DNA of 47,253 nucleotides from a virus: positions 1-47,253 of IMG/VR virus record IMGVR_UViG_3300027754_000152. The stretch is one strand, 5' to 3'. A program made the position numbers and the translations under genes. The notes beneath the pieces are model-generated. The model was not told where the DNA came from. It worked only from the letters and a program-made list of their open reading frames with translations, and ran no database searches. Numbering within the stretch: position 1 is the first letter of the stretch; the number at the start of each line of letters is the position of its first letter. Of the stretch, positions 1-47,253 are shown piece by piece.

Positions 1-224
1 ACATTTGTGTTAGCTATCCACAAAATCCCTCCGTTTGTAAGTATGATATTGTTATAATTGTATGTTGCATTTGCTGCAAGTGTAAGCGTTGTTCCATTAA
101 CAATAAGGTCAGGATACACAATAGGAGCTGGCATAGCCCCGCTCACAAACTTACCTCGCACAAACTTGTTATCCGCAAAGCAGGTAACAGTCGAGAGCAA
201 TAGAATAACAATTAATTTGTTCAT
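1..224 (-). CDS. Small secreted-type protein (N-terminal part; continues across the junction)
   Basis: The gene reads leftward from an ATG at 224 and runs off base 1 without a stop. The first 17 or so residues are a typical signal peptide (Lys, then a run of Ile/Val/Leu, ending TCFA). The remainder is rich in Asn, Thr and Gly with beta-type spacing. The start overlaps the stop of the preceding gene as ATGA. If the molecule is circular, the frame continues into the fragment at 47196-47253 and gives a protein of about 93 residues. I do not recognise a family. It is the third of three signal-peptide-bearing small proteins downstream of the capsid gene, which suggests a surface or envelope role rather than a cytoplasmic one (inference). 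Confidence 0.65.
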   Translation of the reverse strand, partial: MNKLIVILLLSTVTCFADNKFVRGKFVSGAMPAPIVYPDLIVNGTTLTLAANATYNYNNIILTNGGILWIANTN

Positions 225-799
225 AGACGCCACAGAAACACATTAGTAGGAAAGCAAGTGCCTACACCATTAGTTTGTATGCGGTATGTTGCATTAGGTG
301 AAAGCGGTATAGTGAAAGGAATCTGATTAGTGCCAGGAGTCACGCTATGATGTGCAGCAATAATGCTTAAGTTTTGTGCGACACCATTGTTGGTGTAGTA
401 AATAACTGCTCCAGCATCAAGTGTTGCTGTGCAAATGGCATACAAAGAACCCACAAGAAACGAACGCTGGTTGGCGTTTGTGTATACTGTGTTTAACACA
501 AGGTTAGTTAACCCGCCGTTAATCTGTGCCGTGTTAGTATCAATGCTAGACACATACGCACTCAACCCATTCGTAAACAACGTAACGTCAAACACGTTTG
601 TCTGACCTGTACCAGTAGCAACAAAGTTAGCCGCATACGCTGTGTTAGTCACAAGAATCCCAGCGAAGTTAGTACCACTAGTACTAGTACCTCCTCCGTT
701 AATTGCGCCACCACTACCGCCACTACCGCCAGTAATTCCACCGCCGGCAATAGCAGATAGTCCAGCTGCAAGTAAAACAATAGTGATTAAATATTTCAT
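221..799 (-). CDS. Secreted-type Gly/Thr/Asn-rich protein of the late unit
   Basis: This is a 192-residue protein with a clear N-terminal signal peptide (MKYLITIVLLAAGLSAIAG). A Gly/Ser-rich linker follows at about residues 19-40, then a Thr/Asn-rich, probably beta-sheet body. There are few charged residues and one late Cys. It starts with an ATGA-type overlap (796-799) with the gene before it and ends in another ATGA overlap with the gene after it, so the three are translationally coupled. No family is recognised. The position after the major capsid gene suggests a structural or decoration role, but a signal peptide is unusual for proteins assembled into capsids in the cytoplasm. Export to the cell surface or periplasm is an alternative. 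Confidence 0.7.
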   Translation of the reverse strand: MKYLITIVLLAAGLSAIAGGGITGGSGGSGGAINGGGTSTSGTNFAGILVTNTAYAANFVATGTGQTNVFDVTLFTNGLSAYVSSIDTNTAQINGGLTNLVLNTVYTNANQRSFLVGSLYAICTATLDAGAVIYYTNNGVAQNLSIIAAHHSVTPGTNQIPFTIPLSPNATYRIQTNGVGTCFPTNVFLWRL

Positions 800-1164
800 A
801 CACCAGTAGGTATCGGATTACCACCAGAGTTATTACGACCTTGATCATTACGATAAAGAACCGTAGTAGCAACAGTTGTGCCACCAGTAGCATAGACAGA
901 AATCCTAAGACGATGATTAGAGCAATCAAGCTGTTGATACTGCTGAAGGATTCCGTTATAGTTTACCGTTGACGCATCTTGACCGATAGCGTAATACAAA
1001 CTATTTGCACCCACGTTCTGAATATACCGATAAGCAATCTCTTGCATCTTCGGCTGAACAGTCTGGTCGGGAATGACATCAGTTGAAGTATTCGTCGCAA
1101 CAGTAATTGGAACTGCGCCAGCAGCATAGATACCACGCTCAGCAACATTAATTGTTCTAATCAT
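796..1164 (-). CDS. Small structural-type protein, unknown
   Basis: This 122-residue protein has no signal peptide, unlike both of its neighbours. The sequence is mixed alpha/beta, with a Gln/Tyr-rich centre and a C-terminal Gly/Asn/Thr-rich stretch. It resembles small decoration or head-completion proteins only in size and position. I recognise no motif. It begins 23 bases downstream of a hairpin with a T-rich tract (1187-1216), so its expression relative to the capsid gene may be reduced by partial termination. It is translationally coupled by ATGA to the next gene at 799. Confidence 0.65.
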   Translation of the reverse strand: MIRTINVAERGIYAAGAVPITVATNTSTDVIPDQTVQPKMQEIAYRYIQNVGANSLYYAIGQDASTVNYNGILQQYQQLDCSNHRLRISVYATGGTTVATTVLYRNDQGRNNSGGNPIPTGV

Positions 1165-1186
1165 AAACTTAAAATAAAATAAAGTA

Positions 1187-1216
1187 GAGAGGTTAGTCCT
1201 TTCGAACTAACCTCTC
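1187..1216 (-). terminator. Hairpin with T-rich tail, leftward (partial terminator)
   Basis: GAGAGGTTAGT (1187-1197) pairs perfectly with ACTAACCTCTC (1206-1216) around an 8-base loop. Read leftward, the stem is followed by a T-rich stretch (TACTTTATTTTATTTT). It lies between two late genes in the same direction, so I read it as an intrinsic, possibly leaky, terminator that sets the ratio of capsid-block to downstream transcripts. Confidence 0.7.
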
Positions 1217-1226
1217 CGATGTTAAC

Positions 1227-1727
1227 TTACTGAACAAACTGCACGGTCAGGGTACCTGAACCAGCAGACGTGTTCGTAGCCCAGATGCCATTCTCAAAGA
1301 TATAGCTTGTGGGGTTAATGGTTGTAGTAGTACCAACCAGCGCAGACACACTAAACCGTTGCGGATAGTTATTCGTAGTACCAGCAACAGAGTTGGTAAC
1401 GTCCACCAAATTTACGTTGGTAGCAGAATTAACAACACCAAAGTAGTTAGTCCACGTAGTGACGAGGTTAGTAGCATAACTAGTAATGTTCGTATACGCA
1501 GCATTCGTATAAGTAAACACGTTCGTCGTGCTATCATACACCACCACCGTAGCATTGCTAGACGAAGTACAATTAAACGTAACAGAAGTAACTTTGGCAT
1601 AACCACCAAACAAACTACCCATCACGTTAGTTGCAGTACTAGGAGCAACCGCGATGCTGATGCTAGCCGCACTAGAGAGGCTAACCGCAGCAATGAGACT
1701 GAACAATGAAGCAATAATCTTTTTCAT
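1227..1727 (-). CDS. Secreted-type Thr/Asn/Val-rich protein next to the capsid gene
   Basis: This is a 166-residue protein with a strong signal peptide (MKKIIASLFSLIAAVSLSSA, with an SSA-type cleavage site near residue 20). The body is very rich in Thr, Asn, Val and Ser and nearly free of charged residues, as in secreted or surface beta-proteins. It lies just after the major capsid gene, where phages often carry decoration or head-fibre proteins, and is followed by a hairpin terminator, so it is probably expressed with the capsid protein. No family is recognised. Candidate roles are a capsid decoration protein or an exported surface protein; the signal peptide favours the second (inference). 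Confidence 0.7.
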   Translation of the reverse strand: MKKIIASLFSLIAAVSLSSAASISIAVAPSTATNVMGSLFGGYAKVTSVTFNCTSSSNATVVVYDSTTNVFTYTNAAYTNITSYATNLVTTWTNYFGVVNSATNVNLVDVTNSVAGTTNNYPQRFSVSALVGTTTTINPTSYIFENGIWATNTSAGSGTLTVQFVQ

Positions 1728-1752
1728 ATATGTATTAGTTATTAGTTAAAGA

Positions 1753-3069
1753 TTAGGCAGCAATCTTGTTCGGACGTTTACGGAAGAACAGAATCGGAAA
1801 GCCATAACGACGCTCAGCAGGGAGATAACCATGCGTAGCTTCAGAGATGAACTTCAACTGTTTACCGTAGTGGTTCAAGTCGTAAGAACTATCAGCATAC
1901 TGAATCAGCACCTGATCCGTCAAACGCACTTCACCATTCCAACGCAGCGAATAGAACTTCTCAGCCGCCATGTTAGTGGAGGTGAATTCCTTCGGCGGAG
2001 GTCCGACTTTGATAGACTTACCATAATCAGCACCAAGCATCCACGCGATTTCAACTGGCGCAGAAAGGAGCGAAGTGTAGTAAGGATTCGGTTTCCACTT
2101 GTTATCCGTAGCGTCAAAGATTTCAGGCGCAATCGGAGTACCAGCAGAGTACAACACAGTAGTACCATCCGGTCCTTTCACGTCAACAGTGTTGAAGCGA
2201 ATCGGATAACGATGGAACTTAACAGTAGTAGTACCAAACAGCAAACCACGGAAGTCTTGGAACAAGAGGTTCAAGTCAAGCGGTTTGAGAGTCTGGACAT
2301 CGGGGTCAAAAGTAAAGTTCATCCACGCTTCCGTAGAAGTGATGAGAACGTATTTACCTTTCAGACCTTCATTGTCAACAGGCATATTGCGAGCAGACTC
2401 AAACGCAGGAGCAGCAAAGTCTTCTTGCAGAGCAAGAGCGGCATTGTACACGTCACGCAGAGTCAAACCCTGAGTAACACCAGCATTAGAGTTACTACCA
2501 AGAACAGTACCAGCGAGCCAACTAGCAGTCTTAGAACCCGCAGCATTATACGCAGAGTTCATCGCGCCCGTAGGTGAACCAGTAACAATACCAGTACCAG
2601 CGAGATAGATGTTCTGGGCAGCTTGCCACATCTGGGTTTCAATGAACTGGTTGTTAGAAATCGCAATCTTCTCAACAATGTCTTTGTTTGCAAACTGGAG
2701 ATAGTTCTTCCAGAAAGAGTTAAACGAAGGCAAGAAGTTGAACTGATACGACTCATAGTCGTGCATATACACGACAGCTTGTTCAATGGATTCCGTAACC
2801 TGATGAATGTCCTTGTTAGGAGCAGTCGTAATCGGGTTCGGGAAGAAGAACGCACGACCAACAGGCGAACGCTGAGGAGTCACACCACGCATGGTGTTAC
2901 CTTCATTCGGCTGCCAATCCACGTCACCGAGGAGTTGTTCAAACACGTTCCAAATAGGAAACTGTTTGACCTCGTTTTTCACGAGGTAGAACGGGAGCTT
3001 CTGAAACCTATCAGCATCTTCTACTGTAGCGTTTGCAAAAGCAGCCGGTTTATCATAATATGCAGGCAT
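1753..3069 (-). CDS. Major capsid protein (probable)
   Basis: I take the start as the ATG at 3069, giving 438 residues that begin MPAYYDKPAAF. The open frame extends upstream to 3255, but that part looks non-coding (it holds a 9-bp hairpin) and would add an atypical N-terminus. The size, the aromatic-rich soluble composition, and the place after portal and scaffold-like genes fit an HK97-fold major capsid protein. Internal stretches such as QFIETQMWQAAQN and YVLITSTEAWMNF fit capsid-type alpha/beta segments. Codon use is biased toward a restricted set, as in abundant proteins. Identity comes from position and size rather than a diagnostic motif. Confidence 0.8.
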   Translation of the reverse strand: MPAYYDKPAAFANATVEDADRFQKLPFYLVKNEVKQFPIWNVFEQLLGDVDWQPNEGNTMRGVTPQRSPVGRAFFFPNPITTAPNKDIHQVTESIEQAVVYMHDYESYQFNFLPSFNSFWKNYLQFANKDIVEKIAISNNQFIETQMWQAAQNIYLAGTGIVTGSPTGAMNSAYNAAGSKTASWLAGTVLGSNSNAGVTQGLTLRDVYNAALALQEDFAAPAFESARNMPVDNEGLKGKYVLITSTEAWMNFTFDPDVQTLKPLDLNLLFQDFRGLLFGTTTVKFHRYPIRFNTVDVKGPDGTTVLYSAGTPIAPEIFDATDNKWKPNPYYTSLLSAPVEIAWMLGADYGKSIKVGPPPKEFTSTNMAAEKFYSLRWNGEVRLTDQVLIQYADSSYDLNHYGKQLKFISEATHGYLPAERRYGFPILFFRKRPNKIAA

Positions 3070-3282
3070 ATTGCTTTTAGTTGTTAATTGGTTAATCTGA
3101 CAGTTGAACCGTGTGGATATAGTAAAGTCATATCGCAACTGTTGATGCCCTTCAACAAATAGTAGCAGTAGAATGTCATGCCCTTGACGTAGAAGCGGTA
3201 GCCAGCCCATGCTAGCTACCGCTCTATAAGCAAGTTCCGTGCCAAAAACAGACACTACTAATATCTATTGGTGGCTGTAGGT
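3070..3282 (-). promoter_or_regulatory. Leader of the capsid gene with a 9-bp hairpin
   Basis: This 213-base gap between the scaffold stop and the capsid ATG holds a perfect inverted repeat, AGCGGTAGC at 3194-3202 with GCTACCGCT at 3215-3223, separated by a 12-base loop. No T-tract follows on the leftward strand, so it is not a standard terminator. It may be an RNA-processing site, a stabiliser or a translational control element at the 5' end of a highly expressed capsid mRNA. I found no convincing promoter in it. Confidence 0.5.
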
Positions 3283-4530
3283 TTAAATATCTAAGTCATC
3301 AAATACGCTAGGTCCGCCGAATTTAGACTTGCCTACGCCACCACTAGCAGGCTTATCTACACTGCTAGGTTCTGCACGCATAGCTTCACCGCGTTTGGTT
3401 TCAGTAAGTTGATTCTGTGCTTTAAGACTACGAATTTCAGCACCATAGATTTGAAGTGCAACAAACATATTAGATGCAACATCAGCAAGAACATTGTTGC
3501 GGTGATAAGTAGGAAGAATACTAAGGAAGTCATTCTTTACATCACGAACAGTTTTCTCACCAACACCTTCAACATTAAGTCTGTGGTCAAGAATTTCAGG
3601 ATTAGATACCCATGCAAACTTTTGTGATTGCACTTGTTGAATACCTGCGCTATCTTGCTGAATGCGTTGCATATAATTCTGCTGCAATCCTTGAAGATTA
3701 CCACGAACTTGATTTGCCATCTGAGAAGCGTATTGCATACGTTGACGCACATCTTCTTCTGCCATATCAGTAGGCGGCTGAGGAGAATCATAAACAGGTT
3801 CGCCTTTAGCATTCCAACCTTTAAGCGGAGTCCAGTCTTTACCTTGCTTGATATTGATTAACTGTTGCTGCCAATACTGAGCTTCAGTTGTAGCGTAGTA
3901 AGAATCTTCCTGAACTTTCTTGTATTCAGGATCTAACTTATACGCTTCAGGGTTCTGCAAGTAAACTTCGTTTCTATACTGTTCAAGTTGCTTCTTCTCA
4001 CGCAACTGCTTAGAAGCAAAATCAAATGCAGTGTTTGACATCTGCTTGAGATGTTTAACTTCATCTTCGTTAAACCCGCTATAATCTCGGCTAGATGCAG
4101 ATGGTTTAACTTGTTCGCCAATAGTCTTCTGCACTTTTTCCGAAAGCTCCGCCTTCGGCGTAGCCTCAACAGATTCTTCAGCCTTCGGCTTATCTTGCCT
4201 TACGCCCTTCGGGTCGCTCCGCATTTCACCCTGCTTTGCAGTCTTGACAGCCTCAGGTGTACTTTGGCTAACATCACTTTTAGGAACATCAATCCCGAGT
4301 TCAACAGCTTCGTCGCTAATATCAAATGAAGCTCTTGATACATCTGATGGCACGGGCTTTACTTCATAAGGTTTGGTCGACTTAGTTCCAGGTGACGACG
4401 TGTTAGTACTAGTAATAGTACTTGATAGCGTAGCTGTCGGACTAGGACTAGCAGTTGTGGTTACTGGTGCAGGAGCGGATTCACCGCCAACATCACTTGA
4501 TGGATTTCTCAACAAACGATTTAGTTTCAT
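3283..4530 (-). CDS. Scaffold-like / capsid assembly protein
   Basis: This 415-residue protein lies between portal and major capsid genes, the usual scaffold position. Residues 1-60 are a Ser/Thr/Pro-rich low-complexity tail. About 60-150 is charged and Lys/Glu/Pro-rich. About 150-300 is strongly helical, Gln/Lys/Glu-rich and likely coiled coil. The C-terminus (about 375-415) is basic, then ends in an acidic FDDLDI-type tail. Scaffold proteins are typically helical with a charged C-terminus that binds capsid protein, so the match is good but rests on position and composition. Its start overlaps the preceding small gene by 38 bases. Confidence 0.65.
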   Translation of the reverse strand: MKLNRLLRNPSSDVGGESAPAPVTTTASPSPTATLSSTITSTNTSSPGTKSTKPYEVKPVPSDVSRASFDISDEAVELGIDVPKSDVSQSTPEAVKTAKQGEMRSDPKGVRQDKPKAEESVEATPKAELSEKVQKTIGEQVKPSASSRDYSGFNEDEVKHLKQMSNTAFDFASKQLREKKQLEQYRNEVYLQNPEAYKLDPEYKKVQEDSYYATTEAQYWQQQLINIKQGKDWTPLKGWNAKGEPVYDSPQPPTDMAEEDVRQRMQYASQMANQVRGNLQGLQQNYMQRIQQDSAGIQQVQSQKFAWVSNPEILDHRLNVEGVGEKTVRDVKNDFLSILPTYHRNNVLADVASNMFVALQIYGAEIRSLKAQNQLTETKRGEAMRAEPSSVDKPASGGVGKSKFGGPSVFDDLDI

Positions 4531-4759
4531 GTAATTGTTTCTTTATTTGTTTAACTACTTTCAACTGACCAACGTATAAACGGATTTCAAAATCAGTTGT
4601 ACTTTTGAAATTTGTAGCCTGTGCTTCAATGTGATTTTCTAGACTAACAATCAAATCATCCAGTAGTGTAAACGCGCCGATTGTAGTTGGCAGTTTACAC
4701 CACTGAACGTGTTGATTTGCAAGTATTGCTCTTGCTTCTTGTTTTCTCTGCTCGTCCAT
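4493..4759 (-). CDS. Small helical protein between portal and scaffold
   Basis: This 88-residue protein is mostly helical and rich in Lys, Gln and Glu (for example LKVVKQIKKQLHE near the C-terminus). Its ATG overlaps the portal stop codon (TAATG), and its end overlaps the scaffold-like gene start by 38 bases, so it is translationally embedded in the head operon. No family is recognised. A head-assembly helper role is inferred from position only. Confidence 0.65.
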   Translation of the reverse strand: MDEQRKQEARAILANQHVQWCKLPTTIGAFTLLDDLIVSLENHIEAQATNFKSTTDFEIRLYVGQLKVVKQIKKQLHETKSFVEKSIK

Positions 4760-6570
4760 TACTGTTGCGGTTGCTGTGGTTGCTGTTGCGGTTGCTTCTG
4801 CATCTGCTCTGCCTGTTGTGCCACTGCTTGCAACTGAGGCAACGCATTCACTTTACCTGCATCCGAAAAGAACTCAGGATGTTTAGTAAGCTGTACAATA
4901 CCCTGCATCACTTGCATCATCTGTTGCTGTTGCTGCGCTTGTGCAGACTGAGCCTGTTGTGCTTGTTGTTGCTGTGACTGCTGAAATATCTGGATATACT
5001 TCTGTGCATATTCCGGAAACATCTTAGTAAGCAAGTCACTCAAAAACGAGATGTTTGCCGGTGTATTCTGTACCACAGGCCAAGCACTCATCATCTGTTG
5101 AACCACTTGTTGACGTTCGATGACATCCGTATCTCCAGAGGGTTTGATGTTCCACTGTTCAGCATACATTTGCCTTATGTCTGGCAGAACATCTTGAATT
5201 AATCCAGATAGAATCCTAGACTGTACAATCTCAAACATACACTGGTACATCGAACGCAACGCACTAGAGAACAACACCACCTGTACTGTTGTCAACGCAC
5301 TTGCACTCTGTGTAGCCGCTGAGATTTCCGTAGCGGTTTTCCTACTGTCCTTGCGATTCTGTGCAGCAAAGTTAACCTGCGAGGTCTCTTGCATATTCAT
5401 CGTTACCAACGACTGAATAGCTGCAAGCATATCCGCACTAGGCGCATTCAACTGAAACTGTTGAATCTTCTTGTTAATCAACGCACCTGTGCGAAAGAAC
5501 ACATTTTTCTGCAACGCTTGGTCATCATTAGGGTCATCAGTATCTTTTGAGAAATACAACCCACTAGCCCTACGATGCGCGGTACAGAATGAAGATATCA
5601 AACTACTCGCTGCTTCTTGCACGTCTTCATCTAAGAACACACGACCTTTTAACTGCGATATCGTATTATTCTCACTAATTAGATACGGAAACAAGAAATA
5701 CGGATACATCGTCTCGTACGCATCTTCACTCGCCGGTTGTTTAGTAGTAGGATCAATCTGTCCTGTCAGCTTGCGTCGTCCAATAAACAACGGTCTTGGC
5801 ACTCTAAGCCAATCATCCGCTACGTCATCTTGCGCCCAAGCTACATGAACCACACCTCTAACCCTAAACATTACCTTATACACACAATACAATGACTTAT
5901 CACGCTTATCCATCACTGCGTCCGCAGAACTAGAGGTCGCCGTACGCTCACTACCAATGACTTTATCTACCTGTTCTTGACTAAAGTCCGCAGTATCTAC
6001 TAGCGTTAGCAACTTAGTTTTTGAGAAATAATACTTCCTCAACAGCATCTCGCACTCTTGCAGGTCTTTAGTATCATTAATAAACCCAAAGTCACCCATT
6101 GATATAACCTCATGCGACACCTCACCTTTCTTAGTCTGGTCAAACACTACTTCCATTATCGAATACCCATTTGCTTGAAACGAATCAATATTCGCATACA
6201 TCGGTATCTGCCAACCTTCATACCGCAATCTAGAAGTAACATCCTGTTCCAACCTATCTGGTGTTATTGACACATTAGTCCTATGCTGCAACACCACAGC
6301 CCGATTTGACTGAGTGACATATTGAATATACGAAGACTGTTCTCTACGTATATTCGAGTCAATCAAGTGCATGGGAGTATAAATCTCGTCAGGCGCAAGC
6401 CTTCCAGCTTTCCGCTCGCCTTCAATATCTATCTCCGTATAACGCAACCGACGAGAAGCAGTCGCTTTCGACTGCAACTCGCCCGCCACGTCACGTAACT
6501 CTTTTAACTTATTACGCCAGTCAGTATAATTAATACTATCTACGTAATCTACAGATGAGTCAAGTGGCAT
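4759..6570 (-). CDS. Portal protein (probable)
   Basis: This 603-residue protein has the length and order (terminase, small genes, portal, scaffold, capsid) of podovirus head-tail connector proteins. The N-terminal 60 residues are helical and charged. A central alpha/beta portion includes typical portal-like stretches (RYEGWQIPMYANIDSF; YSIMEVVFDQT). A long helical region at about 330-470 holds a segment like those preceding the portal stem. The C-terminal 100 residues are extremely Gln-rich, with three poly-Gln clusters, and probably flexible or coiled coil. The poly-Gln tail is unusual. Identification is by context and overall character. Confidence 0.75.
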   Translation of the reverse strand: MPLDSSVDYVDSINYTDWRNKLKELRDVAGELQSKATASRRLRYTEIDIEGERKAGRLAPDEIYTPMHLIDSNIRREQSSYIQYVTQSNRAVVLQHRTNVSITPDRLEQDVTSRLRYEGWQIPMYANIDSFQANGYSIMEVVFDQTKKGEVSHEVISMGDFGFINDTKDLQECEMLLRKYYFSKTKLLTLVDTADFSQEQVDKVIGSERTATSSSADAVMDKRDKSLYCVYKVMFRVRGVVHVAWAQDDVADDWLRVPRPLFIGRRKLTGQIDPTTKQPASEDAYETMYPYFLFPYLISENNTISQLKGRVFLDEDVQEAASSLISSFCTAHRRASGLYFSKDTDDPNDDQALQKNVFFRTGALINKKIQQFQLNAPSADMLAAIQSLVTMNMQETSQVNFAAQNRKDSRKTATEISAATQSASALTTVQVVLFSSALRSMYQCMFEIVQSRILSGLIQDVLPDIRQMYAEQWNIKPSGDTDVIERQQVVQQMMSAWPVVQNTPANISFLSDLLTKMFPEYAQKYIQIFQQSQQQQAQQAQSAQAQQQQQMMQVMQGIVQLTKHPEFFSDAGKVNALPQLQAVAQQAEQMQKQPQQQPQQPQQ

Positions 6571-6578
6571 AACAATTA

Positions 6579-6965
6579 TTACGACGGAAGTCCTTCTATA
6601 TCAAACGTACCGCTCCGTTCTGATTTAGTTTTAGAACTAGCAAGTTCCCGCTGCCGATCATTAATACAGTTCTGCAAGTAGTCTAACTGATGCTTAGTCG
6701 CACGATAGACCATAGAATCCGCGCTTTTCTGGAACTGCTCAGGTACTTTAACATCGCTCTCTCCATCTTCCTCACTGTGCATTTCAGTTCCCGCTTCTTC
6801 CTCTGCCATTTGCATATCATCACTTTCAGCACTTTCTTCTTCGGGCGTTTCAGCAGCTTCTTCCTCAGGAGATTGCATTTCCATGTCCATATCTTCTGAC
6901 TCATCTTTAACAGACGCGTTTGGTTTTACCAACTCATCATACATCATCTTTTTATTTTTAGCCAT
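6579..6965 (-). CDS. Highly acidic small protein
   Basis: This is a 128-residue protein. Residues 18-75 are almost entirely Glu/Asp/Ser/Met with repeated EEE and EEAE-type clusters. The last 50 residues are mixed and helical (ATKHQLDYLQNCINDRQREL). It is packed between the zinc-ribbon gene and portal in the head operon. No family is recognised. Acidic proteins of this kind can act as DNA mimics, chaperones or assembly factors, but nothing here decides between these. Confidence 0.65.
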   Translation of the reverse strand: MAKNKKMMYDELVKPNASVKDESEDMDMEMQSPEEEAAETPEEESAESDDMQMAEEEAGTEMHSEEDGESDVKVPEQFQKSADSMVYRATKHQLDYLQNCINDRQRELASSKTKSERSGTFDIEGLPS

Positions 6966-6973
6966 ATAGTTCT

Positions 6974-7228
6974 TTATTTAGATTTCGGTAGTTGACTAGC
7001 TGTGTTAGAATTAAAAACAACTGGAGGTTGCGGCTTAGCAGCTTGCGGCGGAGGCGGAGTAGCAATCGGCGGCACTACATTTTTTGGCGCAGGTTTCTTT
7101 ATCTCATGCACGCCCAGCTTTAGCATAACCTTATCCATACCACACGTACAGCTAGCTTCTTTCAACTCCGGTAGCTTCGAATCAATAACACAAACTGTAC
7201 CACACTTAACACACGTATATTTATTCAT
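6974..7228 (-). CDS. Zinc-ribbon protein with Pro-rich tail
   Basis: This 84-residue protein has an N-terminal zinc ribbon formed by CVKCGTVC (Cys at about 5, 8 and 12) and a second knuckle, CTCG, at about 27-29. A Pro/Ala-rich low-complexity tail follows (PPIATPPPPQAAKPQPP). Its start overlaps the terminase stop (ATGA at 7225-7228). It may bind nucleic acid or a partner at the packaging motor, but no function is known. Confidence 0.7.
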   Translation of the reverse strand: MNKYTCVKCGTVCVIDSKLPELKEASCTCGMDKVMLKLGVHEIKKPAPKNVVPPIATPPPPQAAKPQPPVVFNSNTASQLPKSK

Positions 7229-8877
7229 ATATTAACTATCTGTCTACTATTGTTTACGTCTTTAACTAGACGTTTTAAGCGTGAAATATCTCTTGATATA
7301 AACGCCGCTGTGTGACCCGTAAAATAACCACTCTGAAACTCATCCTTTGCCCACTCTCTTATACTTAGCGGTGCTTTAAACTCGTTTTCCGCTTTCTCTT
7401 TATCTTCTGGCGTTTCTTTATACTCTTGTCGTATTGCACTATCATCTGCAGTTAACTTACTCTTGTATTGTGAATAGCATAATACCACACTATCCGCACG
7501 GTCTGGACTAGGTCTACCCGCTGCTCTTGCTTGCAACTTTGACTCTAGCTTATGTTTATTCCCTTCCGTTATCTTGTAATACCTAGTAGAGAGCTGCCTT
7601 ACTAACCGATCATCCTGGCACAGCCACGCTTCGCCAGTCTCTAATAGTTTACCAAAATTAAACCACATCTCTGCGCCGCGATTAATATACACGCGGTCGT
7701 TGTACGCTTTGTTCTGGTTAAGCACATACCTTATATTCGTCCAGCCTTTTGACCTCAACTGGTCAATAATCGGTTTACCTAACCCACCAGCGTCTGCATA
7801 TATAAACGCATTCGGTTTATCCAACCCGTGTTCCTTAAACTTCTCTACCAGAAAATTAACTGTATCTTGTGTGTTATTGAATCTAAATGGGATAACCTTT
7901 AATAACTTATTCCCATTGCGCACACTTAACACTGTCTCGTCACCACCCGCAGATAAGTCTAATCCGCCAGTATTAACCGGTTCAGACAACCAACCTAGTG
8001 TATCTCCTACTCTGTTAACCGAACGCCAGATGTGTGTATATGCAATCACAGTCATCTCATCCGTAGTACCAAACTCTGCTAGTACGCAAGATTTAAACGC
8101 TGCTCCGTTCTCACCGCCGGGCATTAGCGTTTTAAGTTCCTCAATATACGCTAGTGACAAATGCGAACAATCATACGCGGTAATATGATACTCTACCCAA
8201 CCGCCGTTAGCATCAAGTATGTTATCCAAGTCTTTACGGTTTCGCGAGCCTGTACAGACGTTGAAGAAATGCCCCATAGGAAGTCCAGGGCTAGATACGT
8301 CCACACGATGAGTAAACCCTGTGCAGCGAGCAAGTGCAGTAAAGATTTCATCTGGAATTGATTTAGCTTCGGAAGTAAAAATTGCAAGTTTTCCATCGTT
8401 AATAATCGGATGCCATCCTTCTGCGCGACCTGCTTCATCTGTAACAAACAATTCTATCGTTGAACGCGATATCTGACACTCATAATGCCGGTAGTTAATC
8501 TTCCAGCAATTTGGATCAATCTTTGCATTACACTGTTCTGCTAGTTGTTGTATGTATTTATTCGTTTGCCTGTCTAGCTGAGTGCCAGATGCGCTAGTTA
8601 CGATAGAGACCGCTTGCGTGTATTTAAGCGAAAACCACACTACGCACGCCGCAATAATGTATTTATCTTTTCCGCTACCATTAGCAGCACGAACCGCAGC
8701 TTTAAACGGACAGTCAGCTGTCCAGTCTTTAGCAGCAAAATCTAACATAAACTGCATCTGCCATTTGTGTAGTTTTTCTTTGCCCTCAAGTAAGTTATCA
8801 TCTAACACTAACAATAACTCATACGGGTCGGTAAACTCTAACGACCTTGCAACTGCGATTTCGGGAATCTGTTCCAT
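7225..8877 (-). CDS. terL: Terminase large subunit
   Basis: This 550-residue packaging ATPase-nuclease carries a Walker A-like ANGSGKDK at about residues 65-72, within the KAAVRAANGSGK context that is typical of TerL. An acidic segment follows (LAIFTSEAKSIPDEIF) that is the probable Walker B/coupling region. The C-terminal RNase H-fold nuclease begins at GLDLSAGGDE, about residue 304, whose Asp residues should bind metal, and continues with IYADAGGLGKPIIDQL. It would pump DNA into the prohead through the portal and cut the concatemer. It follows directly after the small-subunit candidate (1 base apart) and is ATGA-coupled to the zinc-ribbon gene. Confidence 0.93.
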   Translation of the reverse strand: MEQIPEIAVARSLEFTDPYELLLVLDDNLLEGKEKLHKWQMQFMLDFAAKDWTADCPFKAAVRAANGSGKDKYIIAACVVWFSLKYTQAVSIVTSASGTQLDRQTNKYIQQLAEQCNAKIDPNCWKINYRHYECQISRSTIELFVTDEAGRAEGWHPIINDGKLAIFTSEAKSIPDEIFTALARCTGFTHRVDVSSPGLPMGHFFNVCTGSRNRKDLDNILDANGGWVEYHITAYDCSHLSLAYIEELKTLMPGGENGAAFKSCVLAEFGTTDEMTVIAYTHIWRSVNRVGDTLGWLSEPVNTGGLDLSAGGDETVLSVRNGNKLLKVIPFRFNNTQDTVNFLVEKFKEHGLDKPNAFIYADAGGLGKPIIDQLRSKGWTNIRYVLNQNKAYNDRVYINRGAEMWFNFGKLLETGEAWLCQDDRLVRQLSTRYYKITEGNKHKLESKLQARAAGRPSPDRADSVVLCYSQYKSKLTADDSAIRQEYKETPEDKEKAENEFKAPLSIREWAKDEFQSGYFTGHTAAFISRDISRLKRLVKDVNNSRQIVNI

Positions 8878-8878
8878 G

Positions 8879-9298
8879 TTATTGCTGCACTACTTTTGCG
8901 TTAATATCTATCACAGTAGCATCTCGCAGCTGTTTAGCCTTATCTACCCGCTCAGATAAGAACTGATAGTTATTCTGCACAGTAACGCGTTCCCGAGGCT
9001 TCATTAACCCAGCGCGTTGTTTAATAATAAACTCATACGTCTTGCGTCGAGTCTCCTCATTTTCAGCGTATGATGCTAAATGCTCTAGACCTTTCATTGC
9101 TAAGTCTTCTAGCTTAGCAAACTTTGCATCTAGTCTATCGCCGGTGTTATCGTATATTTCCTTCACCGCTGCGACATCTTTAGTCATCACTGCCATGACA
9201 TTTTCCAACGACAATCCTAGAGCAGATGCTATCTGCTCCGCTTCAAACCCGCGTTTAACGAGTTCTACTATCTGTGTCGTTGTTGCACTCATGCCCAT
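8879..9298 (-). CDS. Terminase small subunit (probable)
   Basis: This 139-residue protein is immediately upstream of terL. An N-terminal helix-turn-helix-like segment (about residues 8-40, VKRGFEAEQIASALGLSLENVMAVM) is followed by a helical central oligomerisation-type region and a basic C-terminal part. That is the layout of terminase small subunits, which recognise the packaging site. The start could be the ATG at 9298 or the one at 9292. The preceding gene overlaps it by 44 bases. The repeat cluster at 9762-9956 is a candidate binding region (inference). Confidence 0.75.
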   Translation of the reverse strand: MGMSATTTQIVELVKRGFEAEQIASALGLSLENVMAVMTKDVAAVKEIYDNTGDRLDAKFAKLEDLAMKGLEHLASYAENEETRRKTYEFIIKQRAGLMKPRERVTVQNNYQFLSERVDKAKQLRDATVIDINAKVVQQ

Positions 9299-9428
9299 GT
9301 TTATCTATCTGTTCGCCGCTGTTATTGTTCTCTTTAATCGCTGCTTTAACCATCGGACTAGCCATTACCAGTTTCGCGCTCATCTCCGAGAACCCTACCA
9401 ACGCTAGTTCTATTTCTTTTTGTTTCAT
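9255..9428 (-). CDS. Small leading protein of the late unit
   Basis: I start this 57-residue protein at the ATG at 9428 (MKQKEIELAL); an upstream TTG at 9461 is possible but less likely. The N-terminal half is hydrophobic/helical and the C-terminal half polar (NNNSGEQIDKHGHE). It overlaps the small-terminase gene by 44 bases and is the first gene after the sigma-54-like promoter, with a predicted leader of roughly 36 bases. Function unknown. Confidence 0.55.
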   Translation of the reverse strand: MKQKEIELALVGFSEMSAKLVMASPMVKAAIKENNNSGEQIDKHGHECNNDTDSRTR

Positions 9429-9475
9429 ACTTAACTTTATATTCCTCACTACCCGCCGCAACTACCTAGCCTATT

Positions 9476-9491
9476 AGCATATCCCATGCCA
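9476..9491 (-). promoter_or_regulatory. Sigma-54-type (-24/-12) late promoter
   Basis: Read leftward the site is TGGCATGGGATATGCT. It matches the sigma-54 consensus TGGCACG-N4-TTGCW at the GG and GC dinucleotides with exact 10-base spacing, plus the flanking TGGCA, G and TTGCW-type bases. It is followed by AATAG. The other genomic copy (16837-16852) shares TGGCAT-N6-TGCTAATAG exactly. Transcription would start near 9464 and run into the terminase/head genes. The host sigma factor and the phage AAA+ protein at 15452-16243 are the expected activating pair. Confidence 0.7.
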
Positions 9492-10003
9492 CATTTTCCC
9501 TCTACTCTGCACGCTCAGTGGCTCTAGTATATAGTTCAACTTTAGAAATTTATCATTTCGAGCGACTATGTTAGTTCCGGATACGCACGTTGCTTCTGGG
9601 GAGGACTGGCTAGGTAAGTTGCTATCGGTAGTATATCGGAGCTAAACTAGCGGTCATAAGTAGCACTAATGCGAAGGATAAGTAAATTTCATGCGGGTTT
9701 GCTAGCGTTAGGATTGATCCGAGAGAATAGCCCGGATCATCGCCCTGGCTAATTGCAAAACGAGTTGCGCAACGTGACGCTGGAAACTCTCCACGCACAC
9801 GCACACGACTAGCGTTGCGTTGCGTAAAGTTAGCGCAACGGCATTTGGCAGACCTCTCCGCGCAACTCCGCGCAACGGCAGAAGTTAGAGTAGAGTAGCG
9901 TTTATACTAGCGTAGAGTTGAGTTGTGAGAATAGAGAGAGGAAGTTGCGTTGCGCTGAGACAACATAATTCAACGGCAGACGGGGGAAGATAGGCGGAGA
10001 AAG
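9492..10003. other. Non-coding region between late promoter and small operon
   Basis: About 510 bases with no credible gene. It holds the GTTGCGC/GCGCAAC repeat cluster (9762-9956), a small inverted repeat GATCCG/CGGATC (9716-9721 with 9733-9738), and an 11-base direct repeat copy ATCGCCCTGGC (9739-9749) that recurs at 10999-11009. A TATAAA-like box faces left at about 9902-9907, but I found no good -35. Candidate roles are a packaging site, a replication origin, or activator-binding sites upstream of the late promoter. Confidence 0.5.
9762..9956. repeat. GTTGCGC / GCGCAAC iteron-like cluster
   Basis: The 10-base palindrome GTTGCGCAAC lies at 9764-9773. Half-sites follow: GTTGCGTTGCG at 9814-9824, GCGCAACGGCA at 9833-9843 and again at 9870-9880, CGCAAC at 9860-9865, and GTTGCGTTGCGC at 9944-9955. 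A further GTTGCG occurs at 10033-10038. Clustered short repeats in both orientations next to the terminase genes suggest a protein-binding array, such as a packaging site or origin. Confidence 0.6.
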
Positions 10004-10006
10004 AAA

Positions 10007-10035
10007 AACGCCCTAGCGGGTTAGGCTAGGGCGTT
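10007..10035 (-). terminator. Intrinsic terminator of the 10.05-10.83 kb operon
   Basis: AACGCCCTAGC (10007-10017) and GCTAGGGCGTT (10025-10035) form a perfect 11-bp stem with a 7-base loop. Read leftward it is followed by TTTTTC (the A-run at 10004-10008). It ends the small leftward operon and insulates the late promoter region. Confidence 0.9.
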
Positions 10036-10052
10036 GCGTAGTGGATTAGGTG

Positions 10053-10271
10053 TTAGGTGTTAGTTGAGAAGGCACGGCGGATTACTCCGCGCGTGATCAT
10101 GTCAGCTTGTCGGGTCTTATCCTCGTACACTTGGCGAGCGTGTAGCTTGGCAAGTTCGGCGTTTTTTATTTCATCATGTTCGGGCGCATATAATCCATTT
10201 GCTATCACGCTAGCTTGGCGACGAATAGCGCAAATTACGAGATGGCTAGCTTTTGTGGGGTTGGTTTTCAT
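10053..10271 (-). CDS. Small basic protein, unknown
   Basis: This 72-residue protein is helical and Arg/Lys/Ala-rich (AELAKLHARQVYEDKTRQADMITRGVIRRAF). It is the second gene of a two-gene leftward operon, 20 bases after its partner, and is followed by a strong terminator. No motif is recognised. The leader (TTATTAACTAAAATG) has no Shine-Dalgarno sequence, as elsewhere in this genome. Its early position beside the divergent control region suggests an early host-takeover or regulatory role (inference). Confidence 0.65.
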   Translation of the reverse strand: MKTNPTKASHLVICAIRRQASVIANGLYAPEHDEIKNAELAKLHARQVYEDKTRQADMITRGVIRRAFSTNT

Positions 10272-10291
10272 TTTAGTTAATAATTAATAAT

Positions 10292-10828
10292 TTATTCGCT
10301 ATCAATCTCCGCTTGCAACTTAGCAATAGCGGTTGCCAATTCTACCAGCTTGGCGGTTTTGCTAGCGTCAAAGTTTTTCATCAGTTCGGATTGCTCTTTT
10401 ACGAGACGTTTAACCTCGCTGGCTTTCCCGCTACGCTGGCGAGTGATAGAGTCAATCGTGGAAACGTACTGGCGGAGAGCGGCTAGCTTTTCCGCGTCTG
10501 ATAGCGTTTTAGGAGTTTTCCCATTTGCTGGCGTTGTCACTTGCAGAGAAACCATAGCCTTGTCAAAGTCCGCTTTGATAAAAGCCATGATGCTATCAAA
10601 TCCGCGAAAGAACTTTAAGAGGTTCTCTCCGGTGCTAGCGTAGTCCTCAACCTTCTTCCCGCTGGCTTCGCTGGTCTCAAGTAACTCCGTGAAGTCAACC
10701 GAGTAAAAGGTCTTCCCTTCCGCGCCCTTGCGCCCTTGTGTGGTCTCCGTAGTGATGGGCAAGGAGAACCCCTCATGTTCAAGGATATTAGTGGTGGCGG
10801 GCGTTGCGGTCGTGTTCTTAGTTTTCAT
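10292..10828 (-). CDS. Early leftward protein, unknown, helical C-terminus
   Basis: This is a 178-residue protein. The N-terminus is Thr/Ala-rich and low complexity (about 1-15). A middle portion carries FYSVDFTELLE and LLKFFRGFDSIMAFIKADFDKAM. From about residue 110 the C-terminus is strongly helical and charged, probably coiled coil. No family is recognised. The promoter-proximal position in a separate leftward operon facing away from the replication genes, with its own -35/-10 and an inverted repeat over the leader, suggests a tightly regulated early gene. Confidence 0.7.
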   Translation of the reverse strand: MKTKNTTATPATTNILEHEGFSLPITTETTQGRKGAEGKTFYSVDFTELLETSEASGKKVEDYASTGENLLKFFRGFDSIMAFIKADFDKAMVSLQVTTPANGKTPKTLSDAEKLAALRQYVSTIDSITRQRSGKASEVKRLVKEQSELMKNFDASKTAKLVELATAIAKLQAEIDSE

Positions 10829-10843
10829 CTTTTAAGTAGCGTG

Positions 10844-10864
10844 TTGAACTAGTGTTAAGTTCAA
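10844..10864. promoter_or_regulatory. Operator-like inverted repeat in the leader
   Basis: TTGAACT (10844-10850) and AGTTCAA (10858-10864) form a perfect 7-bp inverted repeat with a 7-base spacer. It lies between the putative promoter (10889-10915) and the start codon at 10828. The centre-to-centre spacing suits a dimeric repressor, or it is an RNA hairpin in the leader. Confidence 0.45.
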
Positions 10865-10888
10865 AAATTAATTTCACGCTACGTTCAA

Positions 10889-10915
10889 GTTATACTAGGG
10901 GCAAAAATTTGTCAA
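10889..10915 (-). promoter_or_regulatory. Sigma-70-like promoter, leftward
   Basis: Read leftward there is a perfect TTGACA (10915-10910), a 15-base spacer and TATAAC (10894-10889). The spacer is shorter than the optimal 17, which weakens the call. It would start a transcript into the gene at 10828. It implies use of host housekeeping RNA polymerase early in infection. Confidence 0.5.
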
Positions 10916-10972
10916 TCCCTCTTTCGCAACTATTTTTAAGGTATTAGTTGCGCTACTTGTTAGCATTAAAAA

Positions 10973-11024
10973 AACTTATGATCCACCATAGCGTAGAGAT
11001 CGCCCTGGCATAGGATCATAAGTT
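10973..11024 (-). terminator. Long hairpin with T-run, leftward
   Basis: AACTTATGATCC (10973-10984) pairs perfectly over 12 bp with GGATCATAAGTT (11013-11024) around a 28-base loop. Read leftward the stem is followed by a run of seven T (the A-run at 10968-10974 partly overlaps it). No leftward gene precedes it, so it could block antisense transcription or end a short leftward RNA starting near 11.1-11.2 kb. The loop contains ATCGCCCTGGC, repeated at 9739-9749. Confidence 0.6.
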
Positions 11025-11136
11025 ACCCAAACTAGCGTGCGCACTTACCTATTTCTCCTTCTATCGGCTACAAGCATATCCTATCCGCATACATACATAG
11101 CCTACACAATACTTTACATAACTAGTAATAAACTAG

Positions 11137-11165
11137 TTGCTTTTCTATGGCTTGTGTGGTATATT
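11137..11165 (+). promoter_or_regulatory. Sigma-70-like early promoter, rightward
   Basis: TTGCTT (11137-11142), an exact 17-base spacer and TATATT (11160-11165) give a good housekeeping promoter. It is 75 bases ahead of the first rightward gene at 11241. It is the best candidate for the main early promoter driving the helicase and small-protein block. Confidence 0.65.
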
Positions 11166-11240
11166 ATCGCCCTACGGTGGATTGGAGCTAGCGGAGCGGC
11201 TATCGTAGGCAACATTAACTAGTAAAACATTAACTACCAT

Positions 11241-11687
11241 ATGACACGAACTGAACTAAAAGAGCTACTGCCCCTTATGCTAGGCAGCGCGGACTATATC
11301 GAAGTAACTATCACCCAAGCCAACATCATCCGTAGCGTAGATAATCACTACGAGCTATGCCACCTAGAGTCTGCTAGCGAGACTGTTAACTGGCAAGGTC
11401 AGCCAGTAGCTAACTGCTACGGCACTAACCTACGACTCTGGTCTAGGCAAGACTGGGAACTCACTAGCAACGTACGGCAGAAACTAGTAGCTAAGTCTGA
11501 ACACGATCGCATAGAGCGCATCGCTAGCATGGAACACCGCGAGACGCTAGTAAATGCCATCATCACGCACTTTGCTACGCTCTCCGTACCTCGGGAAGTA
11601 GTGGTCAAACTTATCATCGGTGACTCCGATACTATCAAACTAGAAGAAGTTATCAAAGGTCTCCGTGCTAATGGAGCTAAGATCTAA
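11241..11687 (+). CDS. Early protein, unknown, first gene of rightward unit
   Basis: This 148-residue protein is mixed alpha/beta and soluble. The C-terminal third is helical (REVVVKLIIGDSDTIKLEEVIKGLRANGA). There are no cysteines in a zinc arrangement and no nucleotide-binding motif. It is the first gene after the early promoter and has a leader (TTAACTACCATATG) without Shine-Dalgarno. CTAG tetramers are very frequent in the gene (nine by hand count). Function unknown; first-position early phage genes often target host functions. Confidence 0.7.
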   Translation: MTRTELKELLPLMLGSADYIEVTITQANIIRSVDNHYELCHLESASETVNWQGQPVANCYGTNLRLWSRQDWELTSNVRQKLVAKSEHDRIERIASMEHRETLVNAIITHFATLSVPREVVVKLIIGDSDTIKLEEVIKGLRANGAKI

Positions 11688-11693
11688 TATCAT

Positions 11694-11915
11694 ATGAAAC
11701 CTACTATACTAACAAACGAACAAATACGCTATGCGTTGCTTGTTAACAAGTTCGCTCATAATGCTAGCAAACAAACTAGTCAATTCTGCAACGGATACCT
11801 CGTATCAGTACTACACTATTGCGATGCTTGTCAATTTGATGCAGCTCAGCAAGCTGAGTTCGAAACACTAGCTGAGATGGACACGCTACGTTATCATGCA
11901 GACAATCGTAACTAA
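11694..11915 (+). CDS. Small early protein, unknown
   Basis: This is a 73-residue protein beginning MKPTILTNEQIRYALL, with a Cys/Tyr-containing centre (QFCNGYLVSVLHYCDACQFD) and an acidic helical C-terminus. The two cysteines of CDAC could bind metal with a partner but do not form a full zinc site. It lies 6 bases after the preceding gene and 11 before the helicase, within one operon. No family is recognised. Confidence 0.65.
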   Translation: MKPTILTNEQIRYALLVNKFAHNASKQTSQFCNGYLVSVLHYCDACQFDAAQQAEFETLAEMDTLRYHADNRN

Positions 11916-11926
11916 CTATTAACTAT

Positions 11927-13492
11927 ATGTTACTATCTAAACTATCCCCGAATATCATACCATTCGATTGGCAAGCGGAAGCATCCGCAGCTATCGTGGA
12001 CACACTAACTACTAAAAACGGCGCATTACTACGCGCTGGCACAGGTACTGGTAAGATGTACATGGCAGCGCAGTCTATCCGTACGCTACTAGAACTTGAC
12101 TTACTAGTCAAGCCACCCGGTAGCATCAATCCGTTTACTGTGCTATGGCTCACGCCCAAGTCTGTTAAGTCCCAGACTCAACGCGTAGTGTTCGAGTACG
12201 GCTTAACTAGTCACGTCATGGTCATGTCGTATAGCGAGATCAAATCCGCTATGGGAGCAATGTATATCACTTGGATAGATGACGGCATCTGTCAGAAACC
12301 GATCTGGAACTTAAATATGCTCCCCGCGCTAGTTAAGTGCGATGAGTGCCAAGTACTTAAGAATCCCAAGTCATTGCAGTCTATCGTAGTCCGTGCGCTT
12401 CCCGAGACTGTCAAGTCTATCTTTGCTAGCGCAACGCCGTTCCAACGCACAGTAGATGCTACTACGCTATGCGAACGCTTCCGTGTAGTTACTCCCTACA
12501 ACACGCTACCATGCGTCGAAGCTACTAGCGAGCGGCTTGTATCCAACATCGCATCGCCCAAAAACAAGGACGAGTACTCACCTAGCGCAGTCGAACGCTT
12601 GCGTAGCGCAATCGGTGACTATATCGTAGAACTCAAAAACGTACGCTTCAAGTATCCATCGCATACTAAATGCGTATCTATCGCATTCAAAGACAATGCG
12701 GAAGCATCAGCATATCAAAAGCTAGTAGATAGACTTATCGAGAACCTTAACAAGCGCAAAGGACGCGACGATGATAGCTACGTGTTCTTCCTAGTTGAGA
12801 TGCAGAAGATGCAGCAAGGTGCGGAGTTACTACGCAAGAACCACATATGCGACCGAGTCATGGCTAACCAATCCGAGAAAGCCGTTATCGTAGCTAGTAA
12901 CTTCGTTGACACTATCAGCGCTGTCCACTACGAGCTAACGCACGGACGCGGTATATCACCGGATCGCATAGCTATCATCGTAGGCGGTCAGAAGCCCGAG
13001 GAACGGCAGACTATGGTAGATGAGTTCCAGAAAGGCAAGCGTGACATCATGCTATTCACCATGCGCTCGGGTGGCGTTGGCGTATCTATGCACCATGACC
13101 GCGCTAGCACAAAGCCGCGTCATATCATACTTCCGCCCACTTGGTCTGCTATTGACCTCGTGCAAGCACTAGGTCGTGCGCATCGCTTAACTAGTATGTC
13201 CGCTACTACACAGGAGATCCTATGGTACGGCGGCACTATCGAAGATGCTGTCAAGATTAAGGTAGAACTCAAGATTAAATGCCTATCTAAAGCGGTCACA
13301 GCCAAAGAACAGTTCGTAGATACCTTCATGGCACAAGTTGACAAGACTATTGAAGCCGAGAAGCTAATCGACGAGAGCGAGAAGCTAGCACACGTTGGAG
13401 ATAACATAGACAACGACGACACCGACTCGAAAGACGAAGAAGATGCTATCACAGGCGAGGGCTTAGATAGCACAGACGACAATAACAAATAA
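11927..13492 (+). CDS. Superfamily 2 DNA helicase/translocase (SNF2-like)
   Basis: This 521-residue protein carries the SF2 motifs in order: DWQAEA (Q-like, about 14-19); Walker A GTGTGK (38-43); Walker B DECQ (139-142); motif III FASATPF (about 164-170); then in the second lobe a motif IV/V region (IMLFTMRSGGVGVSM); and motif VI DLVQALGRAHR with the arginine finger. The QxxGRxHR form and the spacing suggest the SNF2/Swi2-like branch. The C-terminal 45 residues are highly acidic. It would use ATP to move on or remodel DNA during replication or repair. It is an early gene ahead of the polymerase block. Confidence 0.9.
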   Translation: MLLSKLSPNIIPFDWQAEASAAIVDTLTTKNGALLRAGTGTGKMYMAAQSIRTLLELDLLVKPPGSINPFTVLWLTPKSVKSQTQRVVFEYGLTSHVMVMSYSEIKSAMGAMYITWIDDGICQKPIWNLNMLPALVKCDECQVLKNPKSLQSIVVRALPETVKSIFASATPFQRTVDATTLCERFRVVTPYNTLPCVEATSERLVSNIASPKNKDEYSPSAVERLRSAIGDYIVELKNVRFKYPSHTKCVSIAFKDNAEASAYQKLVDRLIENLNKRKGRDDDSYVFFLVEMQKMQQGAELLRKNHICDRVMANQSEKAVIVASNFVDTISAVHYELTHGRGISPDRIAIIVGGQKPEERQTMVDEFQKGKRDIMLFTMRSGGVGVSMHHDRASTKPRHIILPPTWSAIDLVQALGRAHRLTSMSATTQEILWYGGTIEDAVKIKVELKIKCLSKAVTAKEQFVDTFMAQVDKTIEAEKLIDESEKLAHVGDNIDNDDTDSKDEEDAITGEGLDSTDDNNK

Positions 13493-13504
13493 CCTATACT
13501 AACT

Positions 13505-13696
13505 ATGAACGAACAGATAATGATAGCAGCTGGATTCAATAAGCAAGTAGAGAACGCTCGCAAAGGTATGTGCGCGTGGTGCAAAGTACCCGTGCGCGTA
13601 GCAGACTTCCGTGACTGGATATCTCGTAAAGAGTACGGCATCTCTAAGCTATGCCAGAAGTGCCAAGATAGCGTGTTCGGTACTAACGACAACTAA
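13505..13696 (+). CDS. Small zinc-finger protein
   Basis: This 63-residue protein has two CxxC knuckles, CAWC at about 23-26 and CQKC at about 52-55, separated by about 25 residues. That is a four-Cys zinc-binding fold. It lies in a run of three small Cys/aromatic-rich genes after the helicase, each starting after a near-identical short leader (CCTATATACTA-type). Likely a protein- or nucleic-acid-binding accessory factor; no family is recognised. Confidence 0.7.
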   Translation: MNEQIMIAAGFNKQVENARKGMCAWCKVPVRVADFRDWISRKEYGISKLCQKCQDSVFGTNDN

Positions 13697-13716
13697 CCTA
13701 TAACCTATATACTATT

Positions 13717-13926
13717 ATGACTAGATGCGAAGACTATCCTTGCTGTGGTCACGAGTCTGGATGTTGCCCAGACTATAACAAAGATGGAAAGCAACTTAAT
13801 ATGAAATGTACGTGCGGTGCTACGTTACCACGCAAGAGCAGATATTCTGTCTGCTATAGTTGCTTGGATCGTTCACTTGCTAGCGAAGGCGACGGCGACG
13901 ATTGTTGGTATGACGATAGCTTTTAA
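13717..13926 (+). CDS. Cys-rich zinc-binding microprotein
   Basis: This 69-residue protein has at least nine cysteines: CEDYPCC, CC, CTCG, and CYSC. The pattern allows two zinc sites (CC...CxC...CxxC). The C-terminus is acidic (EGDGDDCWYDDSF). The leader AACCTATATACTATTATG is almost the same as the one used by the next gene. Function unknown; such proteins in phage early regions are often host-targeting. Confidence 0.65.
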   Translation: MTRCEDYPCCGHESGCCPDYNKDGKQLNMKCTCGATLPRKSRYSVCYSCLDRSLASEGDGDDCWYDDSF

Positions 13927-13938
13927 CCTATATACTAT

Positions 13939-14124
13939 ATGAAAACATTTAGTCAAATCTGCAAGATACTAGAAGCACACGGCTGGTCTAACGGACGAGG
14001 TATATACTTCGGCGGCTGTACTAGCTGGAGCTATACGCGCAATAACAGAACTGTGCGTATACAAAGTCATAACAGTTACAGCCCTAAGATAGCTGTTAGC
14101 GTCAGAAAATCTTCTAAGTCCTAG
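13939..14124 (+). CDS. Small early basic protein
   Basis: This is a 61-residue basic protein (MKTFSQICKILEAHGW; then a Gly/Tyr/Trp/Ser-rich beta-like core). The pattern of an N-terminal helix followed by three short beta-strands resembles small double-stranded RNA-binding or HicA-like folds (GW near residue 15, a beta region, a basic end), but I cannot confirm this. HicA toxins carry a His, which here could be His14. Low-confidence alternative only. Confidence 0.6.
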   Translation: MKTFSQICKILEAHGWSNGRGIYFGGCTSWSYTRNNRTVRIQSHNSYSPKIAVSVRKSSKS

Positions 14125-14133
14125 CGCAAGTTT

Positions 14134-14547
14134 ATGCAAACATTCCTACCTTATCAATCGTTCCTGCAATCTGCAAAAGTCCTAGACCGACAACGCCTAG
14201 GTAAGCAACGCGTCGAGTGCTTACAGATATTCAACGCGCTAGCTAACCCAGACTACGGCTGGCAGAGTCATCCCGCAGTTACTATGTGGCGCGGTCATGC
14301 TGATGCGCTGTATATGTATTCAATGGCAATCGTAAGCGAGTGGCTACACCGAGGCTACAAAGATACTTGCCAAGATAAGATAACTAACGTATGGCGTACG
14401 CTACCTATGGGTACGCCTCCCACATGGCTAGGTCGTGAAGACCTACACGCTAGTCATCGCAGCAATTTACTACGCAAGCTACCTGCGTGGTACGGGCAGT
14501 ATGGTTGGACAGAACCGACTACACTTCCCTATGTATGGGTGGCATAA
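14134..14547 (+). CDS. MSMEG_6728-type / pyrimidine-dimer glycosylase-like protein
   Basis: This 137-residue protein carries the family signature: QTFLPY at the start; LDRQRLGKQRVE around residues 18-29; HPAVTMWRGH about residue 48; then HRSNLLRK and a C-terminal YVW. These match the MSMEG_6728 family, annotated as pyrimidine-dimer DNA glycosylase-like, and the length is typical (about 130-170). A role in repair of UV damage in phage DNA is plausible but has not been shown for the whole family. It is embedded in the early operon between small genes. Confidence 0.75.
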   Translation: MQTFLPYQSFLQSAKVLDRQRLGKQRVECLQIFNALANPDYGWQSHPAVTMWRGHADALYMYSMAIVSEWLHRGYKDTCQDKITNVWRTLPMGTPPTWLGREDLHASHRSNLLRKLPAWYGQYGWTEPTTLPYVWVA

Positions 14548-14567
14548 CTAATAAACAAACAAGTAAT

Positions 14568-14948
14568 ATGAAATACAAAACACTAACTCCGACACTCAAA
14601 TCTACTCCTGCTAAACTAGCACCGCAAAACTATACATATATGATACGCGACAAGGAGATTATCACACCTAATTGCTATTGGAGGAGAGCAGGCTCCGAGT
14701 ACACTTGGATAGCAGCGTCAACAGATATCGGTATGACTCCCGATACTATTATATCAGTCAATCCTATGCAATGGGAATGGATCAAACCTGTTGACCCGAA
14801 ACAGCTATCAAAGGCTATCATACGCACAACATACAGAGACGGCTCTTACAAAGCGCAAGCATACAAGACTATCGCAGGTGCTAAGAAAGCCTTGAATGTA
14901 CTAATGTATAACAAGAATGTTGCAAACATATCTATCGAACTCCTATGA
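14568..14948 (+). CDS. Unknown early protein
   Basis: I use the ATG at 14568 (MKYKTLTPTL), giving 126 residues. Longer open-frame extensions would overlap the previous gene. The protein is mixed alpha/beta, with a Trp-rich centre (CYWRRAGSEYTWIAAS; MQWEWIKPV) and a basic helical end (IAGAKKALNVLMYNKN). It overlaps the next gene as ATGA at 14945. No family is recognised. Confidence 0.6.
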   Translation: MKYKTLTPTLKSTPAKLAPQNYTYMIRDKEIITPNCYWRRAGSEYTWIAASTDIGMTPDTIISVNPMQWEWIKPVDPKQLSKAIIRTTYRDGSYKAQAYKTIAGAKKALNVLMYNKNVANISIELL

Positions 14949-15130
14949 AACAACAATACTACGCTATCATCCGAGATTACGAAGACATCACTACGCCTAT
15001 ACCGCTAGGTAATCTAACAGAAGACAATGCTATGCTACAATACGACTTGCTTCTACAAACCAACCTAGATGCTATCGTACTCACACTCGACCAGCTAATC
15101 AAACTACGAGCAGACCTAGCAAACATATGA
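14945..15130 (+). CDS. Small early protein, unknown
   Basis: This is a 61-residue acidic protein (MKQQYYAIIRDYEDI; C-terminal leucine-rich helices). It is coupled by ATGA overlaps to the gene before (14945-14948) and the gene after (15127-15130), which argues that it is real. No family is recognised. Confidence 0.6.
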   Translation: MKQQYYAIIRDYEDITTPIPLGNLTEDNAMLQYDLLLQTNLDAIVLTLDQLIKLRADLANI

Positions 15131-15450
15131 AAGAACCAGACGATACAGACTCAGCTAAAGAAATATACCTGCTAACGCTGGAAGCTATGAAATCTCTAGC
15201 GCGTACAGATAACGTAACCGACGATGAACTACACTCGCTTGGACGTGCTATCACAGGACTCGGCGCACTCACGCTACAGTATCCACAGACAGCAAAGCAA
15301 ATGATATACATCATTAACAACATCATGGCTCAGATAGTAATGCACGAAGAAAAAGACTTCACAGACGAGACAGCTATGAAGTATGTGCAGTTAGTTATCA
15401 ACGCATTAGCTATGTCAAACTCAGCAGAATCAGGTACAATACGCAACTAA
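15127..15450 (+). CDS. Small early helical protein, unknown
   Basis: This 107-residue protein is largely helical and acidic (EPDDTDSAKEIYLLTLEAMKSL; a central LGRAITGLGALTL; then IIYINN-type helices). It is ATGA-coupled to the previous gene and ends two bases before the sigma-54-activator gene, so the two are co-transcribed. There is no DNA-binding motif that I recognise. A role as an anti-activator or partner of the AAA+ protein is possible only by position. Confidence 0.6.
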   Translation: MKEPDDTDSAKEIYLLTLEAMKSLARTDNVTDDELHSLGRAITGLGALTLQYPQTAKQMIYIINNIMAQIVMHEEKDFTDETAMKYVQLVINALAMSNSAESGTIRN

Positions 15451-15451
15451 T

Positions 15452-16243
15452 ATGACAGACATACTATCACCGGATATAATGCAGCATCTAACTAATGCTC
15501 GCGTTATAGCATTGCTAGCTAGCGGCAGCAAACCAAACATCAACGAGCTAGCTAAGTTCATCATCGCACAGGATGCGTTCAAGACTAACGACCCTGATAC
15601 TATCAAAATGAAAGACCGCGCTATCAAACTAGCAGACCGAGAGGAGTCTGTTATCATACGTGGCGAGTCAGGCACAGGCAAGGAACTTGTAGCACAAATG
15701 CTACACGGCTCACGCACAGGTAACTTCGTAGCGGTTAACTCTACTGCTGTCACCGAGACACTATTCGAGTCAGAGCTATTCGGTCACGTGCGCGGTTCCT
15801 TTACTGGCGCAGCCACAGATAGAGCAGGGCTGATAACATACGCTAACAATGGCACGCTATTCTTTGATGAGATAGGTGATATGCCATTGACATTGCAACC
15901 AAAGATACTGCGCGTGTTACAGTCTAGGAAGTATCGCGTAGTAGGTAGCAACAGCGACCAGCAAGTCAAGTGCCGTATCATAGCAGCTACGCATATGAAC
16001 CTAGAAGCGTTAGTCAAGCAAGGCAAGTTCAGGCTAGACCTCTATCAACGACTGGCTTGCTTCGAGTTGCATATCAAACCACTGCGAGAACGCAAGGAAG
16101 ATATCCTGCTACACGTACGCGACGAGCGATTACTACACGTGCTATCAGAACTATGGGGCAAGACAGGCAATGAGTTCTTGCTAGGTAATGTCCGCGAGTT
16201 AGAAAACATAATCAAACGATGGGAAGTACTAGGAGAAATATAA
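15452..16243 (+). CDS. Sigma-54 activator-type AAA+ ATPase, core domain only
   Basis: This 263-residue protein is a near-complete bacterial enhancer-binding-protein core. Motifs: Walker A GESGTGKE (71-78); the sigma-54-contacting loop GSFTGA (115-120, canonical GAFTGA); Walker B LFFDE (136-140); sensor I AATHMN (178-183); arginine fingers in FRLDLYQR (R194, R200); and sensor II GNVREL (245-250). There is no receiver/GAF domain; the first 60 residues are short and helical. There is also no C-terminal Fis-type helix-turn-helix, as the protein ends about 13 residues after sensor II. The lid is slightly shortened. Family members that lack a DNA-binding domain (FlgR, CtcC) can activate from solution. 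It is expected to hydrolyse ATP to open host RNA polymerase-sigma-54 promoters, here the two phage sites. Confidence 0.9.
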   Translation: MTDILSPDIMQHLTNARVIALLASGSKPNINELAKFIIAQDAFKTNDPDTIKMKDRAIKLADREESVIIRGESGTGKELVAQMLHGSRTGNFVAVNSTAVTETLFESELFGHVRGSFTGAATDRAGLITYANNGTLFFDEIGDMPLTLQPKILRVLQSRKYRVVGSNSDQQVKCRIIAATHMNLEALVKQGKFRLDLYQRLACFELHIKPLRERKEDILLHVRDERLLHVLSELWGKTGNEFLLGNVRELENIIKRWEVLGEI

Positions 16244-16244
16244 C

Positions 16245-16571
16245 ATGGCAACACACAAGATAATAAACTTCAAGCTAGTGCAGTATGCTAGCATGCACTA
16301 TGAGAATCAGTTCGGCGAGATGATACGCAACAAGCCGAAGGGACGTACGATATACGGCGGGTTAAAAGTAGTTGACGACAGCGAAGCAATACCATATTAC
16401 ATGGACTATCCAAACGAGACGCAGCTAGAACGCGCACGGCGACTCGGTATCATAGACCAATGGCGACCAATAGTAGTCTTTACCTACTCATCTAACAAGA
16501 CAGTATGCTTCACAGGTGAGAAGGCGAAGTCTATGTGGGAAGGATGGAGTAAATATATATTCGACAAATAA
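16245..16571 (+). CDS. Unknown protein next to sigma-54 activator
   Basis: This 108-residue protein starts one base after the activator stop. It is basic and alpha/beta (KIINFKLVQYASMHYENQFGEM; a GGLKVVDD-type segment; PIVVFTYSSNKTVCFTG; and KAKSMWEGWSKYIF at the end). No family is recognised. Tight linkage to the AAA+ gene suggests a shared regulatory role, but nothing in the sequence shows DNA binding. Confidence 0.6.
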   Translation: MATHKIINFKLVQYASMHYENQFGEMIRNKPKGRTIYGGLKVVDDSEAIPYYMDYPNETQLERARRLGIIDQWRPIVVFTYSSNKTVCFTGEKAKSMWEGWSKYIFDK

Positions 16572-16576
16572 TAACT

Positions 16577-16798
16577 ATGAAACTATCAGATGACCCAGAG
16601 TATGCTAAGTGGCTAGCGTCAATGAAGAAACCACACAAGCTATCGAAGACGCTTACGTACAAAGGTATGACCAAGACGTATAAGGAATGGGCAGAGGTGC
16701 TAGGTATCAGCCGACAGACTATCAAAGATCGCGTCCGTAACAAGTGGACTGTCGAACAAATACTAGAGACACCGCAAATGGTTAACAGGTACAAGTAA
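16577..16798 (+). CDS. Small helix-turn-helix protein
   Basis: This 73-residue basic protein carries a clear C-terminal helix-turn-helix of the type often attached to homing endonucleases. The pattern is TYKGMTKTYKEWAEVLGIS (about 27-45), followed by RQTIKDRVRNKW (recognition helix) and a terminal helix. It lies just before the sigma-54-like promoter at 16837. It could act as the missing DNA-binding half of the activator module or be an independent regulator (inference). Confidence 0.7.
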   Translation: MKLSDDPEYAKWLASMKKPHKLSKTLTYKGMTKTYKEWAEVLGISRQTIKDRVRNKWTVEQILETPQMVNRYK

Positions 16799-16826
16799 CA
16801 ATACAGCCACCAAGATGAAATAGATT

Positions 16827-16841
16827 TGCCAATTTTTGGCA
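16827..16841. promoter_or_regulatory. Inverted repeat overlapping the -24 box
   Basis: TGCCAA (16827-16832) and TTGGCA (16836-16841) form a 6-bp inverted repeat with a 3-base spacer. Its right half is the -24 element of the promoter at 16837. A protein bound here would compete with sigma-54. Alternatively it is a weak hairpin after the preceding gene. Confidence 0.4.
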
Positions 16842-16852
16842 TCAATCCTGCT
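16837..16852 (+). promoter_or_regulatory. Sigma-54-type (-24/-12) promoter, rightward
   Basis: TGGCATCAATCCTGCT matches the sigma-54 consensus with GG and GC exactly 10 bases apart, TGGCA at -24 and TGCW at -12. It continues AATAG, so TGGCAT-N6-TGCTAATAG is identical to the leftward site at 9476-9491. The predicted start is near 16863, with a leader of about 74 bases before the gene at 16937. The unit would include that gene, the structured RNA and possibly the replication genes. Confidence 0.7.
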
Positions 16853-16892
16853 AATAGACTGGCAGCTAGCGCGGCGTGTGCCGTAAACTAGA

Positions 16893-16920
16893 CAAGTAGT
16901 AAACAACAAGTAGTAAACAA
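16893..16920 (+). repeat. 14-base tandem duplication in leader
   Basis: CAAGTAGTAAACAA occurs twice in a row (16893-16906 and 16907-16920) in the A-rich leader of the gene at 16937. Unstructured A-rich leaders can substitute for a Shine-Dalgarno sequence, so it may raise translation of this apparently highly expressed gene. Confidence 0.7.
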
Positions 16921-16936
16921 ACAACAATAGAAATAT

Positions 16937-17416
16937 ATGTCAGATTCCACAACTCCCTCTATCGCATTCGAAGTCATTCCGTATCGTAAAGGCGGCGACG
17001 CTGAACAGTTCTCCTATACCACAAAAGTCTATCCGACTATCGAGATTGCTATCGAAGACCTCGGACAGGACGTAGCGTTGGACGTGTTGAATGCGGAAGT
17101 TGCTGCTCGCATCGGTATGCGTGCGCGTAATGCGGCTGGCTTTACCAAGCTGGCTGAGGCTCCTGCTGCTAATCGTGCTAGCGTTAAGAACGAACTGCTG
17201 GCTCATCTGCTCTCGAAGTATCCTAGCAAAGTTATCTTCTCTGAAGATGATGCGCGTAATTGGAAACCCGGAGTGCGCGAGCTTACCTTGACTGGTATCC
17301 AGAAGAAGATTAACGAGGCTTACAAGTCTGGTAACATGACTGACTTTACCTTCTGGGTTGGTCAGTTGCAAGCTGCTGCTCAGCGTCAGCAAGAGCGCGT
17401 TGCCGCTGGACTGTAA
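16937..17416 (+). CDS. Probably abundant small protein, unknown
   Basis: This 159-residue protein is the first gene after the rightward sigma-54-like promoter. Codon use (CGT, GGT, GCT and AAG enriched) is like the ssDNA-binding-type gene at 21489 and unlike its neighbours, suggesting high expression. The sequence is mixed: an N-terminal beta region, then helices (LDVLNAEVAARIGMRARNAAGF; KNELLAHLLSKYPSKV), ending Ala/Gln/Arg-rich. No family is recognised. A hairpin with CAGAC/GTCTG follows, as after the 21489 gene. Confidence 0.75.
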   Translation: MSDSTTPSIAFEVIPYRKGGDAEQFSYTTKVYPTIEIAIEDLGQDVALDVLNAEVAARIGMRARNAAGFTKLAEAPAANRASVKNELLAHLLSKYPSKVIFSEDDARNWKPGVRELTLTGIQKKINEAYKSGNMTDFTFWVGQLQAAAQRQQERVAAGL

Positions 17417-17437
17417 TCGGTAGTTAGTACACGCGCT

Positions 17438-17459
17438 GACAGACCGCTTATAGTCTGTC
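17438..17459 (+). terminator. CAGAC/GTCTG hairpin after the 16937 gene
   Basis: GACAGAC (17438-17444) and GTCTGTC (17453-17459) pair around an 8-base loop. There is no T-tract, so it may protect the mRNA 3' end rather than terminate. A very similar hairpin follows the 21489 gene (22022-22045). It can also be read as the first helix of the structured RNA. Confidence 0.5.
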
Positions 17460-17461
17460 GA

Positions 17462-18182
17462 TTAAATAGAGTAGATAGTGATATAGTTATCTGCTGGTGC
17501 TACTAAGCCAATCAGATACTATCCGTGTTGTTGACTGTTCGAACTATATACAACCATCAGTATCTACTCTATTTAGTCTAGTCATTTTAAGCAGAAGGTA
17601 ACGCTAGGAATAACCAACGAATACTAGCGCGGTTGGGTATGGGTGAGTGATAGTATCGGTCATGGGCTATCGCTTGTTTGTTTGCCGAAGTGAATCCTAC
17701 TTGGTGACTAGACTACAACTTTGATACAGTCATATATAAGAGATAAGCGGAGTAGGTAATCGACTATTACCACACGCAAAGACAGCCTAGTCAGCTCGCT
17801 GTATCACTAATCTTGCCGTCAGAGAAAAGTACTTGTTTGGGTTCAAGCAACTGTTGGCGTAGCCTAACAGATGACACTAGCTATAAATACAAACGCATCT
17901 AAAACAGTTGCAAACGCTCTGACGGCACATCAATCCTCCACTATGTAGGAGTAGTAATACATAGCATCATAGATAGAAACAGAACGGCTTGCTTCGCGCA
18001 TCCTTCTCTAGTATATCGCCCGCGTGGATGATGTAAACTTACTGCGCTGGATTAGAAACAGAAGTTCTCTGGGTGGTAGGTAGCAATGGTATGGAACAAG
18101 GAGGTGTTAACCATCTAGTTCTTATCTATCTAGGCTTTGGTTGTGCGACACGTACATACTAATCCCGAACTACCTACCACTC
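17462..18182 (+). ncRNA. Large multi-domain structured RNA candidate
   Basis: No credible gene is present, but consecutive closed domains are bounded by long perfect helices. D1: 17463-17477 with 17561-17575 (15 bp), containing ATATAGTT/AACTATAT and TATCTG/CAGATA hairpins. D2: 17574-17584 with 17705-17715 (11 bp), containing CGCTAG/CTAGCG, GTGATAG/CTATCGC and AAGT/ACTT. D3: 17722-17729 with 17799-17806 (8 bp), containing GGTAAT/ATTACC. D4: 17814-17824 with 17917-17927 (11 bp), containing a nested 9-bp helix 17847-17855/17903-17911. Smaller hairpins follow at 17941-17964 and 17965-18033. D5: 18071-18083 with 18170-18182 (13 bp, one G-U). This resembles the layout of large ornate RNAs (GOLLD, ROOL), but I cannot assign a family. 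The strand is inferred from the upstream promoter. Confidence 0.75.
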
Positions 18183-18209
18183 TTTGAACATAACTTAAAC
18201 AAACAAACC

Positions 18210-18785
18210 ATGTCAACCCGTATAACACTTAGCAATCTTGTCCCCGTAGATATCGACGAGTCCGCTTCAAGTACGCATCGTCCGTACTATACCGAGTTCA
18301 ATGCGCTAGCTGTCAAGCCTATCTTTGACGCACTCATTGCTAACAACAAGTCAGTCTTCTACTCTGCCTCGCAAGCTGGATGTTCTAACTCCACGCTACA
18401 CTCTAAGCTATTGTATGGCATCAAATGGCTATGCGATAACGACGCAAACAAGGAAGCATACAAAGACCTCAAGAAGAAAATCTTCTTCAAGAAAGTACCC
18501 GCTGGCATACAGATCAGGTTCGATACTACCAAGATGATGCTTGCTAACCTAGCCGAGGTAGGCAAGGTAGTCCACGAGGACTCGGCAAACACGAGGTGGA
18601 TGGACACGTTCACTTCTTGGATAGGCACGGCAAAAGAACTAGATGTGTTCGACTCGGAGAAGATACTAGGCGGTCGAGTGGATATCAACGACGAGGCGGA
18701 GATGGCGTTGATTAAAGTATGTGCGCAGCTAGGCTGTGAGCTAGACTGCAAGAAGTCTGACGGAACTTTTATCGTAATGAAATAA
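18210..18785 (+). CDS. Unknown protein following the structured RNA
   Basis: I start at the ATG at 18210 (MSTRITLSNL), giving 191 residues. An upstream in-frame extension lies inside the last RNA helix and is unlikely. The protein is soluble and alpha/beta, Lys/Asp-rich, with a central KDLKKKIFFKKVP basic stretch and a C-terminal IKVCAQLGCELDCKK segment. No motif is recognised. The leader is AAACAAACAAACC-ATG. Confidence 0.65.
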   Translation: MSTRITLSNLVPVDIDESASSTHRPYYTEFNALAVKPIFDALIANNKSVFYSASQAGCSNSTLHSKLLYGIKWLCDNDANKEAYKDLKKKIFFKKVPAGIQIRFDTTKMMLANLAEVGKVVHEDSANTRWMDTFTSWIGTAKELDVFDSEKILGGRVDINDEAEMALIKVCAQLGCELDCKKSDGTFIVMK

Positions 18786-18789
18786 CACT

Positions 18790-19086
18790 ATGGAACTAAC
18801 ACAACAAGAACAGCTAGATGATATTGTAGATACATTCAAGGGTCAGTTCAAGTCCAAGTTCATGAAGGGACAGAAGGAACACGGCGGATACTTCTACGAA
18901 AAGCCTATGCTGTGGAACTTACGCGAGGAGTGCTTGGATATGGTAGCATACTCGCACGTGCTTGAGATACATCAGGAAGAAATCCTCCATGCTATCTCTA
19001 TGCTTATGCTAGACCTGAAGACGCTCACGTATGAGGAGATTGAGACTCGCCTAGAGGAGTTACTCAAACAAGTAGGTAACCTATGA
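18790..19086 (+). CDS. MazG-like nucleotide pyrophosphohydrolase-type protein (probable)
   Basis: This 98-residue helical protein has a central FMKGQKEHGG, followed by LWNLREECLDMVAYSHVLE. The pattern, with a Gly/Lys region before an E-x-x-x-D metal-binding helix (REECLD), is that of all-alpha NTP pyrophosphohydrolases (MazG/dUTPase-like) used by phages to control nucleotide pools or (p)ppGpp. The length suits a single-domain enzyme. It is ATGA-coupled to the next gene. Confidence 0.6.
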   Translation: MELTQQEQLDDIVDTFKGQFKSKFMKGQKEHGGYFYEKPMLWNLREECLDMVAYSHVLEIHQEEILHAISMLMLDLKTLTYEEIETRLEELLKQVGNL

Positions 19087-19322
19087 CAATCAAACAACTG
19101 CTTGCTACATCAGTAGATGACTTAGAGAAGATGACTGATGAGGAACTGGTAGCACACCTCAAGCCGTATATGATAGCAGTTGAATCTATGCGTGTGCCTA
19201 AGACTAGTTCAGTCATTGACGTTAGTGGTGCAGCAGAGAAGTCAGCAAAGAAAGCAGAGAACATAGATGAGTTCATCAAGCGCATGACAGCTATGATGAC
19301 TCAGAAGATGGAGGCAGTATGA
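19083..19322 (+). CDS. Small helical protein, unknown
   Basis: This is a 79-residue, mostly helical protein (VDDLEKMTDEELVAHLKPY; AEKSAKKAENIDEFIKRMTAMM). It starts within the previous stop codon (19083-19086) and ends overlapping the next micro-gene (19319-19322). No family is recognised. Confidence 0.65.
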   Translation: MTIKQLLATSVDDLEKMTDEELVAHLKPYMIAVESMRVPKTSSVIDVSGAAEKSAKKAENIDEFIKRMTAMMTQKMEAV

Positions 19323-19396
19323 TAGGAATAGCATTGGCAGTAGCAGCATTCTTTATCTGGAGAGCAGTAACAAGCATAACAAATACTAAACACTAA
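19319..19396 (+). CDS. Single-span membrane micropeptide
   Basis: This 25-residue open frame (MIGIALAVAAFFIWRAVTSI, then five polar residues) would span the membrane once. Its ATG overlaps the stop of the preceding gene (ATGA), like the confirmed small genes here, and a comparable 30-residue membrane micropeptide occurs at 27680-27772. It may be a regulator, holin-like, or an adventitious frame. Confidence 0.45.
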   Translation: MIGIALAVAAFFIWRAVTSITNTKH

Positions 19397-19410
19397 ACTT
19401 AAAAACCTAT

Positions 19411-20337
19411 ATGATGTTAGAACGCGACGCGGTAACTGGTAAACATATCCTACGTATTGATGCTTCCTTGTATAAGGAAACAGACTGTCTTCGGTATGTG
19501 TTGTATAAACTAATCTACGGCTACTCTACCAACTCAGGTATGGTAACGAAGGAAGCTAAGATGGAATACGGAACAGCTGGGCATAAGTTCTTGCAAGCTA
19601 GATACGATGGTAAGTCTTTAGAAGAACAGCTAGCAGCGGCGCATGAACACTTCAGCGACCCGTCTATTTTAGTTGCTGATAGCGAGTGGAGAAACATCGG
19701 TCACTTGACTAACACGCTAGTGACGTATGATATGTACTACAAACAGAACGGCGACCATATCACGCCGACAGCTACAGAGCAGCGGTTCATGTATCCGTTC
19801 TATAAGACCGACAACGTAGAGGTACTAGTGTGTGGCACTGCTGACTTGCGAGGCGAGTACTTCCAACAGGGCGCAGCTATTATAGACCACAAGTTCACCG
19901 CAGCGTGGAACAAGTACGAGTACCTAGGCGAGTACGACCTGAGTGTGCAGTTGATGTTGTACAAGTGGATATGCGATAAGCTATTCAACGCAGACCACGG
20001 GTGTATGATCAATGGTATCTTTATCTCAAAGGTCAAGCCTGCTAGCTTTATGCGCTCCGACTTGCTACGCTTTTCCTCTGAACAGATTGGTTGCATGGTA
20101 GCTCACTTGCGTTCGAAGGTCATAGCTATTGTTGAGGCGTTAGAGTATATGCTTGCATACAACAGCGATGCGTTATTCACGCCTAACTACTGCGCGTGCA
20201 TCAAACGCTACGGAGAGAAAGCCAGTCCGTGTGCGTACACTATGCTCTGCAAGCAGCCGAGGATGGAAGAAGCGATTGCTATCGCTGACAGTATGTTCGA
20301 GAAGAAATCCTATAACCCTATGCTTTTTCAGTTATAA
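19411..20337 (+). CDS. PD-(D/E)XK nuclease, RecB/Cas4-like
   Basis: This 308-residue protein has the core of the RecB-type nucleases: an early His in EYGTAGHKFLQA (about residue 50), the metal-binding Asp in CGTADLRGEYF (about residue 140), the catalytic D-x-K as IIDHKFT (about 155), and a following QLMLYKW motif. C-terminal cysteines (YCACIKRYGEKASPCAYTMLC) could support an Fe-S cluster as in Cas4/AddB. Such enzymes process DNA ends in recombination, and it precedes a Sak4-like ATPase. There are two consecutive ATGs at 19411. Confidence 0.85.
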   Translation: MMLERDAVTGKHILRIDASLYKETDCLRYVLYKLIYGYSTNSGMVTKEAKMEYGTAGHKFLQARYDGKSLEEQLAAAHEHFSDPSILVADSEWRNIGHLTNTLVTYDMYYKQNGDHITPTATEQRFMYPFYKTDNVEVLVCGTADLRGEYFQQGAAIIDHKFTAAWNKYEYLGEYDLSVQLMLYKWICDKLFNADHGCMINGIFISKVKPASFMRSDLLRFSSEQIGCMVAHLRSKVIAIVEALEYMLAYNSDALFTPNYCACIKRYGEKASPCAYTMLCKQPRMEEAIAIADSMFEKKSYNPMLFQL

Positions 20338-20357
20338 CATAAACAACAAAACAATAT

Positions 20358-21008
20358 ATGAGTAAACCTATTATCGGTATCGTTGGTGGTTCAGGCACAG
20401 GTAAGTCCACGTCGTTGCGTAACCTAGACCCAAAGACTACAATCATCTTAGACTTAGAACGCAAGGGCTTGCCGTTTAAGAACACGGCGTTCACTATCAA
20501 AGACTGCGACACACTAGCTGCACTCGACCGCGAGCTGAAAGCAGCTATGGATAACAAAGAGATTAAGGTAATTGTTATCGAGTCTATTACAAAGTACTTC
20601 GAGATGTTACTGTCACAAGCACAGATGATGTTCAAAGGATACGATGTGTGGTCGCACTACAATAGAAGCATCGGCAATGTACTGAACAGGGTGAAGAATG
20701 ATAGCGCGGTTATTGTCTTCACTGCGATAGATGAGATTGTCAAGATACCTACACCTGAAGGTACTGAGCAAGCTCGGCGGTCAGTAGCAGTAAAGGGCAA
20801 GGAGTGGGAAGGTAAGGTAGAGAAGGAGTTCCTTGTCGTGTTCTTTACTAGCGTTAAGAAAACAAAGGATGGTGCTATGGAGTACCAGTTCATGACTAAC
20901 ACAGATGGTGTATGCAGCGCGAAGTCTCCGATGGATATGTATGCTCAACAGTATATCCCGAATGATCTAGCTGCCGCGATACAGCAGATGGAAACGTACT
21001 ATAAATAA
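20358..21008 (+). CDS. Sak4-like / RecA-fold ATPase
   Basis: This 216-residue P-loop protein has Walker A GGSGTGKST (about 10-18), then ILDLERKGLPF. A central IKVIVIESI is a probable Walker B, and the protein closes with basic and beta stretches typical of phage Sak4 (single-strand annealing) proteins. With the nuclease before it and the ssDNA-binding candidate after, it fits a recombination cassette. It could also be a generic phage AAA+ NTPase. Confidence 0.75.
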   Translation: MSKPIIGIVGGSGTGKSTSLRNLDPKTTIILDLERKGLPFKNTAFTIKDCDTLAALDRELKAAMDNKEIKVIVIESITKYFEMLLSQAQMMFKGYDVWSHYNRSIGNVLNRVKNDSAVIVFTAIDEIVKIPTPEGTEQARRSVAVKGKEWEGKVEKEFLVVFFTSVKKTKDGAMEYQFMTNTDGVCSAKSPMDMYAQQYIPNDLAAAIQQMETYYK

Positions 21009-21009
21009 T

Positions 21010-21147
21010 ATGGCAAACAAGAACACAAAACAACTACGCAAGCTAAATGAAAAGACTGCTACTTATCAGCCTCGTATCAGTAAGTATCCTAAAGTTGCTC
21101 GCAGCGGGAATAAATCAGTTCGACAAGAGAAACCCTCTAACGACTAA
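21010..21147 (+). CDS. Basic 45-residue open frame (doubtful)
   Basis: The frame from the ATG at 21010 (MANKNTKQLRKLNEKTATYQ, then Arg/Lys/Ser-rich) overlaps the following lysozyme-like gene by 101 bases in another frame. It starts 1 base after the previous stop. Real compact genes in phages can do this, but so can chance; no family is recognised. Confidence 0.3.
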   Translation: MANKNTKQLRKLNEKTATYQPRISKYPKVARSGNKSVRQEKPSND

Positions 21148-21421
21148 CGATGTTAACCAGATTGTCCAAGCGATATATCGCACCGAAGGCGGAGATAAAA
21201 CAAAGCATCCATACGGAGTCATCATTGGTAAACAACAGTTTACCAAAGAACAAGCAAAGAGAATCTGTGAGAACACTGTGCGAAATAATTACACTAGGTG
21301 GCAGAGAAGTAGTTCGACGGAAGGTTTCATTAACTATCTAGCTAACGTCTATTGTCCAGTAAGTGCAGACCCAAAAGGTAATGCCAACTGGAAGAAGAAC
21401 ATGAAGAAATTTCTTAGCTGA
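21047..21421 (+). CDS. Secreted lysozyme-like endolysin candidate
   Basis: This 124-residue protein has a signal peptide (MKRLLLISLVSVSILKLLAAG). A domain follows with YRTEGGDKTKHPYG at about residues 43-56, in which the Glu is the probable catalytic acid, then conserved-looking IIGKQQF, ICENTVRNNYTRW and VYCPVSADPKGNANWKKN. Proteins with this pattern occur in Verrucomicrobiota and related bacteria as lysozyme-like enzymes (from memory). A signal peptide implies export by the host Sec system. It lies in the replication region, apart from the holin/spanin cassette at 46.3-47.2 kb. Confidence 0.6.
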   Translation: MKRLLLISLVSVSILKLLAAGINQFDKRNPLTTNDVNQIVQAIYRTEGGDKTKHPYGVIIGKQQFTKEQAKRICENTVRNNYTRWQRSSSTEGFINYLANVYCPVSADPKGNANWKKNMKKFLS

Positions 21422-21488
21422 GCTAAGCAAACGTCGTCGCACGTAAACGGCAAATAGTAACATTAACAATAACAAAACATGAAATAGT

Positions 21489-22001
21489 ATGATTGATACA
21501 TCAAACGTCAGTGCTAGCGTTGGTCGTCCGTTCCTCGGTAAGGCAGTTCGTTCTATCCGTATTATCAGTGCGGAGAAGCGCGTGTCTTCTAACAAGAATG
21601 ATATGCTCACGCTCGAACTGGAAATCTGTGCGCCCGATACCGAGAAAGCGTCCGATGGTTCTACTATCAAAGTTGCTGGTCTGTCTTTCCGTGACCAGAT
21701 TACCTTTCATGGTAAGAACAACATTCCACTTGAGCAGCTCAAAGCTCTCGTAGTGGCGTGCAAAGCTAGCCCGAAGGTTGACCTAGACGATGCGGCGTTC
21801 CTCAAGAACTCGTTCGTTGGCAAAGGTATCCGTGCAGAAGTTCGCACCGAACCCAAGCCGCTTACGCAAGTGGATGATAGCGGTAACGTAGCTCCTGTGT
21901 TGGATGATAGCGGCAATCCTGTGGTGGATAATAACTATCGCCTCGGTCGTGTGATTGGTGGCGACGATCGCTATACTATCAGCGCTGACGCTGTGCAGTA
22001 A
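21489..22001 (+). CDS. Probable single-stranded DNA-binding protein (DUF669-like)
   Basis: This 170-residue protein has the order of phage SSB-type OB folds: an N-terminal GRPFLGKAVRSIRIISA strand region, KNDMLTLELEI, DQITFHGKNNI, then VGKGIRAEVRTEP. The C-terminus is less acidic than classical SSB. DUF669-like phage proteins resemble it. Codon use is strongly biased, suggesting abundance, which fits an SSB. It is followed by a CAGAC/GTCTG hairpin. Confidence 0.6.
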   Translation: MIDTSNVSASVGRPFLGKAVRSIRIISAEKRVSSNKNDMLTLELEICAPDTEKASDGSTIKVAGLSFRDQITFHGKNNIPLEQLKALVVACKASPKVDLDDAAFLKNSFVGKGIRAEVRTEPKPLTQVDDSGNVAPVLDDSGNPVVDNNYRLGRVIGGDDRYTISADAVQ

Positions 22002-22021
22002 TCAGTGTAGTAAACAACTGC

Positions 22022-22045
22022 TGGCAGACCAGTCATAGTCTGCCA
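22022..22045 (+). terminator. CAGAC/GTCTG hairpin after the SSB-like gene
   Basis: TGGCAGAC (22022-22029) and GTCTGCCA (22038-22045) pair over 8 bp around CAGTCATA. There is no T-run. It is nearly the same as the hairpin at 17438-17459, which also follows a highly expressed gene, so both may be transcript-end stabilisers or factor-dependent terminators. Confidence 0.55.
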
Positions 22046-22056
22046 ACTATAATACT

Positions 22057-22428
22057 ATGTTACAAACAAGTCATATAATGTGTCTGTTACAGATACAGAA
22101 TCAGTTCAAGATTCATCATTGGCAGACGATATCATACGCTAGGCATAAGGCATATGGTAAGATGTATGATAGTCTAACGGATAAGATTGATACGCTGGTC
22201 GAGACAAACATGGGTAAGTATGGTAGGATTAAACTTGATGGCAAGCAGACTATCACGCTGTGTGATATGGCAGACATGACGCTATCTGATTTCCTGAAGA
22301 TGATTGAGGATGCGTTGATTGGGTTTAACTCTGCGCTAGATAAGGTAAAGGATAGTGACTTGCTTAATCAGAGAGATGATATCCTAGGCAGTCTGAACCA
22401 GCTTAAGTATATGCTGACGTTGGAATAA
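22057..22428 (+). CDS. DUF5856-like protein
   Basis: This 123-residue helical protein has the pattern FKIHHWQTISYARHKAYGKMYDSL (about 17-41, with two adjacent His) and later D-rich helices. It matches what I remember of DUF5856, a Dps/ferritin-like phage and virus family. The His/Glu residues could bind iron, but the activity is unproven. It sits between the SSB-like gene and DNA polymerase. Confidence 0.6.
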   Translation: MLQTSHIMCLLQIQNQFKIHHWQTISYARHKAYGKMYDSLTDKIDTLVETNMGKYGRIKLDGKQTITLCDMADMTLSDFLKMIEDALIGFNSALDKVKDSDLLNQRDDILGSLNQLKYMLTLE

Positions 22429-22436
22429 TAATTAGT

Positions 22437-24932
22437 ATGATCGAACTACCTAAAACAAACTATAGCGGATTGACAGTAGTTCTAGATAAGCCATCGAGGT
22501 TTGACTTCGGTGGCTTACTCTCTGGATACGCTGGTCAATTCTTTGATAACTGTTTACTCGCAGATGCTAAGCATGGCGTACATCGCGGGAACATAGAAGT
22601 GCGTACGTTAGATGAATGTATCAAACCATTCCGTGATGGTACAAAAGTCCTCCTCTTACTAGGCGAGGCGTGTATGAAGAAGTTTAACCCAGCAACAACA
22701 CTAGGCGAACAACGCGGCTCACCATTTACCTATGAAAACAAAATCTGTATTGCAACCTACGCTCCGCAAGACGCATTCGATCGCAAGCAATTCTTTGACC
22801 CATCGGATAGCGACGGAGATGGAGACTCTGATGGAGATGACTCTGAAGGTAAAACGACGCATGGAAAAACTAGAAGAAAGAATTGGAAATTCTGGATGCG
22901 ACAAGACATTAGAAAGTCGGTTAGAATTTGCAAGAATGGTATTACAGAATACAGCCCAGATTATATCTTGTATCCAGAAGCGCAACTCGTGTGCAAGCTA
23001 CTCGAAGAAACGAAAGGAAAAGACTTCTACTTTGATATCGAAACAGATAGCTGCTTGCAACTCACTTGCTTCGGATTTTCGTTCGGGGATTCTAAGGTGG
23101 TCGTAGTGCCAATGATGCAGACATATCATAAACCTAGGAAGTATTACTATGATGAAATCACGACTGCTAAGATACTGCGAGCGTTGGCTATTTGTCTCCG
23201 TGATAATACTGTTGTTATACACAACAGTATGTTCGACTTGTTCGTACTCGCTTGGAGGTATGGTATTCCTATCGGCGATAAAGTATTCGACACTATGCTC
23301 TCTCATAGCCGTTGCTATATTGAAGTCGAGAAATCATTAGGGCATTGCATCTCGCTATATACAGACCTGCCGTATCACAAGAACGAGGGCGTGTTCGAGC
23401 CACACAATAGCGCACAGACTGAGATGCTGTATAGGTACAATGGCAAGGATGTGTTTGCTATGACGCTACTCAAGGCTGCAATAGAAGACAAGGCTAAGAC
23501 TATCGGCGCAACAGAGAGCGTGCAGCAGGTTAATAGAATGGTAGTTCCATATCTCACGGCGACATTGCAAGGCATGAATGTCAACTGGGATAAGCTACGC
23601 GGTGTGATAACAAGCAACGACCGCATGAAGATACAGATCAATCGTATGCTGAGTATCCTCACAGGTCGCGCTGAGTTTAATTCAAACTCACCTAAGCAAG
23701 TATCTACATACCTATACGACGAGCTTGGATTGAAGAAGCCAGAGAAGGACTTGACAAACGAAAAGACATTACTACAACATCAGCTTAAGAATGAAATCCC
23801 TGCCATCACAGCTATCCTCGAATACCGCAAGCTCACCAAGCAATCAGGCAAACTTGGATTCACTCCTTATAGAGGAGTATATAACCATGACAGATATAAT
23901 CCAGATGGTACTCTTACAGGCAGCTACCTCGGGAGCGAGCGGCTTACCTGTTCGTATAACTTGGCTGGAACCACCACGTACAGGTTGTCATCAAGAAAAC
24001 TACTCGGGCAATGGGGAGACAACTGTCAGAATTTCGAGAAAGGACTTCGTAAGATTGTCGTTCCAGATGACGGCAAGGTCTTTGTACAATGCGACCAAGC
24101 GGGCGCAGAAGCTCTGATAGTATCGTATCTATGTCGCGCAGGTAAGTTTAGAGACTTGTTTCTTAATGGCATCAAGCCTCACGTGTATGTAGCATTGCAC
24201 GTGTTCGCTGAGCAATGGAGCAAGATGCAAGATAAGGTAGATAACAACACCCTGATACGTGCGCTAGTAGCAGAGCCTAAAGACCTGAAGAACGTAGATG
24301 GATGGAAGAAGCTAGAGACTGTTATCAAAGACAGCGACAACTGGGAAGCATCGCGTAGGTATTACTTCATTGCAAAGATGATCTGTCACGCATCAAACTA
24401 CGGGATGAAAGCTAGGACGTTTAGGATTAACGTATTGCAAAAGTCAGATGGTGCAATAGCAAAGTCAGTAACCGAGTGCGAGCAGATGTTAGCAACATAT
24501 CATAACCTGTTCCCTGAGATTGGTGCTTGGCATAATGATGTAGTAGCTTCGGTAAAGCGTTGGTCAATGCTGAAGAACCTGTTCGGTCATCCTAGAATCT
24601 TTACTGGACATCAGGATGAGAGTGCGTGGAAAGAATGGTTTGCATTCGTGCCACAGAGTACAGTAGGTCAGATTACTAACTATGCGTTCACAGAGTTGCA
24701 GGAAGAAGTGTTCGCAGGTAAGCATCCGTTGGATATAGACATCCTTGAAAACAACCATGACTCTATTCTCGCACAGTGTTTGCCAGAGAATAAGGAGTAT
24801 GTAGCTACGTTGATATCGAGCAAGCTAAACCGCAAGCTCATGTCGCCTAGAGCAGAGGAGTTCTATATGAAATCAGAAGCGCAGTATAGTGAAAAGTCTT
24901 GGGGAGAAATGACAGAATTAACAAACAAATAA
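22437..24932 (+). CDS. DNA polymerase I (family A) with N-terminal UDG-like region
   Basis: This is an 831-residue replicative polymerase. Residues 1-110 look like a uracil-DNA-glycosylase fold (VLLLLGEACM; RGSPF; ATYAP). An acidic linker follows at 121-137, rich in Asp and Gly. The 3'-5' exonuclease has DIET (D200, E202), IHNSMFD and YNGKDVF. Polymerase motif A is CDQAGAE (D553, E558; canonical DYSQIE, so Ser and Gln are replaced), motif B is KMICHASNYG, and motif C is NHDS (H774, D775; canonical HDE, so the Glu is Ser). Catalytic Asp residues are kept. It is followed 6 bases later by the ligase gene. Confidence 0.9.
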   Translation: MIELPKTNYSGLTVVLDKPSRFDFGGLLSGYAGQFFDNCLLADAKHGVHRGNIEVRTLDECIKPFRDGTKVLLLLGEACMKKFNPATTLGEQRGSPFTYENKICIATYAPQDAFDRKQFFDPSDSDGDGDSDGDDSEGKTTHGKTRRKNWKFWMRQDIRKSVRICKNGITEYSPDYILYPEAQLVCKLLEETKGKDFYFDIETDSCLQLTCFGFSFGDSKVVVVPMMQTYHKPRKYYYDEITTAKILRALAICLRDNTVVIHNSMFDLFVLAWRYGIPIGDKVFDTMLSHSRCYIEVEKSLGHCISLYTDLPYHKNEGVFEPHNSAQTEMLYRYNGKDVFAMTLLKAAIEDKAKTIGATESVQQVNRMVVPYLTATLQGMNVNWDKLRGVITSNDRMKIQINRMLSILTGRAEFNSNSPKQVSTYLYDELGLKKPEKDLTNEKTLLQHQLKNEIPAITAILEYRKLTKQSGKLGFTPYRGVYNHDRYNPDGTLTGSYLGSERLTCSYNLAGTTTYRLSSRKLLGQWGDNCQNFEKGLRKIVVPDDGKVFVQCDQAGAEALIVSYLCRAGKFRDLFLNGIKPHVYVALHVFAEQWSKMQDKVDNNTLIRALVAEPKDLKNVDGWKKLETVIKDSDNWEASRRYYFIAKMICHASNYGMKARTFRINVLQKSDGAIAKSVTECEQMLATYHNLFPEIGAWHNDVVASVKRWSMLKNLFGHPRIFTGHQDESAWKEWFAFVPQSTVGQITNYAFTELQEEVFAGKHPLDIDILENNHDSILAQCLPENKEYVATLISSKLNRKLMSPRAEEFYMKSEAQYSEKSWGEMTELTNK

Positions 24933-24937
24933 ATAAC

Positions 24938-25696
24938 ATGAGCGATAACATTGTAACATTAGCACACACGTGGGACGAGACTAAGACAGACCCGACAGGT
25001 TGGTGGATGAGTGAGAAGCTAGATGGTATGCGAGCAGTCTGGACTGGGAAAGAGTTGTTGTCTAGGAATGGCAAGACTATCTATGCTCCGCAGTTCTGGT
25101 TAGACGCGCTGCCAAAGGATAAGAAACTAGACGGCGAGTTGTATATGGGACGCGGCAACTTTCAGAAGGTAGTGAGTGTATGCCGTAGGATGATACCGAC
25201 AGACAACGACTGGGTGAAGGTAGCGTTCATGGTGTTTGATGTAATAGACGATGGCAAACAAGCATGGATGGATAGGATGAACGTAGCGTGTGCGCATCCG
25301 ATTATCCCTACGCAACATTATCTCTGTCATAACGTAGACCATCTGCGCGAGTTCTATAACTCTATCGTAGACAACGGAGGCGAGGGCGCAATGATTAGAC
25401 ATCCGGGAATGAAATACGTTATCGGTCGCTCGCATGAACTACTCAAGGTCAAACCTGAGCTAGAGCTTGTCGCTGACGTTATCGGCTGGGAGCCTGGCTT
25501 AGGTAAGTATGAGAAGATGGTAGGCGCATTGAGATGCAAGTGGCAAGACAAAGAGTTTTCCGTAGGTAGTGGTATGACGGATGCAGACAGGACTTCAAAG
25601 TATGCACCCGCAATAGGTAGTAGGATCATAGTAAAGTATCAGTGCTTAACGGACGCTGGGATTCCCCGCTTCCCTAGATTTAATAAACGTGCTTAA
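24938..25696 (+). CDS. ATP-dependent DNA ligase, minimal
   Basis: This is a 252-residue protein from the ATG at 24938; the longer frame overlaps the polymerase and is rejected. Adenylation motif I is EKLDGMR (K27, the residue expected to be adenylated), then LDGELYMGR (III), EGAMIRHP (IV) and LLKVKP (V). A short OB domain follows, ending near RFPRFNKR. The compact size fits Lig E- and phage-type ligases. It would seal nicks in phage replication. Confidence 0.9.
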   Translation: MSDNIVTLAHTWDETKTDPTGWWMSEKLDGMRAVWTGKELLSRNGKTIYAPQFWLDALPKDKKLDGELYMGRGNFQKVVSVCRRMIPTDNDWVKVAFMVFDVIDDGKQAWMDRMNVACAHPIIPTQHYLCHNVDHLREFYNSIVDNGGEGAMIRHPGMKYVIGRSHELLKVKPELELVADVIGWEPGLGKYEKMVGALRCKWQDKEFSVGSGMTDADRTSKYAPAIGSRIIVKYQCLTDAGIPRFPRFNKRA

Positions 25697-25709
25697 CTAA
25701 AAGTATTAT

Positions 25710-25895
25710 ATGACTGTTCAAGAACTTATCGAACACTTGCAATCGCAAGTAAAACTTATTCCATCATCGGCAACCGCTGACGTGTATGCTATGTACAGCA
25801 CCTCTCGCATAAGAGAACAAGAGGGCGTACAGTATGTGACATACGATAACACAAACGCAGCGAAAGCTAAAGTTATTCTATACACTAAGAACTAA
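25710..25895 (+). CDS. Small protein, unknown
   Basis: This is a 61-residue mixed protein (MTVQELIEHLQSQVKL; a beta-like core; ends AKVILYTKN). It lies 13 bases after ligase and 5 before the helicase-like gene. No family is recognised; operon context supports it as real. Confidence 0.6.
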   Translation: MTVQELIEHLQSQVKLIPSSATADVYAMYSTSRIREQEGVQYVTYDNTNAAKAKVILYTKN

Positions 25896-25900
25896 ATCCT

Positions 25901-27184
25901 ATGCCGAATGTTATAGACAAATGGAAATTATACACAGCAGACTTCGAGTCCCCAGAGTTGTTTCTAGAGTGGGGATTCTATTCACTGCTATCAAGCGCGT
26001 TACAACGGCGAGCTTGGTATGGTAACACCGACCCACTAACAGGCGCACCGACACAGAACTCTATCTATCTGAATCAGTTCATAGTTCTCATCGGACCACC
26101 TGCTTGTGGTAAGTCCCGCGTAGTAAAGAATGTTAAGGCAGTTTGTGAACACGAGCGTAACAAGCGCACCGTGATTAACCTTAAAACAAAACAAGAAGTG
26201 ATGCTCACAAACGCTATCACTTGCACACCTGATAACATTACGTTCGAAGGTCTCTTTGAGTTTCTAGCGAAGCCAGATAAGATTGACGCAATGATTATCG
26301 AAATGATACAACCAGATGGAACCAAAAAAGAAACGCCGTATTCGCACAACTCAGCTACCGCTTGCCTCGAAGAACTTGGAGTTATGTTTACCAAAAATGC
26401 CGAAGATGTTGCTAGTGTCCTCTGTCAAGCGTATGACGCTGGCAACCTATTCCGCTGGACGAAAACGCAAGGTAAAGATCAGATACAAAACGTCTGCGTT
26501 AACTTCCTTGCTGGAACGACAACGGATGCGGTTCGTCGTATGGTGGCTAACAAGGTTGTGGAAGAAGGTTTCTCAACCCGTGTTATCTTTGTGTTCGCGG
26601 ATAGACCTAGGTTCTATCGTTTCAGTTCGCATAACACAGTTGCTAAGCAAAATGCGTTTCTGGAAATAGTAGACCATGTTAGGTATCTAGCATCGGAAGT
26701 TACGGGCGAGTTAAAATTAGCAGACGAAGCATTAGACTTCATGGTAGAGATGTATGAGAGCAAGAAGCTACTAGAGTCTGAACGTGTTAACTTTGACCGC
26801 AAGCTAGACGGTTACTACGGACGTAAGAAATTGCATTGGATTAAGCTATCGTGTGTGATGCACTTTGCAGATAGCGATAACAGAGGCAAGATGCTTGTGT
26901 CATTGGATACAGTCAAGCAAGCGTTATCATTGCTTAACAAGACAGAGATGCAGATGCACTTGTCGTTCCGTGATGCAGGGTCGAACCAGTTGAACGAAGT
27001 TGCTCAGGAAGTGCTAGCGTTCTTGAAACAGAATGGAGAAGTAACGTACAAGAAGTTGTTCTTTACTTTCTACAAAGATGGCAAGAAGCAAGACTTTGAT
27101 GAGATGCTTACGTTCTTAGAAGTAACAGAGCAAGTACAGAAAACTAGTGGTGGATATAAACTTAACCCGAACTTTAAGATATGA
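25901..27184 (+). CDS. DUF3987-like ATPase, putative replicative helicase/primase partner
   Basis: This 427-residue protein has a Walker A GPPACGKSRVVKNV (about 65-78). Downstream, ACLEELGVMFTKNAED, VLCQAYDAGNLF, VNFLAGTTTDAVRRMV and GFSTRVIFVF are typical of DUF3987-type phage/plasmid proteins, in which a RecA-fold ATPase is linked to replication initiation. The C-terminus is helical and basic. It follows the polymerase and ligase genes, and no DnaB-type helicase is seen elsewhere. ATGA-coupled to the next gene. Confidence 0.75.
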   Translation: MPNVIDKWKLYTADFESPELFLEWGFYSLLSSALQRRAWYGNTDPLTGAPTQNSIYLNQFIVLIGPPACGKSRVVKNVKAVCEHERNKRTVINLKTKQEVMLTNAITCTPDNITFEGLFEFLAKPDKIDAMIIEMIQPDGTKKETPYSHNSATACLEELGVMFTKNAEDVASVLCQAYDAGNLFRWTKTQGKDQIQNVCVNFLAGTTTDAVRRMVANKVVEEGFSTRVIFVFADRPRFYRFSSHNTVAKQNAFLEIVDHVRYLASEVTGELKLADEALDFMVEMYESKKLLESERVNFDRKLDGYYGRKKLHWIKLSCVMHFADSDNRGKMLVSLDTVKQALSLLNKTEMQMHLSFRDAGSNQLNEVAQEVLAFLKQNGEVTYKKLFFTFYKDGKKQDFDEMLTFLEVTEQVQKTSGGYKLNPNFKI

Positions 27185-27438
27185 ACTACACAGACGAACA
27201 ACTCAAAGCGGCTCTAGCAAAGATGCTGCCTAAAAAGCTTCAACATGTTTCTTATGGCAGAGAAGAACTCCTACACCTGTGCTGGTTGGTGGAGAAAGTC
27301 TTGATAGAAAACGACAAACAAGCCTATAATCTGTTTGAAAACAGATTGTTTGAATTATGCAATCCTTACACTACTTTGTCTGCCACATGGCAGCAACGCG
27401 TTGCGGCATTGGCAAAAGTGAAAGGGATTGAAATATGA
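27181..27438 (+). CDS. Small protein, unknown
   Basis: This 85-residue, helical protein (KMLPKKLQHVSYGREELLHLCWLVEKVLIE) starts within the previous stop (27181-27184) and overlaps the next gene by ATGA (27435-27438). No family is recognised. Confidence 0.65.
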   Translation: MNYTDEQLKAALAKMLPKKLQHVSYGREELLHLCWLVEKVLIENDKQAYNLFENRLFELCNPYTTLSATWQQRVAALAKVKGIEI

Positions 27439-27683
27439 TGCACGGAGGAAGATTCGCAAAAGCACACGACCAGTACTTAACTCCACCCGAGGATAAAGTA
27501 CCTACGCATACAACTTGTAGCACCTGTGAAGGTAAAGGAGAGTTACTTAGCGAGTGCTGCGGTGGTGTTATAGTTAGTGGACTATGCACACAATGTGGTG
27601 AGAACGCAGACGAGGAGGAGTGTCCAGACTGTGAGGGTGATGGTGAGATACCAGCGTTTGACGACCCACCAGAAGATATATGA
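27435..27683 (+). CDS. DnaJ-type zinc-finger protein
   Basis: This 82-residue protein carries the cysteine repeats of DnaJ/rubredoxin-like fingers: CSTCEGKGE (about 29-37), CCGG, CTQCG and CPDCEGDGE. It has a GKGE/GDGE pattern, but no J domain. It is probably a small zinc-binding accessory protein. It is coupled to the following micro-gene by an ATGA overlap. Confidence 0.75.
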   Translation: MMHGGRFAKAHDQYLTPPEDKVPTHTTCSTCEGKGELLSECCGGVIVSGLCTQCGENADEEECPDCEGDGEIPAFDDPPEDI

Positions 27684-27772
27684 AAGCATTCCTAGAAGAA
27701 GCAATAGCATCCGCAGGGATAATAGTGTTCACATTGGTACTAATATACTACATAATCATTAACGCAATATGA
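27680..27772 (+). CDS. Membrane micropeptide
   Basis: This is a 30-residue open frame (MKAFLEEAIASAGIIVFTLV followed by more hydrophobic residues) with one membrane-spanning segment. It is joined by ATGA overlaps at both ends (27680-27683, 27769-27772), which is good evidence for translation. Function unknown. Confidence 0.55.
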   Translation: MKAFLEEAIASAGIIVFTLVLIYYIIINAI

Positions 27773-27969
27773 CAATCGCAGACCTAGAAAAACCAAGCAT
27801 GCCGTTCCCGCACTCAAACCATAGCGTACCAGATGTACGGGTAGTGGATAAAGATACAGGTAAGGTAGGTTACTTCTATTCTATGCAGCAGATAGAATGG
27901 ATACTTGAGAAACAAAAGATTAATCGATGGAGAGTTGCTCGACCACATACGTGTAAGTATGATGAGTAA
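27769..27969 (+). CDS. Last gene of rightward unit, unknown
   Basis: This 66-residue soluble protein (MTIADLEKPSMPFPHSNHSV; VDKDTGKVGYFYSMQQIEW) ends just before the bidirectional terminator. Small phage proteins with an Asp-rich start and a basic Trp/Arg end are common here; no family is recognised. Confidence 0.65.
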   Translation: MTIADLEKPSMPFPHSNHSVPDVRVVDKDTGKVGYFYSMQQIEWILEKQKINRWRVARPHTCKYDE

Positions 27970-27974
27970 TAAAG

Positions 27975-28007
27975 AAGCCGTTAGCCTTAACAAGCTAACG
28001 GCTTTTT
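27975..28007. terminator. Bidirectional intrinsic terminator
   Basis: AAGCCGTTAGC (27975-27985) and GCTAACGGCTT (27994-28004) form a perfect 11-bp stem with an 8-base loop. T-runs follow on the rightward strand (28003-28007), and an A/T flank lies on the left. It separates converging early/middle and late units. Confidence 0.92.
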
Positions 28008-28010
28008 AGT

Positions 28011-28853
28011 TTATGTAGCAGGAGTACAAGTTACTAGCAGTTGGTGACCTTCTTCTCTGTTGATGTTCTTATCCCTGATAGTAACCCACCATCCTCCGAG
28101 TGGTCTGCCAGCGCGACCACCGCTAGCGTGCCAACCACGAGTTTCATTCTTGTAGGTTGAGCCACGCAGAAACCTTTGGGTACGCTGTGTAAGCCTACCC
28201 TTTGGAGTGACAGTAGTCATTACGTTCTCGTCGTAGTTCCTTCTGTGAATGTGACCAGAGTAGAATAGGTCAGCATCGTACTGTCCACGAGTTCTATTGT
28301 TGTCAATCATACCACGCGTTACTTCACCACCACCTCCGTATCCATGATGATAATGCAGTACGTGAGTCTGGATTCTTTCTTTTGATTTTATACGTAGCAA
28401 TACGTATCCCCAATAGTCACCCTTTGATATCCCCAAGTGGGATGTGAGTCTATCAATCAAGTCAGTCTCATGTCTATCGAGTATCGACTGTTCATGATTG
28501 CCTGGGGCGATTAGCGCAATGTTATCTTTGTACGGCTTGTACCATTCGGTAGCTGTATTGACTAGAGAGTCTAAGTATTTGTTCGTGTGATGTTCAGGGC
28601 GCAACTGATTCATGTCAGCGCGTTTGTCCCATTTACCTTGCATTGCGCAGAATGTATCCCCAAACTTTAGGATAGGCGCACCTTTCTTTACCGCTTCTTC
28701 GTGATGCCTACGCAGTAGGTCTCTATCACATTCCTTGTTGTCCCAATGTTCATCAGACATGAGGAGTACAGTACACTCCTCGCTTGTCTTATCCACGTTC
28801 CACTCTATCACGTGAACTTGCCGACTGAGTTCTTTTATAGTCCATTTGTTCAT
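28011..28853 (-). CDS. Calcineurin-like metallophosphoesterase
   Basis: This 280-residue protein carries all the expected metal ligands in order: SDEHWDN (Asp-x-His, about 32-34), FGDTF (about 63), GNHEQ (Asn-His-Glu), HYHHGYGGGG and GHIHRR. It is expected to cleave phosphate esters (nucleotides, nucleic acid or phosphoprotein). It is the last gene of the late unit, ATGA-coupled to the giant protein, so it is a virion-stage or late-stage enzyme (inference). Confidence 0.88.
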   Translation of the reverse strand: MNKWTIKELSRQVHVIEWNVDKTSEECTVLLMSDEHWDNKECDRDLLRRHHEEAVKKGAPILKFGDTFCAMQGKWDKRADMNQLRPEHHTNKYLDSLVNTATEWYKPYKDNIALIAPGNHEQSILDRHETDLIDRLTSHLGISKGDYWGYVLLRIKSKERIQTHVLHYHHGYGGGGEVTRGMIDNNRTRGQYDADLFYSGHIHRRNYDENVMTTVTPKGRLTQRTQRFLRGSTYKNETRGWHASGGRAGRPLGGWWVTIRDKNINREEGHQLLVTCTPAT

Positions 28854-31800
28854 AACGGTACGATTGAAGATTTAACTTGATTGATTGTATTGCGAGTCAT
28901 GTAGTCCATGAGCATCTTAGACGCAGCTTGTTGTCCATGTTCGCGTTGTAGGAACCGTAGGTATTTGCTAAACACTACAGGGCTAGACTCAAGGCTAGGG
29001 AATACATCGTATGGATTAGCTTTTAGTCCTTCGATCTTACTAAGAAGTACATCAGGATTGCTAGCGTATTCTTGGATGTACTTACGGATAATGTCGGGCA
29101 TTATGCTAGCAGCTTCGCCAACATCTTGTGTCTGCTTGAACCGCTTCTGTTCTAGGTTCAGATACGGATTGGACTGAACATCAGTAGAAGGATTAACAGG
29201 CACACCCTCGACTTGTTTGAACCGCTTCAGCTGACTCATGGCATCAGAGTGCTTTTTCTCGTAGGCGTACTCCTCTAGCTCACGACGAGCAGCTTTCGGA
29301 ATAGACTTGTCCATGTTCTCATTGACAACGCCAGAGTTGATAAGTTGATTCATCGCAACACGTCCGAGTTGACTGTTATGCACAATCATATCAGACATAG
29401 CACGACTAGCAATCTGCAACACATTCGCTGTCGGGTCGTGTGCTAGTGCATCCGCTACGTTCATTGCAGTCCGTGTGTACTGAGTTGTCACTTCGTCAAG
29501 CGGGAAGATAGCTCCCTGCGGTAAGTTACGATACGCAATATCAAACGGATACTTAGCGGCTAGCGATATCAAACCACCCAGACCACCATAGCCAGCGGCT
29601 GACATCCAGTTGTATGCAACAGCAGGTATATTACCTTCGATGCCCTTGCTACTTGCAGCGATATCCGCAAGTGAGGGAATCGGAGACTCCTTACCAGATG
29701 CACGTTCACGCAACTCTTTGATGATAAACCCACCAAGAGTAGCACCGAACGTAGTCATGATAAGCGGAGTGATATTACCTTGCATAGCAGGCGCCCAAGC
29801 GTTCTTCATGAACGAGTTAGTCTGTGACACGTTCCACGACATCAGCTTAAAGAACGAGCTAACCTCGTTATCATGCAACATCCACGTAGGCATTGTGCGA
29901 GCATCGCGAGTACCAGTAAGGAAACCAGCCATACGAGACGCAAGCTGTGTCTCTTCCATTGCGGAATAGGTCTTGCCAGCAGTCCAGTCAGGATCAATTT
30001 GCTTCATAGTATTGATAGCAATCTTGTCTCCGTTGTTAGCCGCGTCAATCTTACGCTGTACAAGATACTCAGAAGTACCCTGTGCTAGTCCGACTTGTAG
30101 CTTCTCCGTGAGTCCGTTGAGTGTGTAGATACCACGGATACCTTTAGCGACGAGGTTAATCTTCTCAGCGACAGATACGTTAGAGTCAAAGAACCGTTTC
30201 ACTTGTTGCGGATTCTCAACAACTAGTCCGTTTTCTTTCGCATGAAAGTAAGAACGCCCAATGTTAGTTGCGCCGTGAAACATAGCCTTAGCAAACTCTA
30301 CAGGATTCGCAGCGAAGACAGATGCTTGGAAAGGCGCAGCTGCCATCTTGTGAATCTCAGTAAGCGGTCCGAGGATAATCGAGCTAGCAAGACCTTCCGA
30401 AGCACGCTGAGCGCGTTGACTATACGGAGTTACTTCGCCACGAATCTGGTCAAGTACCGACTTAACAGAGTCGTTGCCGTGGATGTTATTGATACCAGTG
30501 CGGTTAATCTTATTGCCCCACGCGTCTTCGTTATATCCTAGGCGCGCAGATACTTCAGGGTTATCTTCAATGTTCTCGTAGTGAGACATATCCATAGAAG
30601 CACGGCGAATGTAGTTAGCCATGTTTTCCATAGGATTCATACGACGCAAGCTATCAGGCAACGGAATACCAGCCTGTTGACGCATAGCGTTGAAGTGCGC
30701 TTGTGTAGGCAGCGACTGAGACTTAGCACTACCTTGGTGCGCATCTACAAAGTCTGCCCACGCCTTGTCTAATCCTGTTGGCGTAGTTGCAGGTAAGTGC
30801 TTCAGGTAATTATCTTGGAAGTCCTGCTTGAACTTTGCAATCATCGGCGCATCTGTGTTCTGCCGAATGATGTCGCCCATCTTAATCTCCTCCGTGGTAG
30901 GATAGTACCACTTGTCGGTGATAGGTTTAGTGGGTACACCATTACGCATAACAGGTTCGTTAATCGCTAGGCGATGGTCTTGAATATCAGACAGCGTCTT
31001 GCGAATAGCCTTGTACGCAGCGCGCTCATCAGCAGAGCGAAGCATGGTAGCATACGAACGCTTGTCACGATTTTCAGAACTAAGAACAGCATCTAGCCGT
31101 TTGAGCTGCGCATCGTTAAGACCTTTACCTGCTTCTTCCACTGTTGTCCAGAACTTACCTTGTAGTTCTTTCGCAGTGTTAAGTGTACGAGTAAAACCCT
31201 TGGCAACGATTTCACCATCGGGACTGATGTCGCGTACCTTGTCAATGGCAGAGCTAGTGATAGGGTCAACAACGCGAGATAGCAAGTCACGCCGAGGAGC
31301 AGACTGAATGCTTTGTTCTAGTTCACGCTCTATCCTGTCACTGGTTTCTGTACTGCGTCCTGCTGGGCTAGCTTGAATTTCCCTGCTTTTGCTAGTACTT
31401 CCTCCCATTTCACTCCTAGGTTGCCCGCTAATTCTTGTAGGTTCTGCCGCGTACGGCTGTCCGCCTTGCCCACGTTGGATAGCGCCCAAGATAGTATTAG
31501 CTGTCGATCCTGTACTGTGCTGTTGTGCTTCATTATATAAGTCAGTTAATTGTTCAATGGCTATGTTTCCTCCGTTTGCTTTTATGCGTGACTCAATAGC
31601 TCTCCGCGCATAAACAGCTGCTTCGTCAATAACGTAAGCCATACGCGTCATTGATCTAGCGTGTTCTTCTCCTTCACTGTGGCTTTCTTGATGACAGATT
31701 TCATGTAATGCTGTACCAGTAATAGCATGAGCATACGCTTTAGCTAAATCATAATCACCATTAGGCATTAAATATTCGTCGCCACCAATAAGTTTTTGTA

Positions 31801-34800
31801 CACTACTTGCTGTCAGCAACGGGTCATAGTATATTTTACCTGGAGAACCAACAGCAAGTGTTCCAACACGAATACCATAGAATTCACCATTAACAGCCAT
31901 GCCTTTGTATTCAACATTGTTAAATACTTTGCCATAGCCTGCCGCGTTTAGTTGCTTCCACATCATTAAGTGCATATCTTGTATGCCTTTATTTAAGCTG
32001 CGAATTACAGGATGATTAATGATTTTATCTACAACATCTTTTGGTATGTTTTGTGACATATCCACAAATTTAGACCTGCTACCTGCAATGTTAGGCGCAT
32101 TAGAAAGCGCAGTTGTTACAAGGTCAACTTGTTTTTGCTTTGCTATTGTTGCTAAATTGCCGATAAGTTCTTCCACTTTTGTTTTAGCCGGACCTTTTAA
32201 TTCATCACGACTAGTAGTAAATGGATAGTTACCATCCTTAACATCAACAGTTGGGATGATGTTAATTATCATGTCTTCAGGCAATTTTACATCGTTGCCT
32301 GCACCGCGTGTTTCAAACTGTAGCATTCCATGATTAGCAACAGGTATGCGATATAGATTATCTACTTTAGCTGTTGGTGTATAATGAATTTTAACAATAG
32401 CACCAGGAACTGTTTCTGTTGTTTGTTCTGGAGGATTGCTTCTGACAGGCTGATAACTAGCAGTACTCCACCCTTCAATCACATCATTGTTTGACCTTGG
32501 AGGATCATGCAAGTATACTTTTTCAAATTTAACTTCATTGTTTAAGTTATGCTCAGCTATTTTGCTTAACTCGTAATCATAATATGACGAATGAACTATG
32601 CTTCCTTTTGGATCAAGTTTAGGTAATTTAATGTTCATCACAGTTCCCGTAGGTTTCTGTGACTCAGTTACTGTAACTTCAAGTCCGCCTATGTTATACG
32701 TTTGTCCTAGTTCTAATGCAGGAATCTCAATCATTTCAGGCTCAGTAAAGCTTTTCCACTTTTCGCCTGTGCCTGAAATCTTAGTCTGAATATTTTTGCC
32801 AGTTGTAGCATCTTTAGATACAGTAGTCATTTCCCATGATTCAGGCGAACCAAGTACCGCAATCTTTGCAAGTCCATAACCACCAAGCGCACGGTCAGAG
32901 TTCTTACCAGTAACAAACGCAGGTAAGAATTTAGTCAGCGCAATGTCAGGAGACATGCCTGTGCCAGTATCACCAAACACGATTGTGCCAGTGTCATCGT
33001 CGGCTCCGTATACTATTTTACCTTCAGTAATGTTACCGGCTTCTATATTTTCACGAATAGCATCAATGCCATTCTGTGTAAGTTCTTTTGCTAGTGTTTG
33101 TGGCAAGCCTTTGTCGTACATAGACGCACCAAAAACATCTAATGCACGGCGGATATCTGCACCTTTAACGCTTTTAGCAGTTGTTCTATACTCAGGCGAA
33201 GGTTGAATATGTACCTGACCATTACGCAATGACCAGCTAGATTCTTTGTTAGCAATCTTATACATAGCTTTTTCAGAACGCTCAAACAAAGATTGTTCTG
33301 ACGGGTCAAAACCAAAGAGTTTTCCAATAATATCTTTGATCTTTTCCCATACGCTTTTGCCACCTTTAGTCTTTAGTGCCTGAAGTGTTTTGCGGAATTC
33401 ACGTGAGGAATTTGAGTGCGCAATAAACTCATACGGGTCACTCATGCCGTATGCAATATGTTCTATTGTATTAGCATTAGGACGAATGCCTGATGGAAGT
33501 TTAATGTTTAAGTTAAGCGCTGTGTCCATTAATATCTGTCCTTCGCCAGCTAAACCTTGACCAGGATGATACAAAACCGAAGTAAGACCAAACTGATCAA
33601 CAGCTTCGTTATAAGTTTCAAGGAGTTCTTTTACGCGTTTATCAGTTTTTGGATCAGCTAGAATTTTGTCAATAGCTAGTTTTTGCGCGTATCCCATTTT
33701 ACCGTGCAATTCAGGCGGAAGTTTAAATGTAGTTAGTGCATGACGAATTTCGTGCATCAAAACATCTTCACTAGCACCGGTGTGCGATAGTTTAATTTTG
33801 TTTGCCGCCATGTCAAAGTAACCATAATCATGCAAATTTAATTTTTCAGGCTGCACAGCTACGTTTAATGACCCACGGTCTGCCATCTGATATAGTTTAC
33901 GCGCAACTTTAGCATACGCGCTAGTACCGCGATTAGCCATGCGAGCAAGCAACGTACCAATAGTAGCTTTGCCACTACCAATATGCGCGGCATCATCAGG
34001 GTGCATCCTATTACCGCGAAAACCAGCCGTGCCAGTAGGAGTTGCTACTGTTTTATCTTTAGGCGCACTCTGAATATTTTCTGCATTACGTTCTTCAACC
34101 CAACGATTAAACTCAACAGAGTTTTCACGCGGAGGAATACCGCGATTATCACGCACGGCGTTGACTTGTTCAGGAGTGACACGCAGACTACGAGCAATCT
34201 GCGTAACAGTTTTACCTTGCATCGAGAGTGCTTCGATAGTATCAGCAACACCAGATTGTTCCAGTGGTTCTGCCAGTTCACGTGTGGGTTCGTCTATACC
34301 ATAGGCGCGCGGCGCAATAGTACGTTCGCCCGTAGGCATAGTAGGTTCGGGCAGATTAGTTTGGCGTGCGATAGCATTACGGAGAATAGCATCAGGTGTG
34401 AGGTTAGTCTTAGCAACACGCTCAGGAGATGCAGGAGGTAGTTGCTGATTGCGTTCGATTTCAGCAGCACGGCGCGCTTCCTCAGCTAGTGCGAGGTTAC
34501 GTTGACGTTGCGCTTCATCCATCTGTTGTTTGATCTTCGCAGCTTCTTCTTCGCGTGCAGCTGCATATGCTTCTTCGCGTTGCTTCTCTAGTTGCTTTAT
34601 GTTTTCTTCATGCGCTTCGAGATGTGCAACACGAACCTTTTCGTTATTCAAAAAGTCTTGATCTTGCGAACGCTTCTGTTGTTTCCAGAAGTCAACATAC
34701 TCATCTGAAGTATTCATGTACTGTTTAACTGCACCAGCAGTTTCAGTATCAATATTCTTCAGCGACTGTTCGTACATATACTGACGCTTCTGCTCGTTCG

Positions 34801-35896
34801 TCATCGCATTTAACCGCGCAGCTTCTGCCACTGCTTCTGCTTTTGCAGTGTTGTCCATGCTATCAGTAACTTTAGGAATCATCTTCTTAAAGTCTTTAAG
34901 CATCACGCTATCGGGAATAGCTTTTGGGTTAAGAAGTACGTTCGCGTTATTGATAGCGCGTTTGATGCGATTGAGTTCGTTAACCTGTGCATCAGTAGCT
35001 TGACCTTGCTGAGCAAGTTGTTGCAACTCAGCAGTGCGGCGGTCGAGAATACGCGCAGGAGCAGTAGCGGTATCAGCAAGAATCTCATCGTGTCTATCCG
35101 TCTGGTCATCTAACATATCAGAGTCAGCAGACTCCTTAAGTGCTTTGACGTGTTCTTCCACTGATTGCCACCGAGGGTTAATAGTTTTACCGAGCCAGTT
35201 AGGATTGGTAAAGATTGCACCAGTACCAGCACCGAGCGCGGCTTGCTTAGCAAGCGCCATTGGGTCAATAGTGCCGGTGTTATACAACTGTTCAGCAGCG
35301 GATAGACCAGTCTGTGCGCCAGCACCAATAGCGTTACCAGTGAGTACGTTACCGATTGCTGCGCGGCGAACAGCTTGTTGACCTTCGGCAGATAATTCTT
35401 CTGGCAAGTTACGCCCAAACGCATACTGAAGATTTTTAAGTGAAGGTTTACCTCCACCGATTAATGCACCCGTAGCTAGCTCAGCTACGTTAGAAATAAC
35501 AGGACTCTGTGCGTATGCTTTCTGCGCTTCAGCTTCGAGAGCATCTTGTTTTTCTTTGCCAAGTAATGCTTCTTGACCTCTCTGACCTAGGTAACCGCCA
35601 CCTGCGCCAGCAAGAGTACCGGCACCGACAATACCTAACATAGCAGGTATAGTCACAGGAGCAGCACCACCACCAGTTAACGCAGTCAAGCCAGCCATAG
35701 TACCAAGTGCAGCAAGACCACCGCCAGTTAAACCACCAAGATGAGCCATGACAGGAGCAGTCGCAGCGCGAACTACGCCCATGTCTTCAGACTGTGGTTC
35801 AGCAGTCGCAGCGTCTTCTTGTCCTACTACTTCATAATCGTTAGGGTTTTGACCTTGCGATTTAATGTATTCAATTTCTTCTTGTGTAAGTGGCAT
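28850..35896 (-). CDS. Giant multidomain virion/ejection protein with GHKL ATPase and zincin-like domains
   Basis: This is a 2348-residue protein. About 45-110 is a glycine-rich membrane-like stretch. About 400-500 is a long charged coiled coil. At about 550-590 there is a helix-turn-helix-like segment. The motif HEIRH at 715-719 is zinc-peptidase-like. Between about 920 and 1060 is a GHKL ATPase with N-box ELTQNGIDAI, G1 GDTGTGMSPD and G2 GGYGLAK. HEICH (1398-1402) is a second zinc site. The C-terminal 900 residues are helical with hydrophobic segments. Large proteins at this position in podovirus late units are ejected into the host. Polyvalent proteins of phages and mobile elements combine such enzyme domains. 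No RNA polymerase motifs were seen. Confidence 0.8.
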   Translation of the reverse strand: MPLTQEEIEYIKSQGQNPNDYEVVGQEDAATAEPQSEDMGVVRAATAPVMAHLGGLTGGGLAALGTMAGLTALTGGGAAPVTIPAMLGIVGAGTLAGAGGGYLGQRGQEALLGKEKQDALEAEAQKAYAQSPVISNVAELATGALIGGGKPSLKNLQYAFGRNLPEELSAEGQQAVRRAAIGNVLTGNAIGAGAQTGLSAAEQLYNTGTIDPMALAKQAALGAGTGAIFTNPNWLGKTINPRWQSVEEHVKALKESADSDMLDDQTDRHDEILADTATAPARILDRRTAELQQLAQQGQATDAQVNELNRIKRAINNANVLLNPKAIPDSVMLKDFKKMIPKVTDSMDNTAKAEAVAEAARLNAMTNEQKRQYMYEQSLKNIDTETAGAVKQYMNTSDEYVDFWKQQKRSQDQDFLNNEKVRVAHLEAHEENIKQLEKQREEAYAAAREEEAAKIKQQMDEAQRQRNLALAEEARRAAEIERNQQLPPASPERVAKTNLTPDAILRNAIARQTNLPEPTMPTGERTIAPRAYGIDEPTRELAEPLEQSGVADTIEALSMQGKTVTQIARSLRVTPEQVNAVRDNRGIPPRENSVEFNRWVEERNAENIQSAPKDKTVATPTGTAGFRGNRMHPDDAAHIGSGKATIGTLLARMANRGTSAYAKVARKLYQMADRGSLNVAVQPEKLNLHDYGYFDMAANKIKLSHTGASEDVLMHEIRHALTTFKLPPELHGKMGYAQKLAIDKILADPKTDKRVKELLETYNEAVDQFGLTSVLYHPGQGLAGEGQILMDTALNLNIKLPSGIRPNANTIEHIAYGMSDPYEFIAHSNSSREFRKTLQALKTKGGKSVWEKIKDIIGKLFGFDPSEQSLFERSEKAMYKIANKESSWSLRNGQVHIQPSPEYRTTAKSVKGADIRRALDVFGASMYDKGLPQTLAKELTQNGIDAIRENIEAGNITEGKIVYGADDDTGTIVFGDTGTGMSPDIALTKFLPAFVTGKNSDRALGGYGLAKIAVLGSPESWEMTTVSKDATTGKNIQTKISGTGEKWKSFTEPEMIEIPALELGQTYNIGGLEVTVTESQKPTGTVMNIKLPKLDPKGSIVHSSYYDYELSKIAEHNLNNEVKFEKVYLHDPPRSNNDVIEGWSTASYQPVRSNPPEQTTETVPGAIVKIHYTPTAKVDNLYRIPVANHGMLQFETRGAGNDVKLPEDMIINIIPTVDVKDGNYPFTTSRDELKGPAKTKVEELIGNLATIAKQKQVDLVTTALSNAPNIAGSRSKFVDMSQNIPKDVVDKIINHPVIRSLNKGIQDMHLMMWKQLNAAGYGKVFNNVEYKGMAVNGEFYGIRVGTLAVGSPGKIYYDPLLTASSVQKLIGGDEYLMPNGDYDLAKAYAHAITGTALHEICHQESHSEGEEHARSMTRMAYVIDEAAVYARRAIESRIKANGGNIAIEQLTDLYNEAQQHSTGSTANTILGAIQRGQGGQPYAAEPTRISGQPRSEMGGSTSKSREIQASPAGRSTETSDRIERELEQSIQSAPRRDLLSRVVDPITSSAIDKVRDISPDGEIVAKGFTRTLNTAKELQGKFWTTVEEAGKGLNDAQLKRLDAVLSSENRDKRSYATMLRSADERAAYKAIRKTLSDIQDHRLAINEPVMRNGVPTKPITDKWYYPTTEEIKMGDIIRQNTDAPMIAKFKQDFQDNYLKHLPATTPTGLDKAWADFVDAHQGSAKSQSLPTQAHFNAMRQQAGIPLPDSLRRMNPMENMANYIRRASMDMSHYENIEDNPEVSARLGYNEDAWGNKINRTGINNIHGNDSVKSVLDQIRGEVTPYSQRAQRASEGLASSIILGPLTEIHKMAAAPFQASVFAANPVEFAKAMFHGATNIGRSYFHAKENGLVVENPQQVKRFFDSNVSVAEKINLVAKGIRGIYTLNGLTEKLQVGLAQGTSEYLVQRKIDAANNGDKIAINTMKQIDPDWTAGKTYSAMEETQLASRMAGFLTGTRDARTMPTWMLHDNEVSSFFKLMSWNVSQTNSFMKNAWAPAMQGNITPLIMTTFGATLGGFIIKELRERASGKESPIPSLADIAASSKGIEGNIPAVAYNWMSAAGYGGLGGLISLAAKYPFDIAYRNLPQGAIFPLDEVTTQYTRTAMNVADALAHDPTANVLQIASRAMSDMIVHNSQLGRVAMNQLINSGVVNENMDKSIPKAARRELEEYAYEKKHSDAMSQLKRFKQVEGVPVNPSTDVQSNPYLNLEQKRFKQTQDVGEAASIMPDIIRKYIQEYASNPDVLLSKIEGLKANPYDVFPSLESSPVVFSKYLRFLQREHGQQAASKMLMDYMTRNTINQVKSSIVPL

Positions 35897-35901
35897 ATAA
35901 T

Positions 35902-37281
35902 TTATTGGGGATTAGCAACTGCCTTACGAGCAACGTCTTCTTTTTTAAGTTGTGCAATAACTTTCTTTACGTATGCTTTATCTTTATCGCTTATCGTATA
36001 ATCTGTTCCTATAGTATCTTCTGTTGAGCGGTACGGACGGAATTTAATCTCTCCGTTTTCAGAGTATATCTCACCTGCTCCTGATGGTAATGGCAACGGT
36101 TCTTTTTCTAGTGACTCAATAGATATTGCAGGATATGATTTATTACCTTCTTGCTCAGTTTTTACTATTTTCTGTTCCTTCTCAGTTAACAATGTAGGAT
36201 CTTCAGCTAAGAGTTCTTTTGTAGTTTCGCTTGGACTTAGCGCTTTGCGTTCTGCATTCGGTGTAATTCCTTCAGCTAATCTTGCTTGATACAAGTCAGA
36301 TATGCCAGCACCACCGCCAGGCATAAGCGAGTTAACAAGACCAGCAGTATAAGCAGCGGGTCTAGTAACTGTGTTAACAACACCTGTTAAGCCAGGAACA
36401 CTAGCAACTATATCGCCTAATGTTTCACCTGTGTTTTTGTTACGCAATATACGCGGACCGCCAACACTTTTTCCTAGCGCGCCATACAAAAGTCTATCTT
36501 TCAGACTCATGCCAGCACTAGGTACTAACTTACGAATAACATTTCCATTAGCGTCTAAGCTATATGAAACATTCCAGTTTGGATCAGCTGTAGGTGTAGA
36601 TGAACCAGTGCCGAGTGCATTTATAGTAGCTTGTGTTTTTCCTGCTAGTTCAAGAGGAGTTAATTTTCTTTCTCCGGCAGCAATGTCAGCAAGCCTAGTT
36701 GCTGTATCAGCAGCAGCAGCGACTTTAGGCGCAGCAGTTTTAGCAGCAATATCACGAGCAATTTCAGCATCTGTTTTGCCAGCGGTGGCTGTTGCAATAT
36801 CACCAGCTGATTGTGTTCCAGCAATGTTACCACCATAATTACTTACGCCACGCGCAATAGCATTTGGGTCTATGCCGCCAGTAGTTAGTGCATTAGTTCC
36901 ACCAACAAGTAATGCGGCGTTAGCAAGAGCATTATTACGATTAGAATCACCTAAACCAGCAAACGTATTACGCTGAACAGTACGCGCAATATCTTGCTTA
37001 GCAAGTGCTTCAGCTTGTGCGCGATTGCCTGCTTCTTCTGTTGCGGCTACATCAGGTGACCAAAAGCGTTCTCCAAACCCAGGTGTGCGATAACGATTAG
37101 GATCAGCTAGTTGTGCATCTTCTTGAGATACGGCTTTGCCTTTCTGATACCAATTACCTTCATCATCAATAGTAATATCATCAGTTGGTTTACCGTAGTT
37201 AGGATTTAGTTTCGGACCGCCGTATGCCGCGCGTCCGATTGCCCCTGCCAGTTGTGCAAAAAAATCTCCTGCATTAGCCAT
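35902..37281 (-). CDS. Internal virion-like protein
   Basis: This is a 459-residue protein. The N-terminal part is Gly/Ala-rich with an FFAQLAGAIGRA amphipathic helix. A middle Ala/Thr/Asn/Gly-rich portion of low complexity follows, and the C-terminus is Lys/Glu/Pro-rich and ends in a basic helical segment. It lies between the giant protein and the small structural genes. It probably belongs to the set of internal or ejection proteins; no family is recognised. Confidence 0.65.
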   Translation of the reverse strand: MANAGDFFAQLAGAIGRAAYGGPKLNPNYGKPTDDITIDDEGNWYQKGKAVSQEDAQLADPNRYRTPGFGERFWSPDVAATEEAGNRAQAEALAKQDIARTVQRNTFAGLGDSNRNNALANAALLVGGTNALTTGGIDPNAIARGVSNYGGNIAGTQSAGDIATATAGKTDAEIARDIAAKTAAPKVAAAADTATRLADIAAGERKLTPLELAGKTQATINALGTGSSTPTADPNWNVSYSLDANGNVIRKLVPSAGMSLKDRLLYGALGKSVGGPRILRNKNTGETLGDIVASVPGLTGVVNTVTRPAAYTAGLVNSLMPGGGAGISDLYQARLAEGITPNAERKALSPSETTKELLAEDPTLLTEKEQKIVKTEQEGNKSYPAISIESLEKEPLPLPSGAGEIYSENGEIKFRPYRSTEDTIGTDYTISDKDKAYVKKVIAQLKKEDVARKAVANPQ

Positions 37282-37301
37282 ATAAATATATTAATTAATT
37301 G

Positions 37302-37790
37302 TTATGCCATTGCTAACTTGGCAAGTTGAGGAAGCATCATGTTAAGCGTTCCTTTATGTTTAAGCAACTCATTAGTTTGATCCTGACCGTTATCTATGTT
37401 AGCTGAGTTATCTGGTGCTGACGGCATAAGTGAAGACATACTGTTCCAGTCAGGTAGTCCAGCGTTTTCAGCAGAAAATGAACTAGGCAACGCACCATCA
37501 GCTGTCGGACCAAAGCCAGCATTTAAACCTTGCATCTGCGAATCACTAACAGCAGGTCCACCGTTAAGTCCATCAAACATCTTTAGCAACTCACCACCGC
37601 CATTAATCATCATACCTAACTGAGTATGACTAGCAGCATCACCAGCGGCTTTACCTAACGAAGACAAAAACTTACTATCTGAACTACTAGGCGCAGCAGT
37701 TTTGCTAGTGCTAGTGCTACCGCTTGCCCCTGCTTTAGGCTCAGCAGTCATGTTATTAAACGTATCTGTTAAAACACTTCGTAATTTCAT
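37302..37790 (-). CDS. Small structural protein, Ala/Gly/Ser/Met-rich
   Basis: This 162-residue protein has a Ser/Thr/Ala-rich N-terminal half, then hydrophobic segments such as LLKMFDGLNGG and MLPQLAKLAM. It has no signal peptide. It precedes the internal virion-like gene by 20 bases and overlaps the previous gene as ATGA (37787-37790). It is most likely a virion component. Confidence 0.6.
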   Translation of the reverse strand: MKLRSVLTDTFNNMTAEPKAGASGSTSTSKTAAPSSSDSKFLSSLGKAAGDAASHTQLGMMINGGGELLKMFDGLNGGPAVSDSQMQGLNAGFGPTADGALPSSFSAENAGLPDWNSMSSLMPSAPDNSANIDNGQDQTNELLKHKGTLNMMLPQLAKLAMA

Positions 37791-38566
37791 TTGTTAAGTA
37801 TAGTTGTGGCTTTTGCTTGCATTTCTGCGTAGTAGTTAATAATGTGCCTCCATGTGCCTTTGAGCATCTGAGGATACTTTGAGATTGTTTCGTGTGCTTG
37901 ACGGAATCCAAAACCTTTTTCCATATTATTTGCCATGATATCTAAGAACGACGCGGAGTTAAGATGATCGTAACACTCTAAGTGTTCTTCCACAAATGGT
38001 GTGCCTCCGATGATGTTATATAAAACAGAACAAGAGTCCCAGAAACTAGGCGCACCGCTGACAAACTTAACGTCTGGCATATAAGGATTAAGCGGCGCGT
38101 ACTCAGGAGATACCGTAGCCATCTTGTAACATTTTGCCACTGTTGCGCGTAACTCTTTGCAGTTCTTAATGCACAGAAAACTTGTATGCAACCGAGGATA
38201 TGAAATACACTGCGCGAACTCATTATACATAAACGGCACGAACATACCTGCAAGGAGCGTGTCAAACTTATACGTCCACTCTTTCCATAGTATAACATCG
38301 CCGTCAAGAATTATCAGCTCGCCATCATTCTCGTTAATCATCCGCTCAATCCACTTTGCATGATGCATCGGTTCTGCCAATGCTGTCACTTCAATACTAT
38401 CATCTGTTATCTTCTCGCGTATTGCAGCATAGTAATCCGGAGAGTTGATATAGACTTCCACATCCGCAGTGGGAAAACCCGTGCGAAGTGATGAGAGAAC
38501 TAACGTGCAGTTGTTAAACGCAACGTCATTCGGAACGGAGATTAGAGTTACAACTTTCATGCCCAT
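37787..38566 (-). CDS. Glycosyltransferase-like protein
   Basis: This 259-residue protein begins with a Rossmann-like segment (KVVTLISVPNDV) and has LIILDGDVILW (about 94-104), a DxD-type motif (D-G-D) that would bind a nucleotide-sugar metal. It fits a GT-A fold with alternating beta/alpha segments. A glycosyltransferase among tail genes could modify virion proteins or the host surface. The assignment rests on the DxD and fold pattern. Confidence 0.6.
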   Translation of the reverse strand: MGMKVVTLISVPNDVAFNNCTLVLSSLRTGFPTADVEVYINSPDYYAAIREKITDDSIEVTALAEPMHHAKWIERMINENDGELIILDGDVILWKEWTYKFDTLLAGMFVPFMYNEFAQCISYPRLHTSFLCIKNCKELRATVAKCYKMATVSPEYAPLNPYMPDVKFVSGAPSFWDSCSVLYNIIGGTPFVEEHLECYDHLNSASFLDIMANNMEKGFGFRQAHETISKYPQMLKGTWRHIINYYAEMQAKATTILNK

Positions 38567-38763
38567 GCCATCGCTAAAAATCCAGCAGCTTCGTTATGAT
38601 CACACTTCTCAAGTACTTCGTATTGATTAACCATGAGTACTTCTCCTGTGTGTTCGCCGGTTTTTATTGTCATTCTACGTGCGCCGATGTGTTCAGCTTC
38701 TACAAGTACTCCGTTGTGTTTCTTGTCGCGAATGATATAATGCTGTCCAATGTTTGTTTTCAT
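38557..38763 (-). CDS. Small protein, unknown
   Basis: This is a 68-residue, His/Lys-rich beta-type protein (MKTNIGQHYIIRDKKHNGVL; ARRMTIKTGEHTGEV). It overlaps the following gene's start by 10 bases and the preceding stop by 4. It is unrecognised; a small SH3- or KOW-like fold is possible. Confidence 0.6.
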   Translation of the reverse strand: MKTNIGQHYIIRDKKHNGVLVEAEHIGARRMTIKTGEHTGEVLMVNQYEVLEKCDHNEAAGFLAMAWA

Positions 38764-39188
38764 ATTTTATCATGTTTGTGTAACTCATATGCTTGTTCTC
38801 TCCAAGCTAATGAGACTTCTGCCAGTGCTTCGTCCCCGTATTCTATCAGTATCACCGCAAAGGTCATAAGCATCCCATCGTGCGAATGAACCTTTGCCAC
38901 TTGCCGCTTCCATTCTTCTTCTGCTTTCTCCCATTTCACACTGTCAAAGTATGAATTAACTATCACCCGCTCCAGCAACACTAGCGTATGTCCCCATTTA
39001 CGCCAGTAGTTGCAATTATACATCCGTGTTGAGTACAACACAGATTGTTTTACCAGTGCTGAATCTTTTTCTTCGTCTACAATATCATCAATCGCAGCGC
39101 AGTGTTGACCAAATAATACTAAGAACTCAAACGCTTCAGGGCGTTCGGCTTGAATCTTTAGCAGCATCTGTTCAACAACATTAATCAT
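38760..39188 (-). CDS. Helical protein of tail region, unknown
   Basis: This 142-residue, strongly helical protein has many Trp/Glu/His residues (KWEKAEEEWKRQVAKVHSHDGMLM). It is coupled by ATGA at both ends. No known motif; probably a minor virion or assembly factor. Confidence 0.6.
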   Translation of the reverse strand: MINVVEQMLLKIQAERPEAFEFLVLFGQHCAAIDDIVDEEKDSALVKQSVLYSTRMYNCNYWRKWGHTLVLLERVIVNSYFDSVKWEKAEEEWKRQVAKVHSHDGMLMTFAVILIEYGDEALAEVSLAWREQAYELHKHDKI

Positions 39189-40036
39189 AGATTACCTAGT
39201 GTAGCATTTAACATACTAGCAGGACCGCCAGCAATAGCCTGTGCAGATTGCGCAGCTACGTTAGCGTTATTCATCGAACTCATGTTACCCATCAAACTCT
39301 GACCGAAGTTAAACGCATTACCCGCAGACGAATTCTGTGTACCGGCGTTAGTGTTAGCAAACGTACCCGTACCAAAGTTAGACATAGTTCCAGCATTCGG
39401 TTGTCCCAGTGCTAAGCTCACAGGGTTAAACCCAGTGTTCTGTGCGGTGTTCGCAGTCTGATTCGCCGCGCCTAGTGCCTGCCCCATCATACCTAGCTTT
39501 TGATTGTAGCGGTCACCAAAGTTCATGGCGTTCGACACAGTGTTAGTGGCGTTGTTCAATCCCAAGTTTCCGCCCTGCTGGTTAGCTTGGTTAACTGCAC
39601 GTTCGGTAGCGTTCTGCTCACCCGCACTAAGACCATTGAGGTTAATTGCATTGAGCAAGTTTTTCGACTGTTGAGACGCAGCGTCTTGAACTTTGTAGTA
39701 GTTAGGATTAGCAGCGCGAGCGATTTGATCAGCCATTCTGCCAGTCTCTACGCCAGTATTACGCATCTGCGCTAGCTGAGTTTCGCCACCAGCAAGTGCA
39801 TTAGACCGCTGCACATCTTGTCCTACGCGAGCCAATGGTTCTGCGTACTGTTGCGCCTGTTGCAAGTTAAGCGCGTTATACAACGGCTGCGTTGCAAGCG
39901 TAGCGTTTAATTGATTCGTAGCAATGTTAGGCTGCTGTGCCGCAGTAGCACTGATAAGTCCTGGCAAGTACTTAGAGTAAGACTCTAGTACACTAGCCAT
40001 TGATTCTGCTTTAGGTGTTGATAGTCCTTGACCCAT
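39185..40036 (-). CDS. Internal virion/structural protein, Asn/Gln/Ala-rich
   Basis: This is a 283-residue protein. About 90% is polar Asn/Gln/Ala/Gly/Ser with repeated N-A-x-N and N-x-G motifs, and an amphipathic N-terminal third (SYSKYLPGLISATAAQQ). It resembles the internal core or ejection proteins of podoviruses in position and composition, not in motif. ATGA-coupled to the next gene. Confidence 0.6.
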   Translation of the reverse strand: MGQGLSTPKAESMASVLESYSKYLPGLISATAAQQPNIATNQLNATLATQPLYNALNLQQAQQYAEPLARVGQDVQRSNALAGGETQLAQMRNTGVETGRMADQIARAANPNYYKVQDAASQQSKNLLNAINLNGLSAGEQNATERAVNQANQQGGNLGLNNATNTVSNAMNFGDRYNQKLGMMGQALGAANQTANTAQNTGFNPVSLALGQPNAGTMSNFGTGTFANTNAGTQNSSAGNAFNFGQSLMGNMSSMNNANVAAQSAQAIAGGPASMLNATLGNL

Positions 40037-40048
40037 ATTAGTGTTAGG

Positions 40049-40465
40049 TTATATATTGTTACGCGTATTGGCGTATTGTTGTGCCAGTGAGTTTACGTAA
40101 GCTTTGTCTTTCTGCTGTCCAGTTTTCTTTGCATCAGAAAACGCTTGCCACATATCTGTCGAAAGAGTTTTAGCAGGATTCTTAGGATTACTCAGCGGAA
40201 TCTGCGCAGTACTCAACGGTTGCAAACTCTTAGGCAACCCAGCAGGCATAGGTTGGGTCTGCATAGCACGCAAAAAGTCTGGCATATTCTGAGTATACGC
40301 GTTCAAAATAGCCGTAGGATCAGAAATTTGTTTATTGCCAAAGTACTGACTAGGCATATACTTTTGCGCAGCTAGTAAAGTATTCGGCGCGTACTGGCTA
40401 GCAGGTGCAGCCGCTCCAGCTAGTGAAGTCTTCGGATTATTAGATGGTGGTTTTGCTCCTCCCAT
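40049..40465 (-). CDS. Small structural protein with a rare Shine-Dalgarno start
   Basis: This 138-residue, Gln/Pro/Ala/Ser-rich protein has helical DFLRAMQTQPMPAG segments. Unlike almost all genes here, its start (40465) has AAAGGAGG 8 bases upstream, formed within the end of the preceding gene. It is probably a virion component; no family is recognised. Confidence 0.6.
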   Translation of the reverse strand: MGGAKPPSNNPKTSLAGAAAPASQYAPNTLLAAQKYMPSQYFGNKQISDPTAILNAYTQNMPDFLRAMQTQPMPAGLPKSLQPLSTAQIPLSNPKNPAKTLSTDMWQAFSDAKKTGQQKDKAYVNSLAQQYANTRNNI

Positions 40466-40466
40466 A

Positions 40467-40841
40467 TTAAATTCCTCCTTTAACTACTTTGCTAACTAAT
40501 TTGTTTGTGTTATACTTCATAAGTTTTCCTCTGCGTAATCCTGTAAGTTCGTGTTCTGACCAGCGTTGTCTAAATGTTGTTAAGAATAATCTAAATACCC
40601 ACGGTTTAATCGCTAAAAAATCATGCACGTGCATTGTCTTTGTTTCCGGTTCATCAAATGCTATTATCACACCAACCACAGAACCATCATCCTCACAAGC
40701 ATAAAGCATAGTCCCATCATCCGCAGCTCGTTTTATCCCACTAGCAATCGTTGACTCGTGATAGTCTTTAAACGCATTACCTTTCCGGTTCTGCAACACA
40801 AATTCAACTAGCGTTCCTAGTGTCACTTGTGCTGCGCTCAT
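40467..40841 (-). CDS. N-acetyltransferase-like (GNAT-type) protein
   Basis: This is a 124-residue protein with an alternating pattern: beta GTMLYACEDDGSVVGVIIAFDEP, then HVHDFLAIKPWVFRLFLTTFRQRW (helix), and a basic end. This resembles the small GNAT-like internal virion proteins of podoviruses (T7 gp13-like), without a clear acetyl-CoA RxxGxG motif. It is ATGA-coupled to the tail gene before it. Moderate confidence. Confidence 0.5.
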   Translation of the reverse strand: MSAAQVTLGTLVEFVLQNRKGNAFKDYHESTIASGIKRAADDGTMLYACEDDGSVVGVIIAFDEPETKTMHVHDFLAIKPWVFRLFLTTFRQRWSEHELTGLRRGKLMKYNTNKLVSKVVKGGI

Positions 40842-42586
40842 ACTGTAGTTGACTGCGTCATCAACGGGTTCATCGGGTTCAGGTCAGAGAGTGTGGTTGA
40901 GAACTGCGTGATAGAACCACCGCCTGTCCATTGGATAATAAATGCCGTCTTCCAACCTTGCTCTGTGTTAGCTAGCATCCAGTAAAGGTTAGTCAGTTGA
41001 GTGTTCACGTCTAGCAGAATCACATCGCTAACATACGGCGTAACAGGAGGAACGTACGTGATAGACTTTAACACAGTCCCTGTAGCAGACGCGCGGTTAT
41101 CAACAAGCAGCGTCAGCGAAACAGTACTATCCTGCGTAATACGATTCAAAATACACCGAAAGTCCGAGACTTTAATCTCCGACTTAGCGTTGTTCATCTT
41201 CACGTTCTGGTTAGCGTTTAACAAGTTCGCACTAACAGAAAGCGTCAAACACGTCGCAGTTGCAAACGTATCCGCCGCGTATAACTGATACAACTTGTTA
41301 TCTTCGGTAATCGCAAACAATGCGCGTTCTGCCAGTTCTATTTTTGCAAAAGCTTTCACTTTTGAACCACCCGTCTGCGTAGTATCAAACGAAGACCAAC
41401 AAGTGTTCAGTGTATCATACACAGCAATCACCGGTCCAATAACAGTGTTTAGCGCATAAAACTCGTAGTTATCATACAACACCGCAGCAGCAACATCCTG
41501 CACAATACCTTTCAGCATCGCCTGTATAATCGACGTAAACGGAGAGTTGCGACCCTCGTTCTGGAGTTGCAGAATAGCGTTAAACGAACGCACACCAGTG
41601 AGATCAATAAACCGCGTGTCACCTAATGAATCAATAATACAACGATCATTTAAACACGTAGCTTCAAACAAGAACTTACGAATAAACGTATACTCTCCGA
41701 ACAATGTCGGAGCGTTCATTGTCATATTCTTCTGTACAATAAAGTTTGAGTTAGACGCAGCAACAAACAACGAACCATCAGGCATTGCACGCAAACAACT
41801 AATACCACCAACGCCAACCGAGTAAGATGTAGTTAACGCATCTCCGCCTTTAGCTCCATCAATACCTACGTTAACAATAAAATCCAACGGTCTTCCGCTA
41901 ACAGAACGATAAATAACATTTCCATCCTGCGCTGTAATATACAAAACACCATCTACAAAAGCCATAACATTACCAACCGGAACATACTCACGTTCGTCAA
42001 CAGTTAAGTTACCAGTTGTCGCGTCATACGTAGCAGTCCACTGATCATACGTCTGAGTAGTTCTTGCTTGCACTAATCCATTTGCGCCAATGAATATAAA
42101 CATTGGCTGATTGATATTATCCTGCACAAGCAATCCAGGAAGATTACCAGCCGCAGCTGTAGCTGCACTATTAAGCTGATATACAGCAGCGTTACTTTGC
42201 GACTGCTTATCAGTTATGCCATCAATAGCAACCTGAGCAGAGATTCTGCCATAGTTTGTCGTTGCAACCGGAACTGCTGCTGTCCAATATCTACGCGCAT
42301 CGTTGTTCATAGCGAACCCGTTTATTTGCGTCCATGCACGTTCGGTAACTAATCGGTAGTACGCAAACCCAGACACAAATGCAACAACGTAATTACCAAA
42401 CGTCAACACTTCTTGGATAATACCAACAGGCAATGTCTGATCTAGTATTGAGTTAGGAATCTCATCCAGCGTATCATAACGATTACGCAGATTAATCCCA
42501 AGACGATACTGATTCGGTTGCAGACGAGTGTCGTCTAGCAACAGATTCATACCACCAGTGAATGACGTTTGGTTATATTCGCTCAT
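40838..42586 (-). CDS. Tail tube/nozzle protein (tail tubular B-like)
   Basis: This 582-residue protein is rich in short beta-strands separated by polar turns. An N-terminal TSFTGGMNLLLDDTRLQPNQY is typical of podovirus nozzle proteins, as are repeats of VVAF/VSG blocks and a central MPDGSLFVAASNSNFIV beta-propeller-like blade. It follows the adaptor gene, as in T7-like tail clusters, and starts 4 bases after it. It would form the distal tail channel. Confidence 0.75.
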   Translation of the reverse strand: MSEYNQTSFTGGMNLLLDDTRLQPNQYRLGINLRNRYDTLDEIPNSILDQTLPVGIIQEVLTFGNYVVAFVSGFAYYRLVTERAWTQINGFAMNNDARRYWTAAVPVATTNYGRISAQVAIDGITDKQSQSNAAVYQLNSAATAAAGNLPGLLVQDNINQPMFIFIGANGLVQARTTQTYDQWTATYDATTGNLTVDEREYVPVGNVMAFVDGVLYITAQDGNVIYRSVSGRPLDFIVNVGIDGAKGGDALTTSYSVGVGGISCLRAMPDGSLFVAASNSNFIVQKNMTMNAPTLFGEYTFIRKFLFEATCLNDRCIIDSLGDTRFIDLTGVRSFNAILQLQNEGRNSPFTSIIQAMLKGIVQDVAAAVLYDNYEFYALNTVIGPVIAVYDTLNTCWSSFDTTQTGGSKVKAFAKIELAERALFAITEDNKLYQLYAADTFATATCLTLSVSANLLNANQNVKMNNAKSEIKVSDFRCILNRITQDSTVSLTLLVDNRASATGTVLKSITYVPPVTPYVSDVILLDVNTQLTNLYWMLANTEQGWKTAFIIQWTGGGSITQFSTTLSDLNPMNPLMTQSTTV

Positions 42587-42590
42587 ATTA

Positions 42591-43580
42591 TTACATCACA
42601 CCATACCGCGTTGTGGTAGAGTAACCACCATAACGAGCAGGACGGCGAGAACGGATACGCGGGTTTAAATTATCGTGAGTATTTTCTACCAGTGCTAACA
42701 CATCTTCAGTAGCGCGGTTTTCTTCTTCGTGTCTACGAGCCATAGAACGCGTAGTCAACTGATCATACGCAAGTGCTTCTTGTGCATTACCCTGTTCTTG
42801 GAACCAGATTTGTAACACTTTGTTTGCAACAATAAAGTCATAACCCTGAGCAGGAAACTCATCACCATCATTAGACAAATACGGCAATGCTTTCTTGTAC
42901 AACACTTCAACCCAATGATCTAATTGATTACCGCTGTTATTTAACCACGGACAAGTAGAGACATCAACAATCTGATAGCTTGCAGCAAGTTCGTTATTAG
43001 GAATAACAGTTAATACTTTGCCATCAATATCTTGCAACGTCACGTCATAATCTGTAACCGCAGACTTTGTGACTGCAATGATGTCGGTGAAATCTTGCAC
43101 ACCCGAAACCTGCAACGCATTAACCGTAATTGTCTCCGAGATAAGCGAAGCCTTTGCGGTTGTGCCAGTGACAGTCACAGTAATGTTAGTCGCATCTACC
43201 TGAGGAACCACAACAGTTACAACTGAGGCGTTCGAGATAGAAGACATAAGTGCCTGCTTGCCTTTGAGTCGCCAGTTACGCCAGAAGTCATTCCAGTTAG
43301 ACTGGTTATACCGAGGGCGCATCTGGTTCAAAGACCACGGAATAAATGAGGAGTACTCACGCACTGCACGAATCGGTCCGACGTAAGAAGGAAGCGCAAA
43401 AGTCTGGTCACCATTACACTTAAACGTCTGTTCCATTAGTGACCCAGCCATGTCGCATTGCGTATACAACTCCTGCGCCGCCTCATTAAGGAAGCGCAAG
43501 AGAACCTGCCGTTGTCTATCGTCAGCAGGATTCAACCCCGTTTTAGCGGAGGCTAGTTTTAATATAGTTCCAACACTCAT
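42591..43580 (-). CDS. Tail adaptor (tail tubular A-like)
   Basis: This is a 329-residue protein. Its N-terminal helical portion (VGTILKLASAKTGL; LLRFLNEAAQELYTQCD) and the following GDQTFALPSYVGPIRAVREYS fit the gp11/gp4-type head-to-tail adaptor that sits between portal and nozzle. The C-terminal part is Arg/Tyr-rich. The position just before the nozzle gene supports the call. Confidence 0.75.
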   Translation of the reverse strand: MSVGTILKLASAKTGLNPADDRQRQVLLRFLNEAAQELYTQCDMAGSLMEQTFKCNGDQTFALPSYVGPIRAVREYSSFIPWSLNQMRPRYNQSNWNDFWRNWRLKGKQALMSSISNASVVTVVVPQVDATNITVTVTGTTAKASLISETITVNALQVSGVQDFTDIIAVTKSAVTDYDVTLQDIDGKVLTVIPNNELAASYQIVDVSTCPWLNNSGNQLDHWVEVLYKKALPYLSNDGDEFPAQGYDFIVANKVLQIWFQEQGNAQEALAYDQLTTRSMARRHEEENRATEDVLALVENTHDNLNPRIRSRRPARYGGYSTTTRYGVM

Positions 43581-43586
43581 AATGAG

Positions 43587-45104
43587 TTAGATTTTATAAC
43601 CAGTAACAATTATAGAATTGTACAAACCTGTTGTTAACGCAGTCCAGTAAATTGTTTGTGCCGTAATAATTGGTACATCAAAAAACCCTGCGTTATATAC
43701 TTTAGTTCCACCAATAGTAATACCCGCACCAATAGTAGTGCCACCGCCCCAACACGCACCAATTCCATTCGCATCTGATGTAACTACGTTAGTTATATTA
43801 TTACCAGAGTTTGAATTTGCTGCTAGTCCTCTTGCTCTGCGAGCAACTGGTGGAATGTAAGCTGAAAGCGATAAAGACTGCAACGTATCTGCTGTTGTCG
43901 CACCTATATTCGTTAACGCATATCTCGGCGCAGTGTATATATCACGATCAATCTGGACAAACTTAATAAAGTCTGTGGTGTTATAGTAATACGCACCAAT
44001 TAATGCTTTATAAATATAACCAGAAGGCAGCGTAGGCGCAGTAGAGCTTAGCGACAGCAAACAAGCAGCACCATAGTTAGGGTCATAAATTGCCCACAGA
44101 TAGTACCAGTTTGTGCCAGTGACAGCAGCTACATCGTAACCATTAACACCAGAAGTGTTACCATCAACAGTTGTAGTAGTCAGCGAAATCTGCCGAGTAC
44201 CGCCACCAGTTACAGCAGCAACAGTTACTGCGCTAAAGCTAACGTCAATCTTTTTTGCCGTTGCGTTGTTAGTAGCGTACATATTGTACATCCCACCAGC
44301 CATTGAAGCGTTAATCATTTCATAGTCAGTTCCAGTAGCGTTAACCGAAACAGCTTTGCTAGCATTGCTTGTGACAGAAATATACGCACTGCTATAAATT
44401 AACGGCGGTGTAATCCATTCAGAGGTATTGTTAGCATCAGTAGTTTTAAGCAACTGACCATCGCTACCGCCAAGAATTTTTGCAGATGTAACATTTAAGT
44501 CTACAATGTTATCTGTCTTAACAGCAGCATCAGCAGAACCGCTAGTAGCATCTGATTTCAGTTTTGCATTAGTAACAGCAGCATTGTTAATCGTCAACCC
44601 AGCACTAAAGCTACCGCTAATATCACCAGCAGCAGGTGTTGTAGTAATAGAAAGCACGCCAGCCAATGCCGAAGTAAGCCCAGATACTTGACTCTGTTGA
44701 ACAGAAATAATCCTTGAGTAGTCAATAGTATTCGGCGCAATCTGTGTGCCAGTAATAGAATTTGCTGGAATGTTACCGCTAGCAATCGGGTTCCAGTTAG
44801 AATTAACAAAAAGACCCGAACTGTTTGAGTAGATAATGTTATACGTTTGTAGTGAGTTCCATGCGTAAACAGCAAATGAGCTAGTTATAGGCATCTGACG
44901 AAGCCAAAGATAGTTCTGCCATTTTATAGTATTTGTTGCGTCAGGCGGTACTGGCACACCAGCCGCATCAATAGTCGTAACAATCAAACCCTTGTCAGTA
45001 TACGGCGTAGCACTGTCAACTAGTTGTGCCAGTTGTGCGCCGGTAATAGAAGTAAAACCCGTCGGGTCAATTCCGTGAACAAAATCAGTAGTAGATGCTG
45101 CCAT
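43587..45104 (-). CDS. Tail fibre/appendage protein
   Basis: This is a 505-residue protein. Residues 110-250 have fibre-type repeats (ITGTQIAPNTIDYSRI; AAVTNAKLKSDATSGSADAAVKTDN; VNLVTSAKILGG-like). The C-terminal half is Thr/Ser/Ala/Gly-rich beta, ending in a Tyr/Thr-rich segment (LTTGLYNSIIVTGYKI). Likely a trimeric fibre for host contact. It lies directly before the adaptor gene. Confidence 0.75.
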   Translation of the reverse strand: MAASTTDFVHGIDPTGFTSITGAQLAQLVDSATPYTDKGLIVTTIDAAGVPVPPDATNTIKWQNYLWLRQMPITSSFAVYAWNSLQTYNIIYSNSSGLFVNSNWNPIASGNIPANSITGTQIAPNTIDYSRIISVQQSQVSGLTSALAGVLSITTTPAAGDISGSFSAGLTINNAAVTNAKLKSDATSGSADAAVKTDNIVDLNVTSAKILGGSDGQLLKTTDANNTSEWITPPLIYSSAYISVTSNASKAVSVNATGTDYEMINASMAGGMYNMYATNNATAKKIDVSFSAVTVAAVTGGGTRQISLTTTTVDGNTSGVNGYDVAAVTGTNWYYLWAIYDPNYGAACLLSLSSTAPTLPSGYIYKALIGAYYYNTTDFIKFVQIDRDIYTAPRYALTNIGATTADTLQSLSLSAYIPPVARRARGLAANSNSGNNITNVVTSDANGIGACWGGGTTIGAGITIGGTKVYNAGFFDVPIITAQTIYWTALTTGLYNSIIVTGYKI

Positions 45105-45109
45105 AATAA

Positions 45110-45985
45110 TTAATTAGTTGTTGATACTGCGTTAGATTGAAATGTTACAGGTACGTTAAAACTAGCTGCCGCTGGTTGACTAGTTGTGGGCGCAGGAGAT
45201 GTTCCGTATGTGGATATTGCCCAAGTTAAAGAATCAATCGGCAACGCTGTTGCAGGTGTTACAGTGTATAAAGTACGATTGCCAACGTAAACTCGAATAG
45301 TATAAATATATCGCGATGGATTAAATGATCCTACTAATGTTCTAATTAAAATAAATTCTTCTGTAGGACTAAGCCATTGATTAGTAATTCTAGGCGCATA
45401 CGTACCGTTTACTAGCGGTTCACCTGCTCCAGAAACAACAATAGAACCTGCAACTGCAACTGTTGCATTAAAATTAGTCACTTGTCCATCGTCAGCTGCC
45501 AACGCATAGTCCGCGCCAAACCGATAATCTATTGACCCAAGTTTACTAGTATAAAACTTAAACTCAGTTGCTTGACTCGCCGCACCTTGTGAAGTATTCC
45601 ACACTTCAAAACGAAAGTTTTTCTTTATCGGCTGTCCAGTATACATCGGAATATCACGATTCATTTCTGAACCTGTAGCATCCCAAAGCATATACCGCGT
45701 TACAATATTACCCACACGATAACTAACACACAATACATAGTTAGGATTTGTTGGTACGGTATAGTTTAACGTCAGCGAAAAATTATACGCACACTCAAAA
45801 TTAAACGACGTAACAATATCTGAATAACCAATCCATGTATCAGCTACACTAAACACTGGCAAAGTAATATACGTATCAACACGACGTAACGGTCCGCCTT
45901 GCGGATTTTTATCTAGCCAACGATTTAACTGTCTGGGTATTGCCAACGCACCAGATTCAAACGGCGGATAATTAGTATCAGGCAT
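45110..45985 (-). CDS. Tail-associated structural protein
   Basis: This 291-residue beta-rich protein opens with PPFESGALAIPRQLNRWLD. The body is Thr/Tyr/Asn-rich with many aromatics and two long beta segments, and it ends Ala/Thr/Ser/Pro-rich. It could be a fibre base or tail-tip protein. It lies 5 bases before the fibre gene. No family is recognised. Confidence 0.65.
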   Translation of the reverse strand: MPDTNYPPFESGALAIPRQLNRWLDKNPQGGPLRRVDTYITLPVFSVADTWIGYSDIVTSFNFECAYNFSLTLNYTVPTNPNYVLCVSYRVGNIVTRYMLWDATGSEMNRDIPMYTGQPIKKNFRFEVWNTSQGAASQATEFKFYTSKLGSIDYRFGADYALAADDGQVTNFNATVAVAGSIVVSGAGEPLVNGTYAPRITNQWLSPTEEFILIRTLVGSFNPSRYIYTIRVYVGNRTLYTVTPATALPIDSLTWAISTYGTSPAPTTSQPAAASFNVPVTFQSNAVSTTN

Positions 45986-45997
45986 ATTCTTCTATTG

Positions 45998-46198
45998 TTA
46001 TTGGATCTTCCAAGTATCGTTTCGGTTTAACTTAATATCGTTTGAGTCAAAATGTTTTATCTGCCATTCTTGACTCTCTAACGCAACTACCCAACAGCTA
46101 TTCAAGTGTATCCCGTAGTCAATAACCATCACCGCTAACCCATCACCCAGCGGAGTCTTAACCCACATCGGGTGATTAAATTCATGTATTACGTTCAT
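45998..46198 (-). CDS. Small protein, unknown
   Basis: This 66-residue beta-type protein has the pattern MWVKTPLGDGLAVMVIDYGIH, then SCWVVALES and DIKLNRNDTW, which resembles SH3/Tudor-like small domains. It lies between the spanin cassette and tail genes. No function can be assigned. Confidence 0.6.
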   Translation of the reverse strand: MNVIHEFNHPMWVKTPLGDGLAVMVIDYGIHLNSCWVVALESQEWQIKHFDSNDIKLNRNDTWKIQ

Positions 46199-46258
46199 CT
46201 AAGAGTTGGCTTACTCACTCAGGGAGAAACAAACAAAGACCTAAATTTTCAGCCAACA
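46199..46258 (-). other. Short non-coding gap with a weak hairpin
   Basis: This 60-base gap between the o-spanin and the next gene contains GTTGGCT (46205-46211) and AGCCAAC (46251-46257), a 7-bp inverted repeat with a 39-base loop and no T-tract. It may be an RNA-level structural element; no promoter is evident. Confidence 0.35.
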
Positions 46259-46468
46259 TTAATTATTAGTTATCGCATTCAACTTATGCAACAAATCCAG
46301 CATTACTGCTTTCGGAACAATGTAATTAGTTCCGTCAAATTTTACTTCCCTGTCCGCCGGTATCACTACTACTGCGGTTCTGCAACTTGTGATGCAAAAG
46401 CACGTTAATAGCATCAGTGTCACCGTTAACGATTGCAGCGTCAATTTCATCATTTGCTTTCTTTTCAA
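46259..46468 (-). CDS. Outer-membrane spanin lipoprotein (Rz1-like)
   Basis: This is a 69-residue protein. A basic N-terminus and hydrophobic stretch end in a lipobox (ITSC; mature protein starts at Cys29). A short periplasmic domain follows. It is encoded in another frame that overlaps the 46335-46562 gene by 134 bases, which is the arrangement of o-spanins with i-spanins. The actual start may be M1, M6 or M7. It would fuse or disrupt the outer membrane at lysis. Confidence 0.75.
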   Translation of the reverse strand: MKRKQMMKLTLQSLTVTLMLLTCFCITSCRTAVVVIPADREVKFDGTNYIVPKAVMLDLLHKLNAITNN

Positions 46469-46562
46469 GTGCTTTAGGTGTATTACGCGCAGCGATTGCC
46501 GCTAGCAGAACCGGTAGCAATAACAGGGTGAGTTTGATAATGCTACCGATTATGGTTAACAT
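46335..46562 (-). CDS. Inner-membrane spanin (Rz-like)
   Basis: This 75-residue protein has one N-terminal membrane segment (LTIIGSIIKLTLLLLPVLLA, about residues 2-21) and a charged periplasmic helix (ALEKKANDEIDAA), with a Ser/Gly-rich end. Its frame is overlapped by the lipoprotein gene. It is shorter than classical Rz, but the pair geometry is convincing. It lies next to holin-like genes. Confidence 0.7.
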   Translation of the reverse strand: MLTIIGSIIKLTLLLLPVLLAAIAARNTPKALEKKANDEIDAAIVNGDTDAINVLLHHKLQNRSSSDTGGQGSKI

Positions 46563-46563
46563 A

Positions 46564-46782
46564 TTACTTTGCAGCAGCAGTAGATTGTTTATGTATCACA
46601 GACCAGATTGCAGTAATTGCTGCAATTCCCGCACCTAAGAACTGCGGGTCAGTTAACTGTGCAGTAATCGACGCAACTTGATCCTGCGTAATTTTACCTT
46701 TAGCAACCAACAAACCACCAACAAACGCAAGAAGTGTCCGAAGAACACCTTGCAATGTATTTGCATTCAGCCAGTTAAACAT
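46564..46782 (-). CDS. Holin-like membrane protein
   Basis: This 72-residue protein has two membrane segments (VLRTLLAFVGGLLVA, about 13-27, and LGAGIAAITAIWSVI, about 49-63) with a Gln/Asp-containing loop and a short basic end. That is the layout of class II holins, which permeabilise the inner membrane. It is adjacent to the spanin pair. Confidence 0.7.
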   Translation of the reverse strand: MFNWLNANTLQGVLRTLLAFVGGLLVAKGKITQDQVASITAQLTDPQFLGAGIAAITAIWSVIHKQSTAAAK

Positions 46783-46783
46783 A

Positions 46784-46963
46784 TTATTTATTTCCTTTAT
46801 CTTGGTTGTACTTGTTTCTGTAATAGCGCGCAGTATAGAAACCCACGACTATTGCCATTATACCAGCACCGATTTGCACAAGCAAATTGACTACTGGTAA
46901 AATTGAAGTAAGGGCTGATATTGCTGTAACAGATGTACCTAGCAGTCCTTTGTGATCGCTCAT
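46784..46963 (-). CDS. Small membrane protein, holin/antiholin candidate
   Basis: This 59-residue open frame from the ATG at 46963 has a long hydrophobic region with two potential spans (residues 11-43) and a basic C-terminus (TARYYRNKYNQDKGNK). It overlaps the stop of the previous gene as ATGA (46960-46963). The position in the lysis cassette suggests holin or antiholin. Confidence 0.65.
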   Translation of the reverse strand: MSDHKGLLGTSVTAISALTSILPVVNLLVQIGAGIMAIVVGFYTARYYRNKYNQDKGNK

Positions 46964-47199
46964 GGTTTTGGTTCTTTCGGCTCTTCGGCAGCTCTAACTG
47001 ACATTCTGCCACAGACGATGCCGACTAATGCACCAATAACAGTCTGGAACGCAGGGTCAATGACCTTGAAAATTTCGTTGTTATCAATTCTGGTGACAAA
47101 CAGTCCAATCATCAGCGATATAACAACACACATTACCACGCTGCTTAAGACGCAGATGGCTATGAACGTAATGGCTTCGTTGATTTTGAGCTGTTTCAT
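46960..47199 (-). CDS. Two-span membrane protein of lysis cassette
   Basis: This is a 79-residue protein. A membrane region of about 30 residues (AITFIAICVLSSVVMCVVIS and beyond) and a second (VIGALVGIVCGRM) flank a polar loop. The C-terminus is charged (AAEEPKEPKP). It is ATGA-coupled to the junction-spanning gene before it and to the holin-like gene after it. It may be a holin or antiholin. Confidence 0.65.
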   Translation of the reverse strand: MKQLKINEAITFIAICVLSSVVMCVVISLMIGLFVTRIDNNEIFKVIDPAFQTVIGALVGIVCGRMSVRAAEEPKEPKP

Positions 47200-47253
47200 T
47201 GTTTGACTTGAATGTAAACAGTAAATCCACCAGCAGGGTTCTTGCGCACCATT
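47196..47253 (-). CDS. C-terminal part of the junction-spanning secreted-type protein
   Basis: The fragment, read leftward, gives MVRKNPAGGFTVYIQVKQ and a TGA that overlaps the next start (ATGA). Joined to the gene running off base 1 it continues the same frame through ...IANTNV MVRK..., with no stop. As a standalone gene it would be only 18 residues, so I prefer the junction-spanning reading. Confidence 0.6.
   Translation of the reverse strand, partial: MVRKNPAGGFTVYIQVKQ

Follow-up and report, generated by a model that had tools for sequence, protein, structure and literature searches.

A large structured RNA region between two conserved genes of a tailed phage, a candidate new RNA family

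The locus and its genes

The window, meaning the whole 47,253-nt stretch of DNA analyzed here, is linear and comes from an IMG/VR virus entry (IMGVR_UViG_3300027754_000152). Its packaging and replication genes are of the tailed-phage type. The features that bear on the region of interest are as follows.

7225–8877: large terminase, recognized by eye from its ATPase motifs
15452–16243, + strand: sigma-54-interacting AAA+ ATPase (PF00158, E value 6e-57; phrog_7998, E value 1.8e-40), the gene just before gene A, conserved in relatives
16837–16851, + strand: sigma-54 type promoter TGGCATCAATCCTGC, a −24/−12 match before gene A and the likely transcript start
16937–17416, + strand: gene A, 159 aa, conserved through the phage group (AlphaFold pLDDT 82)
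17417–18209, + strand: structured non-coding RNA region filling the gene A–gene C interval
18210–18785, + strand: gene C, 191 aa, with homologues in relatives (predicted structure pLDDT 78)
22437–24932: family A DNA polymerase

Sigma-54 promoters require an activator of the AAA+ ATPase kind, and the ATPase at 15452–16243, from its domain matches, probably activates the one at 16837. All 30 genomes that have gene A carry a −24/−12 element upstream of it, with a score of at least 13 in 29 of them; as several of the loci are almost the same, the 30 do not count as independent observations. As background, random 160-nt windows reach a score of 13 in 1.1% and of 11.9 in 2.6% of cases. Of all copies, that of the window, TGGCATCAATCCTGC, scores lowest (12.2), and it lies at the same position as in the other genomes. 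An exact TGGCACG-N4-TTGC was also observed at the start of a 500-aa late gene, both in the window (3244, − strand) and in the relative IMGVR_UViG_3300028800_000125, hereafter G001 (L008:6519, + strand).

Neither the predicted fold of gene A nor that of gene C gave a significant PDB match. The helices followed by a beta hairpin in the gene C model weakly suggest a winged helix. Throughout the window, genes start without a Shine-Dalgarno sequence; their leaders are A-rich (TAAACAAACAAACCATG, for example), which suggests a host that initiates translation in this manner. The − strand at 28850–35896 encodes a single late protein of 2348 aa, for which only a weak HATPase_c match was obtained (E value, 0.0011).

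No conserved ORF was identified in 17417–18209. The longest ORFs inside it encode 20–34 aa, and none resembles sequences of the relatives, so that the initial annotation of a gene-free stretch of about 745 bases was borne out and no conserved protein crosses the region. The locus is set among sigma-54-driven replication genes rather than in a lysis or tRNA context: a PD-(D/E)XK nuclease and a Sak4-like protein are encoded in the window, with the replication and recombination genes coming after the RNA region, and ARAGORN detected no tRNA genes in the window or in the corresponding G001 locus (L002). Intrinsic terminators (GC-rich hairpin followed by a U-run) were absent from the + strand of window positions 16600–19500 and of L002 5600–9000. 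A sigma-70 type promoter was likewise absent from the + strand of the window interval; the G001 interval has one 9-of-12 match, which lies inside a 96-aa ORF.

Folding of the non-coding stretch

The + strand of 17417–18209 folds with an MFE of −242 kcal/mol, giving z-scores of −4.75 (20 shuffles) and −6.8 (40 shuffles). The − strand of the same region gave −2.5, and nine coding control windows of equal length ranged from +1.1 to −3.4. Perfect stems tiled over the region total 51 bp compared to a shuffle mean of 17, a value matched by none of 400 shuffles, and they span 454 nt, which was equalled in one of 400. The domain count taken alone is unexceptional, being reached in 32 of 400 shuffles. 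The stretch is therefore long, non-coding and folded beyond chance on one strand, as expected of the broad kind of large structured phage non-coding RNA, and it is very likely to be a real structured RNA. The domains were mapped as follows.

17437–17460, + strand: D1, hairpin of 8 bp, mean pair probability 0.85, with a counterpart hairpin before D2 in the relative (L002 6707–6737)
17460–17578, + strand: D2, closed domain with a 15-bp core (17463/17575) in a helix of up to 18 bp, probability 0.98
17576–17713, + strand: D3, closed domain with a 9-bp perfect helix, GUCUAGUCA/UGACUAGAC, present in the fold of the isolated domain
17722–17806, + strand: D4, closed domain with a 9-bp helix, probability 0.85
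17814–17927, + strand: D5, closed domain with an 11-bp perfect helix, probability 0.98, containing the alternative pairings of 17851–17855
17941–17964, + strand: D6, small hairpin of 7 bp within a weakly structured link
18071–18182, + strand: D8, last closed domain, with a 13-bp helix, probability 1.00, followed 27 nt downstream by the start of gene C

The closed helices sit where the initial annotation had put them. Its description of five back-to-back closed domains holds for the closing helices, which are present, but the domains do not all adjoin one another, because the 143-nt link between D5 and D8 (17928–18070) is weakly folded. The closing helix of D3 is weak in the full-length ensemble, with a mean pair probability of 0.16 compared to 0.85–1.00 for D1, D2, D4, D5, and D8, because it competes with other pairings; this poor support for D3 in the global fold counts against the main reading given below.

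The two alternative pairings proposed earlier for the CTGTT segment at 17851–17855 were both recovered by computation, in the domain numbered D5 here and D4 in the earlier annotation. In the full-length ensemble, the CUGUU segment pairs locally with a probability of 0.78 and takes part in a 9-bp helix (17847–17855/17903–17911) with a probability of 0.18. Within the domain, the local fold (−36.4 kcal/mol) and the long-helix fold (−35.1 kcal/mol) differ by 1.3 kcal/mol. In this model, the alternative pairing of D5 could possibly work as a switch.

The gene A–gene C slot in G001 and other relatives

G001 was the sole close relative found. It is fully syntenic with the window, and its proteins are 37–75% identical to those of the window at the amino acid level. 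Flanking-protein searches returned this one relative, and a terminase search returned G001 together with a 7.5-kb fragment lacking the region. BLASTN with the RNA against phages and plasmids gave no match, and scans of genome contigs for the terminase and polymerase gave no further relative. When the D2 helix pattern was searched over IMG/VR, six records were obtained, of which five were chance occurrences (coding, tRNA or unrelated) and one was G001. The gene A–gene C interval of G001 measures about 1.64 kb and is organized as follows.

L002 6517–6666: 49-aa ORF, read directly from the sequence
L002 6667–7290: structured stretch, z-scores −5.8 and −5.5, stem tiling reached in 1 of 400 shuffles
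L002 7311–7601: 96-aa ORF downstream of the structured stretch
L002 7602–8141: second non-coding stretch of 540 nt before gene C, z-score −1, fold no better than shuffles

The opposite strand of the structured stretch gave a z-score of −3.0, compared to −5.5. Global alignment of the window and G001 RNAs yielded a score not above shuffles, and D2 is the only helix recognizably common to both. Comparison of D2 with L002 6741–6827 demonstrated 10 consecutive identical base pairs, a number reached by none of 5000 shuffled helices. Past these, U17472–A17566 in the window is replaced by A6751–U6817 in L002, a compensatory change, and two identical pairs come next. The order of elements is also kept in the two genomes: a small hairpin, D2, more closed domains, a strong last helix (13 bp in the window and 11 bp in G001), an A-rich leader, and the next gene. 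Based on the identical pairs and compensatory change in D2 and on the shared layout, the two RNAs look homologous, with the layout kept, the sequence replaced, and one covarying pair in support. Since there are only two sequences, which cannot be aligned outside D2, covariation cannot back the other helices. The test for compensatory changes thus yielded one pair, within one helix and two sequences. The strand-specific folding energy, the lack of any Rfam match, and this second syntenic genome with a shared layout and one homologous helix support the earlier proposal that the large structured phage RNA is new.

Within the second non-coding stretch of G001 (L002:7602–8141), a perfect helix of 12 bp closes at 7617/7732, and a piece resembling a tRNA T-arm (GGGTTCGAGTCCC) lies near 8022; this stretch also gave a weak YrlA match (E value, 0.28). 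Elsewhere in G001, the long region between divergent gene blocks (L007:18804–19673) contains a long inverted repeat around TTGACGTGATTCATCACA and folds better than shuffles (z-score, −5.1); the counterpart region between divergent gene blocks in the window (9299–10291) is also long and, with a z-score of −1.8, folds no better than shuffles.

A polymerase search gave 61 loci, G001 included. Among these, the 35 more distant relatives that have both genes show −25 to 89 nt between gene A and gene C, and compared to these 35, the slot is filled in the window and G001 only. An intrinsic terminator, made up of a strong hairpin with a U-run after it, was identified in the gaps of seven of nine inspected relatives. 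Since the window and G001 have no terminator there, the structured RNA occupies the place of the terminator.

A separate small RNA motif, named R1, was observed in most loci among L013–L072. It consists of 80–165 nt in one or two tandem copies upstream of the DNA polymerase or a DUF669-like gene; examples are L032:1302–1389 and 1398–1532, and L052:7853–7940 and 7948–8074. The consensus GGUACA..GCUAUUAAGAYGC..UUGAUCGCC lies within a covarying closing helix, both bases of which vary at 10 of its 11 pairs, and the hairpin loop UAUUAAGAY could form a pseudoknot with UUGAU at the junction. No match was found in Rfam (four loci searched), INPHARED or the literature, and R1 is regarded as a new conserved RNA motif of marine relatives, distinct from the window RNA. 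R1 was rejected as the identity of the window RNA: a default model search of the window and G001 found no copy, and with filters off, the best hit in the two reached 9.3 bits for the helix only, compared to 47–81 bits for true members.

Possible role and relation to known large RNAs

Given the sigma-54 promoter before gene A and the phage activator gene, the RNA is most likely transcribed from this promoter, as the downstream portion of a longer transcript. The phage ATPase would switch on the promoter, and sigma-54 RNA polymerase would then transcribe gene A, the structured RNA, and gene C in order, with the RNA of about 770–790 nt folding domain by domain during synthesis. A stand-alone RNA would be released from this transcript by processing, or would accumulate out of it, and the abundant structured product would most likely act in trans. 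In our main reading, to which we assign a probability of about 0.5, the region is a new, fast-evolving large RNA family of tailed phage, made in the gene A transcript and probably acting in trans as a stand-alone RNA. Structure beyond chance, strand preference, a homologue in a second genome, and a conserved promoter-like element with an activator gene were computed; from these we infer transcription, processing, and trans action. A separate RNA is countered by its ends, which are marked by no promoter, terminator or known ribozyme. A bolder version, tentative at best, is that of a new ornate phage RNA class unrelated to GOLLD and ROOL, under phage sigma-54 control, trans-acting and possibly an RNA-only multimer, whose architecture has been kept while its sequence was almost wholly replaced.

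A role in cis within the gene A–gene C mRNA accounts for the same facts, which counts against the trans reading. The RNA may be a structured mRNA spacer that replaces the gene A terminator, shields the 3′ end of gene A against decay or Rho, and determines how strongly gene C and its downstream genes are expressed, possibly by means of pausing or of the alternative pairing of D5. It lies at the exact site of the intrinsic terminator of the relatives, neither gap has a + strand terminator or, apart from the G001 match inside an ORF, a sigma-70 promoter, D8 ends 27 nt before gene C, and D5 has two near-isoenergetic folds. However, a multi-domain structure of about 790 nt far exceeds the needs of a spacer or attenuator, and in G001 the element is followed by the 96-aa ORF and 540 non-coding nt, so that the two genomes differ in how far it lies from gene C. 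We consider this explanation rather unlikely, but next after the main reading.

The two other explanations are less likely. A drifting, functionless insertion into a slot that tolerates additions, its structure owed to chance or repeat origin, would fit the nearly complete sequence divergence, the additional ORFs accepted by the G001 slot, and the absence of the element from most relatives. It is improbable, given that stem tiling and z-scores are far off shuffles in both genomes, that D2 was kept with a compensatory change while the remainder diverged, and that some 800 functionless nt are seldom retained in compact phage genomes. A DNA-level element, for example a replication origin or protein-binding inverted repeats, with incidental RNA structure, appears more improbable still. 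The inverted repeats are present in the DNA as well, and genes for the PD-(D/E)XK nuclease, Sak4-like protein, and DNA polymerase follow downstream, but the folding excess is strand-specific (z-scores of −6.8 vs. −2.5 in the window and −5.5 vs. −3.0 in G001), most relatives lack the element yet keep the genes, and no iterons or direct repeats were noticed.

To our knowledge, few structured RNAs of very large size have been described from bacteria or phages. A candidate independent of the known families, with a defined promoter, activator, and neighbor genes, is a testable system. It also suggests that large structured RNAs may escape sequence-based family searches because the fold alone persists.

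Covariance-model searches of the window matched no Rfam family at the gathering score, GOLLD and ROOL included; at E ≤ 5, three eukaryotic-type chance matches were the only hits, and the G001 element likewise had no match at this threshold. The RNA is therefore not identified as GOLLD, ROOL, OLE or any Rfam intron or ribozyme. Structured 3′ UTRs and intrinsic terminators between phage genes share its slot, that of the gene A terminator in relatives, whereas the window RNA has no U-run, has several domains, and is approximately ten times longer. OLE RNA resembles it in size class and ornate fold; OLE is found mostly in the genomes of Gram-positive bacteria, and proteins that partner with it are known, whereas the window RNA gave no model match.

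The initial annotation had likened the RNA to GOLLD and ROOL. The likeness stands for size and layout; membership in either family is not supported, given the lack of a Rfam match and of a tRNA neighborhood. ROOL is about 660 nt long, is encoded by phages and prophages, and gives a very abundant transcript (PMC12286853). It is of comparable size to the window RNA, phage-borne, and ornate; the window RNA differs in having no tRNA island nearby and another promoter context, and neither it nor its G001 counterpart matched the ROOL model. GOLLD is phage-encoded and large, with many examples over 800 nt, is often near or contains tRNA genes, rises in expression at lysis, and forms a 14-subunit RNA nanocage (PMC12286853). 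Multimerization has been described for both GOLLD and ROOL, in a study that leaves open whether large natural RNAs commonly form nanocages (PMC12286853). Membership in GOLLD is not supported, given the absence of a covariance-model match at E ≤ 5 and of tRNAs in the window and L002. Like GOLLD, the window RNA is large, phage-encoded, rich in closed helices, and weakly conserved in sequence, whereas it has no tRNA within or near it and is found downstream of a sigma-54 promoter in a set of replication genes.
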